This document shows, one piece after another, positions 1 to 38,330 of a stretch of DNA of 38,330 nucleotides (its first letter is position 1; every line of letters starts with the position of its first letter). Source of the DNA: Oscillospiraceae bacterium (GTDB lineage: Bacteria > Bacillota > Clostridia > Oscillospirales > Oscillospiraceae); the NCBI GenBank assembly GCA_902775985.1, contig CACYOR010000052.1, positions 1,001 to 39,330 on the forward strand, read 5' to 3'. The position numbers were made by a program, and so were the translations under genes. The notes under the pieces were generated by a model that was given only the letters and a program-made list of their open reading frames with translations, ran no database searches and was not told the origin of the DNA.

Positions 1-1130
1 TTTTCCAGCTCGCCCTTGATGCGCTTTTCCAGGTTCTGGCCGATCACGCGCAGCTGGCGGTCGTGCTGGAGGATCTCACGGGAGATGTTCAGGCTCAGGT
101 CGGGGGAATCCACCACGCCCTTGACGAACTCAAAATACTCATGGACCAGCTTGTCGCACTTCTCCATGATCATGACGCCGTTGGAATAGAGGGTGATGCC
201 GCCCTTGTTGTCGCCGGCGAAGACGTTCTCGTTCTGCTCACCGGGGACAAAGAGCATGGCCTTGTAGCTGACCGTGCCTTCGGCGTTGACGCGCACCAGG
301 GCGCAGGGATCCTTGCGGTCCCGGTTCTTCTCCTTGTACCAGGCGATGCAGTCGTCGTCCGTGACCTCGCTCTTGGAGCGCTGCCAGATGGGCACCATGG
401 AGTTGATGGTCTCGTTCTCGGTGACCATCTTGTAGTCATACTTGGGGCTGCCGTCGTCGTTCTTCTCGCCGGTCTCAAAGCGCTCCTGATGCTCCACGTC
501 CATCTTGATGGGCCAGCGCACGTAATCGGAGTACTTCTTCACCAGGGCCTTGAGCTTCCAGACCTCCAGATAGGAGCCGAAGATCTCATCGTCGGTATCG
601 GGCTTGATGTGCATGATGACGTCAGTGCCAATGCCGTCCTTCTCAATCGGCGTCACGGTATAGCCGTCCGCGCCGCGGCTCTGCCACTGCACGCCCTGCT
701 CCTCGCCGTACTTGCGGGAAAGCACGGTGACCTCATCGGCCACCATGAACGCGGAATAGAAGCCCACGCCGAACTGACCGATGATGCTCACATCCTCGGC
801 CTTATCCTGATCCATCTCTCCCTTGAACTGGTAAGAGCCGGACTTGGCGATGACGCCCAGGTTGTTCTCGGCCTCCTGCAGGGTCATGCCGATGCCGTTG
901 TCGCGCACGGTCAGGGTGCGGGCGTCCTTATCGACGATCAGGTCGATATGGAAGTCCTCCCGGTTCATGCCTACGTTCTCATCGGTCAGGGACAGGTAGC
1001 AGAGCTTATCAATGGCGTCGGACGCGTTGGAGATGATCTCGCGCAGGAAAATCTCTTTGTTCGTATAGATCGAATTGATCATCAGGTCAAGGAGCCGCTT
1101 GCTCTCGGCCTTGAACTGCTTTTTGCTCAT
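1..1130 (-). CDS. htpG: Molecular chaperone HtpG (Hsp90), N-terminal part, cut by window edge
   Basis: Cytosolic ATP-dependent Hsp90 chaperone. The minus-strand frame from the ATG at 1130 gives MSKKQFKAESKRLLDLM, then the GHKL ATPase motifs: NASDA near residue 36, DNGIGM near 81 and GQFGVGFYS near 115. About 376 residues are present; the rest, including the end of the middle domain and the dimerisation domain, lies beyond position 1. An in-frame ATG at 1148 would add MEANAN, but the GGAGG at 1142-1146 lies inside that extension, 11 nt before the ATG at 1130, so 1130 is preferred. It is read in the same direction as dnaJ but is separated from it by a hairpin terminator and has its own promoter. 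Family identity is certain from sequence; the start is probable. Confidence 0.95.
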   Translation of the reverse strand, partial: MSKKQFKAESKRLLDLMINSIYTNKEIFLREIISNASDAIDKLCYLSLTDENVGMNREDFHIDLIVDKDARTLTVRDNGIGMTLQEAENNLGVIAKSGSYQFKGEMDQDKAEDVSIIGQFGVGFYSAFMVADEVTVLSRKYGEEQGVQWQSRGADGYTVTPIEKDGIGTDVIMHIKPDTDDEIFGSYLEVWKLKALVKKYSDYVRWPIKMDVEHQERFETGEKNDDGSPKYDYKMVTENETINSMVPIWQRSKSEVTDDDCIAWYKEKNRDRKDPCALVRVNAEGTVSYKAMLFVPGEQNENVFAGDNKGGITLYSNGVMIMEKCDKLVHEYFEFVKGVVDSPDLSLNISREILQHDRQLRVIGQNLEKRIKGELE

Positions 1131-1167
1131 GTTCGCATTTGCCTCCATGTTAAAATCATAATGAGAT

Positions 1168-1195
1168 ATTATACCACATTTTCCCGCGATTTCAA
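1168..1195 (-). promoter_or_regulatory. Sigma-A-type promoter of htpG
   Basis: On the minus strand, TTGAAA (1190-1195) is followed after 16 nt by TATAAT (1168-1173). The start codon is about 30 nt further downstream. No CIRCE or CtsR-type repeat is seen here, so htpG is probably not under HrcA control. Confidence 0.75.
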
Positions 1196-1238
1196 CAGAG
1201 CGCCGCGGGAATTCTGTATAAATCACGGTAATCAGAAA

Positions 1239-1263
1239 ACGGCGCGCCCGGTGGGCGCGCCGT
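1239..1263 (-). terminator. Hairpin terminator after dnaJ
   Basis: An 11-bp perfect GC-rich stem (1239-1249 with 1253-1263) with a 3-nt loop lies 25 nt after the dnaJ stop. On the minus strand it ends in a short T run (TTTTC). It separates dnaJ from htpG. Confidence 0.7.
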
Positions 1264-1288
1264 GCGAAAAACTTGTTGCTCCGGGGTC

Positions 1289-2425
1289 TTACTTTTTCTT
1301 CTTGCCGAAGATCCCGCCGCGGTTCACGTCCTCGCCCATGGAGGCCGCGAACTGCCGCAGCAGTTCCTTCTGCGAGCCAGTCAGGCCTCTGGGGACCGCC
1401 AGCTTCACGGACACGAACTGGTCGCCGCGCCCGCCGCCGCGCAGGGACGGGATGCCCCGGCCGCGCATGCGGAAGGTGGTACCGGGCTGGGTGCCCTCGG
1501 GGATGGTGAGCTTGACCTTGCCGTCCAGGGTGGGGACCTCCACCTCGGCGCCCAGGGTCGCCTGGGCATAGCTGATCTCCTGCTCCATGTACACGGCGGT
1601 GCCCTCCCGCTCGAAGATCGGATGAGGCCGCACAGTGATGCCCACCAGCAGATCGCCGGCGGGGCCGCCGTTTAAGCCCGCGTTGCCGCAGCCGGTGATG
1701 GGGATGGCCTGGCCGTCGTCGATGCCGGCGGGGACCTTCACCGTCAGCTTGTGGTTGCGGCGGATCTTGCCCATACCCCGACAGGTCTTGCAGGGCTGGT
1801 GGATGATCTTGCCGGTGCCGCGGCACTTCTGGCACGGGCCCGTGGACTGGGCCATGCCGAAGGGTGTGCGCTGGGTGGTGCGGACGCTGCCGGTGCCGTG
1901 GCAGTCCGGGCAGGTCTCGGCGGTGGTGCCGGGGGCGCAGCCGTTGCCCTTGCAGTCCGGGCAGATCTCGATACGCGGCGCGGTGACCTCTTTCTCGCAG
2001 CCGAAGGCGGCCTCCTCAAAGCTGATGTTCAAACTTGCGCGCACATCGTCGCCCCGACGCGGTGCGTTGGGGTTGCGGGTGGCGGCGCCGCCGCCGAAAA
2101 TGCTGGAGAAGATGTCCCCAAAGCCTCCGCCGCCGAAGATGTCGTCAAAGCCGCCGAAGCCCTCAAAACCGCCGCCGTAACCGCCGCCGGCCGAGGGATC
2201 AAAGGCCGCGAAGCCGAACTGGTCGTACTTCTTGCGCTTGTCCTCGTCGGAGAGCACCTCATAGGCCTCGTTGGCCTCCTTGAAGCGCTCCTCGGCGGCC
2301 TTGTCGCCGGGATGGGAGTCGGGGTGATTGGCCTTGGCGAGCTTCCGGTATGCTTTTTTTATCTCATCCTGCGATGCGCTCTTGTCTACGCCGAGCACCT
2401 CATAGTAATCTCGTTTATCTGCCAT
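1289..2425 (-). CDS. dnaJ: Chaperone protein DnaJ (Hsp40)
   Basis: Co-chaperone that stimulates DnaK ATPase and delivers unfolded clients. The 378-residue product has the full class I layout: a J domain (residues 4-70) with the HPD motif at 34-36, a Gly/Phe-rich linker (about 75-120), four CxxCxGxG zinc motifs ([32 protein letters not shown], about 150-215), and the C-terminal substrate-binding domains. It ends in a lysine run after GGIFGKK. The start is supported by AGGAGA at 2431-2436, 5 nt upstream. It is the last gene of the hrcA-grpE-dnaK-dnaJ series, separated from dnaK by 182 nt that hold a hairpin and a palindromic repeat. Confidence 0.97.
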
Positions 2426-2463
2426 AGGATTCTCCTATCAATTTTCTGATAGTTTACGCGCCA

Positions 2464-2489
2464 TGAGGCGGGGATCGCTCCTCGCCTCA
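2464..2489. other. Hairpin between dnaK and dnaJ
   Basis: TGAGGCG (2464-2470) pairs with CGCCTCA (2483-2489), with an inner GGA/TCC pair set and a 4-nt loop. There is no T run on either side, so it looks more like an RNA stability or processing element than a terminator. Its role is unknown. Confidence 0.45.
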
Positions 2490-2517
2490 GTGGTATGAGT
2501 CAATGTCAGTCTTTGCC

Positions 2518-2587
2518 GTAGGGGATGGCCTCCGGACGTCCCGCTGTTCGTCAACGTACACGGGCCGTCGGGGACGCCGGCCCCTAC
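2518..2587 (-). repeat. Palindromic intergenic repeat, copy A
   Basis: A 70-bp imperfect palindrome with outer ends GTAGGGG and CCCCTAC lies between dnaK and dnaJ. Read on the minus strand it matches copy B (4573-4641) almost base for base at both ends, with a divergent centre. It can fold into a long hairpin in the dnaK-dnaJ transcript. It resembles interspersed non-coding repeats of Oscillospiraceae; no transposase is encoded. Confidence 0.85.
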
Positions 2588-2607
2588 AAAGGGCAGGGAG
2601 CGGCGCC

Positions 2608-4461
<1,854 letters not shown>

Positions 4462-4536
4462 TGTAATGTCCTCCTGTATCGTGAATTTTTTTTAAACAAA
4501 TTTATCTATAGCAGCCGAAGCTGTTATAAGCGGATG

Positions 4537-4561
4537 AAACGGCCTCGTTCCGAGGCGGTTT
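4537..4561. other. Hairpin between grpE and dnaK
   Basis: An 11-bp stem with one mismatch (4537-4547 with 4551-4561, 3-nt loop) lies about 75 nt upstream of dnaK. It has no clear T tract on the minus strand. It may be a weak terminator or processing site between grpE and dnaK. Confidence 0.4.
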
Positions 4562-4572
4562 GGGTTGTCGTT

Positions 4573-4641
4573 GCAGGGGCCGGCGTCCCCGACGGCCCTT
4601 GTACAGGATCCGGAGCGGGACGTCCAGAGGCCGTCCCCTAC
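4573..4641 (+). repeat. Palindromic intergenic repeat, copy B
   Basis: A 69-bp copy of the repeat at 2518-2587, in the opposite orientation. It shares the left GGGGCCGGCGTCCCCGACGG block and the right GCGGGACGTCC and CCCCTAC blocks. It lies between grpE and dnaK, so the pair encloses dnaK as inverted copies about 2 kb apart. Confidence 0.85.
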
Positions 4642-4652
4642 AGCCTTTTTCC

Positions 4653-5234
4653 TCAGTTTGCTACCTTCACCATGGCGAAGCGGATCACCTTATCCCCCAG
4701 CTTGAAGCCCTGCTGGAACACCTCGACGATCTCATTCTCGCCCTTCGTCTCATCGTCCACATGCATGACCGCATTGTGGAGACTCGGATCAAAGGTCTGG
4801 CCCAGGGACTCGATGGCGGTGACGCCCAGCTTTTCCAGGGTGCCGGTAAACTGGGTCATGATCATCTCCACGCCCTTGCGATAGGCCTCATCCTCGGTGC
4901 CCTGCTTGAGCGCCCGCTCCAGATTGTCGTAGACCGGCAGGAACTTCTGCACGGTGTCGGCCTTGATATCGCCGTAGAGGGCGTCCTTTTCCTTCTGGCT
5001 GCGGCGGCGGTAATTGTCGTACTCGGCGCAGATGCGCAGATACTTATCGTTGGCGGCGGCGAGCTGTTTTTCCAGTTCCTCGCTCTTGTCCGCTTCCTTT
5101 TTCTTGTCTTTTTTCCGATCCTTTTTCTCGGCTTTCTTCTCGGTCTCGACCACCTCGGCCTCGACCGTCTCCGCCTGCTTGGAGACCTCTTCGCTCTCTT
5201 CGCTCTGCGGCGTTTCCTTCTTATCTTCGTTCAT
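4653..5234 (-). CDS. grpE: Nucleotide exchange factor GrpE
   Basis: Adenine nucleotide exchange factor for DnaK. The 193-residue protein has a long charged Lys/Glu-rich N-terminus (about 1-50), then the coiled-coil dimerisation helix (EELEKQLAAANDKYLRICAE) and the conserved YDNYRRRSQKEK stretch. The C-terminal beta domain ends KLGDKVIRFAMVKVAN, the family signature. Its start overlaps the hrcA stop by 14 nt, which implies translational coupling. A palindromic repeat and a hairpin follow before dnaK. Confidence 0.97.
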   Translation of the reverse strand: MNEDKKETPQSEESEEVSKQAETVEAEVVETEKKAEKKDRKKDKKKEADKSEELEKQLAAANDKYLRICAEYDNYRRRSQKEKDALYGDIKADTVQKFLPVYDNLERALKQGTEDEAYRKGVEMIMTQFTGTLEKLGVTAIESLGQTFDPSLHNAVMHVDDETKGENEIVEVFQQGFKLGDKVIRFAMVKVAN

Positions 5235-6315
5235 TTCCGGTATCTCCCTTAATGATTAACTTGTTGTGCATGCCCTCGGGCGGCGCCTCGCCCCCGCCGA
5301 GGCGGCGGGACAATCCGGCGGCCAGAAAGCTCAGCTTGGCGGCCACCGTGGAATAATCCATCCGGGTGGGACCCACCACGCCGATGAGGCCGCGGGTGTT
5401 GTCGCCCGCGTCATAGCTGGCGATCACAACGCTGGAATCCTTCAGCTCCTCGGCCACGTTCTCCGGGCCGATCAGCACCCGGACCTCGTCGCTGCCGGGG
5501 GCCATGCCCTCGGAGGGTGGGAGGATGTGCCCGCCGCCGGAGAGATAGCTCATCAGCTTATGGGCTTTGTCCGGATCCCGGAACTCCGGCTGGCTGAGCA
5601 GCCGGTTCTCACCGGTGACGAAGGCGGTGGGCGTGCTCACCTCATGGAGAGTCTCCAGCACGAAGGCCGCGATCACCGCGGTCAGGCCCATGGTATCGTC
5701 GGCCGCCCGTTCGGTGGAATGGATCAGCACCGGGGTCACCGCCTCCTGGGTGATGCCTGTGAAGCTGGCGTTGAAGAGACTGGAGAGCCGCTGGACCAGA
5801 TCCTGATCCACGGAGATGGGCAGGTGTACAAGCTTGCTCTTGGCGGTGTTGTTGGAGAGCGTCAGCACGATGATGAAGGTGTTGGCGTCCACATAGATGA
5901 GATCGAAGCGCTTCACGGTCATGGCCGTCTGGGCCGTGATGGTCAGGGCGGGATAATCTGTCAGCTGGGAGGCAAGCCTGCCCACATCGCTGATGGTGTC
6001 GTCCAGTTCCTGGAGCTTCAGGTTCAACCGTCGGTTGATCTCCTCCGTCTCCTCCAGGGAGAGCTTCTGCTTCTCCATGAGCTCGTTGACGTACATGCGG
6101 TAGCCCATCGGGGTAGGCACGCGGCCGGCCGAGGTGTGGGGCTGCTCCAGGTAGCCCATGTTCACCAGCTCCGCCAGCTCGTTGCGGATGGTGGCGGAGG
6201 AGCAGTTGAGACTGCCGCTCTGGGCGATGGCCTTGCTGCCCACAGGCTCCGCCGTGCGGATGTATTCATCCACCACGGCCGCCAGTATTTTCTTTTTGCG
6301 ATCACTTAATTCCAT
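5221..6315 (-). CDS. hrcA: Heat-inducible transcription repressor HrcA
   Basis: Repressor that binds CIRCE and shuts down class I heat-shock genes; its folding depends on chaperonin in other bacteria. The 364-residue product begins MELSDRKKKILAAVVDEYI and has the N-terminal winged helix (residues about 1-75, including SSATIRNELAELVNMGYLEQPHTSAGR split over the recognition helix and wing) and the long GAF-like C-terminal domain. The open frame extends 45 codons further upstream, but that part crosses the promoter and CIRCE. The ATG at 6315 has an AAGGTG site 5 nt away and matches the family start. It overlaps grpE by 14 nt and is probably autoregulated through the CIRCE upstream. Confidence 0.96.
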   Translation of the reverse strand: MELSDRKKKILAAVVDEYIRTAEPVGSKAIAQSGSLNCSSATIRNELAELVNMGYLEQPHTSAGRVPTPMGYRMYVNELMEKQKLSLEETEEINRRLNLKLQELDDTISDVGRLASQLTDYPALTITAQTAMTVKRFDLIYVDANTFIIVLTLSNNTAKSKLVHLPISVDQDLVQRLSSLFNASFTGITQEAVTPVLIHSTERAADDTMGLTAVIAAFVLETLHEVSTPTAFVTGENRLLSQPEFRDPDKAHKLMSYLSGGGHILPPSEGMAPGSDEVRVLIGPENVAEELKDSSVVIASYDAGDNTRGLIGVVGPTRMDYSTVAAKLSFLAAGLSRRLGGGEAPPEGMHNKLIIKGDTGNERR

Positions 6316-6374
6316 AACCGCACCTTCTCTGGCAATCCGCAAAAACCTGTGCCAGCACTTCTGCAGCCTCATTG

Positions 6375-6401
6375 CTGGCACTCTCTTCTTTCGAGTGCTA
6401 A
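6375..6401 (-). promoter_or_regulatory. CIRCE operator (HrcA binding site)
   Basis: Read on the minus strand, the promoter-proximal arm TTAGCACTC is a perfect CIRCE half-site. A 9-nt spacer and the distal arm GAGTGCCAG follow; the consensus arm is GAGTGCTAA, so the distal arm has two changes. It sits just downstream of and touching the -10 box, where bound HrcA would block transcription. Confidence 0.95.
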
Positions 6402-6428
6402 TATACCACCGTCCCTTGCCTTTGTCAA
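6400..6428 (-). promoter_or_regulatory. Sigma-A promoter of hrcA-grpE-dnaK-dnaJ
   Basis: On the minus strand, TTGACA (6423-6428) and TATATT (6400-6405) are separated by exactly 17 nt. The expected start falls inside the CIRCE, about 78 nt upstream of the hrcA ATG. Confidence 0.92.
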
Positions 6429-6514
6429 TAGCTTCCGCCGGAGCGCGCACAAAAATTCACATCTTGTTCACGGGAAAAACTATCTCTTTTTTCTTCGAAA
6501 AATGGGAAAAATTA

Positions 6515-6526
6515 CATTTACAAATG
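6515..6526 (+). promoter_or_regulatory. Candidate operator overlapping the -35 of the MarR gene
   Basis: CATTT-AC-AAATG is a short perfect inverted repeat that covers the -35 box of the downstream regulator gene. The position fits autorepression by the MarR product. The arms are only 5 bp, so this is tentative. Confidence 0.4.
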
Positions 6527-6545
6527 AAAAGAAGGAGTGTAATAT
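6517..6545 (+). promoter_or_regulatory. Promoter of the MarR-type regulator gene
   Basis: TTTACA (6517-6522), 17 nt, TAATAT (6540-6545). The start codon is 25 nt further on. The sequence GTAATATAG occurs twice between the -10 box and the ribosome site, which could be a second binding element. Confidence 0.7.
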
Positions 6546-6570
6546 AGAGAGTAATATAGGGGGCGATAGC

Positions 6571-7008
6571 ATGATTGAAACAAATTTCCGGTCGGTGTTT
6601 GATAAATTTGAGCTGCGCTTTTTCCGCAAAATCTTCGAGCTGGTCCGGGAGCGTGACGGCTCTTTGAGCGCGATGGAGGCCTTTTCCCTGGAGGTCATCA
6701 AGATTCTGGGCACGCCCACGGTGGGGCAATTTGCCGATTTTCTGAAGATCTCCCAGTCCAACGCCACCTACAAGGTCAACAGCCTCATCAAGAAGGGCTA
6801 TCTGGAGCGGCAGAACTCCCCTGTCGACCGGCGGGAGTATCATCTGGTTCTCTCCGAAAAGTATTACCACTATGAGGATCTGCTCACCTCCTACCAAAAG
6901 ACGGTCATCGACCGCATCAACGAGCGCTTCAGCCCCGAGGATCTGCAGAAGTTTGACGAGATGCTGGGCATCATCTCCGGGGAACTGATGGTGGAGGACG
7001 ATCTGTAG
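6571..7008 (+). CDS. MarR-family transcriptional regulator
   Basis: A 145-residue DNA-binding protein of MarR type. The winged helix spans about 47-95: a positioning helix (PTVGQFADFLKI), a recognition helix (SQSNATYKVNSLIKKGYL) and a wing with the DRRE motif at 86-89. Helices on both sides would form the dimer interface. The start at 6571 is set by the purine-rich AGGGGGCG 5-6 nt upstream; the longer frame reaching back to 6349 crosses the promoter and is rejected. The gene is monocistronic, diverges from hrcA, and is closed by a strong terminator. Its ligand and targets are not evident; FabT-like lipid control or stress response are possibilities only. The palindrome at its promoter suggests autoregulation. 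Confidence 0.88.
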   Translation: MIETNFRSVFDKFELRFFRKIFELVRERDGSLSAMEAFSLEVIKILGTPTVGQFADFLKISQSNATYKVNSLIKKGYLERQNSPVDRREYHLVLSEKYYHYEDLLTSYQKTVIDRINERFSPEDLQKFDEMLGIISGELMVEDDL

Positions 7009-7027
7009 TTTTCCAAACTGTTTGCAA

Positions 7028-7059
7028 AAAAATCCCGCTGCGTCAGCAGCGGGATTTTT
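7028..7059. terminator. Bidirectional terminator between marR and hypA
   Basis: A perfect 14-bp stem (7028-7041 with 7046-7059) with a GTCA loop has A/T runs on both sides. It lies between two convergent genes and serves both strands. Confidence 0.93.
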
Positions 7060-7067
7060 CTGTTTTG

Positions 7068-7409
7068 TTACGATACCAGGATCTCCTTCAAGGTCAGATC
7101 CCGGCCCGAGAGGGGCGTCAGGCGCTGTCCGCCGCACTCGGGGCATTTGAGGTGATCCACATCGGCCGGGAAGACGGCGTCGCAGTCCATGCACTGGGCC
7201 GTGCCCTGCACGGTCTCCACCACGAACTCGCTGCCCTCCAGCTCGGTGCCGTCGGTGACGGCCTCCCAGCAGTCCTCCATATACGCGGGGACCACACCGC
7301 TGAGAGAGCCGACCTCGATGGTGATGCGCTGAACCTCTTCGATGGCCTCTTCTTCCATGATGCCGCGGATCATCTTCAGCATGGCATCACAAAGTCCCAG
7401 TTCGTGCAT
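7068..7409 (-). CDS. hypA: Nickel metallochaperone HypA
   Basis: Small metallochaperone that inserts nickel into [NiFe]-hydrogenase, and in some bacteria supplies urease. The 113-residue protein starts MHELGL; Met1 and His2 are the nickel ligands of the family. The C-terminal zinc site is C73xxC76 and C89xxC92 (CMDC, CPEC). The length is normal. The ATG overlaps the stop of the upstream 893-residue oxidoreductase by one base (TAATG), so the two are translationally coupled. No other hyp gene or hydrogenase subunit is in the window, which is unusual for hypA. The C-terminus after ILVS runs straight into the shared terminator. Confidence 0.93.
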   Translation of the reverse strand: MHELGLCDAMLKMIRGIMEEEAIEEVQRITIEVGSLSGVVPAYMEDCWEAVTDGTELEGSEFVVETVQGTAQCMDCDAVFPADVDHLKCPECGGQRLTPLSGRDLTLKEILVS

Positions 7410-10090
7410 TACTTGCTTACCTTACGCTTGATGATGTTGCCGGACTTCTTGATGATATCGCCGACGGCGGCCACGGGCATGGTCTCAAACTTGCCGGCGT
7501 GCCAATCGCGGACCTTCTTGAGGTGGATGGCGTCGAACTTGCAGCGGGTGGTGCAGATGCCGCAGCCGATGCACATGTACTCGTCCACCTTGGTGGCGCC
7601 GCAGCCCAGGCAGCGGGCGGTCTCCTTGCGGACCTGCTCCTCGGTGAAGGTGACGCGGGCGTCGGAGAAGGTCTTGGCCTTTTCCTTGTTGTAGCCGTGG
7701 ACCTGGCGGTGCTCCTTGTCGTAGGAGCCGACAGTGAGCTGCACGTGCTCCTTGTCCAGTGCGGTGTAGACGCGGCGGTCGCGGCCCATGGTGAGGGTCT
7801 GGCCGGGATGGACATAGCGGTGCAGGGAGATGGCGGCCTCCTTGCCGGCGGCGATGGCGTTGATGGCAAAGCTGGGCCCGGTGTAGCAGTCGCCGCCCAC
7901 AAAGATATCGGGCTGGGCGGTCTGATAGGTCAGCTCGTCCGCCAGGGCGTTGCCCTTCTTGCCCACTTCCAGCGCGCCCACGTCCAGGCTGCCCCAGTCG
8001 ATGCGCTGGCCGATGGCGCCGATGACGGTGTCGACCTCGATGGTCTCGAACGTGCCGGTGCCCACGGGCTTGCGGCGGCCCTTCTCGTCCGGCTCGCCCA
8101 GTTCCATGATCTCGACCTTCAGGGCCTTGACCTTGCCGTCCTCGCCCAGGATCTCCACAGGGGCGTTGAGGAACTTGAACTGCACGCCCTCTTCCATGGC
8201 CTCGCCCACTTCCTCAGGATCGGCGGGCATCTCGGCCTGGGAGCGGCGGTAGATGATGTAGGTGTTCTCGGCGCCGAGGCGGACGGCCGTACGGCAGACG
8301 TCCATGGCCACGTTGCCGGCGCCGATGACGGCGACGTTCTTGCCCACGTTGGGGCGCTTGTCCAGATTGACCTCGCGCAGGAAGTCCACGCCGCCCCAGA
8401 CGCCCTCCAGCTCCTCGCCCGGGATGCCGATGGGAGCGGACTTCTGGGCGCCGATGGCCAGATAGAAGCCCTTGAAGCCCTGGTCGCGCAGCTGCTGGAT
8501 GGTGACGTCCTTGCCGACCTCGGTGTTGCACTGGAAGGTCACGCCCATCTCGCGCAGGATATCGATCTCGGCGTTGAGGGTGTCCTTCTCCAGGCGGAAG
8601 TTGGGGATGCCCATGGTGAGCATGCCGCCGGGAACCGGGTTGCGGTCGAAAACGGTGACGGGATAGCCCTGCTTGGCCAGATAGAAGGCGCAGCTCAGGC
8701 CGGCGGGGCCGGCGCCGATGATGGCGATCTTCTCGGTGAAAGGCTTGCCGGTCTGGTTGACCATCTTGGGGATGGAACGAGTCTCGGCGTGCAGGTCGTG
8801 GTCGGCGATGAAGCGCTTGACCTCGTCGATGGCGACGGCCTCGTCCACACCGCCGCGGGTGCACTCGGCCTCGCAGCGCTTGTTGCAGATGCGGCCGCAG
8901 ACGGCGGGCAGCGGGTTCTCGGTCTTGATGAGCTCCAGAGCCTCGGTATAGCGGCCCTGGGCGGCCAGCTTCAGATAGCCCTGGACGGGCACGTGGGCCG
9001 GGCAGGCCACCTTGCAGGGGGCGGTGCCGGTGGGGACCACGTCCTGGCGGTTCTCACGGTAGTCGGGATTCCAGGCCTCCTTGGACACCAGATGCTCGGA
9101 GAGCTTGGCGTACTTGGCCGGAGCGATGTTGACGGTGGTGCAGAGCTTCTGGCCCAGACGCAGAGCGTTGGCGGGACAGACCTCGACGCACTGGGCGCAG
9201 GCCACGCACTTGGCCTCGTCCACCTGGGCGACGAAGTTGGAGCGGATGGCGTCGCGGGCACCGAACATCAGGCCCACGCGCAGGCCGAAGCAGGCGCAGG
9301 AGCAGCAGTTGCAGATCGCGGCGCTGTCACCGGCCTCCTCGATGTTGGGGATGTCGTGCATGAGGCCGTTCTCCTCGGCGCGGTGGATGATCTCCAGGGC
9401 CTCTTCCCGGGTGATCTGGCGGGCACGGCCGGTGCGGATGTAATGCTCCGCGCCCTTGCCCATCTGCACGCACATCTCCTCGGCCAGGTGGCCGCAGCCG
9501 TCGTTGATGGAGGTGCGGGAGGCGCGGCAGGAGCAGGGAGAGACGCAGAAGGTGTCATACTTATTGAGATAGTAGGACAGCTTCTCATAGTCGCTGACGC
9601 CGGGGATGTCCTTGATGGCGCTCTCCACGGGGATGACGCGCATCAGGCCGTAGCCGTTGGGCAGCAGCGGGGACATGGTGGCCATACGGATGCGGGTGTA
9701 CTCCTCAAAAGCGCGGCCCACCTCGGGATGGGTGTCCAGCAGCTCCTGGTTGTTGACCAGCATCTCCATGATGCCGGGGGCAAAGATCTGCATGAAGTAC
9801 TCGTCCACACCGGTCTCCGGGTTCCTGGTGCAGCGGAAGACGCCGATCCAGGCCAGGTGCTTGGCGATCTTCTCCACCTCGTCCACGCTCTTTCCGACCT
9901 TCTTGGCCAGGTATTCGGCGGTGCGGCTCTTGCGCAGGCCGGCCGCGATGGCCACGTCGGCCTCATCGTCGGTCAGGATGCCGGCCAGGGAGTAGTACTC
10001 CGGGGCGTTCTCGTCGATCTTGTTCACAACACCGGTCAGGCCGCCGATGATATGACATAGCTTGACGATTTTGGGTCTCAGTTCTGCCAT
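7409..10090 (-). CDS. Iron-sulfur/FAD NAD(P)H oxidoreductase, GltD-like with ferredoxin modules
   Basis: An 893-residue multidomain redox protein. Residues 1-180 contain a helical, winged-helix-like region. Cys clusters follow at 182-188 (CVSPCSC) and 260-267 (CNCCSCAC), then a 4Fe-4S ferredoxin module at 295-305 (CVACAQCVEVCP). Residues 359-760 match the GltD / NADPH-dependent glutamate synthase small-subunit fold: N-terminal cysteines (C359, C363, C398, C402, C406, C410), an FAD site GAGPAGLSCAFY at 459-470 and an NAD(P) site GAGNVAMD at 590-597. A second ferredoxin module is at 827-850 (CLGCG, CIGCGICTTRC). Electron flow between NAD(P)H and ferredoxin-like partners is inferred. The GltD fold also serves NfnB, dihydropyrimidine dehydrogenase and other bifurcating enzymes, so the substrate is open. 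Start supported by AAGGAGAG. Co-transcribed with hypA. Confidence 0.85.
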   Translation of the reverse strand: MAELRPKIVKLCHIIGGLTGVVNKIDENAPEYYSLAGILTDDEADVAIAAGLRKSRTAEYLAKKVGKSVDEVEKIAKHLAWIGVFRCTRNPETGVDEYFMQIFAPGIMEMLVNNQELLDTHPEVGRAFEEYTRIRMATMSPLLPNGYGLMRVIPVESAIKDIPGVSDYEKLSYYLNKYDTFCVSPCSCRASRTSINDGCGHLAEEMCVQMGKGAEHYIRTGRARQITREEALEIIHRAEENGLMHDIPNIEEAGDSAAICNCCSCACFGLRVGLMFGARDAIRSNFVAQVDEAKCVACAQCVEVCPANALRLGQKLCTTVNIAPAKYAKLSEHLVSKEAWNPDYRENRQDVVPTGTAPCKVACPAHVPVQGYLKLAAQGRYTEALELIKTENPLPAVCGRICNKRCEAECTRGGVDEAVAIDEVKRFIADHDLHAETRSIPKMVNQTGKPFTEKIAIIGAGPAGLSCAFYLAKQGYPVTVFDRNPVPGGMLTMGIPNFRLEKDTLNAEIDILREMGVTFQCNTEVGKDVTIQQLRDQGFKGFYLAIGAQKSAPIGIPGEELEGVWGGVDFLREVNLDKRPNVGKNVAVIGAGNVAMDVCRTAVRLGAENTYIIYRRSQAEMPADPEEVGEAMEEGVQFKFLNAPVEILGEDGKVKALKVEIMELGEPDEKGRRKPVGTGTFETIEVDTVIGAIGQRIDWGSLDVGALEVGKKGNALADELTYQTAQPDIFVGGDCYTGPSFAINAIAAGKEAAISLHRYVHPGQTLTMGRDRRVYTALDKEHVQLTVGSYDKEHRQVHGYNKEKAKTFSDARVTFTEEQVRKETARCLGCGATKVDEYMCIGCGICTTRCKFDAIHLKKVRDWHAGKFETMPVAAVGDIIKKSGNIIKRKVSK

Positions 10091-10133
10091 GGTTCTCTCT
10101 CCTTAAAAAACAAAAATAGGCATAACAAATCAC

Positions 10134-10148
10134 TCTCACATAGTGAGA
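10134..10148 (-). promoter_or_regulatory. Candidate operator at the oxidoreductase-hypA start site
   Basis: TCTCAC-ATA-GTGAGA is a perfect inverted repeat with 6-bp arms, starting at about +1 of the promoter at 10156-10184. The position fits repressor binding. The sequence does not match Rex or Fnr consensus sites. Confidence 0.5.
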
Positions 10149-10155
10149 CAAGTTT

Positions 10156-10184
10156 AGTATACTATACGAAACAGTTTTGTGCAA
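10156..10184 (-). promoter_or_regulatory. Promoter of the oxidoreductase-hypA operon
   Basis: On the minus strand, TTGCAC (10179-10184), 17 nt, TATACT (10156-10161). The leader to the ATG at 10090 is about 60 nt and carries the palindrome at 10134-10148. Confidence 0.82.
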
Positions 10185-10206
10185 GTTATTTCACAAACAA
10201 GAAAAC

Positions 10207-10228
10207 CGGCGCCGTGTAAACGACGCCG
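10207..10228 (-). terminator. Terminator after the metallophosphoesterase gene
   Basis: Stem CGGCG-x-CGT / ACG-x-CGCCG with one internal mismatch and a GTAA loop, followed on the minus strand by GTTTTCTTGTTTG. It closes the operon of the two genes upstream. Confidence 0.65.
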
Positions 10229-10235
10229 ATTCCCA

Positions 10236-10823
10236 TTAGATTTCGATTTCACAGTATTCATAGGCGTTGACGATCAAGGTCTTGCCGTACTGGCTGCGCT
10301 GCGGGATATCCTGGCCGTAATTGCGGTGGACGTGGCCGTGGACGAAGAGCCGCGGCTCGTAGCGCTCCAGCAGGTCCCGAAAGCACTCAAAGCCCCGGTG
10401 GGAGATGTTCTCCATATCGCCCAGCTCCCGGGCCGGGGCATGGGTCACCAGAATGTCAAAGCCCTTGAGGCGGTGGAGCCGCCACCAGAGCCGTCGGATG
10501 CGGCGGCGCATCTGCTTTTCGGTGTACATATAGGTACCCGCGCGGTAGCGGTAAGAGCCGCCCAGCCCCAGGATCCGCAGGCCCTGATAGACGAAGATGC
10601 GATCGTCTATGCACTCGCAGCCCTCCGGCTCCCGGGAAAAGCGCTCGTCGTGGTTGCCATGGACGTAGAGCACCGGGCAGCGGGCCATGGTGACCAGAAA
10701 TTCCAGATAGGGCACCCGCAGGTCGCCGCAGGCCAGAATCAGATCGTAGTCGCGCAGCTTGCCCGGGCTGTAGTATTCATAGAATTTTTTGGACTCCACG
10801 TCCGCCACCGCCAGGATTTTCAC
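10236..10823 (-). CDS. Calcineurin-like metallophosphoesterase
   Basis: A 195-residue cytosolic phosphoesterase of the dimetal fold. Visible motifs are D8 (VADVES), GD at 33-34, GNHDE at 56-60, H128 (VTHAP) and GHVH at 163-166. The usual first motif is DxH; here the third position is Glu10 instead of His, so one metal ligand is changed. The protein carries a basic, Trp-rich stretch at about 105-120 (MRRRIRRLWWRLHRLK), unusual for the fold, that could bind nucleic acid or membrane. The ATG overlaps the stop of the upstream BMP-type gene by 4 nt, so the two are translated together. Substrate unknown; cyclic nucleotide, phosphodiester or phosphoprotein are all possible. Confidence 0.85.
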   Translation of the reverse strand: MKILAVADVESKKFYEYYSPGKLRDYDLILACGDLRVPYLEFLVTMARCPVLYVHGNHDERFSREPEGCECIDDRIFVYQGLRILGLGGSYRYRAGTYMYTEKQMRRRIRRLWWRLHRLKGFDILVTHAPARELGDMENISHRGFECFRDLLERYEPRLFVHGHVHRNYGQDIPQRSQYGKTLIVNAYEYCEIEI

Positions 10824-12763
10824 GTCTTATCCGTCTCCTCCGCGTTTGCCATGGCCGGCTCCACGCCCGCCATGTCCACCGTTGACTGGCCGATCGGGCT
10901 CAGCTCCCCATAGGCCGGGATGCTGCCGATCACGTTCTCCACCAGGTAGTCCATGCCGATGATCTGCTCCAGGTTCAGCATGGGCTGCCCCTCACCCACC
11001 AGCACACCGTCCTGCCGCCGCAGCGGGGTCAGGAAGGGGTTTCCGCCCTCCCGGCGCAGGCTCTCCTTCAGGTAATCCGCCAGGCGGCGCGCCCCCTCGG
11101 GCAGGGCCTTGCCGTATTCGATGTCGATAACGCCGGCGGACATGCCCCAGTAGTAGTTCAGGGCCTTGCTGCTGTTCTCGTATTCACTCTGCACGGTCTT
11201 GTTGAGCATGCCGCGCAGGATCTGCTCATAGTACACGCCCCATTTCCAGACCGGCGTGGCCAGGCGCTCCCGCCGCTCCCCGTGGACGCAGGCCAGGCCG
11301 AAGCTGCTCTTGCTGCCGTGGGCCAGGCGTGCCGTGTCCTGAGAGGAGATGAGGTGGATCTTCTGCTCCATCAGCGCCTTGGCGGCCTCCTCGGCCCCCT
11401 TGCCCTTGACGGAGGACCACTCCAGATACACCTTGGCCCGGGGGTTGGTCATCTGTGCGCCCAGAGCGAAGGCGTTGATGCCCGCGATCTGACCGTAAAT
11501 CGGATAGTCGCAGACGTAGCCGAGGCGCCCGCTCTCGGTCAGGGAGCCGGCGATGGCGCCGATGATGAACTTCGCCTCATACATGCGGGCGTAATAGGAG
11601 CGGATATAGCGGTGGGACTTGTTCAGCGCGCAGTTCATGATAACCACTTCGGGGTGCTCCACCGCAGCGTGGAGGCTCGCCTGCAGGAGGCGGGGCGAGG
11701 TGGTGAAGATGAGCTTGCAGCCGTCGGCGATCGCCTGCTCCAGCACGGCGTTGGGGTCGCCCTCCATGGCGTTGGGATAGGCGATGGTCTCGATCTGACC
11801 GTCGAAGACCTGCTGCACATGCTGCCGGCCCTGCTCATGGCCCAGGACCCAGCCGGAGGTCTCCGGCGTTTTATCGTAGACGAAGGCCACCTTCCGCAGC
11901 GCCGGACCGGTCAGCACCTTGGACAGGAGCCCCTGCTTTTTCTCCCCGGCCGGGTCCGTCTTGACCTCGATGGGCGCCTGCTCCTGCTGGAGGGCCACCT
12001 CTTCCCACATCTTGTTCAGGTTTTTGCGGATCTCCGCCTCGCCGGCGTTTTCCAGCGCCGGATAGCCGTAGACCTTCAGATAGCTCAGCATCGCGTCGCC
12101 CACCGTGGACTGGAGCTTCCCGCCGCCGCTGGCAAGATAGGCCTTCTCAAAGTAATGGTAGACCGCGGCGAAGTGGCGCCGCTCGTCCTCGTCCCATTCC
12201 TCCTCCGGCTTCTTGCCCAGCACCTGCTGCAGAGTCAGGTAGCTGCCCTTCTTGCTGAACTCCAGGAAGTTGATTTTGCTGTATTTATAGAAGGCGAGGA
12301 ACTCGTAATAGATCTCCGTCTCTTTGGAGTCGCTGCGCTCGGGCAGGACGCGGATCACCTGCCCGGGGATGCTGACCGCACCGAAAAACTTCAGCACGCT
12401 CACCCGCTTGTTGCCCTCTTCCACATAGAAGCGGTTCATATACTCATAGGCCTTGATCGGCTCACGGATGCCATCGGTCATGTGGGCGCTGCAGAGCGCT
12501 TCCCACTTGGCGGAAAACTCCGTCCCCGCGGCCAGGACCGGCATGAAGTTCGGCGCAAAGGAATTGACCCGGCCCCGGGTCTTGGTGCCGACGATGCGCT
12601 CCATGGGGATCTGCACGATCCCCAGCTCCGTCCCCTTGGCCGAGCGCTCCGGCGACACGAAGTCATCCAGCACCGGCAGGCAGGGCGAACGGCCCGCCGC
12701 CACGCAGGCGCGATAGTCCCGCTGGCCCAGCTTTAAAGCTTCCCGATAATAGGTTTCTGGCAT
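10820..12763 (-). CDS. Cytoplasmic BMP/Med-type ligand-binding protein with ParB-like N-terminal segment
   Basis: A 647-residue protein without a signal peptide or membrane helix. Residues 291 to about 600 match the BMP/PnrA/Med periplasmic-binding fold (KVAFVYDKTPETSGWVLGHE; then GAIAGSLTESGRLGYVCD and YGQIAGINAFALGA), normally a nucleoside-binding lipoprotein. The N-terminal 290 residues include a ParB/Srx-like motif RFYVEEGNKRVSVLKFFG around 111-128. B. subtilis Med, a cytosolic BMP-like activator of comK, is the nearest described parallel. A soluble sensor or regulator is therefore more likely than a transport receptor; no ABC transporter genes are adjacent. The start is set by GAGGTAAG 4 nt upstream. 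It is coupled by a 4-nt overlap to the metallophosphoesterase. Confidence 0.8.
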   Translation of the reverse strand: MPETYYREALKLGQRDYRACVAAGRSPCLPVLDDFVSPERSAKGTELGIVQIPMERIVGTKTRGRVNSFAPNFMPVLAAGTEFSAKWEALCSAHMTDGIREPIKAYEYMNRFYVEEGNKRVSVLKFFGAVSIPGQVIRVLPERSDSKETEIYYEFLAFYKYSKINFLEFSKKGSYLTLQQVLGKKPEEEWDEDERRHFAAVYHYFEKAYLASGGGKLQSTVGDAMLSYLKVYGYPALENAGEAEIRKNLNKMWEEVALQQEQAPIEVKTDPAGEKKQGLLSKVLTGPALRKVAFVYDKTPETSGWVLGHEQGRQHVQQVFDGQIETIAYPNAMEGDPNAVLEQAIADGCKLIFTTSPRLLQASLHAAVEHPEVVIMNCALNKSHRYIRSYYARMYEAKFIIGAIAGSLTESGRLGYVCDYPIYGQIAGINAFALGAQMTNPRAKVYLEWSSVKGKGAEEAAKALMEQKIHLISSQDTARLAHGSKSSFGLACVHGERRERLATPVWKWGVYYEQILRGMLNKTVQSEYENSSKALNYYWGMSAGVIDIEYGKALPEGARRLADYLKESLRREGGNPFLTPLRRQDGVLVGEGQPMLNLEQIIGMDYLVENVIGSIPAYGELSPIGQSTVDMAGVEPAMANAEETDKT

Positions 12764-12811
12764 AGTTCTTACCTCATATACATAGGGTCGTTTTTCTCTC
12801 TTCGGCGCCCT

Positions 12812-12840
12812 ATCTTATCCCAAGTCCGCCGGAATTACAA
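12812..12840 (-). promoter_or_regulatory. Promoter of the BMP-type/phosphoesterase operon
   Basis: On the minus strand, TTGTAA (12835-12840), 17 nt, TAAGAT (12812-12817), about 48 nt before the ATG at 12763. Confidence 0.65.
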
Positions 12841-12971
12841 GCGGTAAAACTATCCCAATTTTATGGGAAAACAGCCCGTTTTTCAAGACCCGGATGGCGA
12901 TTGTACACAAAAAGTCCGGGCACGCCGCGCCGCTCTTCCGCCGGGGAATCCCCGCTGTTTCCCTCCGGTCT

Positions 12972-12999
12972 GCACATTCCCGCTTTGGACGCATAGACT
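12972..12999 (+). promoter_or_regulatory. Possible sporulation (sigma-E/K type) promoter
   Basis: GCACATT (12972-12978), 13 nt, CATAGACT (12992-12999), about 30 nt before the start codon. The match to the mother-cell consensus (ATATT, 13-15 nt, CATACA-T) is partial. No good sigma-A promoter is seen in this gap. Confidence 0.35.
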
Positions 13000-13030
13000 G
13001 TACTGAATGCAATCGCAAGGAGGTAACGCT

Positions 13031-13822
13031 ATGCCTGACAGAACTGCGGCCGGACCCGCCGATCCTGCTGCCCTGATCCGCGAGGCGGTTTCCGTTCATA
13101 CCCGAAAGATCTTTGACAGTTGCCGGGATAAGGACTGCGTGGACGATCTGCGCGTCTTCCCCACCCTCTCCTCCCAGAGCTACATAGACAGCGCCCTGAG
13201 TCTGCGGCCGCGCTCGGCGGAGCTTTTGTACATCGACGTGAGCGTGGAGCCCATCAGCTTCAACCGGGGCTATTACACCGTGGACTGCACCCATTTCTAT
13301 CGCGTCACCGGCGAGACCTTCCCCGGAGGGGACACTCTGCAGGGCCTGGCCATCTTCGAAAAGCGGGTGATGCTCTTCGGCAGTGAGGGCAGCTCCAAGT
13401 GCTTCTCCTCCGAGGATACGCTCCCCCGCCCCGGCGGTGACGAGCTGCCCATCGCGGTGGTCAACTCCGTCGATCCCATCGCCCTGCACATGAAGCTGGT
13501 GGACGCGGACGCGCCGCTCCCGCCCGAGCAGGAACCGCGGCAGATCCCCGATTTTATCGCCGCCGCCTTCCCGGAGGCGCTGGTGCTGAACAACAGCGGC
13601 CGACGCTGGTACGCCACCATCGGCCAGTTCAGCATCATCCGCCTAGAGCGGCCCACCCAGCTGCTTGTCCCGATCTACGACTACGGTCTGCCGGAGAAGG
13701 AATGCCCGGGCAACGCCGAGGGCGATCCCTGCGAGCTCTTCAGCCGCATCCCCTTCCCGGTGGAGGAGTTCTTCCCGCCCGACAGCGTGGACGACACCGA
13801 GGCCTACCGAGATCTTGTATAA
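13031..13822 (+). CDS. Conserved hypothetical protein with CRDKDC motif
   Basis: A 263-residue soluble protein of unknown function. I recall similar proteins only as Clostridia hypotheticals. The N-terminal part has HTRKIFDSCRDKDCVDDLRV at 23-42 with Cys31 and Cys36; further cysteines are Cys86 (TVDCTHFY) and Cys124. The motif suggests a metal site or disulfide. The middle is beta-rich (ELLYIDVSVEPISFNRGYYTVD) with no helix-turn-helix or membrane span. A frame extending to 13007 is rejected because AAGGAGGT ends 5 nt before the ATG at 13031. The gene is monocistronic, diverges from the BMP-type operon, has a possible sporulation promoter upstream and a terminator downstream. Confidence 0.75.
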   Translation: MPDRTAAGPADPAALIREAVSVHTRKIFDSCRDKDCVDDLRVFPTLSSQSYIDSALSLRPRSAELLYIDVSVEPISFNRGYYTVDCTHFYRVTGETFPGGDTLQGLAIFEKRVMLFGSEGSSKCFSSEDTLPRPGGDELPIAVVNSVDPIALHMKLVDADAPLPPEQEPRQIPDFIAAAFPEALVLNNSGRRWYATIGQFSIIRLERPTQLLVPIYDYGLPEKECPGNAEGDPCELFSRIPFPVEEFFPPDSVDDTEAYRDLV

Positions 13823-13825
13823 CTG

Positions 13826-13849
13826 CGGCAAAGCCAAGAGGCTTTGCCG
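13826..13849. other. Hairpin after the CRDKDC gene
   Basis: A perfect 10-bp stem CGGCAAAGCC / GGCTTTGCCG with an AAGA loop begins 3 nt after the stop. It has no T run on the plus strand, so it may protect the 3' end or work with the next hairpin. Confidence 0.55.
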
Positions 13850-13857
13850 AAAAAGGG

Positions 13858-13882
13858 ACTGGACGCCTACAGGGCGTCCAGT
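13858..13882. terminator. Bidirectional terminator between the CRDKDC gene and cobK
   Basis: A stem of 10 bp (13858-13867 with 13873-13882) with a 5-nt loop is followed on the plus strand by TTTTATGTTTATC. On the minus strand it is followed by TCCCTTTTT, so it also ends the cobalamin operon. Confidence 0.85.
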
Positions 13883-13969
13883 TTTATGTTTATCATTTTA
13901 TGTTAATCATTTTATTTCTATCGAGTTACGTATGCTGTTTTATGTTATCTATTTTATGTTAACTATTTC
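13883..13969. repeat. AT-rich word array downstream of cobK
   Basis: In an otherwise GC-rich region, this stretch repeats a short unit. On the minus strand GTTAACATAAAAT, GATAACATAAAAC, GATTAACATAAAA and GATAAACATAAAAC occur in loose tandem, with a GTTACGTA variant between. The 11-mer GATAAACATAA (13884-13894) recurs exactly inside cobC at 22368-22378. It overlaps the last codons of cobK. It belongs to the word family listed at 15237, 22348, 23885 and 25129-25240. Confidence 0.75.
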
Positions 13970-14674
13970 ATCTTTTCCAGGCAGGCCGCCAGCACAGTCT
14001 CAAAGCTCTCGCCCTGATCCTCGGGACGGCGCAGCACGATCATCGGTACGCCCAGGGCCTCCGCTGCCGCCCGCTTTTCCGGAAAGCCGCCCGGCGCTCC
14101 CCCGTCCTTGGTGACCAGCCAGGCGACCTCGTACTGCCGCAGAAGCGCCTCGTTCATTGCCTGGGAAAAAGGCCCCTGCATGGCGCAGATGTTCCGGTGG
14201 GGAATGCCCAGCGCCTCGCAGGCGGACAGGCTCTCGTGACTCGGCAAAATACGGGGGAAGAGCCGCTCCGGCGGCAAGGCCGCCCAGGCAGACAGCTCCT
14301 TGGCCCCGGTGGTCAGCAGGATGTTCCCCGTCCTCTCCGCGAGATAGGCCGCGGCCTCCGCCGCGCTCCCCAGCACCAGTGTCCCCGCCGGGTATTCGCT
14401 CTCCTCCCGGAGCAGGCGCAGTCGGGGCGTCCCGCTCTCCTCGCAGGCTCTGGCGATGGAGGCCGTGACGCGCGCGGCATAGGGATTCCCCCAGACGCGC
14501 CGTCATCTCCTCCACGGGCATGCGCCCGCTGAGCACCGTGACGCCAGGCTGTTCGCCCTGTTCTTCGCTGCCGTAGTCAGTAGCCACGCTGACGGTCACT
14601 TCCGCCCCCGCCGCGGCAAGACGACGGGACAGCTCCCGCCCCTCGGTGGTGCCGCTGAAAATCATCACTCGCAT
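13963..14674 (-). pseudogene. cobK: Cobalt-precorrin-6A reductase, disrupted (deletion with frame change)
   Basis: Would reduce the macrocycle of (cobalt-)precorrin-6A with NAD(P)H; CbiJ in the anaerobic pathway. The N-terminal part runs from the ATG at 14674: MRVMIFSGTTEGRELSRRL, then VSVATDYG and LSGRMPVEEMTARLG. At about 14490 the frame changes. The C-terminal part reads NPYAARVTASIARACEESG, then ILLTTGAKELSAW and LVTKDGGAPGGFPEKRAAAE to the stop at 13963. The expected stretch between the two parts, usually about 12-15 residues ending VVDATHP, is missing. So both a deletion and a frameshift are inferred, next to a run of five Cs (14488-14492). The start overlaps cobJ by 10 nt. It is the last gene of the operon. 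A sequencing error alone would not easily remove the conserved block. Confidence 0.8.
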
Positions 14675-15399
14675 GTCCGATACCCCCGGGGCGTCACCAT
14701 CCGCCCCTTGCAAATGAGCGTGTTGCTGGAGCCGATAAAGACCGTGGTGAACATGTCCGCCTCCGCGTCCCGGAGTTCCGAGAGCGTCAAAATCCGCATG
14801 CTCTCCCCTTCTCGGCCGATCTGCCGGGTCAGGCCGCAGACTGTGTCCCCGCTGCGCGTTTGGAGCAGGATCTCGCAGGCGCGGCGCAGACAGTCTCTCC
14901 GGTGCTGGGAGGCGGGGTTATACAGGCAGATCACAAAATCCCCCTCCGCCGCACAACGGAGCCGCGTTTCGATCCGCTCCCAGGGGGTCAGCAGATCGGA
15001 GAGAGAGATCACGCAGAAATCGTGCCCCAGGGGCGCGCCGAGCAGGGCCGCCCCAGCCAGAGCGGCGGTTACTCCAGGAATTATGTCAACCTCAACATAG
15101 GGGTATTCCGCCGCCAGCTGCAGTGCGGGCCCGGCCATGCCGTAGACGCCCGCGTCACCGCTGCAGACCAGGGCCACGCACCTGCCTTTTTCCGCCTCCG
15201 CCAGGGCATAGCGGCAGCGCTCGATCTCGCCCCGCATATTTGTTATGTAAACTTCTTTGTCCGGATACAGGGGCCGGATCAGCTCGATATAGACCCCGTA
15301 GCCGCAGAGGAGCTCCGCCTCATCCAGCGCTCTGCGCGCCGCGAGGGTCATATCCTCGCCGCCGCCGGGGCCGAGGCCCACCACATAGAGTTTTCCCAT
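14665..15399 (-). CDS. cbiH: Cobalt-precorrin-3 C17-methyltransferase CbiH/CobJ
   Basis: SAM-dependent methyltransferase that methylates C17 and drives ring contraction of cobalt-precorrin-3. The 244-residue product has the family start MGKLYVVGLGPGGGEDMT, the VALVCSGDAGVYGMAG motif, the VDIIPGVTAALAGAALLGAPLGHDFC block split over residues about 100-130, and a C-terminal TTVFIGSSNT motif. Length is normal. There is a 1-nt gap after cbiG and an overlap with cobK. At residues KEVYITN the codons switch to an AT-rich patch (plus-strand 15237-15252), although the protein still aligns with the family without an insertion. Confidence 0.95.
   Translation of the reverse strand: MGKLYVVGLGPGGGEDMTLAARRALDEAELLCGYGVYIELIRPLYPDKEVYITNMRGEIERCRYALAEAEKGRCVALVCSGDAGVYGMAGPALQLAAEYPYVEVDIIPGVTAALAGAALLGAPLGHDFCVISLSDLLTPWERIETRLRCAAEGDFVICLYNPASQHRRDCLRRACEILLQTRSGDTVCGLTRQIGREGESMRILTLSELRDAEADMFTTVFIGSSNTLICKGRMVTPRGYRTCE
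15237..15252 (-). repeat. AT-rich word inside cbiH
   Basis: The minus-strand 16-mer GTTTACATAACAAATA encodes VYITN. The identical 16-mer lies inside cobC at 22348-22363, in the same strand and the same reading frame, encoding the same residues. Flanking codons are GC-rich. Confidence 0.8.
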
Positions 15400-15400
15400 C

Positions 15401-16390
15401 TCACACGCTCCAATCCAGCGCCGGCTCCACCCCGGCCAGGGCCAGAGTCACGCCGTCCCGCGCAAATTTTTTCTCCACGAGCGTCCCGCCGCAGGAGGCA
15501 ACGGCGCTGCGCTCGCAGACATTGTCCACGCCCACGGTCTCACGCACGAAGGCGGAGGCGGAAAAATCCCCCTCCAGAGTCAGCAGTTCCTCCGCCGTGA
15601 AAAAGCGGACAGGCCAGCCATGCCGTGCGCAGAAGGCCAGGAGTCCCGGCTCTTCGGCCTTGCGGTCGAGGGAGGCCGCGGCGGCAATGGCCTCGGGCCG
15701 GATCCCGCGCTCCGCCAGGAAGGCGGAAAAGACCGCCTCGATCTGCTCCGCGCCGATCCCCTTTTTACAGCCGATCCCCAGGGTCAGCACCGGCGGCACC
15801 AGGCAGAGGGCTCCGCTCTCGCGGCGGCGGACATCCACAAGCACATCCGCCTCGCCGCCGATCACCACGCCCGCGGGAGCATCGCCCGCGATGAGCCAGG
15901 CGCTCTCGATGTGCACGGTCTCCCCGGCCAGGAGCTTGGCGGAGACGGTCTTGATCCGCTCCGGCTGCAGCAGGAGCAGGCCCTGCTTTTTCGCCCAGAG
16001 GTCCACGGCAAAGACAGAATGGAGATCCGTGGCCGTGCTGATGACCGCTGTGCCGCCGCAGAGGGCCGCCACTTCCTTCGCCAGGGCGTTGGCGCCGCCC
16101 AGGTGCCCTGAGACCAGCGGGATCACATAGCGTCCCGCCTCGTCCAGGGTGATCACAGCCGGATCCGTGGCCTTGCTCTGCAAAAAGGGCGCCACCGCCC
16201 GCACGGCGATCCCCGTCGCGCCAACAAAGATCAGGGCATCCTTCCGGGGAAAGTTTGCCGCCGTCCAATCGTGCAGGGAGAACTCCGGATCCCCGTGGGC
16301 GGCTGTCAGGCTGCCGCCCAGGGCGCGGCAGAGCTTCTCGGCCAGGGCCGCACCCCGGTCGGTAAAGGCCAGAAAGGCATAGTTGCTCAT
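15401..16390 (-). CDS. cbiG: Cobalt-precorrin-5A hydrolase CbiG
   Basis: Opens the delta-lactone ring of cobalt-precorrin-5A and releases acetaldehyde; a marker of the anaerobic pathway. The 329-residue protein begins MSNYAFLAFTDRGAALAEKL. It has the central GATGIAVRAVAPFLQSKATDPAV and PLVSGHLGGANALA blocks and the CbiG C-terminal domain (LTLGIGCKKGIGAEQIEA, then SAFVRETVGVDNVCERSA). The open frame continues 72 codons upstream, inside cbiD in another frame; the ATG at 16390 is chosen because it overlaps the cbiD stop as ATGA, the pattern used across this operon. Full length, no defect seen. Confidence 0.95.
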   Translation of the reverse strand: MSNYAFLAFTDRGAALAEKLCRALGGSLTAAHGDPEFSLHDWTAANFPRKDALIFVGATGIAVRAVAPFLQSKATDPAVITLDEAGRYVIPLVSGHLGGANALAKEVAALCGGTAVISTATDLHSVFAVDLWAKKQGLLLLQPERIKTVSAKLLAGETVHIESAWLIAGDAPAGVVIGGEADVLVDVRRRESGALCLVPPVLTLGIGCKKGIGAEQIEAVFSAFLAERGIRPEAIAAAASLDRKAEEPGLLAFCARHGWPVRFFTAEELLTLEGDFSASAFVRETVGVDNVCERSAVASCGGTLVEKKFARDGVTLALAGVEPALDWSV

Positions 16391-17511
16391 CGCTTCAAAA
16401 GCTCCTTTGCCCCCTCGGTCATGCCGAGGAAGCCGTATTCGTTGGAAAAGCACAGGGCACCCAGACGGATCTGTCCGCCGGAGCGGCGATCCAGATGCCG
16501 CTGCATGGCGGCCAGCAGACTCTCCATCACCGCATCCCGCAGCCCCGCTCCCTCCAGCAGGGCCAGGCAGCCGTCGCTGCTCACCTGCGCCATCAGCGCA
16601 CGGCACAGCGCCGTATCCGCGCCGCAGAGGGCCGCGTGGGCGCAGAAGAGTTCCATCCGGCAGTCGGCCACCCGGGAGTGGGTGTTCATGATGCCGCCGG
16701 CGAGTTTGACCAGTTTTCCGATGTGCCCCACGATCAGGGCGCGGGAGAAGCCCTCGCTGATGGCCAGGTCGATGGCGTCGCCGAGGAAGTTGGAAAACTT
16801 CACCGCCGGCAGCTTCTCCAGCTCCGGCAGACGGTCCTTCAGATAGTCCGCGCCGTAGTTGCCCGGCGTCAGCAGCAGCATGTCCGCGCCGGAGGCCGCC
16901 GCCTGACGGATGGCCAGGGCGATGGTGTCCAGCAGGGCCTGCTCGCTCATGGGCTCCACGATGCCGGAGGTGCCCAGCACCGAGAGGCCGCCCTCGATGC
17001 CCAGCTGGGGGTTGAAGGTTTGCTTCGCCCGCACCTCGCCCCCGGGAATCGAGATCGTGATCGCAAGGCCCCCGGCATAGCTGTGGGCCGCGCAGACCGC
17101 CTCCACCGCCGCCGTGATCATCCGCCGGGGCACGGAGTTGATGGCCGCCGCGCCCACGGGCTGATCCAGGCCCGGCTTGGTCACCCGGCCCACGCCCTCG
17201 CCGCCGTCGATGCTGATACCCTGGCGCGTCCTTGTCACGCTGGCATAGACCAGCATGCCGTCGGTGACGTCCGGGTCGTCCCCCGCGTCCTTTTTGACGG
17301 CGCAGCGGGCGATCTCTCCGTCGCAGGCGCCGTCCAGCAGCTCCGTCTCCACCCGCCAGCCCTTGGGCGTCAGCAGGGCCATGCTCTCCGGCAGCACTCC
17401 CCCCAGCAGCAGCTCCGCCGCGCCCGAGGCCGCCAGCGCCGCGCAGGTGCCCGTGGTATAACCGCAGCGCAGCTGTCTGCTGCCGCTGCGGATGCTGTGC
17501 TCAAAGCTCAT
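16387..17511 (-). CDS. cbiD: Cobalt-precorrin-5B C1-methyltransferase CbiD
   Basis: Methylates C1 of cobalt-precorrin-5B using SAM; specific to the anaerobic route. The 374-residue product has the family hallmarks LRCGYTTGTCAALAASGA near the N-terminus, GEGVGRVTKPGL near 105, NPQLGIEGGLSVLGTSGIVEP near 165-185 and VGHIGKLVKLAGGIMNTHSR near 262-280. AGGAGAAG precedes the ATG. It overlaps the Cys-rich gene upstream by 11 nt and cbiG downstream by 4 nt. Confidence 0.97.
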   Translation of the reverse strand: MSFEHSIRSGSRQLRCGYTTGTCAALAASGAAELLLGGVLPESMALLTPKGWRVETELLDGACDGEIARCAVKKDAGDDPDVTDGMLVYASVTRTRQGISIDGGEGVGRVTKPGLDQPVGAAAINSVPRRMITAAVEAVCAAHSYAGGLAITISIPGGEVRAKQTFNPQLGIEGGLSVLGTSGIVEPMSEQALLDTIALAIRQAAASGADMLLLTPGNYGADYLKDRLPELEKLPAVKFSNFLGDAIDLAISEGFSRALIVGHIGKLVKLAGGIMNTHSRVADCRMELFCAHAALCGADTALCRALMAQVSSDGCLALLEGAGLRDAVMESLLAAMQRHLDRRSGGQIRLGALCFSNEYGFLGMTEGAKELLKR

Positions 17512-17776
17512 GGTGCTTCTCCTTCTGTCGGGCCAGTTCTTTCAGTTCCGGGAAGCGTTCGAGGATTCGGGCGTAATGCTCCCGCTCATGGGGAAAGGCG
17601 CAGTCGAGGCAGCTCTTGGTGCCGTCGTCCCGATAGACGAAGTTCCCGCCGCAGTTCTCCCCCAAGCAGTAGAGGGGGCAATAGCAGAACAGGCAGTTGA
17701 AGTTCTCCTCCGCCACACCCTTGTGGCAGGGGAAATACTCGCAGTCCCGATGTTGAAAAAAGGCGTAGTTCTTCAT
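17501..17776 (-). CDS. Cysteine-rich small-domain protein of cobalamin operons
   Basis: A 91-residue protein with many cysteines in MKNYAFFQHRDCEYFPCHKG, then NCLFCYCPLYCLGENCGGNF and SCLDCAFPH. This matches what I know as the cysteine-rich small domain (Pfam PF04071), which is often found beside or fused to cobalamin genes. Its role is not established; metal binding is inferred from the cysteine pattern. The start at 17776 overlaps the cbiC stop as ATGA; an ATG three codons upstream is possible but less likely. The C-terminal third is a charged helix (ERFPELKELARQKEKHHEL). Confidence 0.85.
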   Translation of the reverse strand: MKNYAFFQHRDCEYFPCHKGVAEENFNCLFCYCPLYCLGENCGGNFVYRDDGTKSCLDCAFPHEREHYARILERFPELKELARQKEKHHEL

Positions 17777-18441
17777 CCCTGCCACCCCCGCGCCGACGGG
17801 TCCAGCAGATCCGCCGCCGTATAGATCAGTGCGTTGCAGATTGCCGCGGCCACGCTGCTGCCGCCCTTGCGCCCCATGGCCGCGATGGCCGGGACAGCGC
17901 AGCGCTCGCAGACGGCAAAGAGCCGCTCCTTGCTCTCCACCACGTTCACAAAGCCCACTGGCACCGCGATCACCAGTGCGGGCCGAAGCCCGGCCTCGAT
18001 CCGATCGGCCAGGGCAAAGAGGGCCGTCGGCGCGTTGCCGATGGCATAGACCGCCTCCGGGTAATGCTCCGCCGCGTAGGCCATGGAGGCCACAGCCCGG
18101 GTCGTGCCCTGCTCCTTCGCCGCCGCGGCAATGAAATCCTCGGCCATGAAGCAGTGGGCCGCGCCGCCCAGTTTCCGGAGCCCGGCCTTGCTGATCCCGG
18201 CCAGGGCCATGTTGGTATCGGTCACGATGTCCGCGCCGCCGCTCAGGGCCGCCGCGCCCTTTTCCACCGCTTGGGGCGTGAAGCGAAGCGACTGGGCATA
18301 ATCAAAATCCGCCGTGGCGTGGATGACGCGGCAGACCACCGCCTCGGTTTCGGCGGGAAGCGCAATTCTCTTTTCCTCAAGCTCCCGGCGGATGATCGCC
18401 AGGCTGCTGCGCTCGATATCAGCGGGCAGACGGTGCTGCAT
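17773..18441 (-). CDS. cbiC: Cobalt-precorrin-8 methylmutase CbiC
   Basis: Moves the C11 methyl group to C12, making cobyrinic acid. The 222-residue product has the catalytic histidine H41 in CRVIHATADFDYAQ, the GADIVTDTNMALAGI block, IGNAPTALFAL, and VIAVPVGFVNVVESKE near the C-terminus. Of three possible starts, the ATG at 18441 (MQHRLPADIE) is best spaced from GGAGGAG; the ATG at 18447 lies too close to it. The gene overlaps the restored end of cobQ by 23 nt and the Cys-rich gene by 4 nt. Confidence 0.95.
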   Translation of the reverse strand: MQHRLPADIERSSLAIIRRELEEKRIALPAETEAVVCRVIHATADFDYAQSLRFTPQAVEKGAAALSGGADIVTDTNMALAGISKAGLRKLGGAAHCFMAEDFIAAAAKEQGTTRAVASMAYAAEHYPEAVYAIGNAPTALFALADRIEAGLRPALVIAVPVGFVNVVESKERLFAVCERCAVPAIAAMGRKGGSSVAAAICNALIYTAADLLDPSARGWQG

Positions 18442-19884
18442 GTTCATACTCCTCCATGGCACGATAGATGGCATCCATATCCAGGCTTTGCCGCACCGCC
18501 GCGGCCAGCCGGTCGTATTCCCTCTCCCGATAGGCCCGGCGGGGCTCCGGCGTCCAGGCGGCGAGGTTCAGGCCCCTGCGCCCGGCGAGGTATTCCGCCA
18601 GCGCAGCGGTCAATGCCCCGCTGTCGAAAAGGCCGTGGAGATAGCCTCCGTCCCGTCCGCAAAACGGCAAAAGGGCATGCCGCCAAGGCGTTCGGTCTGA
18701 CCCATATGGATCTCATATCCCTCGATGGGCATTCCGGCAAAGGGCGCCGCCTCCACCCTGGCCTTCCGGCGGGTACGGGTCTTGTCACCGGTGAAGACGG
18801 TGCGGCAGGGCAGCAGGCCCAGGCCCCGATAGTCCCCCTGCCGCTCCACGCCGCCGGGATCGGACAGGCTCTCCCCCAGCATCTGATAGCCGCCGCAGAC
18901 GCCGAGGATCGGCGTGCCCTTCGCCGCGAGGGCGAGAATCGCCGCCTCCAGGCCGCTCTGCCGCAGCCACAGGAGATCGTCGATGGTGCTCTTGGTGCCC
19001 GGGAGGATCAGCAGGTCCGGCTGCCCCAGCAGAGCGGGCCGGTCCACATAGCGCAGGCCCAGGTCAGGGTGCTCCTCCAGGGGCGGAAAGTCCGTGAAAT
19101 TGGAGATGTGAGGCAGGCGGATCACCGCCGCGTCCAGGGCCCGTTTCGCCTCGGTCTCGGAGAGGGAGGGCGCCAGGCTGTCCTCCTCGTCGATGTCCAC
19201 CGGCAGCCAGGGCACCACGCCCAGCACCGGCAGACCCGTCAGCGCCTCCAGCTGCCGTAGGCCCGGTTCCAGCAGCGCCACATCGCCGCGGAATTTGTTG
19301 ATCACCGTACCGATGACCCGCCTCCGCTCCTCTGGCTGCAGCAGGGCCACCGTGCCGTAGAGCTGGGCGAAGACGCCGCCCCGGTCGATATCCCCGGCCA
19401 GGAGCACCGGCGCGTCCACCAGCTCGGCCAGGCCCATGTTCACAATGTCGTCGGCGCGGAGGTTGATCTCCGCCGGGGAGCCGGCCCCCTCGATGACCAG
19501 GATATCGTCCTCCGCCGCCAGGCTCTCGTAGGCGGCGAGGATATCGGGGATGAGGCTCTTCTTCATCTTAAAATAGTCCGCTGCGCTGTACTGGCCCCGG
19601 ACACAGCCGTTTACGATCAGCTGGCTGCCCGTGTCGGAGGAGGGCTTGAGCAGGATCGGATTCATGCGCACGTCGCAGTCCCTGCCCGCGGCCTCGGCCT
19701 GGGCCACCTGAGCCCGGCCCATCTCCAGGCCGTCCGGGGTAATGTAGCTGTTGAGAGCCATGTTCTGGCTCTTGAAGGGCGCCACCCGGTAACCGTCCTG
19801 CCGGAAAATGCGGCAGAGGGCCGTGACCAGCAGGCTCTTGCCCGCGCCGGACATGGTGCCTTGCACCATGATGCGTTTAGCCAT
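18419..19884 (-). pseudogene. cobQ: Cobyric acid synthase CobQ, frameshifted by a 5-bp duplication
   Basis: Amidates adenosyl-cobyrinic acid a,c-diamide at four positions with glutamine and ATP. The N-terminal frame (19884 to 18610) gives [17 protein letters not shown] (P-loop), [23 protein letters not shown] and the glutaminase Cys motif [10 protein letters not shown]. After FADGT it ends in a short foreign tail. The true C-terminus ([12 protein letters not shown] through the stop at 18419) continues in another frame. At 18645-18660 the minus strand reads GC-GGACG-GGACG-GAGGC; removing one GGACG unit joins the frames as [12 protein letters not shown], giving about 487 residues, the normal family length. 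This points to tandem slippage: a true mutation, a reversible switch, or less likely a sequence error. The glutaminase histidine region lies after the break, so the truncated form should be inactive. The start overlaps cobD by 8 nt. Confidence 0.9.
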
Positions 19885-20935
19885 TGTGTCTCTCCTTCAG
19901 AGCGCGCAGCAGCGCGTCGTTCTCCTCCGCGGTGCGGATCGCCGTGCGGTACCAGCCCGGGCCGAGGCCGCGGAAATTCCCACAGGCGCGCAGCAGGATC
20001 CCTTTTTCCTTCAGCGCCTCCGCCAAATCCAGATCCTCGCTGTAAAACAGCAAGAAGTTTCCCTCGCCCGGGATCACCCGAAAGCCCAGGCTTTTCAGCG
20101 CCGCCAGCATCCGGGGGCGCTCGGCACGGATCCAATTGGCGCGTCTTGCGGCATAGTCCCGATCGGCCAAGGCCGCCAGGGCCGCCGCCTGAGCCATGGC
20201 CGAGACCGGCCAGGGCTGGGCGTTTTGCCGCAGTTTCTCCGCCAGGGCGGCGCTGCCGCAGAGGGCATAGCCCAGGCGGAAGCCCGCCATGGCATGGCTC
20301 TTGGTGAAGGCCCGCAGCAGGATCAGATGGGGCGCGTCTTCCAGCTCCGGCAGCAGCGTGAAGCGCTCCGGCTCATCCAGGAAATCGAGAAAGCACTCGT
20401 CCAGGATCAGCCAAGTCCCCTGCGCCTCGCAGCGCTCCCAGATCCGCCGCAGCAGCGCCGGCTGAATCGCGCGCCCGGTGGGGTTGTTGGGCTGGCAGAG
20501 GAAGAGCAGATCCACTCTCTCGTCCAGGGCCGTGAGTAGCTCCTCCCCCGGCTCAAAGTCCCGCTCCGGGTCGAGGGGTAAATCATGAATGTCACAGCCC
20601 ACCGCCTCCAGCGCCCGCTCATATTCGGAAAACGAGGGCACAGGCAGCAGCGCCGTCTTGGGCCGGAGGGTCTGACAAATGCGCCAGATCAGTTCCGCCG
20701 CGCCGGTGCCGAAGACGATCCGCTCCACCGGGATATCGTATTCCCGGGCCAGGGCCTCCCGCAGCGTTGTGCAGGCGCTGTCGGGATAGTGCTCCGCCTC
20801 CAAGATGGCGGAAGCGGCTGCCTCCCGCACGCCCCGGGGCAGGCCCAGTGGGCAGAGATTGGCCGAAAAATCCAGCGGCTCTCTGCCGTATCTGTCTTTG
20901 TAGGCGGCCCAGGCGCCGCCGTGTTCTGCATCCAT
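19877..20935 (-). CDS. cobD: L-threonine-O-3-phosphate decarboxylase CobD
   Basis: PLP enzyme that makes (R)-1-amino-2-propanol phosphate, the linker between corrin ring and lower ligand. The 352-residue class I aminotransferase-fold protein starts MDAEHGGAW and has [33 protein letters not shown] (about 147-155), [10 protein letters not shown] with D179, and the PLP lysine K212 in [15 protein letters not shown]. The C-terminal arginine region is GWYRTAIRT. The ribosome site is weak and there is a 5-nt gap after cbiB. It could be mistaken for HisC, but the operon context and the FSANLCPLG start favour CobD. Confidence 0.94.
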
Positions 20936-20940
20936 ATTTC

Positions 20941-21906
20941 TTATCTCAGTAAAAGCAGTCTAATAAGCCCGAATACCAGGAGCCCCGCCATGCTGCCCGC
21001 GTAGAGCAGGCGGCAGGCCCGGCGGATATCTCCCGCGTCGATGGGCTTTTTCTCCTCGCCGATCCAGGCCTTGTCCTGGTATTCCCCGAAATACCAGGCC
21101 GGGCCCAGCAGGCGCAGGCCCAACGCCCCGGCCATGGCGGATTCACACTGGGCGGAATTGGGGCTGGGGTGCTTGCGCCGATCCCGCCGCCAGATGCGCC
21201 AGGCGTTTTTTCCGTCCTCGCCCAAAAGAAAGCTCACGCCGATGAGCAGCAGGGCCCCCAGGCGGGCCGGGAGGAAATTCACCGCGTCGTCCAGCTTCGC
21301 CGCCGCGCGGCCAAAGTGGAGGTAGCGCTCGTTTTTGTAGCCCAGCATGCTGTCCATGGTGTTGACCGCCTTGCAGGCCAGGGCCAGCGGCGCGCCGCCC
21401 AGCATCATGTAAAAGAGAGGAGCAATCACACCGTCGGCAAAATTCTCCGCCACGGTCTCCACCGCGGCCCGGGTCACGCCCGCCTCGTCCAGGCGCGCCG
21501 TATCCCGGCCGACGATGCGGCTCACCGCCGCCCGTGCGGCCTCCAGGCCTTCGTTTTCCAGGGCATGGCAGACCTTCATGCTCTCATCTTTGAGATTCTT
21601 AACGGCCAGCGCCTGCCAGCACCAGATCAGCCGCAGGGCAAAGCCCAGGGGCGCCCACAGGCGATCGAAAAGCACCAGGCTTCCCCAACACAGCAGAAGC
21701 GTCCCCAGCGGCAAAATCGCGGCCAGGAGCCGGCCGGCCCGGCGCTCGCCCTCCGGCGTCCGGGGGAAGCGGGCGCGCAGGCGCTTTTCCAGCGCGCCGA
21801 TGCAGCGGCCCATGAGCACCACCGGATGGATCGGCGTGAGCCAGGCGGGATCGCCCAGGAGCAGATCCAGCAGAAAGCCGCCGAGGGCCGCATACAGGAT
21901 CCTCAT
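20941..21906 (-). CDS. cbiB: Adenosylcobinamide-phosphate synthase CbiB
   Basis: Integral membrane enzyme that joins aminopropanol phosphate to adenosylcobyric acid. The 321-residue product has the family start LLLDLLLGDPAWLTPIHPV (around residues 12-29), MGRCIGALEKRLR, ENFADGVIAPLFYMMLGGAP near 155-175, KAVNTMDSMLGYKNERY, and SAQCESAMAGALGLRL. Several hydrophobic helices, including the C-terminal one, are present. GGAGAG precedes the ATG. It follows cobC by 1 nt and precedes cobD by 5 nt. Confidence 0.95.
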   Translation of the reverse strand: MRILYAALGGFLLDLLLGDPAWLTPIHPVVLMGRCIGALEKRLRARFPRTPEGERRAGRLLAAILPLGTLLLCWGSLVLFDRLWAPLGFALRLIWCWQALAVKNLKDESMKVCHALENEGLEAARAAVSRIVGRDTARLDEAGVTRAAVETVAENFADGVIAPLFYMMLGGAPLALACKAVNTMDSMLGYKNERYLHFGRAAAKLDDAVNFLPARLGALLLIGVSFLLGEDGKNAWRIWRRDRRKHPSPNSAQCESAMAGALGLRLLGPAWYFGEYQDKAWIGEEKKPIDAGDIRRACRLLYAGSMAGLLVFGLIRLLLLR

Positions 21907-21907
21907 C

Positions 21908-22495
21908 TTAGCTCTCCTTTGTGTAGTCCACCGGTCCCAGCACCCGCACGCACGCCGGCCAGTTCGCCGTGTCCAGCCTCCAGCCCGTTCCCGGTGCGCT
22001 GCACCAGGCGTAATACTCGTTTTTCGGCTCGCCCCAACGCTCCAGCACCGCCATCTGGGTCCCGCCGTGGGCCACGATGATCAGTTCCTCCTGCCCCTCG
22101 ACCAGGGCGCGCTCCACCAAAGCCGAGAAAGCGTCACAGACCCGAGCGGAAAACTCCGTACGGCTCTCCCCCTTGGGGCAGCGGCCCCAGCAGCCGCCTT
22201 CCACCCAGGCGCGGTAGTCGGCGTCGTTTTCCATGTCGAGGTAGTTTCGCCCCTCGAAATCGCCGAAATCCATCTCCCGCAGTTCGGGAACTACCCGCTG
22301 CTCCGCCTCCGGGAACAAAATGCCCGCAGTCTCCGCTGTGCGGCATTTATTTGTTATGTAAACAATATTATGTTTATCTTCCGTTGCTTCCAGTCTGTGT
22401 TTTCCTGTTTCGGAGAGGGGCGTGTCCAGCCGTCCCTGATAGCAGCGGCGCTCGCTCAGCTCCGTCGCGCCGTGGCGAATGAGCTCGATGATCAC
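21908..22495 (-). CDS. cobC: Histidine phosphatase, probable alpha-ribazole phosphatase CobC
   Basis: Phosphoglycerate-mutase-type phosphatase expected to dephosphorylate alpha-ribazole phosphate or adenosylcobalamin phosphate. The catalytic motif LIRHGATE is at the N-terminus; ELREMDFGDFEGRNY and the second histidine in IIVAHGGTQMAVL follow. A GTG at 22495 is preferred: AAAGGAG is 7 nt upstream and the start overlaps the previous stop as GTGA. The ATG at 22501 would sit against the ribosome site. The stretch KHNIVYITNK, where family members have about VYVSP, is written in AT-rich codons that include the same 16-mer as cbiH. Length 195 residues. Confidence 0.88.
   Translation of the reverse strand: MIIELIRHGATELSERRCYQGRLDTPLSETGKHRLEATEDKHNIVYITNKCRTAETAGILFPEAEQRVVPELREMDFGDFEGRNYLDMENDADYRAWVEGGCWGRCPKGESRTEFSARVCDAFSALVERALVEGQEELIIVAHGGTQMAVLERWGEPKNEYYAWCSAPGTGWRLDTANWPACVRVLGPVDYTKES
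22348..22378 (-). repeat. Two AT-rich words inside cobC
   Basis: Minus-strand GTTTACATAACAAATA (22348-22363) is identical to the word in cbiH. GATAAACATAA (22368-22378) is identical to a word downstream of cobK. Together they encode HNIVYITNK within a GC-rich gene. Confidence 0.8.
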
Positions 22496-22824
22496 GGCCA
22501 TTCTCCTTTCAGCAGCTCCGGCAGCCCGCAGCAGACCCGGATCACCGTGTCGGCCCGGCGGGCCAGCGCACAGGCCAGGCGGCCCGCCGCCTCCCGTCTC
22601 CGGCGCTCCACGGGATCTATCGGCACCACACCGCCGCCGACCTCGGTGGCGATCACAACGCGATTGGCACTCAGCTCCTCCGCCAGGATCTCCGGCTCAG
22701 CCTCCAGGGCGCGCTCCTGCACGTCCCAGGCGGCGCAGGCGGCAAACTCCTCCTCCGTAAGGCCCAGCAGGCCCCGGATCGTCTCTCTCTTTCCCGCAAA
22801 CAGCGGGCCTGTCACAAAGATCAT
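22492..22824 (-). CDS. Short CobU-like protein
   Basis: A 110-residue relative of CobU. It has a P-loop-like GPLFAGKRE at 6-14, then EVGGGVVPIDPVERRRREAAGR and a C-terminal DTVIRVCCGLPELLKG that matches the end of CobU. The middle section of CobU, including the guanylylated-histidine region RHR, is missing. The P-loop has Arg instead of Ser/Thr after Lys, so kinase activity is doubtful. It may be a regulatory or structural paralogue made by duplication of cobU. GAGGAGAG precedes the ATG, so it looks expressed. It lies between cobS and cobC with a 9-nt gap and a 4-nt overlap. Confidence 0.75.
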   Translation of the reverse strand: MIFVTGPLFAGKRETIRGLLGLTEEEFAACAAWDVQERALEAEPEILAEELSANRVVIATEVGGGVVPIDPVERRRREAAGRLACALARRADTVIRVCCGLPELLKGEWP

Positions 22825-22833
22825 GTTCTCTCC

Positions 22834-23571
22834 TCACAGCAGCAGCGCTGCCAGCATCCAGAGCTCCGCCGTCTGCAAAAACCAGCCGGCCAGATCCCCG
22901 GAGAGTCCCTCAAACTGCCGAACGCACAGACGGTAATAGGCCGCGAAAACCAGCGCCGCCGTCGGCACCGCCGCCCAGGCGCCGCAGAGGATCAGCCCCA
23001 GGGCCAAGCCCAGCGACAGCAGAGCCAGAATTACCCGCACCCGCTTTTGATCCGCCGCCTCGGCAAAGCTGCGGGCCAGACCGCTGCCCGGCGCCAGGGG
23101 AAAGAGCGTCAGCGCCAGCCCGGAGAGGGCGCGGGAGAGGCAGAACAGCAGCACCAGCGGGAGCAGCCTCTCCTCCTGCACGCTCGTCCAGAGGGCAAAG
23201 CTCAGCAGGAAATACAGGCAGAGATGGATCACCGCGAAGGCCCCGGCGTGGGGGTCCTTCAAGATCTCCCGCTTCCGCTCCGGGGCGGCGTGGCTGGACA
23301 GGGCGTCCCAGGTGTCGGCAAAGCCGTCCAGATGGATGCCGCCGGTGATCAGCACCGGAAGCGCACAGAGCACCGCAGCACGTAGGAGCGATGGTATCGC
23401 CAGGAGCAGGCACAGGCGTATCCAAAGCCAGCAGCACAGCCCGATCACCGCGCCGATCAGCGGAAAGGCGCAGAGGCTGTACCTTCTGTTCTCCGCATTC
23501 CAGTCGACCTTAGGCATAGGCAGGGCGGAGAACAGGGAAAACGCCACGACGATGGTCTCAAAGATTCTCAT
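22834..23571 (-). CDS. cobS: Adenosylcobinamide-GDP ribazoletransferase CobS
   Basis: Membrane enzyme that joins adenosylcobinamide-GDP to alpha-ribazole or its phosphate. The 245-residue protein has the typical start FSLFSALPMPKVDWN, the FPLIGAVIGL block, and the metal-binding GGIHLDGFADTWDAL near residues 77-91, followed by several membrane helices. The start overlaps cobU by 14 nt. Confidence 0.95.
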   Translation of the reverse strand: MRIFETIVVAFSLFSALPMPKVDWNAENRRYSLCAFPLIGAVIGLCCWLWIRLCLLLAIPSLLRAAVLCALPVLITGGIHLDGFADTWDALSSHAAPERKREILKDPHAGAFAVIHLCLYFLLSFALWTSVQEERLLPLVLLFCLSRALSGLALTLFPLAPGSGLARSFAEAADQKRVRVILALLSLGLALGLILCGAWAAVPTAALVFAAYYRLCVRQFEGLSGDLAGWFLQTAELWMLAALLL

Positions 23572-24079
23572 GTCTCTCCCCTTTCAACACATGCTCCAGG
23601 CCGCAGACCAGCTCCACCACCCGGTCAGCCCGGGCGGCCAGCTCTCGGTTCAGCGCGGCCAGCTCCCGCAGGAAATGGAGCGTATCCCCTTCGTAGTCAC
23701 TGCCGCCGGAAAAGACCTCATTTGTCACCACGGTCAGATTGGCGCAGCGCTCCAACAGATGCTCGATCCCGGGCAGGATCGCCTCCGCTCCCCCCCCCTC
23801 CGGGCCGTAGAGCTCATTGGCCAGGAGGTTCGAGAGATCCTCCAGCAGCAGGCTCCCGCCGCGTGGGATCTCCGCCTCATTTAAGTTTACATAACATTCT
23901 ATTGTCTCAAAGCCTTTATCGGCCCGCTGCTCCCGATGGCGGGCGATGCGCGCCTCGCACTCCGCGTCAAAGGGCTGCATCGTGGCCAAATATATACGCG
24001 GGCCGGGTTGGGCCTGCACCAGCGCCTCGGCATAACGGCTCTTCCCACTGGCGGAGCCGCCGATCACAAGGGTAAACAT
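23558..24079 (-). CDS. cobU: Adenosylcobinamide kinase / guanylyltransferase CobU
   Basis: Bifunctional enzyme that phosphorylates and then guanylylates adenosylcobinamide. The 173-residue product has the P-loop GGSASGKS at 7-14, IYLATMQPFD, the RIARHREQR stretch with the nucleotide-carrying histidine, LLLEDLSNLLANEL, and VTNEVFSGGSDYEGDT. The ECYVNLNEAE segment is encoded by an AT-rich patch at 23880-23900. GAGGAGAG precedes the ATG; there is a 9-nt gap after cobT and a 14-nt overlap with cobS. Confidence 0.95.
   Translation of the reverse strand: MFTLVIGGSASGKSRYAEALVQAQPGPRIYLATMQPFDAECEARIARHREQRADKGFETIECYVNLNEAEIPRGGSLLLEDLSNLLANELYGPEGGGAEAILPGIEHLLERCANLTVVTNEVFSGGSDYEGDTLHFLRELAALNRELAARADRVVELVCGLEHVLKGERHENL
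23885..23896 (+). repeat. AT-rich word inside cobU
   Basis: GTTTACATAACA on the plus strand, so inverted relative to the copies in cbiH and cobC. It encodes CYVN on the minus strand. It is a 12-of-12 match to the core of those words. Confidence 0.7.
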
Positions 24080-24088
24080 GCTCTCTCC

Positions 24089-25150
24089 TCACTGGGGCCG
24101 ATAGGCCTCGATGCCCAGGCGGGCAAAGCTCTGGCCGCTCTGATAAACCGCGAGGGCCATGTCCAGCAGCGGCATGGCCGCCACTGCGCCGCTCCCCTCG
24201 CCCAGGCGCATCCCGGCACTGATCAGGGGTTTGAGGCCCAAGTCCCGCAGCAGCAGCGCGCCCGCCGGTTCCGCCGAGACATGGCTGGCCAGCAGGAAGG
24301 TCTTCGCCGCCGGGCAGAGCCGCAGGGCGCAGAGGGCCGCCGCCGCGCTGATAAAACCATCGATCAGCACCGGCCTCCGGCTGGCCGCCGCGCCTAAGTA
24401 AGCGCCGCACATCCCGGCGATGTCCAGCCCGCCGAGCTTTGCGAGCACATCCAAAACGTCCTCCGCGTCGGGTCGATTCCGCTCGATCGCCGTCCGGATC
24501 GCCGCTTTTTTCCGTTCCAGCCCCGCATCGGAGAGCCCGGCTCCCCGGCCGGTCAGTTCATCCGGATCGCGGTGGAGCAGCACCGCCGCCACAGCCGCGG
24601 CCGTGGTGGTGTTGCCGATGCCCATCTCCCCGACAGCCAGCAGGCGATCCCCGGCCGCCGCCCGGTCCCGGGCCAGCTCCGCTCCGGCCAGAATGGCCGC
24701 GAGACACTCCTCCCGGCTCATGGCCGGGCCAAGGGTCATATCGGCCGTGCCGTTTCGGACGCGCCGGGAGAGGACCCCGGGCGTTGAGGGAAAATCGATA
24801 ACGCCCATGTCCACAGGCAGCACCCGGCAATCCGCCAGCGCCGCCATGGGGCTGACCGTGCTGCGGCCCTCGGCCAGAGCCCGGGTCACCGCGGCGGTAA
24901 CGCCGCTCCCGCACTGGGTCACCCCCTGGGCCACCACGCCATTATCGGCGCAGAACACCAGCAGGCTCCGGGGCTTAAGCGCGATCTCCGCCGTGCCTGT
25001 CACCCCCGCGATACGCACCAGCGTCTCTTCCAGGGTGCCCAGACTGCCCAGGGGCTTGGCGATGCCGTCCCAAATCTGCCGGGATTCCCGCATGGCTTTG
25101 GAGTCTGCCTCCGGGATTTCCTCAATTAGTTTACATAATTTGTTTTCCAT
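24089..25150 (-). CDS. cobT: Nicotinate-nucleotide-dimethylbenzimidazole phosphoribosyltransferase CobT
   Basis: Activates the lower-ligand base by forming alpha-ribazole phosphate from NaMN. The 353-residue protein has IAKPLGSLGTLEETLVRIAG, VFCADNGVVAQGV, the GEMGIGNTTTAAAV block, DGFISAAAALCAL and the catalytic-glutamate motif LGEGSGAVAAMPLLD. The first codons (MENKLCKLIEE) lie in an AT-rich patch. The start is 4 nt after the cbiA stop, and no Shine-Dalgarno sequence is visible in the AT-rich run before it, unlike every neighbour. Translation may depend on coupling to cbiA. Which base is used cannot be read here. Confidence 0.94.
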   Translation of the reverse strand: MENKLCKLIEEIPEADSKAMRESRQIWDGIAKPLGSLGTLEETLVRIAGVTGTAEIALKPRSLLVFCADNGVVAQGVTQCGSGVTAAVTRALAEGRSTVSPMAALADCRVLPVDMGVIDFPSTPGVLSRRVRNGTADMTLGPAMSREECLAAILAGAELARDRAAAGDRLLAVGEMGIGNTTTAAAVAAVLLHRDPDELTGRGAGLSDAGLERKKAAIRTAIERNRPDAEDVLDVLAKLGGLDIAGMCGAYLGAAASRRPVLIDGFISAAAALCALRLCPAAKTFLLASHVSAEPAGALLLRDLGLKPLISAGMRLGEGSGAVAAMPLLDMALAVYQSGQSFARLGIEAYRPQ

Positions 25151-25240
25151 AATTTCATTTACGTAAAATCGTAAACGTAACTTTATTTACGTAATTTTGT
25201 AATCCGTATTTTAGTTTACGTAATATTGTTGCACGTTTTA
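25129..25240. repeat. AT-rich word array at the cbiA-cobT junction
   Basis: This stretch holds GTTTACATAA (25129-25138), TTTACGTAAA (25158-25167), TTTACGTAA (25186-25194) and GTTTACGTAA (25214-25223), plus inverted GTAAACGTAA at 25171-25180. The core TTACGTAA is palindromic. It covers the first codons of cobT and the last ~27 codons of cbiA, both otherwise GC-rich. Confidence 0.8.
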
Positions 25241-26552
25241 TGCATGTGCTGACAAAGCGCTCCGCCAGCCCGGTGTTGCCCCCGAAGGGCAGATGCGGGA
25301 AACCGGCGTAGAGGCTATCGGTAGCCACACAGCAGGGCCAGGAACGTCCGTCGGGCTTGCGGCTCAGGAGATCGGTGCCGTTTTCCGTGCAATCCCAATG
25401 GTGGAACTCATGAATGGGCACCCGCTCCCCCACGCGAAAGAGCATGGAGTTCTCTTCCGCCTCCAGAAAGCTGTAGCCGAAACGCTGCAGCCGCGGCGTC
25501 CGATAGCCCTCCCCGGGCAGCACGCCGCACATGGGCCAGCCGTGGCCGTCCTCATCCTCCAGGGATTGCTGCAGATAGAGGAAGCCGCCGCACTCCGCCA
25601 CGGTGGGCAGGCCCCGTCTCACCGCCGCGGCGATGCTCTCGCGCATCTTGATATTGTTGCTGAGCTCTCTGGCATGGAGCTCCGGATAGCCTCCGGGCAG
25701 ATAGAGCCCGGCGACTCTCGCCGGCAAGGCCGAATCGGTCAGCGGGCTGAAAAAGACCAGCTCCGCCCCGGCGCGCTCCAGACTCTCCAGAGTGTCGGCA
25801 TAGCAGAAGCAGAAGGCCGCGTCCCGGGCCACCGCCATACGGCAGCGCTTTTCAGGTTGTTCAGGGGCTTCCTCGCCCTCATCCTCGGCGGCGAGCGCCA
25901 GCAGTGCGTCCAGTTCCACCGTCTGCTCCAACTGCAGAGCCAGGGCCTGAAAGCGCTCCTGCAGATCGCTGATCTCCTCCGCGGTCAGCAGACCCAGGTG
26001 GCGGCTGGGCAGTTCCGCCTCCTCCCGGTGGGGCAGCCAACCCAGCACCGGCAAGCCGGTCTCCCGCTCCAAGAGCGGTTTCAAGTAGGTATACGTGCTC
26101 TCGCTGCAATCGTTGAGCAGCAGAGCCGTCAGCATGCTCTTCTCCCGGAAGCTCTGCAGGCCCCGGATCTGGGCGGCCAGGGTCAGAGCGCTGCCCTTCG
26201 GCCGCAGGATCAGCACCGCCGGGGTCTCGGTCCTCCGGGCCAGATCCCAGGCGCTGGCCTCCTCCGTGCCGTTCAGTCCGTCGTAATAGCCCATGGCCCC
26301 TTCCAGCACGGCGATCTCGCCGCCATGCTGCCGGAGGCTGCGGCGCACGCTCTCCTCTCCCTGGAGGAAGAGATCCAGATTCCGGCTCGGGACGCCCAGG
26401 ACCCGGCTGTGAAACATGGGGTCGATGTAGTCCGGCCCGGCTTTGAAGGCCCGGACCTCCATCCCCCGCTTTTTCAGGGCCGCCAGCAGTGCGCAGCAGA
26501 CCACGGTTTTCCCCTGGCCGCTGCCCATGGCGGTTAACAGTATTTTCTTCAT
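25155..26552 (-). CDS. cbiA: Cobyrinate a,c-diamide synthase CbiA
   Basis: ATP- and glutamine-dependent amidation of the a and c side chains of cobyrinic acid. The 465-residue product has the P-loop-like GSGQGKT at 10-16, FKAGPDYIDPMFH at 36-48, GAMGYYDGLNG, the LYLPGGYPELHA glutaminase block and the nucleophile C321 in VAECGGFLYL. The late histidine motif is HEFHHWD. The conserved end is about FVSTCIK; the remaining ~27 residues (KRATILRKLKYG onward) are encoded by the AT-rich word array and look like an added tail. The start overlaps cbiET by 4 nt. Confidence 0.95.
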   Translation of the reverse strand: MKKILLTAMGSGQGKTVVCCALLAALKKRGMEVRAFKAGPDYIDPMFHSRVLGVPSRNLDLFLQGEESVRRSLRQHGGEIAVLEGAMGYYDGLNGTEEASAWDLARRTETPAVLILRPKGSALTLAAQIRGLQSFREKSMLTALLLNDCSESTYTYLKPLLERETGLPVLGWLPHREEAELPSRHLGLLTAEEISDLQERFQALALQLEQTVELDALLALAAEDEGEEAPEQPEKRCRMAVARDAAFCFCYADTLESLERAGAELVFFSPLTDSALPARVAGLYLPGGYPELHARELSNNIKMRESIAAAVRRGLPTVAECGGFLYLQQSLEDEDGHGWPMCGVLPGEGYRTPRLQRFGYSFLEAEENSMLFRVGERVPIHEFHHWDCTENGTDLLSRKPDGRSWPCCVATDSLYAGFPHLPFGGNTGLAERFVSTCIKRATILRKLKYGLQNYVNKVTFTILRK

Positions 26553-27730
26553 CTCTGTCTTCCCGTGATCAGCCAGACGGCGTTTTGCGCCATCATCATA
26601 TGGAGCTTGCCGGCCTTGCGGCTGCGGCTCACCGAGAGCTGGGTGATCTCCGTCTCATAGCCCAGCGCCTCCAGCTCCCGCGTCGCCGCTTCCAGCGTCT
26701 CCAGCGCGATGGCCGAGACGCAGACCCGCGCCGCCGGATTGGCCGCGTGGATCGCACACAGGATCTCCTTGAGCCGTCCCCCGCTGCCGCCGACAAAGAC
26801 CGCGTCTGGCTTCGGGAAGGCGTCCAGGGCCTCCGGCGCCTCGCCCGGAAGGAGATGCAGATTCCAGGCTCGGAAGCGTTCTTTGTTTCGCTCAGCCAGG
26901 GTGAGGGCCTCCGCCTCCCGCTCCACGGCCCAGACCTCTTTGGTCTGCAGGGCCAGCTCCACGCTCACGCTGCCGCTGCCCGCGCCGATATCCCAGCAGA
27001 TATCCTCCGCCGTGACGGCGAGCTTGGCCAAAGCCAGAGCCCGCAGCTCCTGCTTGCTCATGGGCACGCCCTCAAGGCGCTCAAAGGCCTCGTCCGGAAG
27101 TCCCGGCACGCGCCGTGCCGGACGCTCCGCCGCCTCACACAGCAGGACGCTCAGCGGTGCGAAGTCTTCCTCCGCCAGTTCCGCCGCGCTGCCGTGCACA
27201 AGGCGCTCGTTTTCCGTATACAGATTTTCCCCCACCGTGACCGGGAGAGCTCCCAGTCCCAGGGCGGTGATCGTTTGGCAGAGCTCCGCCGGGCCGGTCT
27301 TGCCGCCGGTGAGGAAAAAGCCCGGTTTTCCCTTGGCCAGCACCTCCGCCACATCGCAGTCCACCCCGTGGGATGAACAGAGCGTCCAGTCCTGCCAGGG
27401 CCGGCCCAGCCGGGCCGCCAGCGCCTGCAGGCTGGAGACGCCGGGGATCACGCGCACGTCCCAGTCCGTGAGGCGCGGCAAAAGCAGCCGGGCCCCGGAA
27501 TAAAAGCCGCTGTCCCCGCTGTAGAGGACGCAGGCGCTCTCCGCCTCGGAAGAACGCAGCAGGGCCTCGATCGCGTCGGTATAGACAGCCTCCCGCTTCT
27601 CTCCTTTTGTCTCGAACCCCGCCAGCAGCCGCCCGGCGCCGATCACCAGATCCGCGTTTTGCAGCGCCTCCGCCGCCTCCCGCGTCAAAGTCTCCGGCCC
27701 GCAGCCGCAGCCGATCAAATAGACTTTCAT
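26549..27730 (-). CDS. cbiET: Precorrin-6Y C5,15-methyltransferase, CbiE-CbiT fusion
   Basis: Methylates C5 and C15 and decarboxylates the C12 acetate; the two steps are carried by separate proteins in many anaerobes and fused here as in CobL. The 393-residue protein has the CbiE tetrapyrrole methylase domain (about 1-200: VYLIGCGCGPETLT, LYSGDSGFYSGA, VIPGVSSLQALA) and the CbiT Rossmann methyltransferase (about 215-393: GVPMSKQELRALALAKL, DIGAGSGSVSVE at 247-258, VFVGGSGGRLKEIL). The start overlaps cobM by 4 nt. Confidence 0.95.
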   Translation of the reverse strand: MKVYLIGCGCGPETLTREAAEALQNADLVIGAGRLLAGFETKGEKREAVYTDAIEALLRSSEAESACVLYSGDSGFYSGARLLLPRLTDWDVRVIPGVSSLQALAARLGRPWQDWTLCSSHGVDCDVAEVLAKGKPGFFLTGGKTGPAELCQTITALGLGALPVTVGENLYTENERLVHGSAAELAEEDFAPLSVLLCEAAERPARRVPGLPDEAFERLEGVPMSKQELRALALAKLAVTAEDICWDIGAGSGSVSVELALQTKEVWAVEREAEALTLAERNKERFRAWNLHLLPGEAPEALDAFPKPDAVFVGGSGGRLKEILCAIHAANPAARVCVSAIALETLEAATRELEALGYETEITQLSVSRSRKAGKLHMMMAQNAVWLITGRQR

Positions 27731-28500
27731 GTCGTCTCGCCCCTCGCTTTGCGATATTCGGTGGAAAAGTCCGGGTCATAGAGTTTGCTGCGCTCATAGG
27801 GCCCGGCCAGGAAATCCCCCACCAGCACCAGCGCCGTTTTGTAGATCCCCTCCCGCGCGCCGGTCTCGGCCAGGGTGCCGAGGGTGCAGCGGCAGAGCTT
27901 TTCCTCCGGCCAGGAGACCTTATAGACCAGCGCCGCCGGGGTCTCGGGTGTATAGGCCCCGCCCGCGAGCAGCTCTTCCTGCAATTGCGGCAGCATCCCC
28001 GCTGAGAGGAAGAGCACCATCGAGGCCCCGTGGGCCGCCAGTTGGGACAGCTCCTCCCCAGCCGGAACCGGGGTGCGCCCGGCCAGCCGGCTGAGGATTA
28101 GGCTCTGGCTCAGGCCGGGCAGGGTGTATTCCGCCTCCAGCGCCGCCGCAGCCGCGCTGAAGCTGGACACCCCCGGCGTCAGGTCAAAGGGGATCCCCCT
28201 CTCGCGCAGCGCGTCCATCTGCTCCCGGATCGCACCGTAGAGACTGGGATCGCCGGTGTGGAGCCGGACGGTGGTCTTTCCCGCCGCCTCGGCCCGCTCC
28301 ATCACGGCGAGCACCTGCTCCAGCGTCATCGCGGCGCTGTTATGGAGCTCACAATCCGCCCGGCAGTTTTCCAGCAGCGCGGGGTTCACCAGGCTGCCCG
28401 CGTAGATCACCACGTCCGCCTGCCGTAACGCTTCCGCCCCCCGCAGGGTGATGAGATCCGCCGCACCGGGCCCGGCGCCGACAAAATGCACCATATTCAT
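27727..28500 (-). CDS. cbiF: Cobalt-precorrin-4 C11-methyltransferase CbiF/CobM
   Basis: SAM-dependent methylation at C11. The 257-residue product has the family start VHFVGAGPGAADLITLRGAE, VVIYAGSLVNPALL, VRLHTGDPSLYGAI and FDLTPGVSSFSAAAAAL. It is the first gene of the cobalamin operon: promoter, a leader of about 30 nt, AAAAGGAAC, then the ATG. A second in-frame ATG two codons later is possible. cbiL, expected upstream in the pathway, is not in this operon. Confidence 0.95.
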   Translation of the reverse strand: MNMVHFVGAGPGAADLITLRGAEALRQADVVIYAGSLVNPALLENCRADCELHNSAAMTLEQVLAVMERAEAAGKTTVRLHTGDPSLYGAIREQMDALRERGIPFDLTPGVSSFSAAAAALEAEYTLPGLSQSLILSRLAGRTPVPAGEELSQLAAHGASMVLFLSAGMLPQLQEELLAGGAYTPETPAALVYKVSWPEEKLCRCTLGTLAETGAREGIYKTALVLVGDFLAGPYERSKLYDPDFSTEYRKARGETT

Positions 28501-28518
28501 CCGTTCCTTTTCTCGGTT

Positions 28519-28538
28519 TTAATATGATTTAATATGAT
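28519..28538 (-). repeat. 10-bp perfect tandem repeat at the cobalamin operon start
   Basis: On the minus strand ATCATATTAA is repeated twice without a gap, directly after the -10 box and covering the expected transcription start. The placement suits an operator. A protein regulator is inferred, not shown. Confidence 0.6.
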
Positions 28539-28568
28539 ATTATATCGCAAAGCCGGGTACTCTGTAAA
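28539..28568 (-). promoter_or_regulatory. Promoter of the cobalamin operon
   Basis: On the minus strand, TTTACA (28563-28568), 18 nt, TATAAT (28539-28544). No cobalamin riboswitch fits between it and the ATG at 28500. Confidence 0.78.
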
Positions 28569-28590
28569 GTTTTGCATGGCGGCGGACATA

Positions 28591-28618
28591 AAAAAGAGGA
28601 GCCGAAGCTCCTCTTTTT
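28591..28618. terminator. Terminator after the DUF362 gene
   Basis: A perfect 12-bp stem (28591-28602 with 28607-28618); on the minus strand the loop is TTCG and the stem ends in a run of six Ts. It lies 12 nt after the TAA at 28631, the expected original stop of the DUF362 gene, and insulates the cobalamin operon promoter. Confidence 0.92.
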
Positions 28619-28630
28619 CTGGTAATTCGA

Positions 28631-29609
28631 TTATCTGCGCTTGTTCCGACCCCAGAAGACGTTGTAGCGGTCGGGCACCCACTCGGGCTGTATAGCGGTC
28701 GTTGCCCATGCCCAGCTCCTTCATATAGCTGAGCTGGCGCAGGCCGTGGCGAGTCTCCACCCGCTCGATCAGAGCCTTGCCGCCGCCCTCGGGCAGGTTG
28801 TAAATCAGATCCACGCAGGCGTTGTCCACCGCGAGGATATCCAGCGAGGCCAGGATGCCGATATCCGGAGTCACCACCGGCTCAGCCTCGGGGCCTTCGC
28901 AGTCGCAGGAGACGGACATGTTGCGCATGGTGTTGATATAGCAGACATGGGGCGCAAAGTGGTCGATGGTGGCTTTGGTGCTCTCAGAGATGCGCTCCAT
29001 CAGCTCCTCCTCGGCGATGCTCCACATGCCGCCGTTGGGATAGGAATGGATCTCCTTCTTGCCGATCCGACCGTCGGCGCAGCCGATGCCGATGTTCTTG
29101 TTGCTGCCGCCGAAGCCGCCCATCATGTGACCCTTGAAATGGGTCAGCACCAGGAGGGAATCGTAGTTGAGCAGGTTCTTGCCCACATGCATCTCGTCAA
29201 ACCACTTGCCGCCCTTGACCGGCAGTGCAGCCACGCCGTCGGCGTCGGTGATATCCACGGGGCAGAAGGTCCAGCCGTTGACCTCCAGGGTCTTGCGGTG
29301 GGCTTCCGTGGTGTAACGGCTGCCCTCGTAGTAGGTATTGGTCTCCACGATGGTGGCATCGGGCAGACGGGTGTTGATCAGTTCCTTCACCCAGGGGCGG
29401 GGCAGGATGTTGGGGCCCTCGGCCTCGCCGGTGTGCAGCTTGATGGCCACCTTGCCCTCCAGGACAGAGCTGACCTTATCGTAGATCTTCTTCAGGCCCT
29501 CTTCGGACAGATCCCGGGTGAAGAACACCACCGAGCTCTCGCCCGTGCGCTCTTCAAAGGGGACGTACTTGTTGCCGTCTTTGCCGGGGACGGGTTTTTT
29601 TACACTCAT
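28631..29609 (-). pseudogene. DUF362-domain protein, frameshifted near its 3' end
   Basis: DUF362 proteins are poorly characterised and often linked to iron-sulfur chemistry. From the ATG at 29609 (GGAG 8 nt upstream) the frame reads MSVKKPVPGKDGNKYVPFEE, then VAIKLHTGEAEGPN, MMGGFGGSNKNIGIGCADGR and LEELGMGNDRY-like C-terminal sequence. No ferredoxin module is present. After NDRY, near 28690-28700, the open frame continues to 28497 straight through the terminator hairpin. A one-base shift gives IQPEWVPDRYNVFWGRNKRR and a TAA at 28631, just before the terminator. The shifted reading is clearly the natural end, so either a 1-nt indel or a sequence error is present. Only the last ~20 residues are affected; some function may remain. 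It follows the YhcH gene by 14 nt. Confidence 0.8.
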
Positions 29610-29623
29610 GGGAAACACTCCTT

Positions 29624-30088
29624 TTATTCGATGAGAATCTTGAAAACGACCTTTTCCACCTGACTGGCTCCGTTTACCTGGCCCTTGCAGCGGTGGGCGT
29701 CATCCGGGAAAGCCACCAGGAAGGTGCCGGGTCTGAGAATGATGGTCTGGTGCTCGGCGCACTTTTCCACATAGGCGTAGAAATCGCCCTCAGGGCGGCT
29801 GGCCGCCTCGTCCACGGTCAGGGCCGCGGGATTGGCGATCTCCATGCGCTCCTCCCCCTTGGTGACGGCGTGGATATCCAGATAGCGCTTGTGGGACTCA
29901 AAAAAAGTCTCGGAATCCGGGGCGGTCTCAAAGCGGTTCAGCGTGGCATAAAGCTTATCGCCGTCCAGATGTACCGTGTCAGTGCCGACGGTGGCAAGAA
30001 ACTCCGGCGTCAGCAGGTCCAGCGCTTTATCCAACAGAGGGTTGAAGCCCTTGTAGTTGGCGGCGTCCGCATTTTTGGCAACAATCAT
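29624..30088 (-). CDS. YhcH/YjgK/YiaL family protein
   Basis: A 154-residue cupin-like protein of the DUF386 family, linked in several bacteria to sugar-acid or sialic acid use and to the EbgC subunit. Motifs include the HKRYLDIHAVTKGEERMEIA metal-site region (His at about 81 and 87), DFYAYVEKC, and IILRPGTFLVAFPDDAHRCK with a late histidine. GAAAGGAAG precedes the ATG. It is the middle gene of a three-gene unit; no sugar catabolic genes are nearby, so its substrate is open. Confidence 0.88.
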   Translation of the reverse strand: MIVAKNADAANYKGFNPLLDKALDLLTPEFLATVGTDTVHLDGDKLYATLNRFETAPDSETFFESHKRYLDIHAVTKGEERMEIANPAALTVDEAASRPEGDFYAYVEKCAEHQTIILRPGTFLVAFPDDAHRCKGQVNGASQVEKVVFKILIE

Positions 30089-30103
30089 AAGGTTCTTCCT
30101 TTC

Positions 30104-30445
30104 TCAGTGTTCTCGTTCCGGCAGTTTCTCCGGAAACACGCTCGTATCGTAGGTCCAGCCGTGATCCAGCAGCCAGAAGGGATTGGGTTCCTCGTCCTCC
30201 TCCCCTTCTTCGATGGGCACATCGGGGGGTGCGTTTTTGAGCTTCACGCGGGTCTCGTAGGTGCGCAGTTCCTTTAGCGTGAACTCATAGCCCAATTCCC
30301 GGGCGATGGGCAGCAGCACATTTTCCACCACCGCCTCCCGGATCTCCAGGCTGCCGGGATAACACGCCTCCGCCTGGCGCAGCCGCTCGCGCAGCGCCTC
30401 GTCCTCCTCATAGCGGGCGAAAAAAGCCTCCGCCTGTTCGACCAT
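30104..30445 (-). CDS. Small Nif11-like protein of unknown function
   Basis: A 113-residue acidic protein. Residues 1-60 (QAEAFFARYEEDEALRERLR, then PIARELGYEFTLKEL) resemble the Nif11 leader-type fold: a helix with FF-DE-L spacing, then an A-x-E-L-G-Y-x-F-T-x-E/K-L helix. An insert (ACYPGSLEIREAVVENVL) separates them. The C-terminal part is acidic (IEEGEEDEEPNPFWLLDHGW) and lacks a Gly-Gly cleavage motif or a Cys/Ser/Thr-rich core, so it is probably not a RiPP precursor. AAGGAGG precedes the ATG. It is the first gene of the unit with the YhcH and DUF362 genes. Confidence 0.6.
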   Translation of the reverse strand: MVEQAEAFFARYEEDEALRERLRQAEACYPGSLEIREAVVENVLLPIARELGYEFTLKELRTYETRVKLKNAPPDVPIEEGEEDEEPNPFWLLDHGWTYDTSVFPEKLPEREH

Positions 30446-30474
30446 GGCAACATCCTCCTTGCGTTTATAAGAAT

Positions 30475-30503
30475 AGTTTACTTCCCGAAGTCTTTGCTGT
30501 CAA
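30475..30503 (-). promoter_or_regulatory. Promoter of the Nif11-like/YhcH/DUF362 operon
   Basis: On the minus strand, TTGACA (30498-30503), 17 nt, TAAACT (30475-30480), about 30 nt before the ATG at 30445. Confidence 0.8.
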
Positions 30504-30527
30504 TGCTTTTTCGCCGGGGAAAAGAAG

Positions 30528-30556
30528 TCATATTCGGAAGCAGAGAGGCGTATACT
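30528..30556 (+). promoter_or_regulatory. Sigma-E-type sporulation promoter of the LysM gene
   Basis: TCATATT (30528-30534), 14 nt, CGTATACT (30549-30556). This fits the mother-cell sigma-E pattern (ATATT, ~14 nt, CATACA-T) well at -35 and spacing and fairly at -10. No sigma-A -35 is present on this strand. Confidence 0.6.
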
Positions 30557-30577
30557 GCCTCGAAAAGGAGGCTTCCC

Positions 30578-31582
30578 ATGCCTGTTATTGTCTGCCGCAC
30601 CGGCGATACGCCTTCCGCGATCGCCCGGCGTTTTTCCCTCTCTGTTGAAGAACTCTGCCGCCTCAATGCGCTTCCGGACCCTCAGTGTCTCACCGAAGGG
30701 CTGGCGCTCTTTGTGCCCGAAGCGGACAGACCGCCGTATTGTCTGGAACTGCTGGCCTGCCCCTATGAACCGCTGCCGCCCTCGGTCCGGGGCGATCTCC
30801 TCCCCCATCTGAGCTGGTGGGCCGACGGGAGCTGTCCCGAGGACAGTGCCGGGGCCGCGCCGCTGCTGCGCTGCGCTCTCTGGGACGAGAGCGGCGCCTG
30901 GTCCGCCGCAGCGGCCCATGGGCTGCTGCGGGCGCCGGAGGCCGCCGATGAACTCTGCGAGGCCGTGGAGGCCGGCGGCTTTGCTGGCCTGTATCTGCTC
31001 CCGGTCGGGCTCTATGCCTTTGATGGGCCTCTGCTCGCGTCCTTCTTGCCCCTGCTGGCCGCCGGGCTGCACCGCCGGGGTCGCTATCTGCTGCTGGGGC
31101 TGGACGCGGAGGGAGCGGCGCTCTTCCCCTATGCCGAGGCCGCAGACCGGATCGTGCTGCTTAGTCCCGCCCGGCGAAATACCGAGCCCCTTCCCCGACC
31201 GAACGCGCCCCTCGATCAGCTCCGGGTCCAGCTGGAGGCAGCGACAGAGGCGCTGCCGGCGGAAAAGCTGCTGCTTGGCCTCTCCGATTACGGGACGCTC
31301 TGGCAGGCCGGGGAGGCCCAGCCAGTCTCACACATAGCCGCCCTGCACCGGGCCGTCGCCGCGGGGCTGCCGATCCGCTGGGACGAGCGCGCCGGGGAGT
31401 GCTGTTTTGAGGACGGAGGAACCGCGTTCTGGCTTCAGGATCTCCGCAGCGTTGAGGCCCGCCTCGCCCTGGCGGCGGAACTTGGTCTCGCCGGTCTGGC
31501 GCTGCAGCCGACGTTGCCGTATAATGCCGGCCTCTGGGCGCTGCTGCAGAGCCGCTGCCGGGTCAAAACGATCGCCCTATAA
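30578..31582 (+). CDS. LysM protein with catalytically degenerate GH18 domain
   Basis: A 334-residue protein related to spore cortex-lytic SleL/YaaH/YdhD. Residues 2-46 form one LysM unit (VIVCRTGDTPSAIARRFSLS, ELCRLNAL, LFVPEA). The rest follows GH18 order: ALWDESGAW, then LGLSDYGTLWQ, IRWDERAGECCFED, FWLQDLRSVEARLALAAELG and LALQPTLPYNAGLWALL. At the position of the catalytic DxxDxE strand (family form about GFDGVDIDFE) it reads GFAGLYLLPVGL, so the acid residues are lost. A peptidoglycan-binding, non-hydrolytic spore role is inferred. No signal peptide, as for mother-cell-made coat proteins. The start at 30578 has AAAAGGAGG 6 nt upstream; an earlier ATG at 30494 precedes the promoter. Confidence 0.82.
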   Translation: MPVIVCRTGDTPSAIARRFSLSVEELCRLNALPDPQCLTEGLALFVPEADRPPYCLELLACPYEPLPPSVRGDLLPHLSWWADGSCPEDSAGAAPLLRCALWDESGAWSAAAAHGLLRAPEAADELCEAVEAGGFAGLYLLPVGLYAFDGPLLASFLPLLAAGLHRRGRYLLLGLDAEGAALFPYAEAADRIVLLSPARRNTEPLPRPNAPLDQLRVQLEAATEALPAEKLLLGLSDYGTLWQAGEAQPVSHIAALHRAVAAGLPIRWDERAGECCFEDGGTAFWLQDLRSVEARLALAAELGLAGLALQPTLPYNAGLWALLQSRCRVKTIAL

Positions 31583-31584
31583 AG

Positions 31585-31610
31585 AAAAGAGGCGCAAACG
31601 CGCCTCTTTT
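31585..31610 (+). terminator. Terminator after the LysM gene
   Basis: An 11-bp perfect stem with an AAAC loop ending in CTCTTTT, 2 nt after the stop. The 21-bp core is repeated at 31789-31809. Confidence 0.88.
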
Positions 31611-31635
31611 CAGTGTGTAGACAAAGACGGTTTTT

Positions 31636-31761
31636 GTCATTGCGAACCAGTGACCGACGTCACTGGTGTGGCAATCCGTATTCCCCGAAAACTGTATGTT
31701 TACTGACACTTTCCCTGGAGAGCGGATTCCCACGTCGGCCTGACGGCCTCCTCGGAATGAC
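31636..31761. repeat. Composite inverted repeat between LysM and MATE genes
   Basis: Two related half-units face each other: 31636-31678, starting GTCATTGCGA and ending GGCAATCCG, and the inverse at 31723-31761, ending CGGAATGAC. Each can also fold on itself (CCAGTGAC / GTCACTGG in the left one). The half-unit resembles the widespread GTCATTGCGA...GGCAATCCG dispersed repeat. No coding capacity. It lies between two convergent genes and their terminators. Confidence 0.85.
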
Positions 31762-31789
31762 ACGTTTTTTGGTGGGTGTCGACAGCTTG

Positions 31790-31815
31790 AAAAGAGGCGC
31801 AAACGCGCCCCTTTT
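31790..31815 (-). terminator. Terminator after the MATE gene
   Basis: An 11-bp stem with one G-T pair and a GTTT loop on the minus strand, a few bases after the MATE stop. It shares a 21-bp direct repeat with the LysM terminator, which points to a local duplication around the inserted repeat. Confidence 0.75.
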
Positions 31816-31818
31816 TCT

Positions 31819-33201
31819 TTATTCGTCTTTTTGCTCGCAGGAGAGCACAAACTCCATGTGCTTAAAAGAGCGGCGCAGGAAGAAGGCACTGGCCGCGAGG
31901 CTCATCAATTCCGCAATGGGGAAGGACCACCAGACCATGTTCACATCCCCCGTCTTGCTCAGCAGCCAGGCCGCCGGCACCAGCACCACAAGCTGGCGCA
32001 GGATGGAGATGAAGAAGGAGTAGATGCTTCTGTCCAAAGCCTGGCAGGTGGAGCCCGCCACGATGCAAAAGCCCGCAAACAGGAAGCTTACGCTCAGGCG
32101 GCGCAGGGCGGGGATGCCGATGGCCAGCATGGTCTGGGTAGGCTTGAACACGCCCAGCAGCACGCCCGGCATCAGCTGGAACAGGGCGAAGCCCAGCAGC
32201 ATGAAGCAGCAGGCATAGAACACGCCCCAGCGGAAGGAGCGGTAGATCCGATCTTGCTTCCGGGCCCCGTAGTTGTAGCCGATAATGGGGATGAGACCGT
32301 TGTTGATGCCGAAGACCGGCATGAAGAAAAAACTCTGGATCTTGAAATAGGCCCCGTAGACGGCGATGGCCGTGGAGGTGAAGCCGATGAGGATCCGGTT
32401 CATCATATAGTTGGTGAGCGAACCGATGCACATCATCAGGATGGACGGGATACCGATGACGTAGATGTCCCGGATGAGGCGTCCATAGGGGCGGATCTGA
32501 CGAAAATGGATCGGCAGCTCCCGGTTCCGCCGCACGTGGAAGAGCCAGCCGACGCCGGCGCCAACCGCCTGGCCGATCACCGTGGCGATCGCGGCGCCCG
32601 CCGTGCCCATGGCGGGCAGGCCCAGCCAGCCGAAGATGAAGACGGGATCGAGGACGATGTTCGTCACGGCGCCGATCATCTGCGTCCACATGGAGAGCCG
32701 GGTCTGACCCGTGGCCTGGAGCAGCCGCTCCACGCAGATCTCCAGATAGACGAAGAGGGAGCCGATGGTCACGATCTGCAGATAGGAATCGGCATAGCCG
32801 CGGATGCTCTCGATATCCGTCTGGGAGTAGATGAAGGGTTTGGCCAGGAAGACGCCGAAAAGCGCCATCAGCGCCCAGCAGCAGAGGGAGAGGAAAATCG
32901 CCGTGCCGCCGACGCGCCCGGCCTCTTCCGTATCCCGGCGGCCCAGGGAGCGGGCCACCAGTGTGCTCACGCCCACGCCCGTGCCGGTGCCCAGACCGAT
33001 CAGGATGTTCTGGGCCGGGAAGGCCAGGGACAGGGCCGAGAGACAGTCCTCCGACACCTGAGCCACATAGATGCTGTCCACCACGTTATACAGCGCCTGG
33101 ACGAGCATGGAGAGCATCATCGGCACCGCCATCTGCAGCAGGAGCTTTCCCTCCGGCATCTCGCCCATGCGCCGGGAATCCAATCGTTTTGTATCTGCCA
33201 T
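31819..33201 (-). CDS. MATE-family multidrug efflux transporter
   Basis: A 460-residue inner-membrane cation-coupled exporter. It begins MADTKRLDSRRMGEMPEGKLLLQMAVPMMLSMLV-like sequence, has about 12 hydrophobic helices and the two MATE repeats (VDSIYVAQVSEDCLSALSLA in the first; VYGAYFKIQSFFFMPVFGIN in the second). The substrate cannot be told. The open frame extends 33 codons upstream across the promoter; the ATG at 33201 with AAAGGAGA 8 nt upstream is chosen. Monocistronic, with its own promoter and terminator. Confidence 0.93.
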   Translation of the reverse strand: MADTKRLDSRRMGEMPEGKLLLQMAVPMMLSMLVQALYNVVDSIYVAQVSEDCLSALSLAFPAQNILIGLGTGTGVGVSTLVARSLGRRDTEEAGRVGGTAIFLSLCCWALMALFGVFLAKPFIYSQTDIESIRGYADSYLQIVTIGSLFVYLEICVERLLQATGQTRLSMWTQMIGAVTNIVLDPVFIFGWLGLPAMGTAGAAIATVIGQAVGAGVGWLFHVRRNRELPIHFRQIRPYGRLIRDIYVIGIPSILMMCIGSLTNYMMNRILIGFTSTAIAVYGAYFKIQSFFFMPVFGINNGLIPIIGYNYGARKQDRIYRSFRWGVFYACCFMLLGFALFQLMPGVLLGVFKPTQTMLAIGIPALRRLSVSFLFAGFCIVAGSTCQALDRSIYSFFISILRQLVVLVPAAWLLSKTGDVNMVWWSFPIAELMSLAASAFFLRRSFKHMEFVLSCEQKDE

Positions 33202-33232
33202 GTTTTCTGTCTCCTTTGCTATATGCCGGGGT

Positions 33233-33261
33233 ATTATACAGGAATACAGCCCTCTTTGCAA
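33233..33261 (-). promoter_or_regulatory. Promoter of the MATE gene
   Basis: On the minus strand, TTGCAA (33256-33261), 17 nt, TATAAT (33233-33238), about 32 nt before the ATG. Confidence 0.85.
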
Positions 33262-33288
33262 GCATAAAAAGCCTGTTTTCCCCACAAA

Positions 33289-33316
33289 AAACCGGCTCAA
33301 CCACGTGAGCCGGTTT
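33289..33316 (-). terminator. Terminator after the serine hydrolase gene
   Basis: An 11-bp perfect stem (33289-33299 with 33306-33316) with a 6-nt loop, followed on the minus strand by a run of Ts (complement of 33285-33290). Confidence 0.9.
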
Positions 33317-33333
33317 CCTCGGGTTTTGCTTTT

Positions 33334-34962
33334 TTATTTGCAGCAGACCGCGTTCATAAACGCCTCATCCGGTACGATCCGCCAGCCCTTGGTGCTGTAG
33401 CGCAGCGCCACGTCCAGCTGTTCATCGGCCAGGCAGCCCGCCGGCGCGGCAAGCACGCCCTCCATGGCGGCCTGGAAAGCCTCCCGGGCCACTTCGCTGC
33501 GGATGGCATAGTTCTCGTCATAGATCTCGCTCTCGCTCCGCTGCTCTGTATAGGAGTTCAAAAGGGTTTTCATACTCTCTTTGACGGCATTGCGCAGTTT
33601 TCCGTAACTGAAATGCCGCAGCGTCACGCTCTGGGTGGCGGTATCCTTCTCCGCCCCGGGCGTCACGGGACCGGGCGTATAGACATAGCCGCTTCGCATC
33701 AGCTCATAGATCCGCGAGGCCTGCTCGCCCTCCGGCACCTCCTCCAGGCCCAGTGCGGCGTAGCCGTCCAGCAGCTCGCAGGCGGCCGCATAGTCCCGCC
33801 CCTCCAGGGCTTCAAAGAAGGCCGCCGTCGTCTGGCTGCCGTCGCCCTTGTCGGCGATCAGACTCGCCCCGCCGGTGAGCAGCGAGCGGATGAAGAGCAG
33901 ACCCAGCACCGTCACGATCAGGGCCGGCAGCAGGATCACATAGCCCGTATGCTTGCCCAGCTTGGCAAAGATGCCCAGCAGGAACAGCATGGCCGCCAGC
34001 ACGCCCAGGATCTTGGTAAAGGTGGGCAGATCCGTGTCATAGCTGGTCTCGGCCGCAGCCGCACTCCCGGCCACCGCGCCGCCCTTGACCGCACTCGGCG
34101 CCGCCGGGAATGTCAGTTGCTCCACCGCCGCGTCCACCGCTCCGGCGGTCAGCCGCTCCTTGGTGTGATATTCGGTGTAATCGCTCATCAGCACCTCGTA
34201 CTCCGCCAGAATATCATAGGCAGAGGGGCTGTTGTCGGTAAAGACGACCAGCAGATAGGGATCCGTGGTATAGATAATGCCGCTGTCGGCGATGTAATAA
34301 TGCCAGGCCTCGTTGTTGTAACCGTACTTGTGGGCGATCTCATAGCGGGTCTCGTTGCGGTTAAAATAGTTGTCGGGCTCCGCTTCCTTCATCACGTCCA
34401 CCAGATAGGGGAAACGATCGGGATTTTCATACAGGGTGCGCAGGCAGGTGATCATCTGCCGGGCGGTGAAGAAGTTGTTCTCATAGAACTTGGCGCTCAC
34501 CGTGGCGGCATCCTCCCCCATGTAAGGGGCGATCAGTTCCCGATAATGGTGGTAACTGCCCAGATTATCCCAGAGCGTCTTGGCATAGTCGTTGTTGGAG
34601 TCGATGATCGTGCCGCGCAGGAGGGTATTATAGGGCACGCCGAAGACCGTGGAGTCCAGCGTCATCTCGCCGTTGGCAATCTTCTCACAGTAGATCATGT
34701 TCAGCGGCACCTTATAGACGCTGCCCACCGTGATATAGGTGTCGGGATTGTAGAATTGTTCCTCCCCGGTCACCGTGTTGTAGTAGCCGATGCAGATGGT
34801 CCCCGTCTCGGTCGCGCCGACACGGCCCAGGAACTCCAGCGTGATATCCTCCCAGGTGCGATCCTGGAAACGGGGGTCATCCGCCGCGAAGGCGGAAGGC
34901 ACAAGCATCACCAGCAGGCAAAGCACCGCCGCTGCCGCCAGAATACGTTTCAGAACTTTCAT
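33334..34962 (-). CDS. Secreted SxxK serine hydrolase (class A beta-lactamase-like) with membrane anchor
   Basis: A 542-residue exported protein. Residues 1-26 form a signal peptide (LKRILAAAAVLCLLVMLVPS, AFA cleavage). The hydrolase domain (about 30-285) has S80-V-Y-K83 (the SxxK nucleophile motif), S121-N-N123 in place of SDN, and K211-Y-G213 in place of KTG, as in class A-like D,D-peptidase or beta-lactamase folds. A low-complexity Ala/Gly linker follows, then two membrane helices (about 313-332 and 340-360) joined by a short KLGKHTG loop, and a C-terminal domain (about 370-542). Both soluble domains should face outside. Function in cell wall turnover is inferred; resistance is not. The ATG at 34962 has GGAG 6 nt upstream; the ATG at 34974 is the alternative. 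Overall alanine- and tyrosine-rich. Confidence 0.78.
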   Translation of the reverse strand: MKVLKRILAAAAVLCLLVMLVPSAFAADDPRFQDRTWEDITLEFLGRVGATETGTICIGYYNTVTGEEQFYNPDTYITVGSVYKVPLNMIYCEKIANGEMTLDSTVFGVPYNTLLRGTIIDSNNDYAKTLWDNLGSYHHYRELIAPYMGEDAATVSAKFYENNFFTARQMITCLRTLYENPDRFPYLVDVMKEAEPDNYFNRNETRYEIAHKYGYNNEAWHYYIADSGIIYTTDPYLLVVFTDNSPSAYDILAEYEVLMSDYTEYHTKERLTAGAVDAAVEQLTFPAAPSAVKGGAVAGSAAAAETSYDTDLPTFTKILGVLAAMLFLLGIFAKLGKHTGYVILLPALIVTVLGLLFIRSLLTGGASLIADKGDGSQTTAAFFEALEGRDYAAACELLDGYAALGLEEVPEGEQASRIYELMRSGYVYTPGPVTPGAEKDTATQSVTLRHFSYGKLRNAVKESMKTLLNSYTEQRSESEIYDENYAIRSEVAREAFQAAMEGVLAAPAGCLADEQLDVALRYSTKGWRIVPDEAFMNAVCCK

Positions 34963-34994
34963 AAGCAGCTCCATCTATCTCTATAATAATACAA

Positions 34995-35009
34995 ATGGTA
35001 TTTTACCAT
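34995..35009 (-). promoter_or_regulatory. Candidate operator over the -10 of the serine hydrolase gene
   Basis: ATGGTA-TTT-TACCAT is a perfect inverted repeat with 6-bp arms that covers the -10 box. The placement suits a repressor of the BlaI/GntR type, but the regulator is unknown. Confidence 0.5.
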
Positions 35010-35027
35010 ATCGGCCGCCAAATGCAA
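35000..35027 (-). promoter_or_regulatory. Promoter of the serine hydrolase gene
   Basis: On the minus strand, TTGCAT (35022-35027), 16 nt, TAAAAT (35000-35005), about 38 nt before the ATG. Confidence 0.6.
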
Positions 35028-35130
35028 GATGTTTCCGCCGTGCCCGGGCAATTTTGTCCGCCGGGGCTTCCGCCTATCGTGTATAAAACACGCTCTTGCG
35101 CAAAAGCTACTCCAAAAAGGAGTGGATTTC

Positions 35131-36393
35131 ATGAGAAAGTATATACGCCTCGTGCGCATCTACGCCATCGCGGCCGTGCTGGTATTGGCCCTCTGGGCGG
35201 GGGTAAACGCCCAGTATGTGCAGGGACTGCGGCAGGCGGCGCTCTACCGTTCCTCCCTGGCCTTTGAGGAGACGGTGCACGCGGCGGATTCCCTCTCCCG
35301 GGCGCTGCGCAAAAGCCTCTATGCTACCGATGGCGCCATGTGCGCCTCCGTCTGCGGCGAGGCCTACGCGGCCGCCTGCGCCGCAGAGAGCGCCATGGCC
35401 GTGCTCCCCTTCTCCACCCAGGAGCTGGAGCAGCTGTCCGCCTTTCTCAATCAGGCGGGCGATTACGCCTACACGCTCTGCGGCGAGAGCCGGGAGGGCG
35501 GCTTCAGTGAGCAGGAACTGAACACGCTGCGGGACTTTGCGGTACGTTCCGCGGAGTTTATCGGCACCCTGCGCGCGGCGCAGGAGGAGCTCAACGGCGG
35601 CGAGCTGCGCATGGACAGCCGGGAACAGCGCCTGCGCAATGTAGGCAGTGAGCCCGGTCTCCCTCTCTCCGCGCGCCTGCTGGACTATGAAGCCGCCTTT
35701 GCGCCGCCCTCCGCCCTCAGCTATGACGGCAAATACAGCCGGGAGGAGCGCCCGGCCGAGGGCTATCTGACTGAGGAGGAGATGCAGCAGGCAGCCGCGG
35801 CCTTCCTCGGCGTCGCTCCGGAGGAACTGGAAAAGGTCTACGAGTACGAGGGGCTGGAGGGCCGGCGCTGTTTCCGCTGCGGGGACATCTTTCTCTGCGT
35901 CAGCCGCAGCGGTGTGGAGAGTATGAGCCAGACGCGCCTGGTGAGCGAGGCGCTGCTCTCCGAAGAGGAGGCCCGCGCCGCCGCAGAGGACTTTCTGAAA
36001 GAGCGCGGATACAACGATCTGACGCTCCGGGAGCTGAGGACTGCCGGTGCGGTCGCCGCGATGCGCTTTGCCCGCACCGAGGGGGACGCGGTCTGGCTGG
36101 ACAACGACCTGAGCATCGCCATCGCGCTGGATGACGGCAGCGTCCACAGCTTCAACGCCGCCGATTTCCGAGAGCAGAAGAGTGGCGTATCCTTCTCCCT
36201 GGACGAGGAACAGGCCCGGGAAGCGCTGCCCGAGGCCTTCGAGCCGGAGAGCAGCCGCCAGGTGATCCTGACCAGCGCGGGCGGTCGGGATCGGGGCTGC
36301 TATGAATTCATCGGCAGCGGTCAGGGCGGCGAGCGGGTCAGCATCTATGTGGACGCTGAGACTGGAGAAGAATACCGCATCCTTGTCGAATAG
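35131..36393 (+). CDS. ypeB: Spore germination protein YpeB
   Basis: Partner needed for stable localisation of the cortex-lytic enzyme SleB in Bacillus spores. The 420-residue protein begins MRKYIRLVRIYAIAAVLVLA, a single N-terminal membrane helix (about 6-26). A helical region follows, with the YpeB-type DYAYTLC and SREQRLRNVG stretches. The C-terminal half holds PepSY-like units (LTEEEMQQAAAAFLGV, LLSEEEARAAAEDFLKERGY, FSLDEEQAREAL; the last ends SIYVDAETGEEYRILVE). The start at 35131 has AAAAAGGAG upstream; the longer frame to 35029 lacks one. sleB is usually next to ypeB but is absent here. Expression late in the forespore is expected from the family. Confidence 0.88.
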   Translation: MRKYIRLVRIYAIAAVLVLALWAGVNAQYVQGLRQAALYRSSLAFEETVHAADSLSRALRKSLYATDGAMCASVCGEAYAAACAAESAMAVLPFSTQELEQLSAFLNQAGDYAYTLCGESREGGFSEQELNTLRDFAVRSAEFIGTLRAAQEELNGGELRMDSREQRLRNVGSEPGLPLSARLLDYEAAFAPPSALSYDGKYSREERPAEGYLTEEEMQQAAAAFLGVAPEELEKVYEYEGLEGRRCFRCGDIFLCVSRSGVESMSQTRLVSEALLSEEEARAAAEDFLKERGYNDLTLRELRTAGAVAAMRFARTEGDAVWLDNDLSIAIALDDGSVHSFNAADFREQKSGVSFSLDEEQAREALPEAFEPESSRQVILTSAGGRDRGCYEFIGSGQGGERVSIYVDAETGEEYRILVE

Positions 36394-36394
36394 G

Positions 36395-36410
36395 GGGACG
36401 CGGTCGTCCC
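36395..36410 (+). terminator. Terminator after ypeB
   Basis: GGGACG-CGGT-CGTCCC, extendable by a few weak pairs, followed by TCTTTCCTCTT. It begins just after the stop. The -35 of the next promoter lies in its tail. Confidence 0.65.
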
Positions 36411-36419
36411 TCTTTCCTC

Positions 36420-36448
36420 TTGCCTATTGGGATCTTTAGTAGTAAAAT
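36420..36448 (+). promoter_or_regulatory. Promoter of the MFS transporter gene
   Basis: TTGCCT (36420-36425), 17 nt, TAAAAT (36443-36448), about 52 nt before the ATG at 36501. Confidence 0.65.
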
Positions 36449-36500
36449 ACAAAAAAGGAACCTTTGTTCCCGGTATTATTTGGCAGAATGGAGAGAGACT

Positions 36501-37949
36501 ATGGCCAAGAAATCCCCCGCCTCCGCCTCCGGGCTGAGGCTGAATTACCGGCGGACCGCGCTGATCGGCTTCGCCTTTTTCGGCATCCTGCTGCTCTGGC
36601 AGGTCTATGATTCCTGGTGCCCCACCTTCCTGACCGATATCTTTGCCCGAAGGATGTACAACATGTCCTCCTACGCCCTCAAGGCCAGCGGCAACGAGCA
36701 CCAGATCCTCCAGGTGCAGTGGATCGTCGGCATCATCATGGCGCTGGACAATCTGGCCGCGCTGATCCTGCTGCCCATCTTCGGAAACCTCTCCGACCGG
36801 ACGCGCACGCCCATCGGCAAGCGCATGCCCTATATCCTGGTGGGCACCTTTGTGGCCGCGGTGGCCTTCCCCTTCATCCCGCTCTTCTTCCACCGCAACA
36901 ACATCGTCGGCATGGTCGTCATGATGGGCGTCGTGTTGATCTTCATGATGATGTACCGCAATCCCGCCGTCGCCCTGATGCCGGATATCACGCCCAAGCC
37001 CCTGCGGGCCAAGGCCAACGGCATCATCAACATCATGGGCTATCTGGGCGGCGCCTTCGCCACGGTGCTGGGCATTTTCCTGGTTCTCTCCAATTACATC
37101 AACACCCCCGACGAAGCCCGCAACGTCTGGATCATCGAGCTGCCCTTCCTCATCGCCTCCGTGCTGATGGTGATCTCCGCGCTGGTGCTCTTCTTTACGA
37201 TCCGGGAGAATACGCTCGCCGAGGAACTGAAGGACGAGATGGCTCTTGGTGAATCTCTCGCCGCGGTGGAGACGCCCATTGACGACGATAAGCCCATGTC
37301 CGCCGCCAACCGCCGGATGCTGCTGGCGATCCTGGGCGCGGAGTTTCTCTGGTTCATGGCGGACAACGCCCTGGGCACCTACATAGGCAACTACGTCATC
37401 TACTATCTGAAGTCCGCCTCCAGCGCCACGATGATCATGACCATCGTGGGCGGTCTCGCCTCGGTGATCGGCTTTGCCACCGCGGGCAGCATCGCGGATA
37501 AAATCGGCCGGAAATGGACTATATCCTCCGGCCTGGCCGTGACCTTCCTGGGGCTCATCATCATGTGCTTTGCCGCGCCCACCGGCCGCGTCGTCGGCGC
37601 CAACGGGGAGTTTGCCTTTCCCACGCTGCTCTTCGCCGTCTGGGCCATCAAGGGCTTCGGCATGGCCCTGGTACACAACTGCTCCTTCCCGATGGTGGTG
37701 GAGCTCTGCTCCTCCAAGAAGATCGGCAAGTTCACCGGCTATTACTACACCGCCAGCATGTCCGCCCAGACCATCACCCCGGTGCTTCTGGGCCTAACGC
37801 TCAACGCCACCCAGGCCTGGCGGACGCTGCCTATCTACGCCTCCCTCCTGATCTGCCTGAGCTTTACGGTCTTTACCGCCCTGGTCAAGAACATCAAGGC
37901 CGGCAAGGTCGCCAACGTCAAGGGGCTGGAGGCCATCGGCGACGACTGA
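36501..37949 (+). CDS. MFS/GPH-type sugar transporter
   Basis: A 482-residue membrane carrier with about 12 helices, probably a cation symporter for a sugar or glycoside. It has an N-terminal LIGFAFFGILLLWQVYDSW, the loop motif GNLSDRTRTPIGKRMPYILV (major facilitator motif A form found in GPH/SUC-like carriers), GSIADKIGRK in the second half, and a hydrophilic central loop near 245-275 (ENTLAEELKDEMALGESLA). The start at 36501 has GGAGAG 5 nt upstream; the earlier ATG at 36420 is inside the promoter. A glycerophosphodiesterase gene follows after 46 nt without a clear terminator, so the two may be co-transcribed. Confidence 0.85.
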   Translation: MAKKSPASASGLRLNYRRTALIGFAFFGILLLWQVYDSWCPTFLTDIFARRMYNMSSYALKASGNEHQILQVQWIVGIIMALDNLAALILLPIFGNLSDRTRTPIGKRMPYILVGTFVAAVAFPFIPLFFHRNNIVGMVVMMGVVLIFMMMYRNPAVALMPDITPKPLRAKANGIINIMGYLGGAFATVLGIFLVLSNYINTPDEARNVWIIELPFLIASVLMVISALVLFFTIRENTLAEELKDEMALGESLAAVETPIDDDKPMSAANRRMLLAILGAEFLWFMADNALGTYIGNYVIYYLKSASSATMIMTIVGGLASVIGFATAGSIADKIGRKWTISSGLAVTFLGLIIMCFAAPTGRVVGANGEFAFPTLLFAVWAIKGFGMALVHNCSFPMVVELCSSKKIGKFTGYYYTASMSAQTITPVLLGLTLNATQAWRTLPIYASLLICLSFTVFTALVKNIKAGKVANVKGLEAIGDD

Positions 37950-37995
37950 TATTTCCCGCCCTGGCGGAATCTGCTTGAATTGTGAGGTGCCTTCC

Positions 37996-38330
37996 ATGAT
38001 GGATCGCTGTAAGCTGAAACGCCGCGCCCTGCTTGGCGGCGCCCTTGCGCTGCTCACGCCTCTGGCCCTGGTCGCCCCCGGTCGGGCCACCAAGCGGCAG
38101 AAGGCCGCTTTCCGGGGCGTGAACTTCGCCCACCGGGGCCTGCACGCCCGGGATAAATCCGTGCCGGAAAACTCCCTGGAGGCCTTCCGCCGCGCCGCCA
38201 AAGCCGGCTACGGCATCGAGCTGGACGTCCAGCTCTCCAAAGACGGGCAGGTGGTCGTCTTCCACGACGACACGCTCAAGCGCGTCTGCGGTGTGGACAA
38301 ACGGGTGGATGAGCTGGACTACGCCGAGTT
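37996..38330 (+). CDS. Glycerophosphodiester phosphodiesterase, N-terminal part, cut by window edge
   Basis: Hydrolyses glycerophosphodiesters to glycerol-3-phosphate and an alcohol. The visible 111 residues begin MMDRCKLKRRALLGGALALL, a signal or anchor segment with a KRRALLG stretch that resembles a weak Tat motif. The catalytic core motifs follow: NFAHRGLHA, SVPENSLEAFRRA, GYGIELDVQLSKDGQVVVFHDD. GAGGTG lies 5-6 nt before the first ATG; a second ATG directly follows. The rest lies beyond the window. Confidence 0.9.
   Translation, partial: MMDRCKLKRRALLGGALALLTPLALVAPGRATKRQKAAFRGVNFAHRGLHARDKSVPENSLEAFRRAAKAGYGIELDVQLSKDGQVVVFHDDTLKRVCGVDKRVDELDYAE

What the first reader, a model, noticed from the sequence alone, without database searches (positions are those of the whole stretch)
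13883..25240. A family of AT-rich DNA words embedded in the coding sequence of the cobalamin operon
GTTTACATAACAAATA occurs identically, in the same strand and frame, in cbiH (15237-15252) and cobC (22348-22363). Its 12-bp core is inverted in cobU (23885-23896). GTTTACATAA or GTTTACGTAA recurs at the cobT start and cbiA end (25129-25240). GATAAACATAA in cobC (22368-22378) recurs after cobK (13884-13894), where four variants form a loose array. The host genes are strongly GC-rich, and the proteins still align with their families, so the DNA word, not the peptide, seems to be what is repeated. By eye no GTTTACRTAA occurs elsewhere in the window. Possible roles: binding sites for a nucleoid or regulatory protein spread along a long operon, transcription pause or RNA-processing sites, or traces of a micro-repeat that spreads by gene conversion. 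All of these are inference.
Basis: partly seen in the sequence, partly recalled or inferred. Interest (0 to 1): 0.72.

Follow-up and report, generated by a model that had tools for sequence, protein, structure and literature searches.

The report
XerD-type DNA words in 14-bp arrays
The AT-rich words scattered through this vitamin B12 operon are copies of a ten-letter DNA site that related gut bacteria often keep upstream of their xerD recombinase gene, and that in this genus is also strung along the chromosome in regular 14-letter arrays, probably for the XerD protein to bind.

Summary
The words are real. On the other strand they read TTATGTAAAC, a member of TTAYGTHAAY (10 in the window, all between 13.9 and 25.3 kb; reversed control 0). 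They are units of head-to-tail arrays of period 14 (13882-13968, 25126-25224, a pair in cobC). Close pairs occur in 31 of 41 genus genomes (own included), 43 of 78 at spacing 14, with one control hit. Adjacent units share linkers hardly more than units of different arrays, so slippage or a spreading micro-repeat is unlikely. Intergenic arrays are mostly nearest a gene's 3' end (30 of 35) in either orientation: a DNA-level site, not an RNA signal. Outside the genus the exact pair is in 110 of 232 genomes, 104 of them once; 18 of 19 regions examined have it 0.7-1.7 kb upstream of xerD. In the genus the xerD upstream region carries the word (72 words in 29 loci, control 0). The word equals the classical XerD half-site of dif. 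Best reading: XerD-binding sites, autoregulatory at xerD and dispersed elsewhere. Against it: the dif-like arms found here differ from the word, and words do not gather around dif. Binding and function are inferred.

The parts
13882..13968 (+). array A: six units of period 14 (TTATGTTTAT, TTATGTTAAT, TTATTTCTAT, TTACGTATGC, TTATGTTATC, TTATGTTAAC) between convergent gene ends, after a hairpin read from the sequence by eye
15081..15090 (+). single word TTATGTCAAC, antisense inside cbiH
15237..15252 (+). word TATTTGTTATGTAAAC, antisense inside cbiH; replaces the conserved T[PG]M
22348..22377 (+). TATTTGTTATGTAAAC plus a second unit TTATGTTTAT 14 bp on, antisense inside cobC; replaces the conserved S-P
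23885..23894 (-). word TTATGTAAAC, sense inside cobU; kept at the same codons in L068 and L072
25126..25224 (-). array B: seven units of period 14 across the 3' end of cbiA and the start of cobT; its last unit (25129) begins at cobT residue 5, as does the word in congener G031 (L244)
14665..15399 (-). cbiH (precorrin-3B C17-methyltransferase)
   Evidence: TIGR01466 above cutoff
21908..22501 (-). cobC-like alpha-ribazole phosphatase
   Evidence: TIGR03162 below cutoff
23558..24079 (-). cobU
   Evidence: NF004469 below cutoff
24089..25150 (-). cobT
   Evidence: TIGR03160 above cutoff
25155..26552 (-). cbiA/cobB
   Evidence: TIGR00379 and NF002204 above cutoff

Best explanation
The words are binding sites for a sequence-specific DNA-binding protein, most likely the tyrosine recombinase XerD. 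Each unit TTATGTHAAY is the classical right-hand (XerD) half-site of dif. A dif site is 28 bp, two half-sites and a shared centre, so one recombinase accounts for 14 bp, and head-to-tail units at exactly 14 bp would let XerD monomers pack side by side. In about half of the family genomes searched the exact pair is present, and in 18 of 19 regions examined it sits upstream of xerD, so bound XerD could control its own synthesis. In this genus (and in genus g66) further arrays and single units lie elsewhere on the chromosome, mostly just past stop codons and sometimes inside genes such as the cob operon. There XerD could act as an orientation-independent roadblock, or, as reported for B. subtilis, remove SMC complexes. 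Shown: the motif, its spacing, its positions, its conservation upstream of xerD, and that linkers do not look like recent duplications. Inferred: that the binder is XerD, that it represses its own operon, and what the dispersed arrays do.
For: Spacing: of 78 close direct pairs in 41 genus genomes (own included), 43 are 14 bp apart, 12 are 28 and 6 are 42 (counted by hand), against 1 control hit. Family: the exact 14-bp pair is in 118 of 249 genomes (36 of 60 genera), with 0 control hits. By my count of that table, 110 of 232 genomes outside the genus have it, 104 once and 6 two or three times. In 18 of 19 ten-kb regions holding it, xerD begins 0.7-1.7 kb away, always in the opposite orientation to the word (P0001 and the own XerD are TIGR02225 above cutoff). 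Own genus: 72 words TTATGT[ACT]AA[CTG] against 0 controls in up to 900 bp upstream of xerD, in 29 of the 30 loci; 25 of 29 have an inverted pair 60-110 bp apart. In the own genome, words at G000:C36:9793, 9913 and 9992 precede xerD. Word equals XerD arm: TTATGTAAAC and TTATGTTAAC right arms are printed in PMC2731167 (passages). The suggested Frankia dif ends TTATGTCAAGT in PMC3025954 (passages). 11-bp half-sites and the right-arm preference of B. subtilis RipX (XerD) are in PMC5357621 (passages). Linkers: adjacent units 0.392, same array non-adjacent 0.411, between arrays 0.360 identity. Placement: 30 of 35 intergenic arrays are nearest a 3' end, 1 of 35 is divergent, orientation 11 to 10. Selection on DNA: the cobU word is kept in L068 and L072. 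The cbiB word is at the same residue (72) in L236, L237 and L240, the antisense cbiET word at residue 345 in the same three, and the cobT word at residue 5 in L244 and the window (window coordinates). A pair lies inside larC-like genes of G006, G035 and G039 (LarC models above cutoff for the G006 protein). An identical 24-bp pair recurs in G022, G027, G031 and G036, inside truA where it was read (L202).
Against: The dif-like site of the genus has right arms TTATGCGAACT, TTATGCGAGAT and others: 9 of 11 identical to the word at best, but only 7 of 11 in the own genome. In two other genera the candidate dif arms are TTTTGTTTACT and TTTTGTTGAGT. Arms change while the word stays, so its reader may not be XerD. 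Outside the genus 122 of 232 genomes lack the exact pair (mismatches not tried). Words do not gather near dif: on the 192-kb dif contig of G012 only the xerD upstream words and three singles were found in the 180 kb read, while C41 had 9 in 13 kb. In 0.30 Mb and 0.26 Mb around the skew switch of G093 and G174 they are scarce apart from the pair upstream of xerD, though in each of these two genomes one search found only that one pair, so they are a weak test. One of the 19 regions (L288) has no xerD in 10 kb, and 8 of the 30 shorter loci showed none within about 1.5 kb. The closest cob relative, L067, lacks the cobU word, and the peptide YVNL also occurs with other codons (L128). No strain with known XerD occupancy was examined. 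Nothing explains why the cob operon is a hot spot.
Confidence: 0.55

Rival explanations
1. The unit is the operator of another, unidentified transcription factor that controls the spoIIM/proC-xerD operon, and the dispersed arrays are further sites or decoys of that factor.
For: The unit is conserved upstream of xerD while dif-like arms drift; one array lies 25 bp upstream of recA in G012.
Against: Outside xerD, arrays avoid promoters (30 of 35 nearest a 3' end, 1 of 35 divergent) and the genes beside or under them show no theme by eye (cob, larC, truA, recA). The match to the XerD half-site and to 14 bp, half of a dif, would be coincidence.
Confidence: 0.28
2. XerD sites of the B. subtilis terminus kind: they mark the terminus region and unload SMC there; the cob operon would lie near the terminus.
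For: Same half-site. xerD lies about 7-12 kb from dif in 9 of the 10 genomes where both were on one contig (G000, G010, G012, G013, G015, G018, G019, G030, G040).
Against: Words are not concentrated around dif in G012 or in the 60 kb read of the G018 dif contig, nor around the skew switch in G093 or G174. G033 has xerD about 99 kb from dif. The place of the window relative to dif is unknown. The B. subtilis site sequences were not seen (paper not held).
Confidence: 0.08
3. A micro-repeat that spreads or expands (slippage, gene conversion, tiny mobile element).
For: Tandem arrangement; an identical 16-mer in cbiH and cobC; arrays A and B have no full counterpart in the congener cob regions examined.
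Against: Linkers of neighbours are hardly more alike than those of strangers; replacement without indel in cbiH and cobC; words at aligned positions in diverged species.
Confidence: 0.05
4. Chance AT-rich patches.
For: Some single genome copies look like plain codons by eye.
Against: Reversed-pattern controls with the same composition: 26 against 1, 78 against 1, pairs in 118 genomes against 0, 72 against 0.
Confidence: 0.01

Closest known systems
XerD (RipX) right half-site of dif
   Same: TTATGTAAAC/TTATGTTAAC core; 11-bp arm in a 28-bp site
   Different: Here single arms or head-to-tail arrays with no XerC arm; the dif-like arms found in this family differ
B. subtilis XerD unloading of SMC at the terminus (Karaboja 2021; paper not held, known from citing passages)
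   Same: XerD acting at chromosomal sites
   Different: Not clustered at dif here; arrays of period 14; upstream of xerD itself
XerS/difSL and XerH/difH single-recombinase modules (PMC5357621 and PMC9765430, passages)
   Same: A dif-like palindrome immediately upstream of one recombinase gene
   Different: The recombinase here is XerC-like, below the XerC, XerD and XerS cutoffs; 6-bp centre rather than the 11 of difSL; XerD is also present
REP/BIME elements and DNA uptake sequences (recalled)
   Same: Short dispersed words, 3'-end bias, intrusion into genes
   Different: Tens per genome, not hundreds or thousands; not palindromic; 14-bp lattice; often a single pair at xerD in other genera

Membership tests
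XerD half-site | matches the TTATGT[ATC]AA right arm of published dif sites | tested here: met
XerD half-site | matches the XerD arm of the organism's own dif | tested here: not met
   own arm TTATGCGAGAT, 7 of 11
XerD half-site | bound by XerD | not testable with these tools
   needs EMSA or ChIP
dif | two inverted 11-bp arms around a 6-bp centre, single copy | tested here: not met
   window arrays are direct repeats; the dif-like site is elsewhere, G000:C36:20802
SMC-unloading XerD sites | concentrated around the terminus | tested here: not met
   a part of each genome was read
SMC-unloading XerD sites | SMC removal at the sites | not testable with these tools
   needs ChIP or Hi-C
Cobalamin operon operator or riboswitch | confined to cob promoters, or an Rfam match | tested here: not met
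   arrays lie at 3' ends and inside genes on other contigs and in other species; no Rfam match at gathering score in the window
Slippage minisatellite | adjacent copies more alike than distant ones | tested here: not met
DNA uptake sequence | hundreds to thousands of copies per genome (recalled) | tested here: not met
   26 exact copies in G000; 24 to 64 TTATGTWAAC in four congeners

The most novel reading that the evidence does not exclude
In this Oscillospirales-like family chromosome-dimer resolution has passed to a single XerC-like recombinase encoded beside a near-palindromic dif, and XerD, set free from dif, has become a sequence-specific chromosomal binder that regulates its own operon and coats 14-bp head-to-tail arrays near gene ends, a new kind of architectural lattice made from recombinase half-sites.
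Probability: 0.3. Interest if true: 0.82.

Novelty: new variant of a known kind. Interest (0 to 1): 0.62.

Why it matters
A DNA word noticed by eye turns out to tie a widespread recombinase gene to a regular, chromosome-scale set of sites in little-studied gut bacteria. It also exposes a dif-like site next to a lone recombinase that the canonical Firmicutes pattern missed in all 41 genus genomes.

Tried and rejected
Canonical Firmicutes dif pattern (recalled) in the genus: 0 of 41; a looser pattern led to the dif-like site. Clustering of words around dif or the skew switch: not seen in the stretches read. Complete Lachnospiraceae chromosome (L103, C. asparagiforme): 24 words against 16 controls, no evident cluster. 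Rfam in the window: no match at gathering score. RNA-level signal: rejected, no strand bias. dif by profile in G093 and G174: no strong hit; a palindrome scan gave one perfect site each near the skew switch, and a second perfect one in G093 far from it (1,211,883). Literature: among the papers listed (15 of 1,208; 15 of 18; 10 of 7,538; 10 of 22) no title or abstract start deals with XerD controlling its own gene or with XerD half-site arrays; they were not read whole. Array detection and gene calling were simple scripts, so the 41 arrays and their contexts are approximate (array B, for one, was scored as intergenic). Arrays were collected from loci that the searches returned (at most 30 per search), not from every hit.
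Full report
What was checked. GTTTACRTAA occurs five times in the window at the stated places and nowhere else; shuffles give none. The shared 16-mer of cbiH and cobC has no other copy within three mismatches. Read on the other strand, the word is TTATGTAAAC. With the wider form TTAYGTHAAY the window has ten copies, all between 13898 and 25223, and no copy of the reversed control.

What the words are. The patches at 13882-13968 and 25126-25224 are head-to-tail arrays of period 14, with about six and seven units, and the cobC word has a second unit exactly 14 bp on. The window belongs to G000, a 2.83-Mb assembly in 212 contigs; the nearest named relatives by CobT are unclassified Oscillospiraceae assemblies. 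The genome holds 26 TTATGTAAAC against one reversed control, and more arrays at C2:41258, C63:4357, C69:3582 and C74:6239.

Genus. In 41 genomes (own included) a pattern that allows spacings of 12 to 42 bp found 78 pairs in 31 genomes, and one in the control. Counted by hand from that list, 43 pairs have spacing 14, 12 have 28 and 6 have 42; the other 17 include nine at 20-22. In 41 distinct arrays drawn from the loci returned (136 units), the core is strongly conserved and the four-base linkers are not. Linkers of neighbours (39% identical) resemble each other no more than those of the same array further apart (41%), and barely more than those of different arrays (36%). The arrays therefore do not look like recent tandem duplications; the core and its spacing look selected.

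Where they lie. Of 35 intergenic arrays 30 are nearest a gene's 3' end and one is divergent; the same loci give 22 divergent among 109 intergenic spaces. Beside co-directional genes the unit points with the genes 11 times and against them 10 times. The signal therefore seems to act as DNA. Six arrays were scored inside genes, among them larC-like genes of three species and truA.

Inside genes. In cbiH the word turns a residue that is P, G or A in all 55 homologues into N, and in cobC it turns a P (54 of 62) into N, without an indel. The cobU word is kept codon for codon in L068 and L072, whose loci are 63-65% GC; L067 lacks it. Congeners G027, G036 and G022 have words at the same residue of cbiB and, antisense, of cbiET; G027 and G036 also share cbiP and cobD words; G031 has one at cobT residue 5, as here. 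Of the ten congener cob regions examined, four (L236, L237, L240, L244) have words and six have none, among them L243, which held only cobT. The cob region is a hot spot: 4 where 0.13 are expected in G000, 6 where 0.40 in G027 (two of them 4 kb outside the cob genes), 5 where 0.31 in G036 (chosen after the fact, and G027 and G036 share positions).

The xerD link. In 249 family genomes (own included, the others at least 95% complete) the exact 14-bp pair occurs in 118, with no control hit. By my count of the table, 110 of 232 genomes outside the genus have it, 104 of them once; 122 have none. Twenty regions of 10 kb were chosen and fetched; 19 contain the pair, and in 18 of these xerD starts 0.7-1.7 kb away in the opposite orientation. 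The gene between was tested in two: a SpoIIM match just under Pfam's cutoff in L276 and a pyrroline-5-carboxylate reductase in L284. Of the 30 shorter loci 22 show xerD within reach; four of the other eight come from genus g66, in which three of the genomes searched have three pairs each. In the own genus single words surround the xerD promoter region: 72 words in 29 of 30 loci, none for the control, and in 25 of 29 an inverted pair 60-110 bp apart. G040 and G015 have upstream words too; G010 showed none in the 1.9 kb held.

dif. The genus has a 28-bp near-palindrome of 11-6-11 layout, for example ATCTCGCTAAA TTTATA TTATGCGAGAT at G000:C36:20802. Of the 18 genomes with a hit, 17 have it within about 170 bp upstream of the same XerC-like recombinase gene (77-100% identical to the own copy; one is partial). 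The G038 hit has no such gene, and a second G016 hit is an array. That protein scores below the cutoffs for XerC, XerD and XerS. In G093 and G174 a perfect 11-bp palindrome of different sequence lies some 20-35 bp upstream of a relative of this gene (about 50% identical), at 2,059,568 and 1,667,624, near the GC-skew switch. This resembles the XerS/difSL layout described in PMC5357621 (passages). In one search at most one protein per genome passed E 1e-40 with a XerD query, which hints that no canonical XerC is present; this was not tested directly.

Reading. The unit is the classical XerD arm, it is conserved upstream of xerD, and its 14-bp period equals half of a 28-bp dif, so XerD is the best candidate. 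The chief objection is that the dif-like arms vary and differ from the unit, which a different reader of the motif would also explain. Words are not clustered at dif or the skew switch in the stretches read, so simple membership among SMC-unloading terminus sites is not supported. What the dispersed arrays do, and why the cob operon carries several, remains open.

Noticed in passing
G000:C36:20802-20829 (L213:7803) and loci L150-L179: Single-copy dif-like palindrome directly upstream of an XerC-like 332-aa recombinase; xerD lies about 10 kb away. Looks like a single-recombinase dif module; no description was found in the one search made for it (listing).
   Followed up: partly
G093:C1:2059568 and G174:C1:1667624 (L297, L323): Perfect 11-6-11 palindromes of other sequence within CTCCA...TGGAGG beside a relative of the same recombinase gene, near the GC-skew switch; candidate dif of other genera.
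   Followed up: partly
L384 (G012:C41) 4452-17374 and L398 (G018:C64) 8969-18329: Hot regions with 9 and 7 words in about 13 and 9 kb; the G012 one includes a four-unit array 25 bp upstream of recA.
   Followed up: partly
L251-L253 (genus g66: G230, G259, G181): A second genus with three 14-bp pairs per genome in three of the genomes searched.
   Followed up: no
G034:C151, G021:C66, G019:C23 and C30, G017:C37, G029:C78, G016:C181: Pairs of the same word spaced 20-21 bp, about two helical turns, instead of 14.
   Followed up: no
G022:C111:22438, G027:C19:69911, G031:C88:4567 (L202), G036:C39:24522: The identical 24-mer TTATGTTAACAGAATTACGTAAAT occurs in four congeners; in L202 it lies in truA (the others were not read).
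   Followed up: partly
window 25155-25230: The CbiA C-terminus reads through array B and ends 5-22 residues beyond the 25 homologues listed (on the window's numbering).
   Followed up: partly
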